Origin: an uncultured Pseudomonadota bacterium
GTDB taxonomy: Bacteria; Pseudomonadota; Gammaproteobacteria; Methylococcales; Methylomonadaceae
DNA: 48,955 nucleotides
Assembly (NCBI GenBank): GCA_903867225.1
Contig: CAIPQN010000018.1
Coordinates: 1 to 48,955, forward strand
Reading direction: 5' to 3'
Part shown: positions 1 through 48,955 of the stretch, piece by piece
How the letters are laid out: the number at the start of each line of letters is the position of its first letter
How positions within the stretch are numbered: the first letter of the stretch is position 1
The notes under the pieces: generated by a model
The model's input: only the letters and a program-made list of their open reading frames with translations
Told to the model about the DNA's origin: nothing
Database searches by the model: none
Program-made: the position numbers and the translations under genes

Positions 1-141
1 ATCCATTTAACGAAAAATAGAATATCGTAGAAATCAATAACGACAATGGATTGAAGTCATAAACCACACTTCAATAGGGGGTCAATTAAAAACGATGTTT
101 TTTGTTAAAAAGGGGTCAAAATTCAGCCGTTGGTAACAACG
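1..141. other. Window edge, no gene recognised
   Basis: AT-rich sequence downstream of the radical SAM gene. It holds two direct copies of GGGGTCAA (78-85 and 112-119), 34 bases apart. I see no ORF, promoter or terminator that I can support. Confidence 0.4.
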
Positions 142-993
142 CTATTCCGTAACGAATACGTCAAAACCTAATTCGCGAATATCTTGTGCGAAATTCTGCA
201 TTATTTCTAGTGGCATCGGTTGTAAATCAATTGCTTCGGGTTGTTGAGAAGGACGCGCCAAGGTGTAAATCGTCACATTTTTAATGGCTGTTACGGCACG
301 AATCACAACTAAAAATTTTAAAAATCCCGTATGTTCATTCGCCAAAAAAACATTTTTTTGATAATCGACCAAGCAAATTTGAATTTTCGTCGAACAGATT
401 TGCGCGGCAAGCGTGATATTTTTCAAAACAGCTTCATTTGTTTGGGCGGAATGATTCACTAACGCTCGACCTTCGGGCGTGCCGCTATCCATTTTGAACC
501 ACACTTCGCCGCCAAAATCTTTCAATACTTTCAAACCTGCTTGAACCGTTGGGCGATGAATCAAACTGCCATTCGTAATCAATACAAAATGACTGTCAGG
601 AAAAATACCCAATTCTGTCGCAATATCGCCAATCATAGACACGGCAACATCAAAATTCTCCAAACTGGTGGGTTCGCCATTTCCCGCAATCGCAATGTCT
701 TTAATCACACGCTGTTCATTTGGCACTTCCATTCGGTCATAAAAATCACCGTGTAAAACATCATTTAAGAACAAACGTAATTCTTTCGCCAATAAATTTA
801 AATCACAAGATGGTGCTGCCCCAATTTTTAATTCTGGCACTTGGCAATAAATACATCGCCAATTACAGGCGTTGTTTATGTTGAAATTGATGCCAATCGA
901 CAAACCACCTGCGCGGCGTGAAAGTACAGGATAAACATAAGTTAAGCCTGTGATATTGCGATTGTGATTGGTAACGGTGAGTTTATTGGACAT
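142..993 (-). CDS. Radical SAM domain protein
   Basis: This 283-residue protein carries the CxxxCxxC cluster motif as CNWRCIYC near residues 43-50. That motif binds the 4Fe-4S cluster that cleaves S-adenosylmethionine. A GNGEPT segment near residue 104 matches the Gly-rich SAM-contacting strand of the family. There is no extra Cys-rich SPASM tail, so it looks like a single-domain cytosolic enzyme. The substrate cannot be assigned. The start ATG has no clear Shine-Dalgarno sequence. The gene follows typA on the same strand after about 106 bases that contain a hairpin. Radical SAM membership is firm; the specific reaction is unknown. Confidence 0.85.
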   Translation of the reverse strand: MSNKLTVTNHNRNITGLTYVYPVLSRRAGGLSIGINFNINNACNWRCIYCQVPELKIGAAPSCDLNLLAKELRLFLNDVLHGDFYDRMEVPNEQRVIKDIAIAGNGEPTSLENFDVAVSMIGDIATELGIFPDSHFVLITNGSLIHRPTVQAGLKVLKDFGGEVWFKMDSGTPEGRALVNHSAQTNEAVLKNITLAAQICSTKIQICLVDYQKNVFLANEHTGFLKFLVVIRAVTAIKNVTIYTLARPSQQPEAIDLQPMPLEIMQNFAQDIRELGFDVFVTE

Positions 994-1050
994 TTAAAGT
1001 GGGGCAGAAGGAGGTGTTCCTAATTTGTGGATGACATCTGAATAGGATTG

Positions 1051-1067
1051 CCCCAGCGGAGCTGGGG
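1051..1067. terminator. Short GC-rich hairpin between typA and the radical SAM gene
   Basis: A perfect 7-bp stem, CCCCAGC/GCTGGGG, closes a GGA loop just downstream of the typA stop. No T run follows on either strand, so it is a weak or Rho-assisted terminator at best, or an mRNA processing element. Confidence 0.4.
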
Positions 1068-1099
1068 ACTTACGAAAATTATTAGTTAAAAATTAAACC

Positions 1100-2908
1100 T
1101 TATTTACCAGCGCGTTTACGCTCGTTTTCAGTCAATAATTTTTTGCGTAAACGAATCGATTTCGGTGTGACTTCAACCAATTCATCTTCGGCGATAAATT
1201 CTAACGCTTGTTCAAGTGTTAATTTTTGAATTCTTGCAAGTACCAAACTTTCGTCTGTTCCTGATGCGCGAACGTTGGTTAATTGTTTTGGTTTACAAGG
1301 ATTTACACACAAATCGTTGGTGCGTGAATGTAAACCAACCAACATGCCTTCATAAACTTCGTCGCCGTTCACGAGTAATAATTCACCGCGTTCTTGCAGC
1401 GGATGTAATGAATACGTTACTGCTTTACCCGCAACCATTGAAATTAACACGCCGCGCATACGATTACCGACATCGCCTGATTTCATTGGACCATAATGAT
1501 CAAAAACGTGATAAAGCAAACCTGAACCCGACGTTGCGGTCATAAATTCCGTTTGGAAGCCAATTAAACCGCGTGACGGCATCATATATTCCAAACGAAT
1601 ACGACCTTTACCGTCTGGCACCATATTGGTTAAATCGCCTTTGCGATCGCCCAATTTTTCCATGATTGAACCTTGATGTTCTTCTTCAACTTCAATCGTC
1701 ACCATTTCAAACGGCTCACATTTTTTGCCGTCGATTTCTTTCAAAATTACTTCTGGGCGCGAAACGCCCATTTCAAAGCCTTCACGACGCATATTTTCGA
1801 TTAACACTGACAAATGCAATTCGCCACGACCTGAAACTTGGAACTTGTCTGGATCGGCGGTGTCTTCGACTTTCAACGCTACGTTGTGTTGTAATTCTTT
1901 GTTCAAACGGTCACGAATTTGACGGGTGGTGACGTATTTACCTTCGCGTCCAGCAAATGGTGAATTGTTGACTTGGAATGTCATCGAAACGGTTGGTTCA
2001 TCAACCGATAAAGGAGTCATGATTTCGACTAATTCAGGGCTACAAATCGTGTCTGAAATTTCTAATTTTTCGATACCCGCAAACGCAATAATGTCGCCAG
2101 CGCGTGCTTCTTGAACTTCAACGCGATCTAAACCGTGGAAACCGTAAACTTGCAACATTCTGCCTTTACGTTCAACGCCTTCGCGATTCACGATAACCAG
2201 TTGTTGATTCGGTTTGATTACACCACGTTGAATACGACCAATACCAATAACGCCTGTGTAGGTATTGTAATCAAGGCTGGTGACTTGCATTTGGAAAGGA
2301 CCATCGATGTTCACAGGCGGTGGACTTACTTTGTCGATAATCGTTTGGAAAAGCGGTGTCATATCACCACCTGAAACAGTTGGCTCTAAACCCGCATAAC
2401 CATTAATTGCCGACGCATAAACAATCGGGAAATCTAACTGTTCATCGGTTGCCCCTAAACGGTCAAATAAATCAAATGTTTGGTCAACAACCCAATCAGG
2501 ACGCGCACCTGGACGGTCAACTTTGTTAATAACAACGATAGGTTTTAAACCTAACGCGAAAGCTTTTTGCGTCACGAAACGGGTTTGTGGCATTGGACCA
2601 TCAACCGCATCCACCAACAATAAAACCGAATCCACCATCGATAAAACACGTTCTACTTCGCCACCGAAATCAGCATGTCCTGGGGTGTCTACGATATTGA
2701 TGTGGTAGCCATTCCAATCTAACGCGGTATTTTTTGCCAAAATAGTAATGCCGCGTTCTTTTTCGATGTCGTTGGAATCCATCATGCGCTCAGTTACTTT
2801 TGTATGCGCGGCAAATGTTCCAGACTGTTGCAATAATTTGTCCACAAGTGTGGTTTTACCATGATCAACGTGGGCAATAATTGCAATGTTTCTTAGTTTT
2901 TCAATCAC
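1100..2908 (-). CDS. typA: Ribosome-associated GTPase TypA/BipA
   Basis: This 602-residue translational GTPase has family-typical length. The P-loop AHVDHGKTT sits near residues 12-20, followed by RGITI, the DTPGHADFG switch region and NKVDRP. Behind the G domain come EF-Tu-like domain II, EF-G-like domains III and V and the C-terminal BipA-specific part. BipA binds 70S ribosomes and helps 50S assembly and growth at low temperature or under stress. The start codon is GTG with a weak AGAG upstream, and no in-frame ATG fits the conserved N-terminus better. It appears complete and ordinary. Confidence 0.97.
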
Positions 2909-2966
2909 TTTTTGTACTCTTAGTTAAATAAAATTGGGGGTGTAGCTATTTTACTCTCGATAAGTT

Positions 2967-3359
2967 TCAACTTTGTTGCCAAGGTAAACCTAAAAAACGC
3001 CAGCCATTCAAATTACCGCGTTGATTGTTATTGTCTAATGAACCTTCAAAACCATCGACGATGTTAAATAAATGAGAATATCCTGCATTTTCCAGTGCAA
3101 CGGCGGCTTCTAATGAACGATGACCACTTCTACAAAGTAACAAAATTGGGGTATTCAAATCTTCAATAACAAGTCGAACTTGATTAACAAAATACGAATT
3201 TATCTGCCAATCCTGTGATTCTTTCCAAGGAATATGAATTGCCGAAGGCGGATGTCCAACAAATAAATGTTCCATCTTTGTCCTCACGTCAATCAATACT
3301 GCTTTAGGATTTTGTTTCTGTAAATCCCATGCTTGTTGGGGATTGAGATTTTCAATCAT
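2967..3359 (-). CDS. Rhodanese-domain sulfurtransferase
   Basis: This is a single-domain rhodanese of 130 residues without a signal peptide, so it is probably cytosolic. The active-site loop reads CRSGHRS near residue 76, with the catalytic Cys that carries the persulfide, and DVRTKMEH lies near the N-terminus as in the family. It ends with GWRFLGLPW, a tail seen in some small rhodaneses. It sits between pqqD and typA on the same strand. It is one of four rhodanese domains in the first 19 kb; the sulfur acceptor is unknown. Confidence 0.9.
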   Translation of the reverse strand: MIENLNPQQAWDLQKQNPKAVLIDVRTKMEHLFVGHPPSAIHIPWKESQDWQINSYFVNQVRLVIEDLNTPILLLCRSGHRSLEAAVALENAGYSHLFNIVDGFEGSLDNNNQRGNLNGWRFLGLPWQQS

Positions 3360-3470
3360 GATAAAAATTCCGAGAGTTAAAATTACCAGTGGTTATTATC
3401 GCATTCATTGAGGATTTTGGCGCGGCTATTGAAACTTGAACATTTGTTTTTAAACGAGCAAATAGAATTT

Positions 3471-3749
3471 TTAAGCGTCGGTTTGAGTAATCCAGCCGTT
3501 ATTTAAAGCGATTTCTAAAAAATTTGTAATATCAGTAACTAAACCTGATGTTTCAAATTTGGTTTCTAATTCAGAAACAAGTGACGCAAGTGAGTGTGTG
3601 CCATCACATAATTTTAAAATCTCTGCTGAACTTTGGTTTAATTCAACCATGCCTTCAGGATACAAAATAACAGTTTTTTGTTGAGCTTCTTCCCATTGCA
3701 AACGATGCAGCGGTGAAAAAGTGAGTAATTGTTCGGGATTTAAAGTCAT
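3471..3749 (-). CDS. pqqD: PQQ biosynthesis peptide chaperone PqqD
   Basis: This 92-residue protein matches canonical PqqD in length and in its signature stretches RLQWEEAQ and VILYPEGMVELN, then a C-terminal helix and NNGWIT. PqqD is the RiPP recognition element that binds the PqqA precursor peptide and delivers it to the radical SAM enzyme PqqE. No pqqA, pqqB, pqqC or pqqE is visible in this window, and I found no PqqA-like short peptide in the flanks. It lies 26 bases after the TauE/SafE-like gene. Identity is confident from sequence; the missing partners are presumably elsewhere in the genome. Confidence 0.88.
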   Translation of the reverse strand: MTLNPEQLLTFSPLHRLQWEEAQQKTVILYPEGMVELNQSSAEILKLCDGTHSLASLVSELETKFETSGLVTDITNFLEIALNNGWITQTDA

Positions 3750-3775
3750 AAAATTGAGTGGTAGGGTTGAAAAAA

Positions 3776-4609
3776 TTAACTGCCTGCGTTTTGTAGGTTA
3801 TTCAGTAAGCCTTTATAGTATTCCAGCATTTGTAGCAAAAACATAATTGCCGCGTCGATTTCATTTTTAACATCATGAACAAAATTGTGATGCTGAAATG
3901 TTTCTTGCGAATAAAATGATAAACCCATGTAAATTGTATTTAAACCCATCGCAATCATAATAAATGCAGCAGATTTGAGCATCAAACCGCGAAAATGTGC
4001 GTTCATTTTACCAAACGCAATACTGATAAACAGCATCGTCGGCAAGGTTCCCGCGCCAAACGCCAGCATTAACAAACCACCATCTAAAATGGTCGGTGCA
4101 GAAGTCGCTTTCACTGCCATCGCAAACGTAAGCGGGCAGGGCATTAAACCATTCATTAAACCCGCGAGTGATGCACCGATAATTCCGCCTTTAGTACGCG
4201 AAGCCGCATAACCTTTGCGAATAAACGCCATTGGAATTAAGCGAATCGAACCTTGAAAGGGAATCCAACCCAAAATCCCAAACGCTAAAACAATCACCAC
4301 GGCACCAATAAACATTTGCAAAATGCTTTGAACTTTTCCGAAAATCCCGCTTGAAATTAGAACCATGCCCATTGCTGCTGCTGCAAAACCAACAAGGGTA
4401 TAAATGCTAATACGCGCAAATTGATAAAACAAATAAGGTAAATAACTGCGTGTCGCTGTCGAATTCATGAAATAACCTGAAACCAACGCACCACACATTC
4501 CTAAACAATGTCCACTTCCTAACACTCCAGCCATAAATGCCAATCCGTAATCAAAGCCGCCTGTTGCTGCCATAACGTGCATACTGTGATCCATTGTTGA
4601 ATGATCCAT
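3776..4609 (-). CDS. TauE/SafE-type membrane protein with a Met/His-rich N-terminus
   Basis: This 277-residue polytopic membrane protein of the sulfite exporter TauE/SafE (COG2836-like) type has the hallmark GHCLGMCGALVSG motif near residues 33-45, the second motif MNGLMPCPLT and about six hydrophobic segments. The first residues, MDHSTMDHSMHVM, repeat MDHS and look like a copper- or metal-binding Met/His cluster. In other bacteria such proteins sit with cytochrome oxidase or copper-handling genes. A strong GGAGG lies 4 bases before the ATG. The transported substrate is not known, and the sulfite label is only by family name. Confidence 0.8.
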   Translation of the reverse strand: MDHSTMDHSMHVMAATGGFDYGLAFMAGVLGSGHCLGMCGALVSGYFMNSTATRSYLPYLFYQFARISIYTLVGFAAAAMGMVLISSGIFGKVQSILQMFIGAVVIVLAFGILGWIPFQGSIRLIPMAFIRKGYAASRTKGGIIGASLAGLMNGLMPCPLTFAMAVKATSAPTILDGGLLMLAFGAGTLPTMLFISIAFGKMNAHFRGLMLKSAAFIMIAMGLNTIYMGLSFYSQETFQHHNFVHDVKNEIDAAIMFLLQMLEYYKGLLNNLQNAGS

Positions 4610-4651
4610 TTATCCTCCTATTAAAAATATTTTTATTTTTTATGCACCAAC

Positions 4652-4684
4652 ACCATAAAAAAAGCCCCACCGTGGCAGGGCTTT
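4652..4684 (-). terminator. Rho-independent terminator after the DUF6447-type gene
   Basis: Read on the minus strand, AAAGCCC and GGGCTTT form the stem, and seven Ts (complement of 4654-4660) follow directly. It begins 5 bases past the stop codon of the small gene at 4689, separating it from the TauE/SafE-like gene downstream. Confidence 0.8.
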
Positions 4685-4688
4685 AATT

Positions 4689-4898
4689 TTAATGTGTCAA
4701 CAACTCAGTCTGCACAGGCGGTAACGCATCCTTCAACGCATTGGCATAAGCAAGACGGGCGGTTTGGAGTACCGCTGCTTGAGCATTAAGGCGTTGAAGT
4801 TCTGTATCGACGAATTGTAAGCTGATGAGTTGGTTCTTTGCCTCATCTGATAAGGTTTCTAAGTCATAGTCTTTGTCGTCTATTTTGATGGTTGTCAT
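4689..4898 (-). CDS. Small DUF6447-type protein
   Basis: This 69-residue soluble protein starts MTTIKIDDKDYDLETLSDEAKNQL, followed by a long amphipathic helix rich in Gln, Leu and Ala. The pattern matches a widespread small uncharacterised family (DUF6447 by recollection). GGAA stands about 9 bases before the ATG and a strong terminator follows at once, so it is probably a monocistronic, well-expressed gene. No function is known. Confidence 0.7.
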   Translation of the reverse strand: MTTIKIDDKDYDLETLSDEAKNQLISLQFVDTELQRLNAQAAVLQTARLAYANALKDALPPVQTELLTH

Positions 4899-5087
4899 CT
4901 TTTTTGTTCCTTTTTTGAGTTGAATTTGAAAATCCCTATCTTACCTAGGCAAAATGCGGGCGTTAAGCTACTTCGTAAAATTTAGGAATCTCGTCTTTGT
5001 ACTTTAATTCCGCAGTTAATTAAATCAAAAAGTAATTCATCTTTTATCATTATTTCCTACGGCCGAAATTCTACCACAGCCCCACAA
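4899..5087. other. Intergenic spacer without a recognised gene
   Basis: This is part of a 313-base gene-free stretch between the small DUF6447-type gene and the SulP gene. It should hold the promoter of the DUF6447-type gene on the minus strand, but I cannot point to a convincing -35/-10 pair. No ORF or repeat was found. Confidence 0.4.
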
Positions 5088-5127
5088 CAAAAAAACCGCT
5101 CCCCAGTTCAACACCAAAGAGCGGTTT
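5088..5127 (-). terminator. Terminator of the SulP/carbonic anhydrase/SQR operon
   Basis: A 9-bp perfect stem, AAACCGCTC (5093-5101) with GAGCGGTTT (5119-5127), carries a 17-base loop. On the minus strand it is followed by a run of Ts (complement of 5088-5095), 85 bases past the SulP stop. The plus strand also has a T-rich tail, so it may act in both directions. Confidence 0.8.
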
Positions 5128-5211
5128 CTTTTTCACATCGCATCAGGCAAAGCAGGTCAAACCAATTCAACGAGTTAATTTGAACGGCTCAAGATTGCCA
5201 GATTTTAGTAT

Positions 5212-6915
5212 TTATGCAGCAACGGAAGAATTCAGTTTAGTAATTGCCTCGTCAGTATCAAAAAATAGTTGCCCATTTAAATGTGTGAATAAATCACTTC
5301 TGTATAATTTATCCAATAAAAAGCCTTTTATTTCAGCAAAATTCAATGTAATTCCAATGGTTTTTAAACTACGATTTAATTGCTCTAAGGCTTCTAAAGC
5401 CGTCATATCAATATCGCTCACAGATGCGAAAATCAAAACGATGTGTTTAACATTGGGCGCATTGCGTAATTCAGTTTCAATAAATTCTTCAATGAAATTA
5501 ACATTTGCAAAGGTGATATTCTCATCGATTCGCATGAGAAGTAAATGCTCCCATGTTTCGACCTGATGACGTTTGATATTGCGATAAGTTTTTGTGTTTG
5601 GAAGTCGCCCAACAACTGCAATATGTGGGTGACTTGCTTTGCGTAAATGACTGGCAAATGTTAAAAAAATCCCCAACATAATGCCTTCTTCAATACCGAA
5701 AATTAGAACACTGATTAACGTCGCAAGTTCAGCAATTCCATCGCCTTTATCGTATTTCCAAGTATGAAAAATGCTACGAAATTTTACTAGCGGAATAATC
5801 GCTACCAAAATAATTACTGCCAAAGTCGCTTTGGGAATGTTACTAAACCACGAACTGAAAAACATTACGGCAATCGCTAAAATAATTGCCGCAATAACCA
5901 TTGCAATTTGTGTGCGTGCGCCAGCGGTGAAGTTCACCATCGTGCGACTAAAACCACCTGCGACAGGCATTCCACCAGAAATTGCAGTGGTTAAATTGGC
6001 AACGCCAAGTGCAATCAATTCTTGATTTGGATCAATTTTTTCACTGCGTAAATTTGCGACAACTTTCGCAATCGCCACACTTTCAACATAGGCAATTAAC
6101 GCGATAAAACTCGCGGGGGCAGATAACACTTTCCACTTTTCTAAATCAATAAAATCCAAACTTAAATGAGGCAAACCAGCAGGAATTTCGCCAACAATCG
6201 CAAGATGTTGAGCAGTTAAGTTCCATTCGCTAACGGCAATTGTTGTTAATGCCACTGCAACTAATGCCGCACATTTGCTAATTGCAGTTGTGAGAGATGC
6301 TGATACACCGCCCATTTTGAGCAACGTTGATAACGGTTTTCCGAAAAAAAGTAATATCGCTAAAGCCACAATCGCCACTAAAAACGTTGTGTTATTTGTT
6401 GCTTGGAAATAAGTTTCGTAGCAATTTGCATCAATGCCGCACGTTGGTGATTTTAATCCTAGCGTTTGCGGTAATTGGCTACCAATAATTAATAATGCCG
6501 CGCCGCTGGTGAAGCCCGTCAAAACAGGATGGCTAATAAAATTAACCAATTTACCCATTTTAAACACTGCCATTAACAACATAATCATGCCACTTTCAGC
6601 CGATAAAATTATCGCGCTTTGTAATGGATTTTCTAGTGCCGCTACTTCTGGGGATTTCAATGCGACGGCAATCATGATTGCCGCAATCGAAACAGGACCT
6701 ACAGAAAGTGTGCGACTTGTTCCTAAAAACGCGTAAAACAAAGGCGGTAAAATGCTTGCATAAAGCCCAAATTGTGGAGGTAAACCTGCCAAAATAGCAT
6801 AAGCAATACCTTGTGGCACTAGCAAAATAGCCGTAATAATGCCCGCAAATAAATCGCCATTAAAATCTTCGCGGCGATATGTTTTGAGCCAACTAAAAAT
6901 TGGAAAAAATGACAT
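5212..6915 (-). CDS. SulP-family anion transporter with STAS domain
   Basis: This 567-residue protein has the SulP layout: an N-terminal cytosolic stretch, a membrane domain of many hydrophobic helices starting with the conserved LVPQGIAYAILAGLPP, the TSRTLSVGPVS segment, and a C-terminal STAS domain from about residue 440. SulP proteins move sulfate, bicarbonate, chloride or organic acids. It is the last gene of a minus-strand run behind a beta-carbonic anhydrase, SQR and persulfide dioxygenase. Bicarbonate uptake is suggested by the carbonic anhydrase, while sulfate or sulfite export is suggested by the sulfide genes. The sequence alone does not decide between them. It seems complete, and a strong terminator follows. 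Confidence 0.93.
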   Translation of the reverse strand: MSFFPIFSWLKTYRREDFNGDLFAGIITAILLVPQGIAYAILAGLPPQFGLYASILPPLFYAFLGTSRTLSVGPVSIAAIMIAVALKSPEVAALENPLQSAIILSAESGMIMLLMAVFKMGKLVNFISHPVLTGFTSGAALLIIGSQLPQTLGLKSPTCGIDANCYETYFQATNNTTFLVAIVALAILLFFGKPLSTLLKMGGVSASLTTAISKCAALVAVALTTIAVSEWNLTAQHLAIVGEIPAGLPHLSLDFIDLEKWKVLSAPASFIALIAYVESVAIAKVVANLRSEKIDPNQELIALGVANLTTAISGGMPVAGGFSRTMVNFTAGARTQIAMVIAAIILAIAVMFFSSWFSNIPKATLAVIILVAIIPLVKFRSIFHTWKYDKGDGIAELATLISVLIFGIEEGIMLGIFLTFASHLRKASHPHIAVVGRLPNTKTYRNIKRHQVETWEHLLLMRIDENITFANVNFIEEFIETELRNAPNVKHIVLIFASVSDIDMTALEALEQLNRSLKTIGITLNFAEIKGFLLDKLYRSDLFTHLNGQLFFDTDEAITKLNSSVAA

Positions 6916-6937
6916 GATTTAAAACCCAACAGAGGAA

Positions 6938-6962
6938 TGTGGCGAATGATGAATCCGCCACA
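6938..6962. other. Intergenic stem-loop between carbonic anhydrase and SulP genes
   Basis: TGTGGCG (6938-6944) and CGCCACA (6956-6962) form a perfect 7-bp stem with an 11-base loop. No T run follows, so it is more likely an mRNA stability or processing element inside the operon than a terminator. Confidence 0.45.
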
Positions 6963-7023
6963 AATACTAACCAGAATGCAGATTAACTAAGAGTTTGAAA
7001 CTTAAACAAATTGAAGCAAATAA

Positions 7024-7602
7024 TTAACTCGCAATTCCTATTTTCGTAGCTTCGGGTACTTCAATTAAAGCACCTGTTTTGACATCGTAAATGTAACCAT
7101 AAACAGGAATATCTGACGGGACAAGTGGATGATTTTTAATGCGCGTGACATCTTCAACAACGCTTTTTGCTAAATCGCTAATCGTCAACCAAGCAATGTG
7201 TTTTGCTTCATCTGAACCACCGCCTTCACAGCAATCGTGCCAACCATTTTCATCAACGGAAGCCGTTTTTAAACTGGTCGCAAGCAAACCACGCATAATT
7301 TCATCGGTGAATGTTTCCATACCGCAGTTGGTGTGATGAATCACAAACCATTCTTTCGTACCAAGTAATTTGTAAGAAATCACTAAAGAACGAATTGCGT
7401 CATCGCTGGCACGACCACCAGCGTTACGAATAACGTGTGCATCGCCTTCGCTCAATCCAGCATATTTAGCGGGATCTAAACGTGCGTCCATACACGTTAA
7501 AATAGCGAATTGGCGAGCAGGTGGCATAGCTAAATCGCCTTTATCAAATCCTGCAACATAACCACGATTAGCAAGTAAAACTTCATTAAGAACTTTTGAC
7601 AT
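7024..7602 (-). CDS. Beta-class carbonic anhydrase
   Basis: This enzyme interconverts CO2 and bicarbonate. The zinc site is visible as CMDARL (Cys37, Asp39) and HHTNCGM (His90, Cys93), with [15 protein letters not shown] between them. This is the short clade resembling mycobacterial Rv1284. I take the start at 7602 rather than an upstream ATG at 7614, because GAGG stands 6 bases before it and the upstream codons overlap that ribosome site. That gives 192 residues. It lies between SQR and SulP on one strand. It probably feeds or drains bicarbonate for SulP, or buffers CO2 during sulfide oxidation; that link is inferred. Confidence 0.94.
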
Positions 7603-7643
7603 AAAACACCTCATTGTTGTTTTAAATTAAATTTTTTCTTCAA

Positions 7644-8894
7644 TTACTTTTCATCAACAAACTTTTTTGCGTAACTCGATTTGTGTGGAATATCGAATCG
7701 AATCCCTTTCAACATCAAATCCCAATACATCCACGGGAAACCAATGGTTTTTCCAATCCACCAAATCCAACGTGGTACACGCGGATCTAAAAGTGGGAAT
7801 GATGGGGTAATTTTACTGTCGTAACTGAATTCAGCTAATAGAACCGTATTCAATGAAGTGACCAATGGACATGAACCGTAGCCATCATATTTTGGTGATA
7901 ATTCTTCTGCTTTCATAAGATGCAAAATGTTATCAACGACCACTGGTACTTGTTTGCGAACTGCAGCCGCTGTTTTGGCATTAGTTGTTGAAGCGGCATC
8001 GCCTAAACCAAAAACATTTTCATATTTGTGGTGTTGCAATGTGTTCGGATGAACATCAATACGACCATCAGCATTTGCTAGAGGACTCTGTTTAATAAAA
8101 TCAGGCGCACTTTGAGGTGGCGTGACATGAATCATATCGAAGTTTTCAACAACTTGTTTTTTGTTGCCGTCAGCATCGGTGATTTCAAATGTGGCTGTTT
8201 TTGCTTCGCCATCAACTGCAATTAAATTGTGCGCGAAATGGGTTTTAATGCCGTAACTTTCAACTATTTTTGCCAATGGTTTCGCAAAGAATGGAATGCC
8301 AAACATCGCGCCACCTACGTTGAAAAATTCGACGCTGATTTTGTCGGCTATTCCTTTTTTACGGAAGCGATCAGCCGCCATGTACATAATTTTTTGTGGT
8401 GCGCCTGCACATTTAATTGGCATTGCTGGTTGCGTGAATAATGCGCGACCTTCTTTCAAATTTTTAATACATTCCCAACTGTATTCAACTGTTTCAGGTG
8501 AGTAATTACTACACACACCATTTTTGTTAAGCGTTTCTTTTAACCCAGCAATTTTGTGCCAATCCATTTGGAAACCAGGACAAACCACTAAGTAATCGTA
8601 ACTAATTACATCACCAGATTTTAATGTAACCGTGTTTGCTTCAGGTTGAAATGTGTCTGCGTATTCTTTAATCCATTTGATGTTCGTACCAAATAAATCA
8701 GCTTCGTTGCGCGTGTGCTTTGCTAACGTTGATTCACCACCACCAATAATTGTGAATGCTGCTTGATAATAATGTTTTTCACTGGGTTCAATAACGGCGA
8801 TGTCGATGTCTTTATTTACTCGGCGCATATTGTTTGCGACTGAAACGCCTGCTGCGCCGCCACCAACAATTAACAAGGTATGATGCTGTGTCAT
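7644..8894 (-). CDS. sqr: Sulfide:quinone oxidoreductase, type II-like
   Basis: This FAD flavoprotein of 416 residues should oxidise sulfide to persulfide or polysulfide and pass electrons to membrane quinone. The N-terminal dinucleotide motif is IVGGGAAGVS (residues 9-18), and a second FAD contact reads FGLGDAAST (295-303). Two cysteines stand where the redox pair of SQR lies: Cys162 in PIKCAGAPQK and Cys342 in YGSCPLVTS. Cys128 is a third candidate. The C-terminus has an amphipathic WIWWIGKTIGFPWMYWD stretch suited to membrane docking. It follows the persulfide dioxygenase gene, the usual SQR partner. The related flavocytochrome c sulfide dehydrogenase is less likely because there is no signal peptide. 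Confidence 0.9.
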   Translation of the reverse strand: MTQHHTLLIVGGGAAGVSVANNMRRVNKDIDIAVIEPSEKHYYQAAFTIIGGGESTLAKHTRNEADLFGTNIKWIKEYADTFQPEANTVTLKSGDVISYDYLVVCPGFQMDWHKIAGLKETLNKNGVCSNYSPETVEYSWECIKNLKEGRALFTQPAMPIKCAGAPQKIMYMAADRFRKKGIADKISVEFFNVGGAMFGIPFFAKPLAKIVESYGIKTHFAHNLIAVDGEAKTATFEITDADGNKKQVVENFDMIHVTPPQSAPDFIKQSPLANADGRIDVHPNTLQHHKYENVFGLGDAASTTNAKTAAAVRKQVPVVVDNILHLMKAEELSPKYDGYGSCPLVTSLNTVLLAEFSYDSKITPSFPLLDPRVPRWIWWIGKTIGFPWMYWDLMLKGIRFDIPHKSSYAKKFVDEK

Positions 8895-8940
8895 TTTTAT
8901 ATCCTCAATTTTTTATTATTAAGTGAATCAACAGGAACAA

Positions 8941-8970
8941 GGTGAAAAGTACACAAATTCACTTCTCACC
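8941..8970. other. Intergenic hairpin between persulfide dioxygenase and SQR genes
   Basis: GGTGAAAAGT (8941-8950) pairs with ACTTCTCACC (8961-8970) at 9 of 10 positions, with a 10-base loop. An overlapping alternative pairs AAGTGAAT (8921-8928) with ATTCACTT (8957-8964), so two mutually exclusive folds exist in the 99-base spacer. No T run follows either, so it is not a simple terminator. Confidence 0.45.
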
Positions 8971-8993
8971 ACATTCCTACTATCCCCCAAATT

Positions 8994-10085
8994 TTATTTG
9001 TTCCAACCTTCAAAGCCACCTGCTAATGATAAAACATTGGTATAGCCTAAAGTTTGCAATGTGTGTGCGGCTAACGCAGAACGTCCACCCGTACGGCAAT
9101 AAATTAACACAGCTTTGGTTTTATCTGCCAACTCTGGAATTGTATTTAATTTGAATTCCAAAACACCACGAGGTAATAATTGTGCGTTGTCGATATGACC
9201 CGCTGCAAATTCACTTTCTTCGCGAGTATCAACCAAGGTGATATTGCCTTCAGCCAATAATTTACGCGCCATTTCTACATTCACTTCGGTGATATGTTGT
9301 TTTGCAATGGCAACCAAATCTTGCCCTGTTGTCCCTGTTTGCATTTGCATCATGCCAAATTTCGCGTCAACATCTCGTATTTGAACCGCTTGTGTACGTT
9401 CATTTTCATCTAAACCACAGTAACGATTTGCAGGAACTGCTTGATCAATCAAACGTGGCGCAGGCAAATTCAAGTTATTCATAATTTCAATGAACTGTTC
9501 ACGAGTTTTATTTGCTAAACGCGGATTAGTTGTGCGTTCTTGTTCGATATTACTTACCCAACGTTGTTGATAATCGTGACCTGGATAAACTAATGTGTCA
9601 CCTGGTAGCGTGAATAAACGTTGTGTAATTGCATCGTACAACGCACCCGAATCACCACCTTGAAAATCGGTGCGTCCACAACCGCCAATAAATAATGAAT
9701 CACCCGAAAATAAACGGTCATTCCACAAAAAAGAGGTGCAACCTGGCGTATGTCCTGGGGTTGGAATGGCTTTAATTTTTTCTTCTCCAAGCATGAAAAC
9801 ATCGCCGTCATTGATTTCAATATCAACAAGTTGTGCGCCACCGAATTTACTCACACAGGTTTTTGCACCTGTATGTTGACGTAACAAACCACTTGCAGTG
9901 ATATGGTCAGCGTGAACGTGTGTTTCAAACGAATAAACCAATTTCAAACCATGTTCTTTCAACAAGTTTAAATAAGTGTCTAAATGTGTATTCACAGGAT
10001 CGATAAATGCAGCTTCTTTGCTTTTATCATCAGCAATTAAGTAAGTGTAAGTCCATGTGGCTGGGTCGAATAATTGTTTAAACAT
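8994..10085 (-). CDS. Persulfide dioxygenase fused to a rhodanese domain
   Basis: This 363-residue fusion has an ETHE1/Blh-type metallo-beta-lactamase-fold persulfide dioxygenase at residues 1-240. The metal motif HVHADH covers residues 56-61, then GHTPGC, FSGDSLFIGGCGRTDFQGG and YPGHDY. A rhodanese domain at about 255-363 carries the catalytic Cys330 in YCRTGGRS. Persulfide dioxygenases oxidise glutathione persulfide to sulfite, and the rhodanese can move sulfur between sulfite, thiosulfate and glutathione persulfide. It is the first gene of the SQR operon and has a sigma-54 promoter with paired upstream palindromes. The fusion architecture is known from sulfide-oxidising bacteria. Confidence 0.93.
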   Translation of the reverse strand: MFKQLFDPATWTYTYLIADDKSKEAAFIDPVNTHLDTYLNLLKEHGLKLVYSFETHVHADHITASGLLRQHTGAKTCVSKFGGAQLVDIEINDGDVFMLGEEKIKAIPTPGHTPGCTSFLWNDRLFSGDSLFIGGCGRTDFQGGDSGALYDAITQRLFTLPGDTLVYPGHDYQQRWVSNIEQERTTNPRLANKTREQFIEIMNNLNLPAPRLIDQAVPANRYCGLDENERTQAVQIRDVDAKFGMMQMQTGTTGQDLVAIAKQHITEVNVEMARKLLAEGNITLVDTREESEFAAGHIDNAQLLPRGVLEFKLNTIPELADKTKAVLIYCRTGGRSALAAHTLQTLGYTNVLSLAGGFEGWNK

Positions 10086-10188
10086 GATTGCTACTCCGAA
10101 AAGATTAGTTAGTTTTTTATTGTTGTTGAGACGTTTAAATCTGGATTGGTATTCAGTTTATTTTTCTCCTTGTTTCTCGATAGATGTT

Positions 10189-10203
10189 GCAGACAATGTG
10201 CCA
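10189..10203 (-). promoter_or_regulatory. Sigma-54 promoter of the persulfide dioxygenase-SQR operon
   Basis: On the minus strand the sequence reads TGGCACATTGTCTGC, with GG at 10202-10201 and GC at 10190-10189 and exactly 10 bases between. This is a near-consensus RpoN -24/-12 element. It lies about 104 bases before the persulfide dioxygenase start codon. Between it and the upstream palindromes, TATCAAGGTTTAT (10220-10232 region) resembles an IHF core with a mismatch, as expected where looping is needed. The IHF assignment is weak. Confidence 0.85.
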
Positions 10204-10279
10204 GTTTTTCTGGCTTAGTATAAACCTTGATAATGCTTACGATGTGACTTATTTCTGGGAATTTTTATGTTTCATTTTT

Positions 10280-10313
10280 GTTTCACAGAAACATAAACTC
10301 GTTTCCATGAAAC
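10280..10313. promoter_or_regulatory. Paired GTTTC-N3-GAAAC palindromes, putative enhancer sites
   Basis: Two perfect 5-3-5 inverted repeats, GTTTCACAGAAAC (10280-10292) and GTTTCCATGAAAC (10301-10313), are centred 21 bp apart, two helical turns. They lie 96 and 117 bp upstream of the -12 element of the sigma-54 promoter, the usual distance for an enhancer-binding protein. The same arrangement recurs at 18737-18770. A 19-base block around the first palindrome, containing TTTGTTTCACAGAAACA, is also found there in the reverse orientation. Confidence 0.78.
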
Positions 10314-10336
10314 GCTCTTGAAACCATAAACATTTT

Positions 10337-10825
10337 TTAATGCCAGCCACCATATTGTGTTGTCGTGTCACCTCGGAAACCTACGCTAGTTTTGTTTGCA
10401 TCGGGTGTGTGGACGCTATTACTCGCTGCTGAAATCATATTTTGGCGCGTGTAACCGCCTAAGGCTTTTGCTTTCGCTGCGATATTTGTTGTGAATAAAT
10501 TGATGTCGTAATTTGTTACTTCTACGTCAATCACAATCGAAATTAAACTGTCAGAACGCAACACAATAGGTAATTTTGTTTGAGCAGGAATTTCTAATTG
10601 ATAACGACCGTTTTCAACATTGGCAGACGAAATCACATTTTCACCGTCAAGAGCGTCAACATTACCTGTTTTACTTTCAACTTTTCCAGATAGTACAACT
10701 GCTGTTTCAGTGTATTTTGTAACGGATTGCGTTGCAGGTTTTGATTGTTGCATTTCATTACACGCGCTTAATAAAAACGCATTTAGCAAACCAATCAACG
10801 CTAATTGTTTGTTAATAATCAGCAT
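10337..10825 (-). CDS. Putative lipoprotein of unknown function
   Basis: A hydrophobic signal ends in a lipobox, LLSAC, so the mature protein should be lipidated at that Cys and periplasmic or on a membrane face. The body is about 140 residues with a beta-rich, carboxypeptidase-regulatory-like look (LSGKVES, NGRYQLEIPAQTKLPIVLRSD) and ends YGGWH. I place the start at 10825 (MLIINKQ) because GGGGA stands 8 bases before it. The longer reading from 10846 would place the ribosome site inside the coding region. It overlaps the end of cydX by 14 bases in another frame, implying translational coupling. No family function is recognised. Confidence 0.7.
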   Translation of the reverse strand: MLIINKQLALIGLLNAFLLSACNEMQQSKPATQSVTKYTETAVVLSGKVESKTGNVDALDGENVISSANVENGRYQLEIPAQTKLPIVLRSDSLISIVIDVEVTNYDINLFTTNIAAKAKALGGYTRQNMISAASNSVHTPDANKTSVGFRGDTTTQYGGWH

Positions 10826-10916
10826 CTGCATCTTCCCCAAGTTCAAGCCACATTGAATTGATAATTGCCAACGCTGCCGCCAAACTTACCCCTAAAATCC
10901 ACGCGAAATACCACAT
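10812..10916 (-). CDS. cydX: Cytochrome bd oxidase small subunit CydX
   Basis: This 34-residue ORF begins MWYFAWILG, the diagnostic CydX/YbgT N-terminus, followed by a single transmembrane helix and an acidic tail ending GEDADADY. CydX packs against CydA and stabilises the heme b595/d site. GAGG stands 8 bases before the ATG. It usually lies directly after cydB, but here it is about 3.9 kb downstream, behind a rhodanese, a barrel remnant, a multiheme cytochrome and an outer-membrane barrel. The stop codon lies inside the lipoprotein gene. The motif makes the identification strong despite the length. Confidence 0.92.
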   Translation of the reverse strand: MWYFAWILGVSLAAALAIINSMWLELGEDADADY

Positions 10917-10934
10917 AATTTTGTCCTCTAAATT

Positions 10935-11927
10935 TTAAAATTTATATTCAAACCCAAGCCAAACGTTATTGTTTTTTACGTTTACCATTTCTGTATTTAA
11001 TTTCCGATTGCCATGTTGCCAACCTAATTTAAGTTGCGTTGCGTGCGTTAATTCATATTCCAATTCAAGTTCGCCTTGATAGATATTTTCATTTGCGCCA
11101 AAACGTTCATCTTCTTCAATGTGGCTCATCGACGCATTGTGTTCGTAATCGAAAATCAAATTTGCGGTCAATTTTTCTAACAATTTCACTTTTAATTCAC
11201 CTGATGCGTAATGATTTGTGTAAGATAAATCATCTGCAAAATGGGTTACGCGATGATGTTCAGCACTGCCCCGCTCGTAGTGATAACCAACTAAAAGTTC
11301 AACATCTTCGCTTATGTCCCATTCCAAATGCGGACCAATTGTCCAAAATTGCGTGTCACGATAAACAAACGGTTCATTGTAATTTCGTAAACCATAACGA
11401 CTTAATAATCGAATCGTAAAATCTTCATTCAATTTCTGGTCAATGTGAAAAGACCAATAATGACTTGTTAAAATTTCATCGTGCTGTGCTTCTTCGCCAG
11501 TTGGTTGCATAAACGTGTTTTTGCCTAAAAATAAATCAGGCACGAAGTTGTAATGCAAACTCAGTTTTGTATCGGTTTCAAACGATTGCGACGCTTCAAA
11601 ATCAAATAATCCATGCGTAAAAGCGGTTTGATTTGTGAAAACATAACCGCCAGCATCGGCAGAAAAACTAATTTCACCGAGCGAATTATGTCCAGTCCAT
11701 TCTGCTTCAACACTCGGTTCGTAGACAAAATCACTACCTTGACCTGTGTTATCAATGTTTGGTTGCGTTGGGTCATCTTTCAGCGAAAGTCGGCGCGTTG
11801 CCGAAAACAACGCCACATCGTCAGTGAAATAGCCTGCGTTATCCGTTTTGAATTGCCATTCTGCAAATACAGCTGAACTGCTCATTATCAGCATAAAAAC
11901 AGATAGATATTTAATCGAAATTTTCAA
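10935..11927 (-). CDS. Outer-membrane beta-barrel protein
   Basis: This 330-residue protein has a signal peptide cut after SSAVFA. The mature part is rich in alternating hydrophobic/aromatic strands and acidic loops and ends FEYKF with the terminal Phe expected by the BAM machinery. A barrel of roughly 14-16 strands is plausible. The first codon is TTG with a poor ribosome site; no ATG keeps the signal peptide intact, and the truncated relative at 14230 also starts with TTG. It follows the pentaheme cytochrome gene by 30 bases and precedes cydX by 18. It could form a channel for the cytochrome, but classic MtrB-like barrels are about twice this size. Confidence 0.8.
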   Translation of the reverse strand: MKISIKYLSVFMLIMSSSAVFAEWQFKTDNAGYFTDDVALFSATRRLSLKDDPTQPNIDNTGQGSDFVYEPSVEAEWTGHNSLGEISFSADAGGYVFTNQTAFTHGLFDFEASQSFETDTKLSLHYNFVPDLFLGKNTFMQPTGEEAQHDEILTSHYWSFHIDQKLNEDFTIRLLSRYGLRNYNEPFVYRDTQFWTIGPHLEWDISEDVELLVGYHYERGSAEHHRVTHFADDLSYTNHYASGELKVKLLEKLTANLIFDYEHNASMSHIEEDERFGANENIYQGELELEYELTHATQLKLGWQHGNRKLNTEMVNVKNNNVWLGFEYKF

Positions 11928-11956
11928 TGTATATACCGTTTTTCTGTCTTAAAAAC

Positions 11957-14209
11957 TTAATGCACAACGCTAAATGTATTTAACGCAATACGGCTTGTTT
12001 TTGAACTCGACGCATTAAACATCGTTTTGAAATCATCGCCTTCGTTGCTTGGTTCGCTGAATAAATCTTGTGCGAAAGAATAAGCAAGTGGTTGATGAAG
12101 TAATTCCGCTTCAACGGTGTAATTACTACCCATTAAATTTGGAATGCGGTAAGTAATTTGGTCACTACCACCCACAAAGTTGGCATCGTTTAACGCATCA
12201 CCAACGACTTTAATGTCGTTAGGCGCAGTAGCTTTGTTGAAACCTGTTGGCAAAATTCGGTTATCTTTCAAATAAACCATGCCACGCAACAAGGTATAAG
12301 TCACTTCGTTCAAGTTGTTACCCATAATCGCTTCATAAACTTGAACTTGCTCAGGTGACGTAATCAAATCGTAATGAGGCTCGAATGTTGTACGATTTTC
12401 GTCCGCATCAACGCCAACAATACTGCCGTTTGCATTGACTTTACCCGATTCAAACACAATCGCATTTGACGCATCTTTAACCGTAACGTGTAACACCACG
12501 CGACGTGATGGATACGCGCTTGGCAATTTGTGACCTGTCGCACTGTTGATTTTCAAGGTAATGTTCAAATTGTTATCTGAACCCAAAGACTGACTAACTC
12601 TGTCAATCGTTGCTGAACTGTTGAGCATCGTTTGCGTTTTATCAATCGTTTCGTTGAAATCTGCTGTTGCCGCCACAACGCCCAATTGGGTTTTATTGTT
12701 GTTGAAAATATCTAGCATCAATTTATTTGCACCGACAAAATCATGTTTGCCAAAATTATTGCGTGTGCCGAAATTTCTTGGTGTTGTCGCAATTTTCACC
12801 CCATTTGACTTTGGCATATGGCAGTTTTGACAGGTTTTTAATGTCGCCGTTTTTGCATGGTCACTGTTTTCCCATTCGCTGTAAGACATTTGCTCTGGGA
12901 ATTCACTTTCAGGCGTGGTACTCAACAAATTACCCGATTGGTCAACAAAAGGCGTTTTTAAGTTATGACAAGTGCCGCACAATTTTGAAGATTCCATGTG
13001 CGAACTACCTGTTGGTGTGTAGCCTGTTTGCATAATCATTGGGTTTGCAAATGGATTCATGTATTGACCATAAATCTTTTTGTCGTTACCAATTTCATAA
13101 TGCCCCGTATAGCTGCTCAACGTGCCTAAATTTGGTGCATTTTGAATTTGATGGCAAAGCGTACAACCAACGCCACTCATGGCTTCATCGTGACGCGGAT
13201 TCGTTGCACTCAAGAAACCACCGTCTGCTGCAAGAATTGATTTGGGTTCGTTGTAGCTTTTCGCTTCAAAGTTCGCCATTGGCGCATGACAACGGGTACA
13301 TTTATCGCTTATTACGTCAACTAAATGTGGCGCACGATTGATTTCGCTACGGACATAGGCTTTCCAAAGTGGGTCGCGTGCCGCGTTACCCATCATTGTT
13401 GCAGACCAATCTTTTTGAATTGAAACGTCTTTGCCAGTGTTGTCTGTTAAACCATCATGGCAAGTAGCACAAATGCTTGCGCCTTTGAAATGTTCTGAAG
13501 AAAACGAAGAATCACCTTCCGATTGAGGTGGCAAAACAAAACCATTTGTTGATGCAACGGTGGTCGCGCTAAATGTATCTGATATACCACCGACCGTTAA
13601 AGTTGCATTTTTAGTGGTGCCATTTGTGGTTGCAGATGTTATTTTTACAGTAACCGTATTGCCGTTAGTTACCGTCCCTGCTTTTGTAACAAATGCGCCA
13701 CCGTTAATTGAATACGAACCACCACTAATAGCAATAGCTGTTGCGGCGTTAATATCTATTATGGAAATACTATTTGACGTTATTGGCGTGTTTAACGGTA
13801 AATTGGTTTGGTCAATAAAACTAAACGCATTTGGGGTTGTATCTTTTGCAACAGTGGTAACACTAAACGTATCTTTTACATTACCTATGGATAAAACAGC
13901 ATCCTTTTTAGTGCTGTTTAATTTCGATGACGTTTGTTTAATGCTGACTGTTGCACCATTTAAAACTGTTGTTTTACTGGTTCGGTACGCAGCACCATTT
14001 ACTGAAAATGAACCACCTGTAATGCTAATCGTTGTTTTCGTGTCAATGCCGCTAACTGTAATCGTATTAGAGATAATTGCCGTATTTAATGCCACGTCCG
14101 TTTGGTCAATAAACGTAAATTTATTTGGTGTTGTATCCGCAGCAAAAACACTCAAGCTAATAAAATATGACCAAAGAAAGAGAATCATTAAATGTTTATG
14201 TTTTGGCAT
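11957..14209 (-). CDS. Exported pentaheme c-type cytochrome with two N-terminal repeats
   Basis: This 750-residue protein has a signal peptide ending SVFA near residue 23. Two tandem repeats of about 97 residues follow (25-118 and 123-216), each starting DTTPN and holding an FIDQT segment and an SITGG/AISGG motif; they look like extracellular beta-sandwich modules. Then come five heme-binding motifs: CATCH (247), CTRCH (304), CTLCH (349), CGTCH (411) and CQNCH (460). A heme-free C-terminal beta-rich region fills 480-750. It should carry electrons in the periplasm or on the cell surface. GGAA precedes the ATG at good spacing. The electron partner is unknown; the neighbouring barrel gene is a candidate. 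Confidence 0.88.
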   Translation of the reverse strand: MPKHKHLMILFLWSYFISLSVFAADTTPNKFTFIDQTDVALNTAIISNTITVSGIDTKTTISITGGSFSVNGAAYRTSKTTVLNGATVSIKQTSSKLNSTKKDAVLSIGNVKDTFSVTTVAKDTTPNAFSFIDQTNLPLNTPITSNSISIIDINAATAIAISGGSYSINGGAFVTKAGTVTNGNTVTVKITSATTNGTTKNATLTVGGISDTFSATTVASTNGFVLPPQSEGDSSFSSEHFKGASICATCHDGLTDNTGKDVSIQKDWSATMMGNAARDPLWKAYVRSEINRAPHLVDVISDKCTRCHAPMANFEAKSYNEPKSILAADGGFLSATNPRHDEAMSGVGCTLCHQIQNAPNLGTLSSYTGHYEIGNDKKIYGQYMNPFANPMIMQTGYTPTGSSHMESSKLCGTCHNLKTPFVDQSGNLLSTTPESEFPEQMSYSEWENSDHAKTATLKTCQNCHMPKSNGVKIATTPRNFGTRNNFGKHDFVGANKLMLDIFNNNKTQLGVVAATADFNETIDKTQTMLNSSATIDRVSQSLGSDNNLNITLKINSATGHKLPSAYPSRRVVLHVTVKDASNAIVFESGKVNANGSIVGVDADENRTTFEPHYDLITSPEQVQVYEAIMGNNLNEVTYTLLRGMVYLKDNRILPTGFNKATAPNDIKVVGDALNDANFVGGSDQITYRIPNLMGSNYTVEAELLHQPLAYSFAQDLFSEPSNEGDDFKTMFNASSSKTSRIALNTFSVVH

Positions 14210-14229
14210 AAAAATTCCATTTATTAGCG

Positions 14230-14436
14230 TTAGGATTTTGCATAATTAAATCTATTTTTATCAATTTTTGGTTGCGTTGGGTTGTCTTTCAGAGAAAGTC
14301 GGTGCGTTGCCAAAAACAGCGCAACATCGTCAGTGAAATAGCCTGCGTTATCGGCTTTGAAAGCCCATTCCGCGTGAGCAAGCGAATCACCAATAGCAAA
14401 TAACATGAAAGCCTCATATTTAAGTAACTTTTTCAA
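14230..14436 (-). pseudogene. Truncated copy of the neighbouring barrel gene
   Basis: A 68-codon remnant retains a signal-like N-terminus and then EWAFKADNAGYFTDDVAL and RLSLKDNPTQPKID, closely matching the first 60 residues of the intact barrel at 10935-11927 (EWQFKTDNAGYFTDDVAL, RLSLKDDPTQPNID). The DNA at about 14268-14375 aligns with about 11753-11860 at high identity by eye. After that it ends in an unrelated short tail and a stop, with no barrel strands. It suggests an old tandem duplication of a barrel-cytochrome unit followed by deletion. A short expressed protein cannot be excluded. Confidence 0.8.
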
Positions 14437-14456
14437 AAATACTTACCGCGTTTTTA

Positions 14457-14810
14457 TTACTTATTCTGCCATGCACGATAGGCTTTTAATCCCCCTTCGA
14501 GATAGCGCACATTGCTGTAGCCCATATTCCGCAAGCTATCCGCTGAAAGTACACCACGATAATTCACATTACAATAGGTGATGATTGGCGTGTCTAAATT
14601 AGAAATTTCATCTTCGACATTCATTTCTAATTTGCCACGGCTAATATGTTTAGAGCCTGCAATATGATCGGCATCGTGTTCTTCTTTGTCACGAATATCC
14701 AACGCTAACACGCCGTCTGCCAAAAGAGCATCGACTTCATGCGGTTGTACAGGTGAAATTCGTGCGCGGGCGGCTTCGCCCATTTGGATAAATTTGTCAG
14801 AATAAGCCAT
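14457..14810 (-). CDS. Rhodanese-domain protein
   Basis: This single rhodanese domain of 117 residues has no signal peptide. It begins with a helix, then EVDALLADGVLALDIRDKEEHDADHIAGSKHI. The active-site loop is CNVNYRG, retaining the nucleophilic Cys and Arg but differing from the common CRSGxRS seen in the other three rhodaneses here. That suggests a different substrate or a persulfide-relay role. It lies directly downstream of cydB on the same strand, 45 bases away, so it is probably co-transcribed with the oxidase. Confidence 0.87.
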   Translation of the reverse strand: MAYSDKFIQMGEAARARISPVQPHEVDALLADGVLALDIRDKEEHDADHIAGSKHISRGKLEMNVEDEISNLDTPIITYCNVNYRGVLSADSLRNMGYSNVRYLEGGLKAYRAWQNK

Positions 14811-14855
14811 TTTCTTTCCTCATGATTGATGTTGATGATGATTATTTGTCAGTTG

Positions 14856-15995
14856 TTAATACATTGTATGTTGATTTTCTTGCACTTGTTCAACCGTCAC
14901 TTTACCGCGCATGATGCGATAAACCCAAGTTGTGTAAGCTAATACAATCGGCATAAATACCACAGTTGCGGCAAGTAACATTTTCATTGTGTAATGACTT
15001 GCACTTGAATCCCAAATCGTCAAACTGCTTGTAATTGAAAGCGTTGAAGGTAATACAAATGGGAACATTGAACCGCCTGCGGTCACAATCGCGCCAATCA
15101 TTGCTAAACTGCTCAACACAAATGCCGTTGCAGAATGATGTTTAGCGGTAAAAAACGGTGCTGATAACGCTCCGCCAACTGTTAATAATGGCGCAAGTAA
15201 AAGCAATGGATAAGTGCCGTAATTTGCAAGCCATAACCCCGTGCTTTTTTCGACGGTTTTATGTAATGGGTGAGCGGTGATGTTTGTATCAATTGCCGAT
15301 GTGACGCGATAACCTTCCACGACAAATGCAATATAAAGTCCCGCTAATAAAAACAACACTACAAATAAAATGCTGCTCCAACGAATCACAGCTTGAGCGC
15401 GTTCGGCAATAAAACTTTCGGTTTTCCAATGCAAATATACTGCGCCGTGCATCACGCATAATGACACGCCAACTAATACGCAAAGCAACGGAAATAATGT
15501 AAATAAATCAAATAATCCGCCTGTGTAAGTTGAACGCATATCGCCATCGAGTTCAAATGGCAAACCGAGCATTAAATTTCCTGCCGCTAGACTTAATACG
15601 ACCGCTGGCACTGTTCCACCGACAAATAAACCCCAATCCCAGAAACTACGCCATTCAGGATTTGCTAATTTACTACGGTAATCAAATCCGACAGGACGCA
15701 AAAATAAGGCGAATAACAACAGCAATAAACCCGCATAAACACCTGAAAATAAAACCGCATACACAATTGACCATGCACCAAACGTAATCCCGCCAAGTGT
15801 GACCAACCACGTTTGATTACCTTCCCATGTTGGACCAACTGTGTTGAGCATCACACGCCGTTCGTCATCAGTTTTGCCTAAGAATGGCAATAACATTGCA
15901 ATCCCAAAATCAAAACCATCCATCACCGCAAAGCCGCAAATCAAGAAGACTAAAATTGCCCACCAAATAATGCGTAACGATTCATAATCAAACAT
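14856..15995 (-). CDS. cydB: Cytochrome bd ubiquinol oxidase subunit II
   Basis: CydB is a 379-residue polytopic membrane protein that pairs with CydA in the bd oxidase. The N-terminus MFDYESLRIIWWAILVFLICGFAVMDGFDFG is characteristic. I place the start at 15995, not the longer ORF start at 16049, because AGGAG stands 6 bases before it and the extra codons lie in cydA. It overlaps cydA by 8 bases. Bd oxidases resist sulfide, which poisons heme-copper oxidases, so its place in this operon makes functional sense. Confidence 0.96.
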   Translation of the reverse strand: MFDYESLRIIWWAILVFLICGFAVMDGFDFGIAMLLPFLGKTDDERRVMLNTVGPTWEGNQTWLVTLGGITFGAWSIVYAVLFSGVYAGLLLLLFALFLRPVGFDYRSKLANPEWRSFWDWGLFVGGTVPAVVLSLAAGNLMLGLPFELDGDMRSTYTGGLFDLFTLFPLLCVLVGVSLCVMHGAVYLHWKTESFIAERAQAVIRWSSILFVVLFLLAGLYIAFVVEGYRVTSAIDTNITAHPLHKTVEKSTGLWLANYGTYPLLLLAPLLTVGGALSAPFFTAKHHSATAFVLSSLAMIGAIVTAGGSMFPFVLPSTLSITSSLTIWDSSASHYTMKMLLAATVVFMPIVLAYTTWVYRIMRGKVTVEQVQENQHTMY

Positions 15996-17553
15996 GACCT
16001 GCTCCTTGTTTTTCAAAGTGATAATTACCTGTATGCAAACTACTTGCACCTAAACGAATGTATTTCACCATTAAGAATAATTCGATACATAGCAACGCGG
16101 TGTACATCACAACAAACCCCGCGATACTGCCGTAGAGTTGTCCACTACTTAGACTTGAGGTACTTAAATGCGTGGGTAAAATGTTCGCAATTGTCCAAGG
16201 TTGACGACCGTATTCAGCCACAACCCAACCTAATTCGCTCGCAATCCAAGGTAATGGAATTCCAAAAAATGCCATTTTTAACAACCAACGTTGATTGTGG
16301 GCATCACGTTTCATGTTGTGATAAAACGAGGCGGCAAAAATAAATAACATAGTCACGCCACAAAACACCATGCCGCGAAATGTCCAAAACATCGGTGCAA
16401 CTTTAGGAATGGAATCTTTTATTGCCGAGTCAATTTGAGCAGGTGTCGCATCAACGACATTTTCGGTATATTTTTTGAGTAACAAACCGTGACCTAAATC
16501 GACTTTATGTTTTTCAAAAATCGCTTTGGCAACTTCATTGGTTTTGTCTTCACGCAAAATTTGCAAATTCTCATACGCAATCATGCCGTTTTCAATACGG
16601 TGACGTTTTCGTTCCCGAATGACATCCAGTCCATCGACTTTTTCATCAATTGAACGGGTCGCAATCAAACCTAATAAATAGGGAAATTTAATCGCGTAAT
16701 CGGTAGTTTGGGTTTCTTCATTTGGAAAACCCACTAACGTAAAAGAAGCAGGAGCTTCTTCAGTTTCCCATTCAGCTTCAATGGCAGCGAGTTTAGCGCG
16801 TTGAACTTCACCAACGGTGTAACCGCTTTCGTCTCCGAGAAGAATCACAGACAAAATAGACGCTAAACCAAATCCCGATGCAATCCGAAATGAACGCCGC
16901 GCAAACGCCACATCTTGATGTTTGAGCAAATAAAATGCACTAATACCAAGCACAAACATTGAACCTGTAACATAACCTGCCGCAACGGTATGAACAAATT
17001 TCACTTGGGCAACAGGATTAAAGAAAATATCAGCAAAACTGGTAAGTTCCATTCGCATCGTGTCGTAATTGAATTCTGCACCAACAGGGTTTTGCATCCA
17101 CGCATTCGCAATCAAAATCCATAACGCTGACAAATTTGTTCCCAAAGCAAGCAACCACGTTGTTGATAAATGTTGCAACTTGGTCATTCTGTCCCAACCG
17201 AAAAAGAATAAGCCAACAAATGTGGATTCTAAAAAAAACGCCATCATGCCTTCGATGGCAAGCGGTACGCCGAAAATATCACCGACATAATGCGAGTAAT
17301 ACGACCAATTTGTGCCGAACTGAAATTCCATCGTTAAGCCAGTTGTGACACCCATCGCAAAGTTAATGCCGAACAATTTTCCCCAAAAGCGGGTCATGTC
17401 TTTGTAAATTGACTTATTTGTCATCACATAAAGCGATTCCATAATCGCCAAAATAAACGACAATCCCAGCGTCAACGGCACAAACAAAAAGTGATACATC
17501 GCCGTAATAGCGAATTGCATCCTCGATAAATCTACAACTTCATTAGTAATCAT
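15988..17553 (-). CDS. cydA: Cytochrome bd ubiquinol oxidase subunit I
   Basis: CydA carries hemes b558, b595 and d and oxidises quinol while reducing O2 to water. The protein is 521 residues, the length of the E. coli subunit, and includes the long Q-loop (about residues 255-380, with charged stretches such as RERKRHRIENG). The family motif GRQPWTI follows. The N-terminus has the heme ligand region RMQFAITAMYHFLFVPLTLG. Its ATG overlaps the stop of cydP (ATGA), and its end overlaps cydB. The subunit seems intact. Confidence 0.97.
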   Translation of the reverse strand: MITNEVVDLSRMQFAITAMYHFLFVPLTLGLSFILAIMESLYVMTNKSIYKDMTRFWGKLFGINFAMGVTTGLTMEFQFGTNWSYYSHYVGDIFGVPLAIEGMMAFFLESTFVGLFFFGWDRMTKLQHLSTTWLLALGTNLSALWILIANAWMQNPVGAEFNYDTMRMELTSFADIFFNPVAQVKFVHTVAAGYVTGSMFVLGISAFYLLKHQDVAFARRSFRIASGFGLASILSVILLGDESGYTVGEVQRAKLAAIEAEWETEEAPASFTLVGFPNEETQTTDYAIKFPYLLGLIATRSIDEKVDGLDVIRERKRHRIENGMIAYENLQILREDKTNEVAKAIFEKHKVDLGHGLLLKKYTENVVDATPAQIDSAIKDSIPKVAPMFWTFRGMVFCGVTMLFIFAASFYHNMKRDAHNQRWLLKMAFFGIPLPWIASELGWVVAEYGRQPWTIANILPTHLSTSSLSSGQLYGSIAGFVVMYTALLCIELFLMVKYIRLGASSLHTGNYHFEKQGAGHV

Positions 17554-17723
17554 TTTAAATTTTCCTCGTTCAATGTTGCCGAGCCGAATAGTCGATTGTT
17601 TAATGTTTCTTCATTCACTTTTACTTTTTGTCCTGCGAAAAAAAGCCACCAAACCAAACCGAATAACGTGAATTTGACGATGATGGCGAGTGTCATTTCC
17701 CAAGAAAAACGAGTTAAACGCAT
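17550..17723 (-). CDS. cydP: Cytochrome bd putative small subunit CydP
   Basis: This 57-residue ORF was read by hand just upstream of cydA. It starts MRLTRFSWEM, has one transmembrane helix (about residues 11-30, ending GLVWWLFFAG) and a short charged tail. Size, topology, the WW/FF helix end and position before cydA match the CydP small-subunit family. The stop TGA overlaps the cydA start as ATGA, so the two should be translationally coupled. It starts 5 bases after the preceding stop codon. A plus-strand ORF across the same bases is a shadow. Confidence 0.78.
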   Translation of the reverse strand: MRLTRFSWEMTLAIIVKFTLFGLVWWLFFAGQKVKVNEETLNNRLFGSATLNEENLK

Positions 17724-17728
17724 GGCGG

Positions 17729-18229
17729 TTATTGTTGATGATGTTGCGAATGACCAGAAACAGCGTGTCGCGCATGATCACTAAGTTGAGCATCAAAAAA
17801 TTGATGAATCGCGGTGACTAAATCGGCTTTTTCGCTGGTGTAATCAATCTGTGCGCCGTCTGGTAATTCTTTATAAATAATGCTTAATGTGTCTTTTTCA
17901 GCAGAACGTAACGTTTGCAAACCTGCCATTTTGTTACCGTGAATTTTTACAGGATTTGAAAAATCACCTTGATTAAATTCCCTCGCAATTTTCGACAAAT
18001 GTTCACGAATTAACGCAATTTGTGACGCATCATTTTTATCTTTTGCGATGACTTGTTGAACTCCGCCTTTTTCGACTTTGTTAAAAATGTGCAATGTTTT
18101 TTCTAAATCAAACGGCATCACATGAACACCTTTTGAAACAACTTCATCTAAACGCGCTTCGCTGGCAGGTTCAACAGCAAAAACACTGGTTGAAATTAAC
18201 GCTAGACTAATCAAGGCAATTTTTTTCAT
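17729..18229 (-). CDS. Periplasmic His-tailed protein of unknown function
   Basis: This 166-residue protein has a clear signal peptide cut after STSVFA. The mature part contains VHVMPFDLEKTLHIF, a GGVQQVIAKD segment and FDAQLSDHARHAVSGHSQHHQQ, a His-rich end suited to metal binding. I recall close relatives carrying the label aspartate carbamoyltransferase; nothing in the sequence supports that enzyme, and the export signal argues against it. It lies 1 base after the periplasmic rhodanese gene and 5 before cydP, so it is part of the cytochrome bd operon. A metal- or heme-related periplasmic role is possible but unproven. Confidence 0.8.
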   Translation of the reverse strand: MKKIALISLALISTSVFAVEPASEARLDEVVSKGVHVMPFDLEKTLHIFNKVEKGGVQQVIAKDKNDASQIALIREHLSKIAREFNQGDFSNPVKIHGNKMAGLQTLRSAEKDTLSIIYKELPDGAQIDYTSEKADLVTAIHQFFDAQLSDHARHAVSGHSQHHQQ

Positions 18230-18230
18230 G

Positions 18231-18611
18231 TTAATTCGCCTGAATCGTTTTTAAATTGGCTTTTTGCCACGCATTCAAACCGCCGTCCATGTTGTGAACA
18301 TTGGTAAAGCCTGATTTTGCCAAAATATCTGCCGCTCTCGCAGAACGTGTGCCGCTGCGGCATTGTGTAATCACAGGTTGATTTTGATATTTTGCCAATT
18401 CCTTCAAGCGGTTTTGAATGTCATTCAATGGAATATGAATCGCATTATCAATATGTCCCGCGTTCCATTCGTCATTTTCACGCACATCAATAATGACGGC
18501 ATTTTGTTCTGATTGCATTTGGGCGGCTTGTTGTGGTGAAACAGCTGGCACATCAGCTAAAACTGACGAAATACCAAATAATGACGCGAGTAAGATAATA
18601 ATTTTTTTCAT
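18231..18611 (-). CDS. Periplasmic rhodanese, first gene of the cytochrome bd operon
   Basis: This exported single-domain rhodanese has a signal peptide MKKIIILLASLFGISSVLA, and the active-site loop CRSGTRS contains the catalytic Cys and Arg. I prefer the ATG at 18611, with GGAG 8 bases upstream, over a TTG at 18617, giving 126 residues. It should handle thiosulfate, polysulfide or persulfide in the periplasm. It is the promoter-proximal gene of the run leading into cydPAB, and a sigma-54 promoter lies about 43 bases before its start. Confidence 0.9.
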   Translation of the reverse strand: MKKIIILLASLFGISSVLADVPAVSPQQAAQMQSEQNAVIIDVRENDEWNAGHIDNAIHIPLNDIQNRLKELAKYQNQPVITQCRSGTRSARAADILAKSGFTNVHNMDGGLNAWQKANLKTIQAN

Positions 18612-18653
18612 AATCAATTCTCCATCTAGGATAATTATTTAAAATAAAACATT

Positions 18654-18668
18654 GCATGGCTTATGCCA
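18654..18668 (-). promoter_or_regulatory. Sigma-54 promoter of the rhodanese-cydPAB operon
   Basis: The minus strand reads TGGCATAAGCCATGC, with GG at 18667-18666 and GC at 18655-18654 and exactly 10 bases between. It departs slightly from the consensus TGGCAC-N5-TTGC but keeps the invariant GG and GC. The start codon of the periplasmic rhodanese is 43 bases downstream. Paired palindromes lie 88 and 109 bp upstream, the same geometry as at the SQR operon. Confidence 0.78.
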
Positions 18669-18736
18669 AAAACATTGAGGCGTAATGATACCGTGCTTTT
18701 TGAGTATTATATTTTTTTACCTTGAACAAGTTTAAT

Positions 18737-18770
18737 GTTTTAATGAAACAAAAAACTGTTTCTGTGAAAC
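18737..18770. promoter_or_regulatory. Second pair of GTTTC-N3-GAAAC-type palindromes
   Basis: GTTTTAATGAAAC (18737-18749, one mismatch) and GTTTCTGTGAAAC (18758-18770, perfect) are centred 21 bp apart, exactly as at 10280-10313. A lone GAAAC half-site follows at 18778-18782. The pair serves the leftward sigma-54 promoter as an enhancer. It also ends only 26 bases before the ATG of the activator gene on the other strand, so binding there could repress that gene's own transcription. Confidence 0.76.
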
Positions 18771-18795
18771 AAAAATCGAAACAAATGGAACAAAA

Positions 18796-19734
18796 ATGCA
18801 AATTGATAATGTTCAAAATTTTCATGGGTTAATTAGTCGTTCACCTGCTATGCACGATGTGTTTCAAATCATTCAAACTGCTGCTGAAACTGAGGCAACC
18901 GTTTTAGTGCGTGGTGAAAGTGGTTCTGGAAAAGAGTTAGTAGCACGCGCAATTCACTATTTAAGTGGACGACGCGACGCGCCTTTTTTAGCGGTAAATT
19001 GCGCTGCATTATCAGCGAATTTACTTGAAAGCGAATTGTTTGGTCATGTGCGTGGCGCGTTTACAGGCGCAATGAAAGATCATCATGGTTTATTTCAACG
19101 CGCTCATGGCGGCACGTTATTTTTAGACGAAATAGCAGAATTACCCATGGAATTACAAGCGAAATTATTGCGTGTAATTCAAGAACGCAATTTTTTACCT
19201 GTAGGTGGTGTGCTTTCAATGCCTGTTAATGTACGATTGGTAGCAGCGACACATCGAGCATTACGCGAAGAAGTGAAAAATGGGCGATTCCGTGAAGATT
19301 TAATGTATCGGTTGCGTGTTGTGCCAATTTATCTACCGCCGTTGCGGGAACGACGTGAAGATATTAGTTTGTTAATTTGGCATTTTATTGAAAAACATAA
19401 TGCTGAAAATCGCCGCAAAATCGAAGAAATTGAACCAGAAGCTATGCGTTTGTTATTGGATTATTCATGGTATGGAAACATTCGAGAACTGCAAAATGTG
19501 GTGGAATATGCGTTTGCCGTTGGACGTGGAACGATTTTGAAATCGACAGAATTACCACCCGAATTTCGTGAAATACATTTACCTATTGTTTCAGCTAAAA
19601 CTATTCCGATTCAAAATGAAAAAAGCGCGATTGAACGCGCTTTAATCGAAACCAAAAATGTAAATGCAGCAGCTAAAAGTTTAGGGATGAGTCGTGCAAC
19701 ATTTTGGCGAAAACGAAAGTTTTACGAAATTTAA
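18796..19734 (+). CDS. Sigma-54 enhancer-binding protein without a sensor domain
   Basis: This 312-residue AAA+ activator of RNA polymerase-sigma54 has Walker A GESGSGKE at residues 40-47, the sigma54-contacting GAFTGA loop at 87-92, Walker B GGTLFLDE at 105-112, an R-finger region [10 protein letters not shown], and a Fis-type helix-turn-helix at 288-312. Only about 12 residues precede the AAA+ core, so there is no receiver, GAF, V4R or other input domain, as in PspF. The only cysteine is Cys69 in NCAAL, a position common to the family. A weak GGAA precedes the ATG. It is divergent from the cydPAB operon and most likely binds the paired palindromes. FisR, a sigma-54 activator of sulfide oxidation elsewhere, is the nearest functional analogue but has a sensor domain. 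Confidence 0.93.
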
Positions 19735-19738
19735 AAAA

Positions 19739-20626
19739 CTAATCAATAAATCGTTTGGTCAAATCACCAAACGCATCAATTCGTCGATCACGCAAAAATG
19801 GCCAAATTCGGCGTACAGTTTCATTCTGCTTTTTGTCAATTTCAGCAATCAATAATTTCGTTTCCGATGAATTCGCCTGCGTTAAAAACTCGCCTTGCGA
19901 ACCCACGATAAAACTATTGCCCCAAAAATCAATGCCACTTTCACCATGTGGCGCGAATTCAAAACCAATACGATTACACGAAATGACGGGCAAACCATTT
20001 GCGACGGCATGACCACGTTGCACGGTAATCCACGCATCGAGTTGACGAGCTTGTTCTTCTTTTGTATCGTTTTTATCCCAGCCAATTGCAGTCGGATAAA
20101 TCAGCAAATCTGCTCCCGCTAACGCCATCAAACGCGCCGCTTCGGGATACCATTGATCCCAACAAATCAACACGCCCAATTTTCCAATCGACGTTTGAAT
20201 TGGTGTAAACCCTAAATCGCCTGGCGTGAAATAATACTTTTCATAAAACGCAGGATCATCGGGAATGTGCATTTTGCGATATTTACCTGCAAGACTACCA
20301 TCTTTGTCGAAAACCACGGCAGTGTTGTGATAAAGCCCCGCCGCGCGACGTTCAAAAATCGTTGCGACAATCACGATTTGTAATTCTTTCGCCAACGCTG
20401 AAAAAATATCAGTTGTTTGGCATGGAATCGGTTGTGCTAAATCAAATACCGAATGGTCTTCGGTTTGGCAAAAATACTTGCCCAAATGCAATTCGGGCAA
20501 TACAACTAAATCGGCTTTTTGCGCTGCGGCTTCACGAATTTTTGCAATCGAAAACGCTAAATTCACACCGTAATCATCGTCACCGCATGGTTGTTGAACT
20601 GCGCTAACAATCAATTTTTTTTGCAT
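19739..20626 (-). CDS. aguB: N-carbamoylputrescine amidase
   Basis: This nitrilase-superfamily amidohydrolase of 295 residues converts N-carbamoylputrescine to putrescine, CO2 and ammonia. The catalytic triad is Glu45 (LPELHLG), Lys118 (YRKMHIP) and Cys155 (LICWDQWYPEAAR), the last motif being typical of AguB. I choose the ATG at 20626, overlapping the aguA stop as TGATG, with GGAG 6 bases upstream. An in-frame GTG one codon earlier is less likely. Pairing with aguA supports the substrate assignment. Its 3' end converges on the activator gene with a 4-base gap. Confidence 0.94.
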   Translation of the reverse strand: MQKKLIVSAVQQPCGDDDYGVNLAFSIAKIREAAAQKADLVVLPELHLGKYFCQTEDHSVFDLAQPIPCQTTDIFSALAKELQIVIVATIFERRAAGLYHNTAVVFDKDGSLAGKYRKMHIPDDPAFYEKYYFTPGDLGFTPIQTSIGKLGVLICWDQWYPEAARLMALAGADLLIYPTAIGWDKNDTKEEQARQLDAWITVQRGHAVANGLPVISCNRIGFEFAPHGESGIDFWGNSFIVGSQGEFLTQANSSETKLLIAEIDKKQNETVRRIWPFLRDRRIDAFGDLTKRFID

Positions 20627-21648
20627 CACACGCTCCGTGCTTGCTCAGGAAATTGCATCGTCATGCAATGCAAACTACCGTATTGATGAACAAGTGGACG
20701 GCACGGAATCGGTAATATTTTGTGTTGTGGGAAAACTTTTGCTAAACGTTCCAACGCGATTTTGTCATTTGCGTCATCATAAACTGGTACTAAAACTGCG
20801 TGATTGATGATTAAAAAGTTTGAATAATTTGCAGGCAACGGCTCATCATCTTCATCGAAAATAGGCGTTGGTAATGGCAATGCAACCAAGTTATAAGGTT
20901 CTTCGTCATTTGTACGCAACATTTCTAGCTGCATTTTCATTCGGTGCAAACTTTCAAAATGTGGGTCGCGTGGATTTTCACAACTGGTGTAAGCAATCGT
21001 CGTCGGTGTGCAAAAACGCGCTAATGTGTCGATATGCGCGTCGGTATCGTCGCCCGCTAAATTTTCTTGTTTGAGCCACAAAACACGCTTTGCACCTAAA
21101 TGGATTTTTAATTGTGCTTCGATTTGTTCTTTATTCAACGCACTATTTCGGTTTGGATTTAGCAAACAATGGTCGGTTGTTAAAATCGTGCCTTCGCCGT
21201 CACTTTCAACGCTACCGCCTTCCAAAATAAAATCGATGTCATGATGCGCTTTGCCTTTGAAAAATTTGGCATTCGCTAATTTGTGATTTAGAGCATTATC
21301 GTTGGCGAAATCGTATTTTTCGCCCCAACCGTTAAATTGAAAATTGAGGTATTTCAACGTGCCTTCTTTTTCGACGGTTAAAAAAGTCGTGTCGCGTACC
21401 CAAATATCGTTGACAGGTGCATGAATAAATTGAATGTCTTCTTTTCGTTCAACCAATTTTTCGATGTGTTTTTGATGTACTTCGTCGCGGCAAACAATCA
21501 GTAATGGCTGATATTCAGTAATCGTGTCTGCGATGATGCTGTAAGTGTCTTCAACAGATTCGAGGTTGTCACTAAAATCACCTGTTTCGTGTGGCCACGC
21601 AATTAAAACGGCGGCTTGTTTTTCCCATTCAGCTGGAAATCTGGTCAT
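20626..21648 (-). CDS. aguA: Agmatine deiminase
   Basis: This 340-residue enzyme of the Porphyromonas-type peptidyl-arginine deiminase fold hydrolyses agmatine to N-carbamoylputrescine. The active-site Cys328 is in GSLHCMTMQ near the C-terminus. DIWVRDTTF and FNGWGEKYD in the N-terminal half and EGGSVESDGEGT in the middle carry the conserved Asp, Glu and His region. It is followed by aguB with a one-base overlap, giving the complete two-step route from agmatine to putrescine. GGAA stands before the ATG. Confidence 0.95.
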   Translation of the reverse strand: MTRFPAEWEKQAAVLIAWPHETGDFSDNLESVEDTYSIIADTITEYQPLLIVCRDEVHQKHIEKLVERKEDIQFIHAPVNDIWVRDTTFLTVEKEGTLKYLNFQFNGWGEKYDFANDNALNHKLANAKFFKGKAHHDIDFILEGGSVESDGEGTILTTDHCLLNPNRNSALNKEQIEAQLKIHLGAKRVLWLKQENLAGDDTDAHIDTLARFCTPTTIAYTSCENPRDPHFESLHRMKMQLEMLRTNDEEPYNLVALPLPTPIFDEDDEPLPANYSNFLIINHAVLVPVYDDANDKIALERLAKVFPQHKILPIPCRPLVHQYGSLHCMTMQFPEQARSV

Positions 21649-21668
21649 TGTTTTTTCCTTTTTAATTT

Positions 21669-22091
21669 TTATAATTCAGTCGTTGTGAGCCATAAATCAT
21701 GTTTATTACACAAACTCAAAACGTGCAGCGTGCCACTATAATTGGGTAAGTTAAACGTTGATTGTGCAATTTTATCGGTGGTTGGATTGAAAAAATGCTC
21801 GTCTAAAAATTGGTAATTTTTGTCGAGCAGAACGTGTTTCACAATGTAATGTTCAAAACCATTCATTTCGTGAGCTGTGGTCACTTTTACGGTCGATTTT
21901 TCAATTTCAACGGTTGGCAAATGCGTAGCAATTTTTCCTGCCCAACGTCCCGCATTTTCTTTCGTGTAAAACAATCCACCCGCACCAATAATTCCAGCTG
22001 TTTTAGTTTCAGTCGCTAACAAAGGCGTAGCGTTCAAAGTCATTAAACCCGCGCCTGCTAAACCCAAGCGCATAAAATTACGTCTATTCAT
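21669..22091 (-). CDS. Tat-exported superoxide reductase-like (desulfoferrodoxin family) protein
   Basis: The protein opens MNRRNFMRLGLAGAG, a twin-arginine signal, so it should be exported folded with its metal. The body keeps the iron-site pattern of superoxide reductases: ATHLP (His57), AHEM (His74), EHYI (His81) and CNKHDLW (Cys128, His131). The gap between His74 and His81 is one residue longer than in the enzymes I remember, and the Glu ligand of the Pyrococcus enzyme is absent. No desulforedoxin domain is present. I use the ATG at 22091, with GAGGAGA before it, giving 140 residues. Superoxide detoxification in the periplasm is inferred. Confidence 0.72.
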   Translation of the reverse strand: MNRRNFMRLGLAGAGLMTLNATPLLATETKTAGIIGAGGLFYTKENAGRWAGKIATHLPTVEIEKSTVKVTTAHEMNGFEHYIVKHVLLDKNYQFLDEHFFNPTTDKIAQSTFNLPNYSGTLHVLSLCNKHDLWLTTTEL

Positions 22092-22112
22092 TTTTTCTCT
22101 CCTCAAAATAAA

Positions 22113-23444
22113 TTATTCTTCACCAGCAATCGACATTTGTTCAATTAAAATTGAGCCTGTGCGCGTGTTTCCACGCAAATCAACATCGTTACCAATGGCA
22201 ACAATACCTTTAAACATATCTTTTAAATTTCCCGCGATAGTGATTTCTTCGACGGGATATTGAATTACGCCATGTTCAACCCAAAAACCCGCCGCGCCGC
22301 GTGAATAATCGCCTGTCATCATTTTTACGCCTTGCCCCATCAATTCCGTGACAAGTAAACCTGTTCCAAGTAGTTGCAACATCGATTCAAAATCGCCGCC
22401 TGTTGGTGTAATCGTTAGATTCCGCACGCCACCTGCATTTCCCGTACTTTTCAAACCCAATTTTCGTGCTGAATAAGTGCTTAAAACGTAATCTTGCAAA
22501 ATACCACCTCGAACCAAATCACGATGCTTTGTTGCAACCCCTTCGCTGTCATACATCGCACTACCTAAACCGCTAATTAAATGAGGCTGTTCATGAATAT
22601 GGATAAAGGAAGGAAAAATTTGTGTATTTAGTGCGTCCAATAAAAAGGTCGATTTACGATACAAACTGCCGCCTGAAATCGCACCAATAAACGAACCCAA
22701 CAAACTGCTGGCGATTTCTGCACTGAATAAAACAGGGCATTGACGCGGACTTAAACTACGTCCACCCAAACGGCGCAATGTACGTTCAGCTGCGATAATG
22801 CCGACTTCTTTTGGCAATTCTAAAAAATCGGCATTTCGCGCGACGCTATACCAATAATCACGTTGCATCTCGTCACCACGTTGTGCGAGAACTGAACAAC
22901 TCAACGAATGACGTGAACTCAAACGCGCTTGCAAAAAACCCAAACTGTTGCCCATAACACTCAAACCTTTGTGCGTGCTAACCGTCGCGCCTTCGGAATT
23001 GCTAATATCTTCGTGATAGTTTCGCGCCGCATCTTCACATTCAATCGCCATTTCAATTGCTTTTTCAGAAGATAAATCCCACGGATGATACAAATCTAAA
23101 TCAGGAAATTCGGTTGCCAATAAATCTGCATCGGGTAAGCCCGCGCAATCATCTTCACTGGTATAACGCGCAATGCTACACGCCGCACTGACAGTTTCTT
23201 TTATCGACGTAGGTGACAAATCCGTTGTACTTGCCACGCCTTTTCGTTGTCCAAAATAAACCGTTACCCCCAAACCTTGACTGCAATGGTGTTCAATCGT
23301 TTCGACGATACCTAAACGAGCTGTCACCGACAAACCATCATCAACACTCAAACCCGCTTCAGCTGCTGTCGCACCTTGTGCTTTCGCTTCGTCTAAAAGT
23401 TGTTGAACGGTGTTTTTTAATTCTGCAATGCGTTCATTCTGCAC
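22113..23444 (-). CDS. pmbA: Metalloprotease PmbA/TldE
   Basis: This 443-residue member of the TldD/PmbA family has the expected length and the family C-terminus with GxMTGDYSRGAAGFWVEHGVIQYPVEEITIAGNL. TldD-TldE complexes trim peptides such as microcin precursors and help degrade unfolded CcdA. PmbA itself lacks the HExxxH of TldD, as seen here. tldD is not in the window. The start is GTG with AGGA 7 bases upstream. It lies 12 bases after the UPF0182 gene on the same strand. Confidence 0.94.
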   Translation of the reverse strand: MQNERIAELKNTVQQLLDEAKAQGATAAEAGLSVDDGLSVTARLGIVETIEHHCSQGLGVTVYFGQRKGVASTTDLSPTSIKETVSAACSIARYTSEDDCAGLPDADLLATEFPDLDLYHPWDLSSEKAIEMAIECEDAARNYHEDISNSEGATVSTHKGLSVMGNSLGFLQARLSSRHSLSCSVLAQRGDEMQRDYWYSVARNADFLELPKEVGIIAAERTLRRLGGRSLSPRQCPVLFSAEIASSLLGSFIGAISGGSLYRKSTFLLDALNTQIFPSFIHIHEQPHLISGLGSAMYDSEGVATKHRDLVRGGILQDYVLSTYSARKLGLKSTGNAGGVRNLTITPTGGDFESMLQLLGTGLLVTELMGQGVKMMTGDYSRGAAGFWVEHGVIQYPVEEITIAGNLKDMFKGIVAIGNDVDLRGNTRTGSILIEQMSIAGEE

Positions 23445-23456
23445 AAATAAATCCTT

Positions 23457-26081
23457 TTAATGTTTTGACGCGGCGGCATCAACCGTGCGTGTTTTGTTAA
23501 TGAAAATGTTTTTGAGGCGGTCTAACGCGGAATGCAACGTCGTATCCATCACGGTTTCGTTACCGATTGAAACAATAATTCGTGTCAATTCAGGCATTTT
23601 GTTTTTGGTAGATGCAATATAAATTGGTTGCACATACAAAATCGTATTGCCCATTGGCAAAATTACCATACGTCCCATTTCAACTGATGAACCATTTTGA
23701 TCCCAAAGTGTGAACTGTTCTGAAATTTCTGGATGTTGTTGCGTCAATGCTTCAATCTGTTCAGGACCATTTACTTGCACATCTTTACCAAATTTAAATA
23801 CCGTGATATTTGGTTTGTAAGTACCGCTACAATTCACTTTATCTAACGTACTTGCCATACCGACCATACTTAAATTATTGCGATTTACAGGAGTCATTGG
23901 ATTGATTAACACGAATTCCTCGGTGTCGTTACAGCTTCCAAAATCCATCGTTTGATAATACGGCAATACAGGTTTTTCACGCACATTTGCGTATGCCCAT
24001 GTTTCAGCTTGTTCGTAAAAAAGTTCTGGCGTAGTTTGATGATACCGTGCGTACATTTGCATTTGAAGCGTGTATAAATCACGCGGATAACGCAAATGTG
24101 ATTTCAATTCAGCAGGCATTGTTTCTAAAGGCTTAAATAATTTTGGATACGCACGATTGTACGCATTGGCAATCGAATCATTGTTATCAACCAAATAATA
24201 ATCCACGTCACCATCAAACGCATCGATAACGATTTTCACTGAATTGCGAATGTAATTGAAGGGCTGTGTACCATTCAAACTTTCGTTCACCATTGGTTTT
24301 GAGACAGGATATTTATCAGACAACGTGTAAGCATCTTGAATCCAATAAAAACGGTTTTTTGTCATCACCAAATAAGGATCTTTGTCTAAATGTAGAAATG
24401 GCGTGAGTTTATGAACGCGCTCGGTAATGTTTCGGTAAATTTTGAGCTTGCTCTCACTAGAAATGTTAGTCGAAAAAAACAGTTTTTCATCCGCTAATTT
24501 AAATGCAAATAACGCTTTTTTAAATGTCGAAGTGAATGGAATTCCGCCTTTACCATGATAGGCTTTTTCTTCGTGAGGTTCTGTGCTGGCAATCCCCACA
24601 ACATTTAATTTATTCGGCACAATTGCGTAATCATATTGTTCTTGACCATAATAAATATCAGGGTGTTCGACTGTGAAACCAACGTCCGAGTGCATATTTA
24701 AATCGCGTAAATACCATGTCAACGGCGCATCAGCATCTTGCGCGGCTGGTGTAATTACTGCGCCATAACCATGTGTGTAACGTAAATGACGATTTTCCCA
24801 GTTCTGCGCTTCTTTTGGTAATTTAGAGATATTCACTTCGCGCGTAGAGATATTGACTTGACGCAAATGGTCAGAAATAAAATAGCGATCTTCGTCTACT
24901 GATAAAAATTTGTAATATGGACGAATTTCTTGCAGTTGTTTATAACTGTAAATGATGTATTCACGATCCCAAACAGGGATATTTTCAAAATGCTTTTGTG
25001 AACTCCACGTTTCAATATCTTGCGCGGCATCAAGTTTCACGGTCATTTCAACCGTTTTGACATTATTCAAATCATAAGCACCCAATGTTGCATCGATGTT
25101 GTGCTGCATAAACGGTTTTTCTGTTTTGACTGGATTTGGATTCACCACAAAACGTTGCAAAGTATCAGGAATGAATTGCAAATTGGGTGCTTGCCAAACA
25201 ACGAAAAATAACAACATCGAAATCCATAACGGTTTACGATTGTCGTGTTTTTCAGAATGAACAAATTGAATTGCCACCAGTGCGAAAATCAAAAATGTCG
25301 CCATCGCCGCCCAAATTAACGGCAGTTGATAACGGATTTCAATAAATCCAGGACCAAAGAAAATCGGTTCGTGATTATTTGTATAAAGTAGCGAAAAGCG
25401 TTCGAGCATAAAGCCCCAAAGCACAGATACCACCACTAAACCAATCAACAACGTTAAATGGATTTTTGCGCCTTTGGGATAACTTTTGCGTTGATCGGGA
25501 ATGTAAGTATGTTCCAGCCAATACAACACGCCCACCATTCCAAAAATTAACATCGCCGTAATCAATAATTCTTGTTGAATTAGCTGATAAGTCGGATACG
25601 CAAGCATATAAAAACTCACGTCGTTACCATAAACCGTTTCGATTACACCCGATTTTTCACCAAAGAAATACATCAACGTCGATTCCCATTGACTATAAAA
25701 CGGGGACGCAATCATTAAAGCTAAAAAGAATGAAATCGGGGTGTAAATTTTTACAGAACCATTCATAAACGTATCGGCAAACGCTTGGACACGCTTTTTT
25801 TCATTGCCAATCAATAATTTTTCGTCGAGATTCACACCCAAATATCGTGAAGCAATCCAGAAATGACTAAAGAAAATAAGGAAAAATACTAATGTTACGC
25901 CACCCGAAAGAAAAAATTTATACAGTAAGCGTAGCCAAAAATAGGATTCGAGTTTTAGTGAATCGTACCACCACCAATCCACGAAAAAATCGATAAAAAT
26001 GAAATGAAAGGCGACGAATAAAACTACTGCCAAAGCGATGATTCCGCCCAGCAACGCGGGTAAAAATTTCAAATTCCGCAT
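23457..26081 (-). CDS. UPF0182 family membrane protein
   Basis: This large protein of 874 residues has about seven transmembrane helices in the first 290 residues (starting LPALLGGIIALAVVLFVAFHFIFIDFFVDWWWYDSL-type hydrophobic stretches) and a long extracytoplasmic part. The WWWYDSL segment, HGYGAVITPA and SLNGTQPFNYIRNSVKIVIDAFDG-type motifs are typical of UPF0182. No activity is established for the family. GAGGA precedes the ATG. It is probably co-transcribed with pmbA. Confidence 0.93.
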   Translation of the reverse strand: MRNLKFLPALLGGIIALAVVLFVAFHFIFIDFFVDWWWYDSLKLESYFWLRLLYKFFLSGGVTLVFFLIFFSHFWIASRYLGVNLDEKLLIGNEKKRVQAFADTFMNGSVKIYTPISFFLALMIASPFYSQWESTLMYFFGEKSGVIETVYGNDVSFYMLAYPTYQLIQQELLITAMLIFGMVGVLYWLEHTYIPDQRKSYPKGAKIHLTLLIGLVVVSVLWGFMLERFSLLYTNNHEPIFFGPGFIEIRYQLPLIWAAMATFLIFALVAIQFVHSEKHDNRKPLWISMLLFFVVWQAPNLQFIPDTLQRFVVNPNPVKTEKPFMQHNIDATLGAYDLNNVKTVEMTVKLDAAQDIETWSSQKHFENIPVWDREYIIYSYKQLQEIRPYYKFLSVDEDRYFISDHLRQVNISTREVNISKLPKEAQNWENRHLRYTHGYGAVITPAAQDADAPLTWYLRDLNMHSDVGFTVEHPDIYYGQEQYDYAIVPNKLNVVGIASTEPHEEKAYHGKGGIPFTSTFKKALFAFKLADEKLFFSTNISSESKLKIYRNITERVHKLTPFLHLDKDPYLVMTKNRFYWIQDAYTLSDKYPVSKPMVNESLNGTQPFNYIRNSVKIVIDAFDGDVDYYLVDNNDSIANAYNRAYPKLFKPLETMPAELKSHLRYPRDLYTLQMQMYARYHQTTPELFYEQAETWAYANVREKPVLPYYQTMDFGSCNDTEEFVLINPMTPVNRNNLSMVGMASTLDKVNCSGTYKPNITVFKFGKDVQVNGPEQIEALTQQHPEISEQFTLWDQNGSSVEMGRMVILPMGNTILYVQPIYIASTKNKMPELTRIIVSIGNETVMDTTLHSALDRLKNIFINKTRTVDAAASKH

Positions 26082-26128
26082 GGAGTTCCTCTTAAAAATA
26101 GAAAATAATATGTTGTGGCTATTCTAAC

Positions 26129-27745
26129 TTAAATGCCGCGATAACCCGAAGTAATTGGATAGCGTCTATCACGTCCAAATGCGCGTTCGCTTATTCTAAT
26201 GCCAACAGCTGATTGACGGCGTTTGTACTCACTTCTATCGACTAACGAAATCACACGCTTCACATCTTCGGGTGAAAATCCTGCGGCAACAATTTCATCA
26301 GCCGATTGGTCTTCTTCAATGTAACGCGCCAAAATTGGATCAAGGATTTCATAAGGCGGCAATGAATCGGAATCTTGTTGATTTGGTGAAAGTTCTGCTG
26401 ACGGCGCACGCGTCAAAACACGTTCTGGAATGACTTGAGAAATCGAATTTCGATAACGTACCAATTCATAAACTAATAATTTTGGTACATCTTTAATTGG
26501 TGCAAAACCACCGCACATATCACCATATAACGTTGCATAACCCACGCTCATTTCGCTTTTATTGCCTGTTGTTAAAAGTAATTTCCCTTGTTTGTTGGAC
26601 ATCGCCATTAAAACGACACCACGACAACGCGCTTGGATATTTTCTTCTGTTGTGTCGGCGGGCGTATTTTCAAACGTTACGGCGAGCATTTCTGTAAATG
26701 CTTTTACCGCTGGTTCGATTGGAATTGAATGGTATTTAACGCCCATAATTTCAGCTTGAATTTTCGCGTCATCGTTGCTCATTTCGAGCGTGTATTTTGA
26801 CGGTAACGAAACGGCTTCGACATTTTCTGCTCCCAACGCATCAACCGCTATCGCTAACACTAATGCGGAATCAATGCCGCCCGATAATCCTAAAATTGCA
26901 CCTTTAAAACCATTTTTACGAACGTAATCGCGAGTGCCACAAACTAGCGCGTTATAAATTGTCGATCCTTTGTTTCGTTTTTGAAAAGCAGGGTAGGGTG
27001 GATTTAAAAATTGTCCATTTTCAAATTCTACTACACCGATTTGTTCAATAAATTCTGCGGCTTGAAAAACGATTTTTCCATCAGCATTTGCCACAAATGA
27101 TGCGCCATCAAAGACTAATTCATCTTGTCCACCAACGGCATTCACATAAACAATAGGGAGTTGAGCTGTTTTTGCGTGTGAACAAATTAACGCTTCACGT
27201 TGCTCGGCTTTGCCTACATGAAAAGGCGACGCATTAAGCGTCAATAAAATTTCTGCTCCAGCGTCTTTAGTTGCTTGCACAATGTCAGAATGCCAAACAT
27301 CTTCGCAAATACTCAAGCCAATAAATTGACCTTTGAATTCAAATACACACGGTTTTTTGCCAGCGGTAAAATAACGCATTTCATCAAATACACCGTAATT
27401 CGGTAATTTTTGTTTGCGATACACCGCTGAAATACTGCCTTCCGATAATACAACAGCACTGTTGTACAAATTTTCACCGTCAAATTCAGGAAAACCCACC
27501 ACAACTCCAATCTCTGGCGCGATGTTTGCTAGCTCAAATAAAACATTGTTCGCTGTCAAAATAAAGTCCCGTCGAAACAATAAATCTTCGGGTGGGTATC
27601 CCACGAGCATTAGTTCGGGGAACACAATTAAATCAATGTCTGAGCGATTTCGGACTGCGGTCACAGTTTCAACAATTAGGTTAAAGTTGGTGGTGATATT
27701 GCCGACTAAACTGTTAGTTTGAATAAGCGCGATTTTTAAGGTCAT
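26129..27745 (-). CDS. nadE: Glutamine-dependent NAD+ synthetase
   Basis: This 538-residue, two-domain enzyme has an N-terminal nitrilase-type glutaminase domain (residues 1-250, catalytic Glu in FPELMLVGYPP, Lys in YRKQKLP and Cys in SICEDVW). The C-terminal ammonia-dependent synthetase carries the P-loop LGLSGGIDSAL near residue 290 and GNKSEMSVGY later. It makes NAD from deamido-NAD, ATP and glutamine. The C-terminus RRQSAVGIRISERAFGRDRRYPI is family-typical. It is complete. Confidence 0.96.
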   Translation of the reverse strand: MTLKIALIQTNSLVGNITTNFNLIVETVTAVRNRSDIDLIVFPELMLVGYPPEDLLFRRDFILTANNVLFELANIAPEIGVVVGFPEFDGENLYNSAVVLSEGSISAVYRKQKLPNYGVFDEMRYFTAGKKPCVFEFKGQFIGLSICEDVWHSDIVQATKDAGAEILLTLNASPFHVGKAEQREALICSHAKTAQLPIVYVNAVGGQDELVFDGASFVANADGKIVFQAAEFIEQIGVVEFENGQFLNPPYPAFQKRNKGSTIYNALVCGTRDYVRKNGFKGAILGLSGGIDSALVLAIAVDALGAENVEAVSLPSKYTLEMSNDDAKIQAEIMGVKYHSIPIEPAVKAFTEMLAVTFENTPADTTEENIQARCRGVVLMAMSNKQGKLLLTTGNKSEMSVGYATLYGDMCGGFAPIKDVPKLLVYELVRYRNSISQVIPERVLTRAPSAELSPNQQDSDSLPPYEILDPILARYIEEDQSADEIVAAGFSPEDVKRVISLVDRSEYKRRQSAVGIRISERAFGRDRRYPITSGYRGI

Positions 27746-27852
27746 AACTTTAAAAGTAAAAAGCGAAGGGAAAAGATTCTTTTGTAATCATAACCCAAGC
27801 ATCGCGTTTTGTACTGACGATTTAATAACCCTAAATTTTATTTTTGAAACAG

Positions 27853-28071
27853 ATGAACAACATGAAAATTAAACAAGAAAAAGCCAGTGATGCAAATTCT
27901 CGTTGGTGGAATTTTATTGAGACGTTGAGCGATGAATTTATTCGTCAAACAGGCGTTGGACTTTATACACACATAACACCGCTCGATGTGCGTCATGTAT
28001 ATAAAGATTTTCAACAAAAACAAACGCCTATTCGTAGTTTTACACGCGAATATGTTCGACCTTATGTTTAA
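27853..28071 (+). CDS. Small hypothetical protein
   Basis: This is a candidate ORF of about 72 residues beginning MNNMKIKQEKASDANSRWW, followed by an amphipathic region and a basic tail TREYVRPYV. A longer reading from a TTG at 27844 and a shorter one from 27862 are possible; none has a good ribosome site. It has no signal peptide, membrane helix or motif I recognise. It stands between the divergent nadE and the following NlpC/P60 gene. Coding status is uncertain. Confidence 0.45.
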   Translation: MNNMKIKQEKASDANSRWWNFIETLSDEFIRQTGVGLYTHITPLDVRHVYKDFQQKQTPIRSFTREYVRPYV

Positions 28072-28146
28072 CAGATTTTAATCGGGACGTTGCTGCTTTT
28101 AATTTAAGTCAGTGCGTTAATTTTTAATTTTGATTTTGGTTATGTC

Positions 28147-28677
28147 GTGAAAACATTAACTACTTTTTCAACAAATACTTTGCCGTGGTTTAAGCGACTA
28201 CTTTTGCCGACCGTGATTGCAGCATTATCAGGGTGTGCAGGCGATATGGATATTCGACCCGAAGAACCTGTTGCACCACGCCAGATGATAAAACATAGTG
28301 GCACAACGCCTGCCGTTGATTATGCGTTGAGTTTGCAGGGTACGCCGTACATTTATGGCAAAGCCTCGCCTGAAGAAGGTTTCGATTGCAGTGGTTTTGT
28401 GAAACACGTTTACGATAAGAATGGCGTGCATTTACCGCGCACGGTAAAAGAAATGTCGAATGCACTTACGCCTGTGCCGAATAACAATATCCATTCGGGT
28501 GATTTGTTATTTTTTAATACGTCGGGGAAATCTGCGTCACACGTCGGAATTTATGTAAATGAAAGCAACTTTGTTCACGCGCCTAGTTCTCGTGCAGGAA
28601 AGGTAATGGTGTCTAGCCTGAAGAATAATTATTGGCGAGAGCGTTTTATTGATGCTCGCCGCCCACAAAATCATTAA
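28147..28677 (+). CDS. NlpC/P60 family peptidoglycan hydrolase lipoprotein
   Basis: This 176-residue cell-wall cysteine peptidase starts at a GTG. A lipobox, ALSGC, near residues 26-30 marks it as a lipoprotein. The NlpC/P60 domain follows with the catalytic Cys in GFDCSGFV, the His in ASHVGIY and a third polar residue region FVHAPSS. Such enzymes cut the gamma-D-Glu-mesoDAP bond in stem peptides. It stands alone, with the chemoreceptor gene convergent downstream. Confidence 0.92.
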   Translation: MKTLTTFSTNTLPWFKRLLLPTVIAALSGCAGDMDIRPEEPVAPRQMIKHSGTTPAVDYALSLQGTPYIYGKASPEEGFDCSGFVKHVYDKNGVHLPRTVKEMSNALTPVPNNNIHSGDLLFFNTSGKSASHVGIYVNESNFVHAPSSRAGKVMVSSLKNNYWRERFIDARRPQNH

Positions 28678-28751
28678 TACAGTTCAAATTCAACACCGCT
28701 AAATCCTCGTTTTTTTTAAAGTCCTAAAGTTCTCAAATTAAAAATCCATTC

Positions 28752-28796
28752 AAAAAAAGGCATTAAGCACAGATTGAAATCTGCACTCAACACCTT
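28752..28796 (-). terminator. Terminator of the chemoreceptor gene
   Basis: On the minus strand, 28796-28757 folds into a long stem of up to 19 pairs including G-T wobbles (AAGG at one end, CCTT at the other, GCAGATT/AATCTGTGC at the top), followed by seven Ts (complement of 28752-28758). It lies 43 bases past the stop codon. The stem would also fold on the other strand, behind the NlpC/P60 gene. Confidence 0.8.
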
Positions 28797-28838
28797 CTTA
28801 GTTTAGCGTCACGACCGCTTTAACTTACTTTTCCTTTT

Positions 28839-31082
28839 TTAAAACTCTTCCCAATCATCATTTCCTACAACAAAAGTATTTTTAGATGCTGTTACTTCTT
28901 CCATTGATGCTGTGTTAAACGTTTGTGTTTTCACAGATGCTGGCGCACTTTTCATCGCTACTTTGGCTGCTTGTTTTTGACTACCAGTTGAATAATTGTC
29001 CATTCTAAAATGCGCGAGTTCTTTCGCCAAATGCTGTGTTTGCGTTTCGAGCGATTCTGCTGTCGCAGCTACTTCTTCAACCAATGCCGCATTTTGTTGT
29101 GTCACATCGTCCATCGACGTAATTGCAGCACCCACTTGAGCAATCCCCGCGCTTTGTTCTGCTGACGCGCTCGAAATTTCTGAAATGATTTTGTTCACGC
29201 CTTCAATCGAAGTCACAATTTCCTGCATGGTTTGACCTGCTTCTGCAACTTGTTTGCTACCACCCGAAACACGATCAACTGAATCACTGATTAAACGTTT
29301 AATTTCACCTGCGGCATTTGCAGAACGTTGCGCTAAATTACGAACTTCAATCGCAACCACCGCAAAACCACTGCCTTGTTCACCCGCACGAGCCGCTTCA
29401 ACTGCCGCGTTTAACGCTAAAATGTTTGTTTGGAACGCAATATCATCAATTACCGAAATAATATCGACGATTCTTAAAGACGATTCGTTAATGTTATCCA
29501 TCGTACTTACAACATCTCTAACAACACTTACACCGCGATTTGCGGCTTCAGTTGCACCGACCGCTAATGAATTTGCTTGTTTTGCATTTTCGCTATTGTG
29601 TGAAACAGTCGATGTAAGTTGTTGCATACTTGCTGCGGTTTCTTCTAAAGCCGCTGCTTGTTGTTCGGTGCGATGCGCCAAATCATTATTACCCGATGCA
29701 ATTTCAGTTGAAACCGCTGCAATCATATTTGTCGTTTCTTTGATTTCCAAAAGCAACGAAGCCAAACTTTCTGCGGTGTTATTCACACCCGCTTTTACTT
29801 GACCAAAAATACCAGAATAATCTTTCGTAATTTTTTGGGTTAAATCGCCATCGGCTAACGCATTTGCAACGCGTAAAACGTCATGCAAACCTTCGTCTGT
29901 CACGTTAGATAATTTATTCAATGATTCAGCAATCGTTTTGGTGTAACCCGCTTTGTCATTCAAGTTCATTTTGTAACTGAATTCACCTTGAATTGCTGCT
30001 GCGTCCACCATCGTTTGAATTTCATTGACGATTTTTGTTAATGAATCCACGGTGTCGTTCACGCCTTTCGCCGTTAAACCAAATAATCCTTTGTAATCTT
30101 TGGTGACTCTTTGATTCAAATCGCCGTTTGCTAACGCGCCTGCCACACGAATGGTGTCTTTGAAAGCCGTGTCAACCGTATCGCTTAATTGATTCAATAA
30201 GCTGCTAATGTCTTTTCCAAAACCGCTTTTACCTTGAATATCGATTTTCGTATTGAAATTACCTTTAACTGCTGCAGAAACAACGTTTTCTATATCTGTG
30301 ACAATCGTTTTTAAATTGCTTTGCATTGTTTGCATGACTAACAACAATTCGCTAATTTCATCATTTGATTCAATCACGATGCGAGATGATAAATCACCTT
30401 TAGCAATCGCAGTCATGACATTTTTGGCATTATCAAGAGCGTTAGTAATTCTGCGAATCAATTTTAAATCTATGAAGAAACACGCACTCAATCCCAATAC
30501 AAGCATGATAATTGAACAAACAAAAATTGAATCATACAATTTTTGTGCATCTTCATATTCATGTTGTGAAACGTCGAGTTGTAATTGCACCAAGTCGTTA
30601 ATGTCTTTTGAAAGTGGTTCGTACAATGGACGAATTTTTTCGATAATCAATTTTTCAAGCCCAGCTCTATCACCTGATTTTATTAATGCTAACGCAGGCA
30701 ATAACGCTTGTTCACGATACGTTTTTCGATCTTCTGCGAATTGATTGGCGAGAATCGTTTCTTCTGGCGTTAAATACGTCGCCATATAACTTTCCCATAA
30801 TTTGGTGATTTCAGTCATATTTTCGTTAATCACAACAATATTTTTTTCTGCCTCATCTGGAAAAATAACACTGTTGGCAACTTTTAAACGGCTGTCTAAT
30901 TGCATAGTTTTAATCTGAGTCAATTGGCTTGTTGGAACCAAACGATCGATATAAACAGTTTGTAGACTGCTGTTGCTAAATTTGATTCCCACTAAGCCAA
31001 TCGTACTTAATGAAATGGCTAAAACAGACATCGCGCAAAGAATCAGCATAAGACGCGAACGAATAGAAAGATTGTTGAACAT
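28839..31082 (-). CDS. Methyl-accepting chemotaxis protein with repeated HAMP-like modules
   Basis: This 747-residue chemoreceptor has a transmembrane helix at about 10-30, a periplasmic four-helix-bundle sensor to about 190 and a second helix near 190-212. A HAMP domain follows, then at least three further HAMP-like repeats with [20 protein letters not shown]-type and [20 protein letters not shown]-type units (about 270-430). The signalling hairpin has the conserved tip [26 protein letters not shown]. The last residues, DDWEEF, resemble the CheR/CheB-tethering pentapeptide NWETF. AGGA lies 8 bases before the ATG. The ligand is unknown. Confidence 0.95.
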
Positions 31083-31309
31083 AAAAATGATTCCTTAATG
31101 ATTTAAATTGAACAAGGAAAATAAAATAATAATGGTTTATATTTTTTGTTCGTTTTGACAGTTCGTATTATATCGACAGCGAATGAAGATTTATAAACGA
31201 TTAATGTAAATAAAGGTTTTTGAATAATGTGCGATAACTAAGGCGATACGTTACACTGGTAATGTTTGTCGTAACGCCCCTAACTGGAATTGAACTCAAA
31301 AATCACCTT

Positions 31310-31999
31310 ATGAAAAAATCACTGACCTTTATAACTGCGCTGACGATGATTAGCGTTTCACCGTTGAGCGTGGCACAACAAAACTTATTTAATGTGCCGT
31401 CTTCGGATATTACCGAACACGGAAAAATCTTTTTTCAGCAGCAGTTTAATCTTAGTAATTTATCGGGTGTCGCTAATACAACGATTGATTACGGTTTGGA
31501 AAATGAATTAGAAATCGGTGTGAACATTTTTAACGTCGATATGTATCCAACGAATGAAATGCGAAATCCGTATCTTTTAGCGAATTTTCAAAAAGGCTTC
31601 ACGATTAACGAGCATTACAAAATTGGTTTTGGTACGCAAACTGGTATCTCGCCACCAATTCATAACAAAACGGTAGGTATTCCGAGTTTTTCATATTTCA
31701 ATAATCAGTTAAATTTGGAAGAATACGGTCACTACAATTTGGGTGCATATCATGCCAATCATGCTTACGCGGGGCAGGGCGATTCTTTTGGGATTATGGC
31801 GGGGGTGGAATATCCATTGATTGAAAAAAAGTTTCATTTACAGGGCGATATTTTGACCGGCAATAACGATATTAGTGTAGCGGTGTTGGGCTTTGTATTT
31901 TTTCTTCCACAAAATTGGCAATTATCGTTAGGCGCACAATTACCTGCACCAACTAGCAATAACGATTATGGCGCGGTGATTGAGTTTACGAAGTTGTAA
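31310..31999 (+). CDS. Exported barrel-like protein of unknown function
   Basis: The open frame begins at 31262, but MKKSLTFITALTMISVSPLSVAQQ, a good signal peptide, starts at 31310, so I take that start (229 residues). No strong ribosome site precedes either. The mature part alternates hydrophobic and polar residues with many Asn, Tyr and Gly (FFQQQFNLSNLSG, TTIDYGLENELEIGVNIFNV), suggesting a small outer-membrane beta-barrel, but the C-terminus ends TKL rather than an aromatic. The family is not recognised. It is upstream of metH on the same strand, with 77 bases between. Confidence 0.75.
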   Translation: MKKSLTFITALTMISVSPLSVAQQNLFNVPSSDITEHGKIFFQQQFNLSNLSGVANTTIDYGLENELEIGVNIFNVDMYPTNEMRNPYLLANFQKGFTINEHYKIGFGTQTGISPPIHNKTVGIPSFSYFNNQLNLEEYGHYNLGAYHANHAYAGQGDSFGIMAGVEYPLIEKKFHLQGDILTGNNDISVAVLGFVFFLPQNWQLSLGAQLPAPTSNNDYGAVIEFTKL

Positions 32000-32076
32000 A
32001 TTTGCGCTGAATGACACATTAGCCGCGCCGTCTGGTATCATTTGGGGCATCTTTTTACCGCAACAAACTCACCAAA

Positions 32077-35000
32077 ATGAACAGAACCGACTTATTTAAA
32101 CAACACCTCGCGCAGCGCATTTTATTTTTAGATGGCGCGATGGGAACGATGATTCAAGGCTATAAACTCGACGAAAAAGATTATCGCGGCGAGCGGTTTG
32201 TAAATTGGCAAACCGATGTCAAAGGCAATAACGATTTATTGTGTTTGACGCAACCCGATATTATCAAAGCGATTCACAGCGAATACTTTGCCGCAGGCGC
32301 AGATATTGTTGAAACCAATACCTTCAATTCCACCACGATTGCAATGGCAGACTATGAAATGGAATCGTTGGTTTATGAAATCAATTTTGCGGCGGCAAAA
32401 GTGGCGCGTGAAGCGGCTGACGAATTTTCAACGCCTGAAAAACCGCGTTTTGTCGCAGGCGTTTTAGGCCCTACAAATCGCACCGCGTCGATGTCGCCCG
32501 ATGTGAACGATCCAGGTTTTCGGAACGTTTTTTTTGATGATTTAGTCGTCGCTTACACCGAAGCCACAAAAGCGTTAATCGATGGTGGCGCAGATTTGAT
32601 TTTGATTGAAACTGTGTTTGATACTTTGAACGCGAAAGCGGCAATTTTCGCGGTTGAAAATGTGTTTGAAGAATTGGGTTTTGCTTTGCCTGTGATGATT
32701 TCGGGAACAATTACCGATGCGTCAGGTCGCACGCTTTCTGGTCAAACGGTTGGCGCGTTTTGGAATTCTTTGAAACACGTTAAACCGATTTCGTTTGGTT
32801 TCAACTGTGCGTTAGGTGCAACCGAATTGCGCCAATATATTGAAGAACTTTCCAACATCGCAGACACACACGTTTCCGCACATCCAAATGCAGGTTTGCC
32901 AAATGCTTTTGGTGAATACGACGAAACGCCTGAAATGATGGCGGCAGAAATTGCGGATTGGGCGGCAAATGGTTATTTAAATATCATCGGCGGCTGTTGC
33001 GGCACATCGCCTGATACGATTCGCGCGATTGTCAAAGCCGTTGAAAAATTCCCACCACGTCAAATTCCCGATATTCCAAAACATTGCGCGTTATCAGGTT
33101 TAGAACCATTAAAAATTTCAGCAGACAGTTTATTTGTGAATGTTGGCGAACGCACAAATGTCACAGGTTCAGCCGCATTTAAACGTTTAATTATTGAAGG
33201 GAATTTTGAAGCTGCGTTAGACGTTGCGAAACAACAAGTTGAAAACGGCGCACAAATCATCGACATCAACATGGATGAGGGAATGCTCGAATCCAAAGAC
33301 GCGATGGTGCGTTTTTTGATGTTGATTGCCTCAGAACCCGACATTTCAAAAGTGCCAATCATGCTCGATTCGTCGAAATGGGACATTTTGGAAGCGGGTT
33401 TGAAATGTATTCAAGGCAAAGGCGTTGTGAATTCAATTTCAATGAAAGAAGGCGAAGACAAATTTATTCAACACGCTAAATTGGTTAGACGTTACGGAGC
33501 GGCAGTCATCGTAATGGCGTTTGACGAAGTTGGGCAAGCTGATACGAAAGAGCGAAAAATCGAAATTTGCCAACGCGCTTACAAAATTCTGACTGAACAA
33601 GTCAGTTTTCCGCCTGAAGATATTATTTTTGATCCGAACATTTTTGCGGTCGCAACGGGCATCGACGAACACAATAATTACGGTGTCGATTTCATTGAAG
33701 CGACCCGCGAAATTAAACGCACTTTGCAGCACGCGCTAATTTCTGGCGGCGTGTCGAATGTGTCGTTTTCGTTTCGTGGCAATAATCCTGTTCGTGAAGC
33801 AATTCACGCCGTTTTTTTATATCATGCGATTAAAGCTGGAATGTCGATGGGGATTGTGAATGCGGGACAGCTTGCGATTTACGAGGATATTCCACGCGAA
33901 TTACGCGATGCCGTTGAAGCCGTGATTTTGAATCAGCATGATGGAAGCGGCACGGATACGTTACTAGCGATTGCAGATAAATATCGCGGTGACGGCGTTG
34001 AAGTGAAAAAAGAAGATGCTCAATGGCGTAACTTGCCAGTCAATGAACGTTTAGCACACGCACTGGTAAAAGGGATTACAGATTTTATTGACGAAGACAC
34101 CGAAGAAGCGCGTTTGCAAGTCGAACGCCCGTTGCACGTTATCGAAGGCGCGTTGATGGACGGCATGAATATCGTCGGTGATTTGTTTGGCGCGGGAAAA
34201 ATGTTCTTGCCGCAAGTGGTGAAATCCGCGCGAGTGATGAAAAAAGCCGTGGCGTATTTAATGCCGTTTATGGAAGCAGATAAATCTGCTGCTGACCGTC
34301 AAAGTAACGGCAAAATTCTCATGGCAACCGTGAAAGGCGACGTTCACGACATCGGCAAAAACATTGTGGCGGTCGTGTTGCAATGCAATAACTACGATGT
34401 GATTGATTTGGGCGTGATGGTTTCGGCAGAGAAAATTTTGCAAACCGCTCGCATGGAAAAAGTCGATATTATTGGTTTGAGTGGTTTGATTACACCGTCT
34501 CTTGACGAGATGGTTCACGTTGCCAAAGAAATGCAACGCCAAGGTTTTAAAATTCCGTTGTTAATTGGTGGCGCGACGACCTCACGAGCGCACACAGCGG
34601 TGAAAATTGAGCCACATTATGAAAATAGCAGTGTTGTTTATGTGACCGATGCTTCTCGTGCCGTTGGTGTGGCGAGTAATTTGTTAAGCGGTGAATTAGC
34701 GACCGATTACAAAGCAAGTATTCGCGCCGAATATGAAGAAGTGCGCGAACGTCACAAAGGTAAAGAATCGAAAACCCAACAACATTCTCTCGAAAATGCG
34801 CGTAAGAATAAATACGTTTGGACAAATCACCCGATTAAACCGTCGTTTTTAGGTGTGAAAGTGATTGATGATGTGTCGCTGGCAACATTGGCTGAATATA
34901 TTGATTGGTCGCCATTTTTCCAAACATGGGAACTCGCTGGTGGTTATCCGAAAATTCTCAATGATGAAATCGTTGGCGAAGAAGCGCGTAAATTATTCGC

Positions 35001-35745
35001 TGACGCAAAAGAAATGCTTGAAAAAATCATTGCTGAAAATTGGTTACAAAATCGTGCCGTGATTGGTTTCTTCCCTGCGAATTCGGTTGATGATGACATT
35101 CAATTATTTACCAATGAATCACGCGGTGAAGTGTTAGAAACTTTGCACCATTTACGTCAACAAAATGTTAAAGCACCTGGCAGACCAAATTATTGTTTAT
35201 CAGATTTTATTGCGCCACTTGAAAGCGGTGTGATTGATTATATTGGTGGTTTTGCTGTCACAACAGGCATCGGTATTGAAATTAAACTAGAAGAATTTGA
35301 AAAAAATCACGATGATTACAGCGCGATTATGCTCAAAGCGTTAGCAGACAGATTAGCCGAAGCGTTTGCCGAGTATTTACATTTACAAGTTCGTAAAAAT
35401 TATTGGGGTTATGCAAGCGATGAAGATTTGGACAATGACGCGCTAATTAACGAAAATTACAAAGGCATTCGCCCTGCCCCTGGTTATCCAGCGTGTCCAG
35501 ATCATACTGAAAAAGCGAAGTTGTTTTCGTTGTTGAATGTCACTGAAAACACCACGATTGAACTCACCGAAAATTTTGCAATGTATCCTGCTTCGGCAGT
35601 TAGTGGCTGGTATTTCGCACATCCGCAAGCACAGTATTTCAACGTTGGAAAAATCGACAAAGACCAGCTTTCTGATTACGCCCGCCGTAAAAATATGACG
35701 GAAGATGTCGCCGCACGCTGGTTAGTCGCGCATTTGAATCATTAA
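32077..35745 (+). CDS. metH: Cobalamin-dependent methionine synthase
   Basis: This full-length 1222-residue MetH transfers the methyl group of methyltetrahydrofolate to homocysteine through methylcobalamin. Domains in order: homocysteine-binding (1-330, zinc ligands Cys244 in FNCALG and Cys307/Cys308 in GGCCGTSP), pterin-binding (about 350-620, [11 protein letters not shown]), cap and cobalamin-binding (about 650-890, with His757 in GDVHDIGKN as the axial cobalt ligand), and the SAM-dependent reactivation domain (about 900-1222, with [12 protein letters not shown]). All key residues are present. I see no cobalamin or SAH riboswitch in the 77-base upstream gap. Confidence 0.98.
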
Positions 35746-35834
35746 GCAAAATAAATATCTATCGTTCTCACGTTTCGACGTGAGAATGCCACAATCAGCG
35801 ACTTTGTTTTTATCTTCCAATTCAACGATATTTT

Positions 35835-37253
35835 ATGATTCGACAACTTTTACGCACTAAACCAATTGTTTCCGACAGTGACGATTCTATCAATACACTC
35901 AATCGGTGTTTATCAAAATGGGATTTAACTTTTTTGGGTATTGGCGCGATTATTGGCACGGGGATTTTTGTGTTGACTGGAATTGCGGCTGCTACGCAAT
36001 CGGGTCCCGCAGTTATTTTGTCGTTTGTTATTGCAGGATTTGCCTGTGTTTTTGCTGCGTTATCTTATGCAGAATTAGCCGCATCAGTAGGTGGTTGCGG
36101 CAGTGCTTATGGTTATAGTTACGCAGCATTTGGAGAATTAGTTGCGTGGATTATTGGCTGGGATTTATTGCTGGAGTACGCGATTTCAGTGGCTGCCGTC
36201 GCCAATGGTTGGGCGGGATATTTTAATAATGCACTGACAGCAATTGGTTTTGCGTTGCCCGATGCATTAACGAAAGCTCCAAAATTAGGTGGTATTGTCA
36301 ATTTGCCAGCATCGATGATTATTTTGTTTTTGATGGGATTATTAATTTTAGGTGTAAAGCAGAGTGCGAAACTCAATAACATCATGGTTGCAGTGAAATT
36401 AGTGACGATTGCTATGTTTATTGGCTTGGCGGTTTTCAATATACATCCTGAAAACTGGTATCCATTTATGCCTTTCGGTTGGTTTCAAACTTTGCCTGAT
36501 GGCAAAACGATTGGTGTTTTTGCAGGTGCGTCGATTGTATTTTTTGCTTACGTTGGTTTTGATGCTGTTTCGACGGCTGCCGAAGAAGCACATAATCCGC
36601 AAGAAGATTTACCGTTTGGCATTGTTACATCGTTAATTTTTTGTACCGCGATTTATATTTTGGTTTCTGGTTTGTTGACGGGTGTGGTGCATTACAGCGA
36701 TTTGAATGTGTCATCACCTGTTGCTCATGCCTTGAAATTACTGGGTTTTAGTTGGGCTTCTGCTTTAGTCGCAACGGGGGTAATTGCAGGACTCACAACG
36801 GTAATGTTGGTGTTGTATTACGGTTTGACGCGAGTGATTTTTGCAATGGCACGCGATGGTTTATTGCCTGAGTTTTTCAATGTGGTACATGAAAAAACAC
36901 AAACTCCCGTGCGGGTAATTGTAATTTGCGGTGTAATTATGGCGGTGATTGCTGGATTTATTCCGTTGGGCGATTTAGCTGAATTGGTCAATATCGGAAC
37001 ATTGGCGGCATTTGTGTTGGTTTGTTTTGGTGTGATTATGTTGCGATTCACACAACCTAATTTGCCGCGTCCGTTTCGTTCGCCTTATAGCCCATTATTT
37101 CCAGCATTGGGCATGATTTCATGCGGTACCCTGATGGCATTTTTACCCGCACAAACATGGTGGCGATTTTTGATTTGGTTAGTATTGGGAATAGTCATGT
37201 ATTTTGTTTACTCAAAACAGCACAGCAAACTTGAGCAAGCGGTAAAACAGTAA
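35835..37253 (+). CDS. APC-family amino-acid permease
   Basis: This 472-residue membrane protein has about 12 hydrophobic helices. The first carries LGIGAIIGTGIFVLTGIAA, the unwound substrate-binding segment of the APC superfamily. The length and the helix-6 region FFAYVGFDAVSTAAEEAHNPQEDLP match the cationic amino-acid transporter (CAT/YfnA-like) branch. The substrate cannot be read from sequence. It stands 89 bases after metH, and an inverted repeat follows its stop. Confidence 0.92.
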   Translation: MIRQLLRTKPIVSDSDDSINTLNRCLSKWDLTFLGIGAIIGTGIFVLTGIAAATQSGPAVILSFVIAGFACVFAALSYAELAASVGGCGSAYGYSYAAFGELVAWIIGWDLLLEYAISVAAVANGWAGYFNNALTAIGFALPDALTKAPKLGGIVNLPASMIILFLMGLLILGVKQSAKLNNIMVAVKLVTIAMFIGLAVFNIHPENWYPFMPFGWFQTLPDGKTIGVFAGASIVFFAYVGFDAVSTAAEEAHNPQEDLPFGIVTSLIFCTAIYILVSGLLTGVVHYSDLNVSSPVAHALKLLGFSWASALVATGVIAGLTTVMLVLYYGLTRVIFAMARDGLLPEFFNVVHEKTQTPVRVIVICGVIMAVIAGFIPLGDLAELVNIGTLAAFVLVCFGVIMLRFTQPNLPRPFRSPYSPLFPALGMISCGTLMAFLPAQTWWRFLIWLVLGIVMYFVYSKQHSKLEQAVKQ

Positions 37254-37275
37254 CGAGGGGAATTTTGTGATACTG

Positions 37276-37303
37276 GTCAGATTAACGTAAAGGTTAATCT
37301 GAC
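37276..37303. terminator. Perfect 11-bp inverted repeat between the permease gene and rpmG
   Basis: GTCAGATTAAC (37276-37286) and GTTAATCTGAC (37293-37303) are exact inverted copies around a 6-base loop, lying between two convergent genes. No T run follows on either strand, so it could be a bidirectional Rho-assisted stop, or an operator-like element. Confidence 0.55.
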
Positions 37304-37316
37304 GCAGGGGACGAAA

Positions 37317-37472
37317 CTATTTAATTTTAGCTTCTTTGTAAATGACGTGCTTACGAACCATAGGATCAAATTTTTTGATTTCCATTTTGCCTGGCATCGT
37401 TTTTTTGTTTTTTGTCGTAGTGTAAAAATGACCTGTACCTTCGGTCGAAATCAATTTAATTTTATCGCGCAT
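37317..37472 (-). CDS. rpmG: 50S ribosomal protein L33
   Basis: This 51-residue ORF was read directly: [19 protein letters not shown] through VIYKEAKIK, ending in TAG. It is L33 of the zinc-independent type, as no CxxC pairs are present. It follows rpmB by 18 bases on the same strand, the usual bacterial pair. AGAGG stands 8 bases before the ATG. Confidence 0.96.
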
Positions 37473-37490
37473 GATTTTATCCTCTTAAAT

Positions 37491-37727
37491 TTAAACTTTT
37501 TGACCAGCTTTACGCATATCAGCTAAAACAGCATCAATACCGTTTTTGTCGATGATTCGCATTGCTTTGGTTGAAACGCGTAAACGTACCCAACGATTTT
37601 CACTTTCCACCCAAAAACGGTGATGTTGCAAATTCGGCAAAAAGCGTCTTCTGGTTCTATTATTGGCGTGTGAAACATTGTTTCCAGTCATTGGGCCTTT
37701 GCCCGTAACTTGACATACTCTTGACAT
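37491..37727 (-). CDS. rpmB: 50S ribosomal protein L28
   Basis: This 78-residue L28 has the family N-terminus [29 protein letters not shown] and C-terminal [26 protein letters not shown] precedes the ATG by 5 bases. It is the first gene of the rpmB-rpmG operon, with a -10 element TATAAT 40 bases upstream. Confidence 0.97.
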
Positions 37728-37766
37728 GAAATCCTCTATCTATGTGATTAAAAATGAAAGTGTCGC

Positions 37767-37795
37767 ATTATAATCGATGCACTAACATCATTAAA
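37767..37795 (-). promoter_or_regulatory. Probable sigma-70 promoter of rpmB-rpmG
   Basis: On the minus strand there is a perfect -10 TATAAT (37772-37767). A weak -35 TTTAAT (37795-37790) sits 17 bases upstream. It lies 40 bases before the rpmB start, in the divergent spacer shared with gshB. Confidence 0.5.
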
Positions 37796-37898
37796 TCGTT
37801 TTTTTCAAGAATATAAATGTAACACACGGCTTTTGTTTGATATTTTTGTTGCTGAAATCGCTATAATTACGTCATTTTAAACTCACCACACAACTCTA

Positions 37899-38846
37899 AT
37901 GTCTATTAAACTCGGCATGGTCATGGATGCCATTGACCTCATCAATATCAAAAAAGATACCAGTTTCGCTATGCTTCTTGAAGCGCAATCTCGTGGTTGG
38001 GAATTACATTACATGGAATTGGGCGATTTATTTCTCCGTAACGGTAAAGCCTTTGCGCGAACTCGGACGTTAAACGTCGAACGAAATTATCAAAAATGGT
38101 TTGAATTTACGCACGAGCAAACAATTCCACTCGAAGAACTTAATGTGATTTTGATGCGAAAAGACCCGCCCTTTGATAGCGAATTTTTGTACGCGACGCA
38201 CATTTTAGAACAAGCCGAAAATGCGGGCGTTTATGTGGTGAATAAACCGCAATCGTTGCGTGATGCCAATGAAAAATTATTTACCGCGTGGTTTCCGCAG
38301 TGTTGCGCTGAAACATTGGTTTCACGCAATTCACAGCAAATCCGTGAATTTTTAAACGAACAACATGACATTATTATCAAACCGCTAGACGGAATGGGCG
38401 GTACGTCGATTTTTCGCTTACGTTTAGATGATCCCAATATCAGCGTGATTTTGGAAACGATGACACATTACAACCAGCGTTTCATTATGGCGCAACGCTA
38501 TTTGCCTGCGATTATCGACGGCGATAAACGCATTTTGGTTGTGAATGGCGAAGCAATTCCTTATGCGTTGGCAAGAATTCCACAACAAGGTGAAACGCGC
38601 GGTAATTTGGCGGCGGGTGGACGTGCTGAAGGTCGTCCGTTGACTGAACGTGATAAGTGGATTGTCAGCCAAGTCGCGCCAACGTTGAAAGCGAAAGGCT
38701 TAATTTTTGTCGGGCTAGACGTGATTGGCGACACGTTGACTGAAATTAACGTTACCAGTCCGACCTGCGTGCAGGAATTAGACGCGCAATTTGGGTTGAA
38801 CATTGCGGGCATTTTGATGGATCACATCGCGGAAATTGTGGCGTAA
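37899..38846 (+). CDS. gshB: Glutathione synthetase
   Basis: This 315-residue ATP-grasp enzyme joins gamma-glutamylcysteine and glycine. The N-terminus MSIKLGMVMDAIDLINIKKDTSFAML and the ATP-grasp motif IIKPLDGMGGTSIF near residue 150 are diagnostic, as is the C-terminal EINVTSPTCVQELD. A TATAAT lies at 37862-37867, though without a convincing -35. The product, glutathione, is the co-substrate of the persulfide dioxygenase encoded at 8994-10085. The stop codon abuts the next start without a gap. Confidence 0.97.
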   Translation: MSIKLGMVMDAIDLINIKKDTSFAMLLEAQSRGWELHYMELGDLFLRNGKAFARTRTLNVERNYQKWFEFTHEQTIPLEELNVILMRKDPPFDSEFLYATHILEQAENAGVYVVNKPQSLRDANEKLFTAWFPQCCAETLVSRNSQQIREFLNEQHDIIIKPLDGMGGTSIFRLRLDDPNISVILETMTHYNQRFIMAQRYLPAIIDGDKRILVVNGEAIPYALARIPQQGETRGNLAAGGRAEGRPLTERDKWIVSQVAPTLKAKGLIFVGLDVIGDTLTEINVTSPTCVQELDAQFGLNIAGILMDHIAEIVA

Positions 38847-39623
38847 ATGGCGATGTTTTGGGCGTTTGTAATTGTTGTTGCGTTGCACGTTATTTTGCTA
38901 AATAGTTTGAATTCAAACGATGCACCGCGTGAACAACCGCCGCAAACGCTGATTGAAGTTTCATTTATTACCAAATCTGTGCCGATCAAAACCAAACAAA
39001 ACGAAGCGGTTGTAGCTGAAAATCAACCGCTCGCTGTGGAAGTCGCACCAGAACCACCGCGTCCAGAACCTGTAATACCAATTCCAAAACCCATCGCAAA
39101 ACCGATTGCTCCAGTTAAGAAAGAATCGCCAAAATCTAAAGTTCTTGCAGTAGAAAAATCAGAAGTTGTCATCAAAAAAATTGAAAAACCAGCTAAAACA
39201 CCTAAGCCTGAAAAGGTCATAAAACCGATTGTCGAAAAAGTTGAAGTCAAAGAAAAACCACGTTTGTCGCTCGAATCGGTGCAACAGCAAATTTCTCAAA
39301 TCGGTAGCAACATTAGCCAACAACAAGTCAGTGTTCGTGATAAATATATCAATGATTTTAGTATAAAAGTGAAGCGTATCGGGCAAACGATTTATGACAG
39401 AGGTAGTTTGCCCGCAGGAATTTTGGAAACAAAAATTGAAATTGACGCAAATGGAATGATTGTAAATGTGAAAATCACTCGCTCATCGGGTAGCGCGAAA
39501 TTAGATGAAGCCGTTGAAAATATGATTTATTCCAGTGCGCCGTATCCCGATTTACCATTTCAATTATTGAATGAATCAAAGACTTTGACGTTTATGCGTG
39601 TTTGGGAATTTTACGGAGATTGA
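38847..39623 (+). CDS. TonB-family energy transducer
   Basis: This 258-residue protein has an N-terminal membrane anchor (MFWAFVIVVALHVILLNSL), a long Pro/Lys/Glu-rich periplasmic spacer (PEPPRPEPVIPIPKP and repeated EKP/KP units to about residue 135) and a C-terminal TonB fold with ASGMIVNVKITRSSGSAKLDEAV-like sequence. TonB proteins couple the inner-membrane proton gradient to outer-membrane receptors. Its ATG directly abuts the gshB stop, a gene order common in gammaproteobacteria. exbB and exbD are not in the window. Confidence 0.9.
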   Translation: MAMFWAFVIVVALHVILLNSLNSNDAPREQPPQTLIEVSFITKSVPIKTKQNEAVVAENQPLAVEVAPEPPRPEPVIPIPKPIAKPIAPVKKESPKSKVLAVEKSEVVIKKIEKPAKTPKPEKVIKPIVEKVEVKEKPRLSLESVQQQISQIGSNISQQQVSVRDKYINDFSIKVKRIGQTIYDRGSLPAGILETKIEIDANGMIVNVKITRSSGSAKLDEAVENMIYSSAPYPDLPFQLLNESKTLTFMRVWEFYGD

Positions 39624-39738
39624 AAACCTTTGAGGATTTCTTTATTTCCGACGTTGACGGTTAAGTCTTTGATTTTTAGCATTTGTGTTTCCATTTTTAA
39701 GAAAATTTGTATTTGAAACGCTGGCAGATTTGTGGAGT

Positions 39739-40524
39739 TTAAGACTCAAAAAACTGTACATAAACATTTGATGCACCATTTTCAGTTTTTCGTTGTTCAA
39801 ATTTAACGTATGGGAGAGATGTAATCAGTTTTCCAAATTTACTAAAACCATAATTTCTCGCATCAAATGAGCTATCAATTCTTGGAATACAAGAACCAAC
39901 TCCTCCCAAATTTGCCCAACCATCATCTTCAGAGGCAGAATCAATAGCATCCTTTATTAGTTTTTTTAACGCTCTGTCATCTAATGTTGATGTATTCGCA
40001 TTTTCAGTTTTTGAGGTTTTAAATATATTTTCCGTATCCGATGAAGTCGTTAATTTTTTAGTATTCTCAACATTGACTACTTCATCATCCATAATTGTTT
40101 CTGTGAAAATAAATTTATTGCAGGCGACACGAAAAGGTTCTGGTGTTGTTCTTCTACCGATTCCGATAACTTCCAAACCAGATTCTCTAATGCGGGTTGC
40201 TAATTTTGTAAAATCACTGTCACTAGACACTAAGAAAAAACCATTAAATTTATTCGTATAAAGTAAATCCATTGCGTCAATAATCAACGCAGAATCAGTA
40301 GCATTTTTTCCAGATGTATAACTAAATTGCTGAATAGGTTGGATTGCATACCTGTTTAATGTTTCTTTCCATGGTTTAAGACAGGGATTTGTCCAATCAC
40401 CATAACATCTTCTTGAAATTGCATCGCCATATCGTGCTGCCTCTGTGAGAACAGATGCTATAGAACTCGCTTGAGCATTATCTGCATCAATCAATAACGC
40501 AAATTTTTTATTTTCTGAATACAT
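39739..40524 (-). CDS. NYN-domain (LabA-like) putative RNase with OST-HTH-like tail
   Basis: This 261-residue protein has a NYN/PIN-like nuclease domain at residues 1-150 with the acidic clusters LLIDADNA, TDSALIIDAMD and SSDSDFTKLA that would bind metal. A Ser/Thr/Asn-rich linker and a C-terminal OST-HTH/LOTUS-like domain (about 185-258, GFSKFGKLITSLPYVKFEQR) follow. These proteins are thought to bind or cut RNA. It starts 2 bases after sufB, where sufC would usually stand, so it is probably co-transcribed with sufB. The substrate is unknown. Confidence 0.88.
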   Translation of the reverse strand: MYSENKKFALLIDADNAQASSIASVLTEAARYGDAISRRCYGDWTNPCLKPWKETLNRYAIQPIQQFSYTSGKNATDSALIIDAMDLLYTNKFNGFFLVSSDSDFTKLATRIRESGLEVIGIGRRTTPEPFRVACNKFIFTETIMDDEVVNVENTKKLTTSSDTENIFKTSKTENANTSTLDDRALKKLIKDAIDSASEDDGWANLGGVGSCIPRIDSSFDARNYGFSKFGKLITSLPYVKFEQRKTENGASNVYVQFFES

Positions 40525-40526
40525 AA

Positions 40527-41975
40527 TTAACCTACCGAACCTTCTAAACTCAATCCCAACAACGCCTGCGCTTCAACTGCAAATTCCATCGGCAATTCTT
40601 TGAAAACTTGCTTACAAAAACCATTTACAATCATTGACACCGCATCTTCAGCAGACAATCCGCGTTGTTGACAGAAAAATAATTGGTCTTCGCTGATTTT
40701 AGAAGTTGTGGCTTCGTGTTCAATTTGCGCGGATGGATTACGCACTTCAACATACGGAAATGTATGTGCGCCACATTTATCACCGACTAAAAGTGAATCA
40801 CATTGCGTGTAATTTCGAGCATTTTCGGCTTTGCTGGAAATTTTGACCAATCCGCGATAAGTATTTTGCGCTTTGCCCGCTGAAATGCCTTTTGAAATGA
40901 TGGTGCTTTTGGTGTTTTTGCCGACGTGAATCATCTTTGTGCCTGTGTCGGCTTGTTGCAAATTGTTCGTGACGGCGACCGAATAAAATTCACCAACCGA
41001 ATTATCACCTTTCAAAATGCAACTTGGATATTTCCAAGTAATCGCCGAACCCGTTTCAACTTGCGTCCATGACACTTTGGAATTATCACCTTTGCAATAA
41101 GCACGTTTGGTCACGAAATTATAAATGCCGCCTTTGCCTTCTTTATCACCTGGATACCAATTTTGCACAGTTGAGTATTTGATTTCGGCATCTTTCAACG
41201 CGACCAATTCGACGACAGCAGCGTGGAGTTGGTTTTCATCGCGTTGGGGCGCAGAACACCCTTCAAGATATGAAACATAACTGCCTTCATCGGCAATAAT
41301 CAACGTCCGTTCAAATTGTCCCGTGTTGCTGGCGTTAATCCGAAAATACGTCGAAAGTTCCATCGGGCAACGCACGCCTTTTGGAATATACACAAACGAA
41401 CCATCGGTAAAAACGGCTGAATTTAATGCTGCAAAAAAATTATCACCGACTGAAACCACTGAACTCAAATACTCTTTCACGAGTTCAGGATGTTCGCGAA
41501 TGGCTTCCGAAATCGGGCAGAAAATCACGCCCGCTTCGTGCAATTTTCCTTTGAAAGTCGTCGCAACTGAAACGCTGTCAAAAACCGCATCGACCGCAAT
41601 TCCAGCGAGTTGTTCTTGTTCGGCAAGCGGAATGCCCAATTTTTTGTAGGCTTCTAAAATCTCTGGATCGATTTCATCTAAACTTTTTGGCGCATTCGCT
41701 TTTGATTTTGGCGCGGAATAATAGCTGATGGCTTGATAATCAATCGGGTCGATTTTCAATTGCGCCCAATCGGGTGAAGGCATCGTTTGCCAATGACGAA
41801 AGGCTTTTAAACGGTATTCCAACATGAATTCGGGTTCGCCTTTGACTTTCGATAATTGTGCAATTATGTCTTCATTCAAACCCGCTGCAAACGTGTCCGC
41901 TTCAATATCGCTTACAAAACCTTGTTTATAGTCTTGATTTAAAAGGCTGTTAATTTCGTCGTTATTCGCAGACAT
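40527..41975 (-). CDS. sufB: Fe-S cluster scaffold subunit SufB
   Basis: This 482-residue SufB is part of the SufBCD scaffold that builds Fe-S clusters with sulfur delivered by SufS-SufE. The conserved SufB sections are present: the N-terminal helical part ending GIPLAEQE, the beta-helix core with [19 protein letters not shown] and [21 protein letters not shown], and the C-terminal [16 protein letters not shown]. It lacks the expected downstream sufC, sufD and sufS; instead a NYN-domain gene follows after 2 bases. The upstream gene dprA is divergent. The gene seems intact. Confidence 0.96.
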
Positions 41976-42010
41976 GAATTTTTCTCGGTAGGTATGTTGG
42001 TTGGATTAGC

Positions 42011-42039
42011 ATTTTAGAATGGTTTAATTCTTGAGTAAA
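42011..42039 (-). promoter_or_regulatory. Possible sufB promoter
   Basis: On the minus strand a -35-like TTTACT (42039-42034) and a -10-like TAAAAT (42016-42011) are separated by 17 bases, with the sufB ATG 36 bases further on. No IscR-type site is obvious. Support is moderate to weak. Confidence 0.35.
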
Positions 42040-42198
42040 GCAAGTGGGTTTTACCGTGCTAGATTAAACGAATTTGTGCAGCTTAAAAATGCAAAAAGTC
42101 TTAATTTATCTTATTAAAAACTGTTTTGAAGTCTGCCTTAAAAAAGCGGGCTTTATTTTTTTACGATAAACTAACCACATTGGAAAAATGGAATCGTT

Positions 42199-43302
42199 AT
42201 GAAAACACTCAACTGCCAAGACGCAGATATTAAATACTGGTTAGCGTTATTACGAATTGAAGGAATTGGTTGTAGAACCTTTGCGACGTTAATTGAAGAA
42301 CACACGCCAGAAGAAATTTTTGCCGCCGATGAATCTGAATTGTTGACGTGGGGCATTAAAAAAAACTTAGTTGAAGCAATTATAAATTTTAATTGGGCTG
42401 AGGTGGATTACGATTTGCAATGGTTGGCGCAACCAAATAACGATGTTTTAAAAATTACGCATTCGCTTTACCCCGACCAACTCAAAGAAATTTATGATCC
42501 ACCGCCTTTGTTATTTATTCGCGGTAATTCGCGTGTTTTAGCGTATCCGCAAATTGCAATTGTTGGCAGCCGAAATCCTTCTGCGTTAGGTAATAAAACC
42601 GCGTTTGATTTTGCATTTGAATTGAGCCAATTTGGCTTTGCAATTACCAGCGGTTTAGCGATGGGAATTGATGCAACAGCCCATCAAGGTGCGTTGAGTG
42701 CGGCAGGTTTTACGATTGCTGTCGCGGGAACTGGTTTAGATCGTGTTTATCCATCTAGTAATCGAGATTTAGCGTTAGAAATTGTGAATACGGGCGTAAT
42801 GGTTTCAGAATTTCCACCAGGGACAATCGCGAAAGGTTCAAATTTTCCACGACGAAATCGAATTATTAGCGGACTTTGCCAAGGTTTATTAGTGGTTGAA
42901 GCCGCTCAAAAAAGCGGTTCATTGATTACGGCACGCATGGCATTAGAACAAAATCGTGAAGTCTTTGCCATTCCAGGTTCAATTTATAGCCCACTTTCAC
43001 GCGGCTGCAACGCAATGATTAAAGAAGGCGCAAAACTTGTCGAATCGCCACAAGATATTATTGAAGAATTAAGCCAATATAAACAACGAATTAGCTTTTT
43101 GCGTGCAGAACCAGAACAATCATTGCTTGACCTCGACGGACAAACATTATTGAATCTAGTCATGTTTAGCCCTACTTCGATTGATGATTTGGTTGAAAGT
43201 TCGGCAAAATCCGTGGAAAGCATTGCCGCGCAATTAATGATGTTGGAATTGCAAGGTTATATTGAATCAACAGCAGGCGGTTGCTATATCCGCGTAAAAT
43301 AA
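42199..43302 (+). CDS. dprA: DNA-processing protein DprA
   Basis: This 367-residue protein loads RecA on incoming single-stranded DNA during transformation. It has an N-terminal SAM-like region (LLRIEGIGCRTFATLIEEH), the Rossmann core with AIVGSRNPSALG, SGLAMGIDATAHQGAL, GTGLDRVYPSSNRDLA and the FPRRNRIISGLCQGLLVVEAA-type phosphate region. A C-terminal winged-helix of the DprA type is at about 300-367. It heads the dprA-smg-topA run on the plus strand. Other competence genes are outside the window. Confidence 0.96.
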   Translation: MKTLNCQDADIKYWLALLRIEGIGCRTFATLIEEHTPEEIFAADESELLTWGIKKNLVEAIINFNWAEVDYDLQWLAQPNNDVLKITHSLYPDQLKEIYDPPPLLFIRGNSRVLAYPQIAIVGSRNPSALGNKTAFDFAFELSQFGFAITSGLAMGIDATAHQGALSAAGFTIAVAGTGLDRVYPSSNRDLALEIVNTGVMVSEFPPGTIAKGSNFPRRNRIISGLCQGLLVVEAAQKSGSLITARMALEQNREVFAIPGSIYSPLSRGCNAMIKEGAKLVESPQDIIEELSQYKQRISFLRAEPEQSLLDLDGQTLLNLVMFSPTSIDDLVESSAKSVESIAAQLMMLELQGYIESTAGGCYIRVK

Positions 43303-43311
43303 TCTGGAATT

Positions 43312-43779
43312 ATGAAAGAAAATATATTTGATGTTCTGATGTACCTTTTCGACAATTACATGGACGAAAACAGCGAAATTCCACCCGATAACGAAATAGT
43401 AAAAACCGAATTATTAGAAGCTGGTTTTGAACATAAAGATGTCGCAAAAGCCTTTGATTGGCTGGAATCGTTAGCGATTGAAGATTTAGACATCGCCGCA
43501 CAAGCCACATCATCATTTCGTATTTTTAGTCCATTTGAAAAAGAGCGTTTAGATACGGAATGCCAAGATTTAATCATGGCATTGGAACGCACTGGGATTT
43601 TGAATTCAGTAAATCGTGAATTGGTTTTAGATCGTGCAATTGCATTAGAAGAAGCGTTGAGCATCGATAAATTAAAATGGATTGTGTTGATTGTATTACT
43701 AAATATGCCTGACGAAGAACTCGCGTTTGCTCGCATGGAAGACATGATTTACGACTTGATTCCTACTTATCTGCATTAA
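43312..43779 (+). CDS. smg: Smg family protein (DUF494)
   Basis: This acidic protein of 155 residues starts MKENIFDVLMYLFDNYMDE, the signature of Smg/DUF494, and is almost all helical. The position between dprA and topA is the standard one in gammaproteobacteria. Function is not established. It follows dprA by 9 bases. Confidence 0.93.
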   Translation: MKENIFDVLMYLFDNYMDENSEIPPDNEIVKTELLEAGFEHKDVAKAFDWLESLAIEDLDIAAQATSSFRIFSPFEKERLDTECQDLIMALERTGILNSVNRELVLDRAIALEEALSIDKLKWIVLIVLLNMPDEELAFARMEDMIYDLIPTYLH

Positions 43780-43806
43780 AAAATTTTATCAAACGGAATA
43801 GATTAA

Positions 43807-46098
43807 ATGAGTAAAAACCTCGTCATTGTTGAATCCCCCGCCAAAGCCAAAACTATTGAAAAATATCTCGGCAAAGATTTTCATGTTCTCGCGTCTTATG
43901 GACACGTTCGCGATTTAGTTCCCAAAGAAGGTGCAGTCGATACGAAAAATGATTTTGCTATGAAATATGAAATCGTTGAGCGAAATCAACGGCACATTCA
44001 AGCAATTACCAAAGCCTTGAAAGGTGCAGACACACTTTATTTAGCAACCGATCCAGACCGTGAAGGTGAAGCAATTTCGTGGCATTTATTGGAATTATTA
44101 AACGAAAAAAGCTTACTGAAAAATAAAATTGTTCATCGCGTTGCGTTTCATGAAATTACAAAAAAAGCCGTCACCGAAGCGATTGCCGAACCATCGGAAC
44201 TCAATTACAACATGGTTCACGCGCAACAAGCGCGTCGTGCGTTAGATTATTTAGTCGGTTTTAAATTATCGCCATTGTTGTGGAAAAAAATTCGGCGTGG
44301 ATTATCGGCGGGGCGTGTTCAAAGTCCTGCTTTACGTTTAATTGTTGAACGTGAATTAGAAATTGAAGCCTTTCAAAGTCGCGAATACTGGTCAGTCGAT
44401 GCGTCAGTTTTTGCACTCGAACAAGCATTTAAAGCCAAGCTCACCCATTTTGACGGTAATAAAATTACACAATTCAGTATTGATAACGCCGATTTAGCAG
44501 GCAATACACAACAACGGTTACTCGATGAAGCGAAAGGTAAATTAACCGTTGCGAAACTTGAAAAGAAACAACGCAAAAGTAATCCCGCAGCACCATTTAT
44601 AACATCTACGTTGCAACAAGAAGCAGCGCGGAAATTAGGTTTCACAACCAAACGAACGATGACTGTCGCGCAACAACTTTATGAAGGTATCGACATCGGT
44701 GGTGAAACGGCTGGTTTGATTACCTATATGCGAACAGATTCGGTCAATCTGTCAAAAGATGCTGTTGAAGACATTCGGACTTTAATCGCTGAAATGTATG
44801 GCGCGGAGAATGTACCAAAAGACCCTGTCATATATAAAACTAAATCCAAAAATGCCCAAGAAGCCCATGAAGCGGTGCGTCCAACTTTAGCGCAAAATTT
44901 GCCGAGTCAAATTCAAAAGTTTTTAACCGCTGAACAATTCAAACTTTATGAATTGATTTGGAAACGCACGATTGCTTGCCAAATGATTCATGCGACGTTG
45001 AATAGCGTGGCAATTGACTTAAATTGTGCCGAAGGAAAACATGTTTTTCGTGCAACGGGTTCATCAGTAGCAAACCCTGGTTTTATGTCGGTTTATCTTG
45101 AAGGCAAAGACGATTCCAAAGATGGCGACGACAAAGAAAATTTTTTACCTGCATTGAAAGAAGGTGATACGGTTAAATTAAACGACGTTTTAATTGCTCA
45201 ACATTTCACCGAACCACCACCTCGATATGGCGAAGCGAGTTTGGTAAAAGCATTGGAAGAACACGGAATTGGTCGCCCTTCAACGTATGCGTCAATTATT
45301 TCAACATTGCAAAATCGCGAATACGTCACACTCGAAACTAAGCGTTTTTACCCAACAGACGTGGGGCGAATTGTGAATAAGTTTTTAACCGAACATTTCA
45401 CAAAATATGTTGATTACGGTTTTACAGCGAATTTAGAAGATGATTTAGATGCGGTGGCGCGAGGCGAAAAAGAATGGATTCCGTTGTTACATACTTTTTG
45501 GAAACCGTTTGGTGAATTAGTCATAGAAAAAGAAGCGTCTGTTCAACGCAAAGATGTTACGCAAGAAGCCATCGACGAACTTTGCCCAGAATGCAATAAA
45601 GCGTTATCCATTCGGTTAGGACGAAATGGACGTTTTATTGGTTGTACCGATTATCCAACGTGCAATTACACCCGAAACTTAACCGATTCGGCATCTATTG
45701 AGCCTGAAATCGTTGAAGGACGCGAATGCCCAGAATGTAAGTCGGCATTAGTTTATAAAACTGGACGTTACGGAAAATTTATTGGTTGTACGGGTTATCC
45801 AGATTGCCGTTATATTGAACCGATTGAGAAACCGCTTGATACGGGTGTACGTTGTCCACAATGCGACAAAGGGCAAATTTTCAAACGCAAAGCGCGTAGT
45901 GGAAAGATTTTTTATTCGTGTGAAAATTATCCGACTTGTGATTTTGCTTTGTGGAATGCTCCGCTTAACGAACCATGTCCAAAATGTAACAACGTGTTAT
46001 TAACACTCAAAGAAAGCAAAAAACATGGTATTCAAAAAGTGTGTCCGCAGAAAGGTTGTGATTTTGTGGAAAGTGTTGAAACGGATACGGAAGAATAA
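43807..46098 (+). CDS. topA: DNA topoisomerase I
   Basis: This type IA topoisomerase of 763 residues relaxes negative supercoils. The Toprim domain holds VESPAKAKTIEKYLG (residues 8-22) and the acidic DPDREGEA. The active-site Tyr is in GLITYMRTDSVNLS near residue 305, and the TRPSTYASI-like GRPSTYASI follows near 493. Four zinc-ribbon repeats stand at the C-terminus, each opening CPEC, CPEC, CPQC or CPKC, from about residue 590 on. It seems complete, and a strong hairpin follows. Confidence 0.98.
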   Translation: MSKNLVIVESPAKAKTIEKYLGKDFHVLASYGHVRDLVPKEGAVDTKNDFAMKYEIVERNQRHIQAITKALKGADTLYLATDPDREGEAISWHLLELLNEKSLLKNKIVHRVAFHEITKKAVTEAIAEPSELNYNMVHAQQARRALDYLVGFKLSPLLWKKIRRGLSAGRVQSPALRLIVERELEIEAFQSREYWSVDASVFALEQAFKAKLTHFDGNKITQFSIDNADLAGNTQQRLLDEAKGKLTVAKLEKKQRKSNPAAPFITSTLQQEAARKLGFTTKRTMTVAQQLYEGIDIGGETAGLITYMRTDSVNLSKDAVEDIRTLIAEMYGAENVPKDPVIYKTKSKNAQEAHEAVRPTLAQNLPSQIQKFLTAEQFKLYELIWKRTIACQMIHATLNSVAIDLNCAEGKHVFRATGSSVANPGFMSVYLEGKDDSKDGDDKENFLPALKEGDTVKLNDVLIAQHFTEPPPRYGEASLVKALEEHGIGRPSTYASIISTLQNREYVTLETKRFYPTDVGRIVNKFLTEHFTKYVDYGFTANLEDDLDAVARGEKEWIPLLHTFWKPFGELVIEKEASVQRKDVTQEAIDELCPECNKALSIRLGRNGRFIGCTDYPTCNYTRNLTDSASIEPEIVEGRECPECKSALVYKTGRYGKFIGCTGYPDCRYIEPIEKPLDTGVRCPQCDKGQIFKRKARSGKIFYSCENYPTCDFALWNAPLNEPCPKCNNVLLTLKESKKHGIQKVCPQKGCDFVESVETDTEE

Positions 46099-46108
46099 AC
46101 GGATTGTG

Positions 46109-46139
46109 AAGCAATCACGGAACGATACCGTGATTGCTT
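46109..46139. terminator. Bidirectional terminator between topA and the response regulator
   Basis: AAGCAATCACGG (46109-46120) and CCGTGATTGCTT (46128-46139) make a perfect 12-bp stem with a 7-base loop between convergent genes. A short T-rich tail (AATTTTG) follows on the plus strand. Confidence 0.75.
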
Positions 46140-46150
46140 AATTTTGATAA

Positions 46151-46546
46151 TTAACCTGCTTTTAATTTTGCAACTAATTGGTTAATCAAATTATCAGGTT
46201 TGAATGGTTTAACAATGTAAGACGTGATGCCAACAGAAATAGCTTCTTTCACTTTTTCGCCTTCTGAAGATGAAGTCAACATAATCCAAGGTGGCGTTGC
46301 TAATTTGTCATCATCTTTCACTGCTTGATACAATTCAATGCCGCTCATGCCAGGCATATTCCAGTCACAAATGACAACATTAAACTTTACTTTTGCCATC
46401 ATCATCAATGCTTCACGTCCACCTGGAACATCCATAACGTGAGCAAAACCAGATTCGCGTAAAATTGCTTTCGTTAATGTACGCATTGAAGCCGCATCGT
46501 CAACAATAAGAATCTTTTTTTGTAACATTTCTGCTGGTATATCCAT
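46151..46546 (-). CDS. CheY-like single-domain response regulator
   Basis: This 131-residue receiver domain has no output domain. The acidic pair Asp16-Asp17 is in ILIVDDAAS, the phosphoacceptor is Asp61 in CDWNMPGMSG, the conserved Thr/Ser in MLTSSS and the Lys in VKPFKPDNL. Single-domain regulators of this type switch flagellar or pilus motors or act in phosphorelays. It has GGAA before its ATG. A second, broken receiver gene lies at the end of the window. Confidence 0.94.
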   Translation of the reverse strand: MDIPAEMLQKKILIVDDAASMRTLTKAILRESGFAHVMDVPGGREALMMMAKVKFNVVICDWNMPGMSGIELYQAVKDDDKLATPPWIMLTSSSEGEKVKEAISVGITSYIVKPFKPDNLINQLVAKLKAG

Positions 46547-46741
46547 TTTCTTTTCCTAAGGCTGTGTATATAAGTTATTTGCTTTTACGGTGCGTACACC
46601 AGTCAATTGCTTGTGCTGCATTTTACAATATCCAAAACAAACCGACAAATTGATTGTAAGAATCGACAATGATAATTGCTTTTCACAATTTAACACACTA
46701 ATGTTGATTAAATTTTAACCAAATTTACCATTTAAAAATTC

Positions 46742-48343
46742 ATGTTAAGAATTACTGAACTAAAACTTCCACTTAATCATTCTATTGATGATCTGAAATC
46801 TACCGTACTTTATCGGCTAAACATCAATTTAGATGAATTTATTGAGTGTCATATTTTCCGCCAAGGTCACGATGCGCGTAAGCGTAACGATATTCAAATG
46901 GTCTATACCGTCGATGTTGAATTGCGAAATGAAGCCCAAATTTTAGCTAAATTCACAGACGATATTCATATACGACAAACACCAGATACTGAATATCATT
47001 TGCCAAAAAATATTTCAATTACAAATAAAATCCGCCCAATTATCATTGGTTCAGGACCTTGTGGGTTATTAGCGACGTTGATTTTGGCACAAATGGGATT
47101 TAAGCCGCTCATGTTGGAACGCGGAAAATCGGTTCGTGAGCGCACCAAAGACACCTTTGGATTGTGGCGGAAACGCGAATTCAACGCCGAATCTAACGTG
47201 CAATTTGGTGAAGGCGGCGCGGGAACATTTTCCGACGGCAAACTTTACACCCAAATCAAAGACCCCAATTATTATGGGCGCAAGGTGTTGCAAGAATTTG
47301 TCAAAGCAGGCGCACCTCCTGAGATTCTCTATCTAAGTAAACCGCATATTGGGACATTTCGATTGGTTTCAATGGTTGAGCAAATACGCGCCACGATTGA
47401 ATCGTTAGGTGGTGAAATTCGTTTTGAAACGCGTGTCGATGAGTTGCTGATTGAAAACGGGCAAGTGCAAGGTGTTCAATTGGCGAACGGTGAAATACTC
47501 GAAAGTCAGCACGTTGTATTGGCGATTGGTCACAGCGCACGCGATACCTTTTCGATGTTGAAGCGCAACGGCGTTTATATGGAAGCCAAACCCTTTTCGA
47601 TGGGTTTTCGCATCGAGCATCCGCAATCGTTAATTGATCAATGCCGTTTTGGGAATAGTGCAGGGCATTCGTTATTGGGTGCAGCGGATTATAAACTCGT
47701 TCATCACTGCAAAAATGGACGGTCGGTTTACAGTTTTTGTATGTGTCCAGGCGGTACGGTCGTTGCCGCGACTTCAGAAGCAGGTCATGTTGTCACGAAC
47801 GGCATGAGCCAGTATTCACGCAATGAACGCAATGCAAATAGTGCGATTGTAGTCGGCATAACGCCCGAAGTGGATTATCCCGAACACGTTTTAGCAGGTG
47901 TGGATTTGCAGCGGCATTGGGAACGACAGGCGTTTCTGCTAGGCGGTGAAAATTATGCCGCTCCCGCGCAATTAGTCGGTGATTTTTTAGCAGGACAACC
48001 TTCAACAAAATTCGGAGCGGTTGAACCTTCGTACACGCCATCGGTGAAATTGGGCGATTTGAGTGCGGCGTTGCCCGATTATGCCATTGCTGCTATTCGT
48101 GAAGCCTTACCCGCATTTGATAAAAAAATAAAAGGTTTTGCCATGCACGACGCGCTTTTAACAGGTGTTGAAACGCGCACATCGTCACCTGTTCGGATTA
48201 AACGTAATGAACAATTTCAAAGTTTAAACACGATTGGATTATTTCCAGCAGGTGAGGGCGCAGGTTATGCAGGTGGGATTTTGTCAGCAGCCATCGATGG
48301 CATTAAAGTCGCCGAAGCGGTGGCGCGTGCAATGCAAAATTAG
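46742..48343 (+). CDS. FAD-dependent oxidoreductase of the COG2509 type
   Basis: This 533-residue flavoprotein has an N-terminal extension of about 95 residues (LRITELKLPLNHSIDDLKSTV) typical of COG2509 and absent from simple flavoproteins. The dinucleotide motif IIGSGPCGLLAT follows near residue 101, then GGAGTFSDGKLYTQ and the C-terminal FAD contact GLFPAGEGAGYAGGILSAAIDG. The reaction is not known. It is followed after 9 bases by a DksA-type zinc-finger gene. Confidence 0.9.
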   Translation: MLRITELKLPLNHSIDDLKSTVLYRLNINLDEFIECHIFRQGHDARKRNDIQMVYTVDVELRNEAQILAKFTDDIHIRQTPDTEYHLPKNISITNKIRPIIIGSGPCGLLATLILAQMGFKPLMLERGKSVRERTKDTFGLWRKREFNAESNVQFGEGGAGTFSDGKLYTQIKDPNYYGRKVLQEFVKAGAPPEILYLSKPHIGTFRLVSMVEQIRATIESLGGEIRFETRVDELLIENGQVQGVQLANGEILESQHVVLAIGHSARDTFSMLKRNGVYMEAKPFSMGFRIEHPQSLIDQCRFGNSAGHSLLGAADYKLVHHCKNGRSVYSFCMCPGGTVVAATSEAGHVVTNGMSQYSRNERNANSAIVVGITPEVDYPEHVLAGVDLQRHWERQAFLLGGENYAAPAQLVGDFLAGQPSTKFGAVEPSYTPSVKLGDLSAALPDYAIAAIREALPAFDKKIKGFAMHDALLTGVETRTSSPVRIKRNEQFQSLNTIGLFPAGEGAGYAGGILSAAIDGIKVAEAVARAMQN

Positions 48344-48352
48344 GAGAAACAA

Positions 48353-48568
48353 ATGTCAGCAGCTTGGGCAGGTGGTACAGATGCGATTATTGAACGCATG
48401 GACAAAATGACAGAGTTATTTCTCGAAGAAGCGAGGAAATCCATGTATCACGGCGAATCGGCGTTGGAATGTGAAGAATGTGGCGAACCCATTCCTGAAA
48501 AACGCCGTTTAGCCATCGCTTGTAAAACCTGTTTAGCGTGTCAAACGGCGTTAGAAAAAAAGCCGTAA
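48353..48568 (+). CDS. Short DksA/TraR-type C4 zinc-finger protein
   Basis: This 71-residue protein has a C4 zinc finger of the DksA/TraR kind, CEECGEPIPEKRRLAIACKTC, with Cys pairs 17 residues apart. It has a short N-terminal helix and no long coiled-coil, so it resembles YbiI or TraR rather than full-length DksA. GGAGAAA precedes the ATG. It probably acts at the RNA polymerase secondary channel, but that is inferred from the family. Confidence 0.9.
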   Translation: MSAAWAGGTDAIIERMDKMTELFLEEARKSMYHGESALECEECGEPIPEKRRLAIACKTCLACQTALEKKP

Positions 48569-48569
48569 A

Positions 48570-48832
48570 TCAGAAGAATTGCAATTCAATTTTTCGGTTA
48601 CAAACTTTCTGAATCGTTTCATAAACTTTCTGTTGGTGAAACGGTTTTAATATATAACCTTTTGCGCCTGCTTTTAACGCATTGAGTACCATTGTTTCTT
48701 GTCCGTGCGATGTAACCATGACAATTTTTGCATCAGGAAATTTGCTCATAATCGCTTGTGTCGCTTCAATACCATCCATTTCTGGCATCGTAACATCCAT
48801 CGTTACAACATCAGGTTTATCAGGTTGAGCGT
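48570..48832 (-). pseudogene. Response-regulator gene truncated by an IS element
   Basis: The 3' part encodes the C-terminal two thirds of a CheY-like receiver: PDVVTMDVTMPEMDGIEAT with the phosphoacceptor Asp, MVTSHG and ILKPFHQQKV with the conserved Lys. The N-terminal strand with the Asp-Asp pocket is missing. Upstream of about 48832 the reading continues into unrelated codons (SPPSLHPRPKETGF) that lie in the left end of an IS200/IS605-type element. The product should not be phosphorylated normally, so I call it a pseudogene. A lost upstream half could lie beyond the other end of the element. Confidence 0.8.
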
Positions 48833-48955
48833 AAAACCCCGTCTCTTTAGGTCGGGGATGTAAGCTCGGCGGCGATAGCCGCCTTATGCTAGACTGCACA
48901 CATGAACAAAACGATACGAAAAGCCTTTAAATTTAGGCTCAAAGTGAATGCTGAA
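48833..48955 (+). mobile_element. Left end of an IS200/IS605-family (TnpB-type) element, continues past the window
   Basis: The segment GTAAAACCCCGTCTCTTTAG begins the foreign sequence inside the receiver gene. It holds CCCCG/CGGGG (48837-48841 with 48853-48857) and a perfect hairpin GGCGGC-gata-GCCGCC (48868-48883), the kind of subterminal hairpins recognised in this family. A tnpB gene starts at 48902. No target duplication is expected for this family. The exact junction is uncertain by a few bases. Confidence 0.75.
48902..48955 (+). CDS. tnpB: TnpB (IS605 OrfB) RNA-guided nuclease, 5' end only
   Basis: Eighteen codons reach the window edge: MNKTIRKAFKFRLKVNAE. The basic KAFKFRLKV start matches the conserved TnpB N-terminus (x-AFKFRIYP pattern). 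The RuvC and zinc-ribbon parts would lie beyond the window. No tnpA is visible at this end, so it may be an IS1341-type element with only tnpB, or tnpA may lie further right. Confidence 0.8.
   Translation, partial: MNKTIRKAFKFRLKVNAE

Follow-up and report, generated by a model that had tools for sequence, protein, structure and literature searches.

A FisR-type activator and paired palindromic enhancers predicted to join sulfide oxidation and cytochrome bd oxidase genes in one methanotroph regulon

The question raised by this locus is whether two sigma-54-type promoters, each accompanied by a pair of palindromes, place genes for persulfide dioxygenase (PDO) and sulfide:quinone oxidoreductase (SQR) and genes for cytochrome bd oxidase under one activator, and whether that activator would make them respond to sulfide. 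Analysis of the window, i.e., the whole stretch of 48,955 nucleotides from a bacterium of the Methylomonadaceae, favoured the reading, at a probability of roughly 0.8, that a FisR-type activator serves both enhancer pairs and governs a joint sulfide-oxidation and bd oxidase regulon that is constitutive or set by activator dose.

Promoters and paired palindromes in the window

A scan of the window for sites with a GG and GC core and at least 9 of 11 consensus letters returned nine sigma-54-type sites, seven on the plus strand and, on the minus strand, only promoters 1 and 2 (Table 1), which bore out the two GG-N10-GC promoters of the sequence-only reading; RpoN is encoded in the genome. The promoter of the PDO-SQR genes is also present in the near twin G011 (L056/L049). 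Compared with GTTTC-N3-GAAAC, both palindromes of pair 1 (10280-10292 and 10301-10313) had no mismatch while those of pair 2 had one (18737-18749) and none (18758-18770), and the centre-to-centre spacing was 21 bp in each pair, as the same reading had it (three of four palindromes perfect, centres 21 bp apart). Its description of the enhancers as identical held for pattern and spacing in the window but not for letters, and centre spacing across the genus was 20-22 bp. The palindrome centres lie about 97 and 118 bp (promoter 1) and about 89 and 110 bp (promoter 2) away from the -12 GC, so that the earlier estimate of about 90-115 bp was approximately right.

Table 1. Coordinates of genes, predicted promoters and predicted enhancers in the window
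Feature	Coordinates	Strand	Matches and remarks
SulP-family anion permease	5212..6915	-	PF00916, PF01740; adjoins SQR in sister species too
Beta-carbonic anhydrase-like protein	7024..7614	-	PF00484; next gene, same direction
SQR, sulfide:quinone oxidoreductase-like flavoprotein	7644..8894	-	PF07992; best NCBIfam NF049943, 217 bits, cut-off 525
PDO, metallo-beta-lactamase-fold persulfide dioxygenase fused to rhodanese	8994..10085	-	PF00753, PF00581
Sigma-54-type promoter 1, PDO-SQR genes	10188..10203	-	TGGCAC-N5-CTGCA; TGGCACATTGTCTGCA, 10/11 scored consensus letters
Enhancer pair 1 (predicted)	10280..10313	.	GTTTCACAGAAAC-N8-GTTTCCATGAAAC, centres 21 bp apart
169-aa protein, lipoprotein-like by eye	10337..10846	-	Last gene before promoter 1
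Putative beta-barrel outer-membrane protein	10935..11927	-	PF10082, below cut-off
Multihaem cytochrome	11957..14209	-	5 CXXCH motifs, weakly MtrC/MtrF-like
Second rhodanese	14457..14810	-	
CydB, cytochrome bd oxidase subunit II	14856..16049	-	TIGR00203, 415.3 bits, cut-off 117.3
CydA, cytochrome bd oxidase subunit I	15988..17553	-	PF01654, 574.5 bits
166-aa protein	17729..18229	-	No Pfam match; signal-peptide-like start by eye
Rhodanese	18231..18617	-	PF00581; first gene behind promoter 2, signal-peptide-like start by eye
Sigma-54-type promoter 2, rhodanese-cydAB genes	18653..18668	-	TGGCATAAGCCATGCA, 9/11 scored consensus letters
Enhancer pair 2 (predicted)	18737..18770	.	GTTTTAATGAAAC-N8-GTTTCTGTGAAAC; activator gene one side, cyd genes other
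Activator, 312 aa, FisR orthologue by sequence	18796..19734	+	AAA+ sigma-54 activator, Fis-type helix-turn-helix, no N-terminal domain

Single palindromes with at most one mismatch were weak evidence, since eight were found in the window against 3.5 expected and one of 100 shuffles contained equally many. The pair, in contrast, was strong evidence. At up to two mismatches, the whole genome (2.64 Mb) held only the two pairs of the window (reversed control, 0), in agreement with the statement that the pattern occurs nowhere else in this stretch, and at three mismatches one further pair was noted on a different contig (reversed control, 1). The genome-wide scan for 21-bp pairs, which had been proposed beforehand, disclosed no crowd of unrelated pairs. 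Additional targets with a spacing of 20 or 22 bp were considered and rejected, there being none of either kind in the genome at up to three mismatches (reversed controls, 2 and 0).

Conservation of the pairs and their targets in relatives

The 201 genomes of the family (Methylococcales, methanotrophs) that were searched yielded 37 pairs at up to two mismatches as opposed to 9 for the reversed control, many of the 37 coming from close relatives and hence not independent. Thirty-two preceded a PDO, SQR or activator gene, 27 of them with a sigma-54 site directed at that gene (68-163 bp from the edge of the pair to the -12 GC, median 102 bp), and five had no recognised target, two of these being near a contig end. 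A search of 369 genomes of the class gave three pairs outside the window's genome and six for the control. Activator genes found through their protein, i.e., with no locus selected by the pattern, were surveyed at half-sites of at least 8/10 each and any spacing from 14 to 60. This set comprised 65 distinct genes, one of which was dropped for too little upstream DNA, and covered part of the orthologues, which were found in 131 of the 201 genomes. A pair was present at 27 of the 64 remaining genes, 25 times with a spacing of 20-22 bp, whereas shuffles contained 0.86 pairs, and 0.02 at 20-22 bp, per round. The 37 genes lacking a pair at these thresholds were counted as misses and include those of family f4 (L029 and L031-L033, loci with 63-65% G+C) and, in the window's genus (g1), those of G002, G015, G014, G008 and G006:C196. 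In another genome, G004, PDO is preceded by a perfect pair; in its draft sequence no GG/GC-core site was seen even at 5/11 and no orthologous activator was found.

The cyd genes of the window, where both the CydA and the CydB family were matched, sit between the activator gene and PDO. In sister species (L057, L061 and L063), rhodanese, PDO, SQR, SulP and CydAB genes stand in a single row with one enhancer, which supports the proposed coupling of SQR and PDO to bd oxidase, and the row PDO-SQR-SulP-CydAB is likewise found behind one enhancer in another genus (L152).

The position of some pairs would also suit operators of another regulator, e.g., a repressor of the activator gene, that lie near sigma-54 promoters only by linkage. 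The start codon of the activator follows 25 bp after the end of pair 2 and, in 14 of 16 rows with a long-form activator (defined below), only 3-10 bp separate the end of the pair from the first ATG, distances so short that occupancy of the pair would have to influence the activator gene as well. However, for pair 1 and many pairs of relatives, which accompany PDO or SQR promoters, the nearest 650 bp contain no activator gene (e.g., L152, L155, L182 and L184), and the spacing between pair and sigma-54 site is conserved, which makes this explanation very unlikely.

Relationship of the activator to FisR

The AAA+ part of the activator was recognised by PF00158 (233.6 bits), with the GAFTGA loop visible in the translation, and its C-terminal Fis-type helix-turn-helix by PF02954 (E 6.9e-08, above cut-off). 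In a tree that included 11 other activators, this protein and FisR of Acinetobacter baumannii formed a clade with support of 100/97, long branches being flagged by the program, the outgroups being only the best-scoring of the more distant activators and Cupriavidus FisR not being in the comparison. Judged by sequence, the activator is an orthologue of FisR, having an ancestor in common with a FisR that has been studied by experiment, and its gene is linked to PDO and SQR. FisR of A. baumannii (A1S_1707) and of Cupriavidus pinatubonensis JMP134 is likewise a sigma-54 AAA+ activator with a Fis-type helix-turn-helix, encoded divergently from PDO-SQR. In the A. baumannii record L205, the DNA between fisR and the divergent PDO and SQR genes carries a 10/11 sigma-54 site and two mismatch-free palindromes spaced by 21 bp, i.e., the same pair and promoter geometry as in the window, and a separate 3.66-Mb record of this species has one pair in total at up to three mismatches, immediately upstream of fisR. 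These comparisons indicate that the palindrome pair is likely the FisR enhancer. In PMC7315123, the A. baumannii operon is described as losing sulfide induction upon deletion of fisR.

The claim of a shared activator for one SQR/PDO and bd oxidase regulon was thus supported at the level of sequence, because the pair is unique in the genome, is conserved before PDO and SQR in relatives and recurs in A. baumannii beside fisR, PDO and SQR. As FisR has been described before and the activator groups with it, this type of regulon is already known; the one predicted here differs from those of A. baumannii and Cupriavidus in directly including cydAB and a multihaem cytochrome. No publication joining methanotrophs and FisR was found among the papers searched, nor an experiment testing these genes through FisR in a methanotroph; among the matches listed, no title dealt with FisR binding sites, of which a published Cupriavidus example may exist (Li et al. 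2017).

Next to 64 more distant activators (L072-L135), the window's PDO, SQR and CydA had no match at E 1e-5 (positive controls, L204, L205, L209 and L067). Plasmid homologues of Caballeronia and Paraburkholderia were not taken as FisR, since they adjoin genes of the sensor-kinase type rather than PDO or SQR. Enhancer-binding proteins of the NorR, NtrC and NifA types also act on sigma-54 promoters from paired palindromic upstream sites, but their sites, signals and targets differ, and the corresponding NCBIfam models matched only the AAA+ part of the activator, below cut-off. In other bacteria, SQR and PDO genes are controlled by the persulfide-sensing repressors SqrR/BigR and CstR (PMC7315123 and PMC12170894), which belong to families other than that of the activator and had no representative among 20 window proteins scanned.

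Loss of the N-terminal domain and proposed control of the regulon

Unlike FisR of A. baumannii and Cupriavidus, the activator has no N-terminal domain and a single cysteine, the position of which is kept in the AAA+ core of all 44 long forms. The N-terminal (PAS-like) domain was absent from the activator in each of the 15 genomes of the window's genus in which the gene was found (18 searched), with an in-frame stop at most 37 codons upstream, whereas most other orthologues retain it. Forms were classed as long or short according to how many codons are open ahead of the AAA+ part and not by Pfam, and L028 (G025), with 70 open codons unlike the sequence of other long forms, was placed among the short ones by hand. 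A Pfam PAS match was not given by every long form. The short activators of the window's genus are monophyletic (16 genes in 15 genomes), and the domain was lost independently in a second methanotroph lineage and on an Acinetobacter plasmid. No clear pair was seen for the short FisR of A. junii.

Loss of a whole domain, together with eight other matches to the same protein class in the genome at E up to 1e-60, might suggest a decaying remnant, with promoters that are idle or served by a different enhancer-binding protein. Yet dN/dS was 0.03-0.07 in nine of ten comparisons (L016 was not computable), ratios that are rough since they cover only the first 255 codons and dS exceeded 1 in six of the nine. 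By this measure the remaining activator is under strong purifying selection. Moreover, Walker A, GAFTGA and the helix-turn-helix are intact in its sequence, the short forms are a monophyletic set and the pairs are kept before the operons. A remnant is therefore scarcely credible.

The N-terminal domain of relatives probably serves signal sensing. Three cysteines sense reactive sulfur in Cupriavidus FisR, according to the reviews PMC12170894 and PMC9774590, while PMC7315123 describes A. baumannii FisR with an N-terminal regulatory domain but lacking the Cupriavidus cysteines and leaves its sulfide sensing open. Cysteines of the Cupriavidus type are missing from the activator, which has no regulatory domain, and a split-off sensor domain was not found elsewhere in the window's genome (best match, E 0.04). 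Because the activator in the window's genus lacks this domain, a sulfide response of the regulon is unsupported by protein anatomy.

Sulfide-dependent control of the same regulon could nevertheless persist if a second protein, itself a sensor of sulfide or persulfide, restrained the short activator in the way that PspA restrains PspF, the phage-shock activator. The pspF gene and its target operon diverge from a region containing two enhancer sites, and the activator has the PspF layout, i.e., AAA+ plus helix-turn-helix only; another input would also make recurrent loss of the N-terminal domain more tolerable. Membership in PspF was rejected (TIGR02974, 260.3 bits, far under the cut-off of 443.55; no psp gene among neighbours scanned), the neighbours and enhancer letters being of the FisR type. 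No candidate partner emerged from neighbourhoods, compared for the window's own proteins only, and the lost domain, as noted above, was not encoded elsewhere. In the lake methanotroph Methylobacter sp. S3L5C, the FisR of which may be long or short, sulfide plus dissolved organic matter raises sqr expression (PMC12211021), which would agree with a separate sensor. On balance such a partner seems rather unlikely, though worth keeping in mind.

In the preferred reading, of a constitutive or dose-set regulon, the activator would be a descendant of full-length FisR that shed the N-terminal domain, and would bind both pairs, each offering two dimer sites separated by two helical turns. Between pairs and promoters, the DNA would loop over about 90-120 bp and the AAA+ ring would open RpoN holoenzyme at the two GG-N10-GC promoters, jointly switching on persulfide dioxygenase, SQR, SulP and cytochrome bd oxidase. 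Electrons from SQR would enter the quinone pool and exit via the putatively sulfide-resistant oxidase. With the N-terminal domain gone, presence of the activator and RpoN would suffice to keep the regulon on, without gating by sulfide through the activator, and self-repression of the activator through pair 2 is likely. Constitutive activity upon N-terminal loss is known from other activators, and by analogy we infer the same for FisR.

It is suggested, tentatively and at somewhat less than even odds, that methanotrophs at least twice made a sulfide-inducible regulon permanent by cutting the N-terminal sensor from FisR while keeping the DNA code and promoter geometry, a third such cut having occurred on the Acinetobacter plasmid. 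The repeated losses would provide natural mutants for asking how A. baumannii FisR senses sulfide without the cysteines of Cupriavidus FisR (PMC7315123). The predicted FisR code is readable (two copies of GTTTC-N3-GAAAC spaced by 20-22 bp, with a sigma-54 promoter at a distance of about 100 bp), which may allow sulfide-defence regulons to be found without expression data. Shared control, as predicted from the sequence, would tie sulfide oxidation to bd oxidase in methanotrophs and, if the regulon is indeed permanent, sulfide oxidation and a sulfide-proof oxidase would be housekeeping functions beside methane oxidation.

Two sigma-54 promoters and the gene rows behind them

The sequence-only reading had placed two sigma-54 promoters, each with a pair of GTTTC-N3-GAAAC palindromes, in front of two large operons. 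Both regions were confirmed at their positions (see the table), with three of the four palindromes perfect, one mismatch in the fourth and, in each pair, a centre-to-centre distance of 21 bp. The pair, earlier noted by eye nowhere else in the window, also occurred at just these two places in the full genome (2,642,847 bases in 110 contigs, approximately 95% complete) at up to two mismatches. At three mismatches one extra pair appeared on another contig, as did one with the reversed control pattern, and pairs spaced by 20 or 22 bp were absent from the whole genome at up to three mismatches (reversed controls, 2 and 0). Gene order and direction suggest that each row is one operon.

Features of the two gene rows and their control regions in the window
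Feature	Position	Strand	Description
PDO	8994-10085		persulfide dioxygenase with fused rhodanese
Promoter 1	10189-10203	-	directed to PDO; row behind it: PDO, sulfide:quinone oxidoreductase (SQR), carbonic anhydrase, SulP permease
Pair 1	10280-10313		two palindromes
Porin	10935-11927		putative
Porin-like fragment	14257-14436	-	60 aa, 60% identical to N-terminus of porin
Rhodanese	18231-18617		first gene behind promoter 2
Promoter 2	18654-18668	-	directed to rhodanese; row behind it: rhodanese, 166-aa protein without family, CydA, CydB (cytochrome bd oxidase), second rhodanese, cytochrome with five CXXCH motifs, putative porin, small protein
Pair 2	18737-18770		two palindromes
Activator	18796-19734	+	312-aa FisR orthologue; AAA+ sigma-54 domain and Fis-type helix-turn-helix, no domain in front

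The window's genome also encodes RpoN. It carries a PmoA/AmoA-family gene, and its closest named kin are Methylococcales genomes, Methylobacter among them, which makes a methanotrophic host very likely. The porin-like fragment is flanked by the multihaem cytochrome and the second rhodanese. This cytochrome seems to have arrived by insertion or through a duplication, since in the near-twin locus L056 the porin directly adjoins the rhodanese and the cytochrome is absent.

Membership of both rows in one shared regulon was assigned a probability of about 0.9. In the window's genome and in G011, its near twin, the same genes form two rows with a pair and a promoter each; in three relatives (G003, L057; G010, L061; G009, L063) they form a single one-strand row, rhodanese-PDO-SQR-SulP-CydA-CydB, with one enhancer and one sigma-54 site. 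In G003 the 166-aa protein additionally lies between SulP and CydA, and the enhancer consists of three palindromes in a row (L057 7887-7942; steps of 21 and 22 bp) before rhodanese-PDO-SQR. Locus L152, from another genus, reads PDO-SQR-SulP-CydA-CydB with approximately 0.7 kb between SulP and CydA. On an Acinetobacter junii plasmid, fisR is accompanied by PDO-SQR-TauE and by a gene annotated as ubiquinol oxidase subunit I; the available part of that subunit shares 41% identity with the window's CydA. Sulfide raises cydAB in A. baumannii (PMC7315123), and the passages concerned make no connection with FisR.

The probable enhancer pair in relatives and in Acinetobacter baumannii

Among 201 genomes of the family, 37 pairs were found in 30 genomes at up to two mismatches, several of them from close relatives and thus not independent, compared with 9 for the reversed pattern. 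Thirty-two lay upstream of PDO, SQR, activator or rhodanese (the last counted as a target in the window and in its near twin) at a distance of at most 650 bp, and 27 of these 32 were accompanied by a sigma-54 site that matched at least 8 of 11 consensus letters and was directed at the gene, its -12 GC lying 68-163 bp (median 102) from the pair's edge. No recognised target accompanied the other five (G218, G116, one of two in G068, G006:C200 and G021:C68); the last two lie 213 and 304 bases from a contig end, and that of G006:C200 has a sigma-54 site. A class-level sample of 369 genomes gave three pairs outside the window's genome (control, 6).

As some loci had been found with the pattern itself, the test was repeated on loci found by protein, namely 64 activator genes with sufficient upstream DNA (half-sites at least 8 of 10, spacing 14-60). 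Two half-sites were present at 27, and in 25 of these the spacing was 20-22 bp (17 at 21, 6 at 20 and 2 at 22), against 0.86 pairs per round, 0.02 of them at 20-22, in 50 rounds of shuffling the regions. The remaining 37 genes, those of the G+C-rich family f4 included, had no pair at that threshold. In G002 (L060) enhancer and activator gene are naturally separated: the gene lies approximately 5 kb from the operon, which retains a sigma-54 site and a pair (8144-8178) spaced by 22 bp. G006, of the window's genus, has two short activators (C196 and C427; L062 and L065); one is linked to PDO-SQR and has a pair, and near the other neither PDO nor a pair was present in the stretch examined.

Passages of PMC7315123 describe A. 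baumannii fisR as divergent from PDO1-SQR-TauE-hsd and report that its deletion abolished sulfide induction of the operon; the main text mentions no palindromes, UAS or enhancer. A plasmid-labelled A. baumannii record (L205) with the same fisR/PDO-SQR layout, its PDO and SQR 39% and 45% identical to those of the window, contained two perfect GTTTC-N3-GAAAC palindromes spaced by 21 bp between fisR and PDO, together with a 10-of-11 sigma-54 site. A second record (3.66 Mb) contained exactly one pair at up to three mismatches, just upstream of fisR. In a tree of 63 rows, in which the program flagged long branches, the window's activator and its relatives grouped with A. baumannii FisR (support 100/97), apart from 11 other activators.

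Activators without an N-terminal domain

Most orthologues outside the window's genus have open frames of 440-503 codons. In a Pfam run on nine long methanotroph proteins, a PAS family scored above cut-off in four and below it (E up to 0.003) in four; no PAS match was found in the ninth, from a sponge symbiont, or in A. baumannii FisR. One cysteine of the N-terminal part is conserved in 35 of 44 aligned long forms, A. baumannii not among them. In the window's genus the gene was found in 15 of 18 genomes searched, as 16 copies, all of 311-350 codons, and those examined have an in-frame stop within 37 codons before the aligned start. In G017 (L058), whose frame reads MKQKATMQFNNIQNFHG, the N-terminal segment seems to have been cleanly lost: the long relatives' start (MKQ...) runs straight into the linker that precedes the AAA+ domain, and 5 bp separate the pair from the ATG, comparable to the 3-10 bp between pair and start (first ATG) in 14 of 16 rows of long relatives.

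Five genomes of genus g9 have the gene, and in four of them (G025, assigned by eye, G075, G097 and G115; not in G129) the domain is also missing, as it is in the 327-aa activator of the A. junii plasmid. That plasmid, pA (L209), is typed mobilizable and comes from mining soil; fisR is divergent from the PDO row, and the palindrome pair is not clear. The short form requires three changes on the tree, all forced by well-supported branches, in a count whose bootstrap is not fully settled; the natural, though not forced, reading is that they were losses of the domain. The short genes are under purifying selection (dN/dS 0.03-0.07 in nine of ten comparisons, the tenth not computable).

Proposed mechanism and consequence for the methanotroph

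FisR and its targets are already known, and in a lake methanotroph sqr transcripts are described as rising with sulfide plus dissolved organic matter (PMC12211021). As far as the literature search shows, new are the enhancer pair common to Acinetobacter and methanotrophs, although a binding site may already have been published for Cupriavidus FisR, the direct inclusion of cydAB in the regulon, and recurrent loss of the N-terminal domain.

In enhancer-binding proteins, assembly of the AAA+ ring is nucleated at two dimer sites approximately two turns from each other, and the ring contacts the RpoN holoenzyme by looping of the DNA. Both the spacing and the distance, as conserved here, are consistent with such a course, in which activator dimers on the paired sites would assemble the ring and reach the holoenzyme by looping. 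The activator likely also represses its own gene, because pair 2 and its counterparts abut its start codon, a property that it would share with the self-repressing PspF.

Several activators with ligand-binding N-terminal domains become constitutive when the domain is removed. The main rival to constitutive activity here is that a partner protein took over sensing; a search of the genome for the lost domain found none elsewhere (best E 0.04). Constitutive activity of the short activator, given odds marginally short of even, would mean that the regulon is on irrespective of sulfide.
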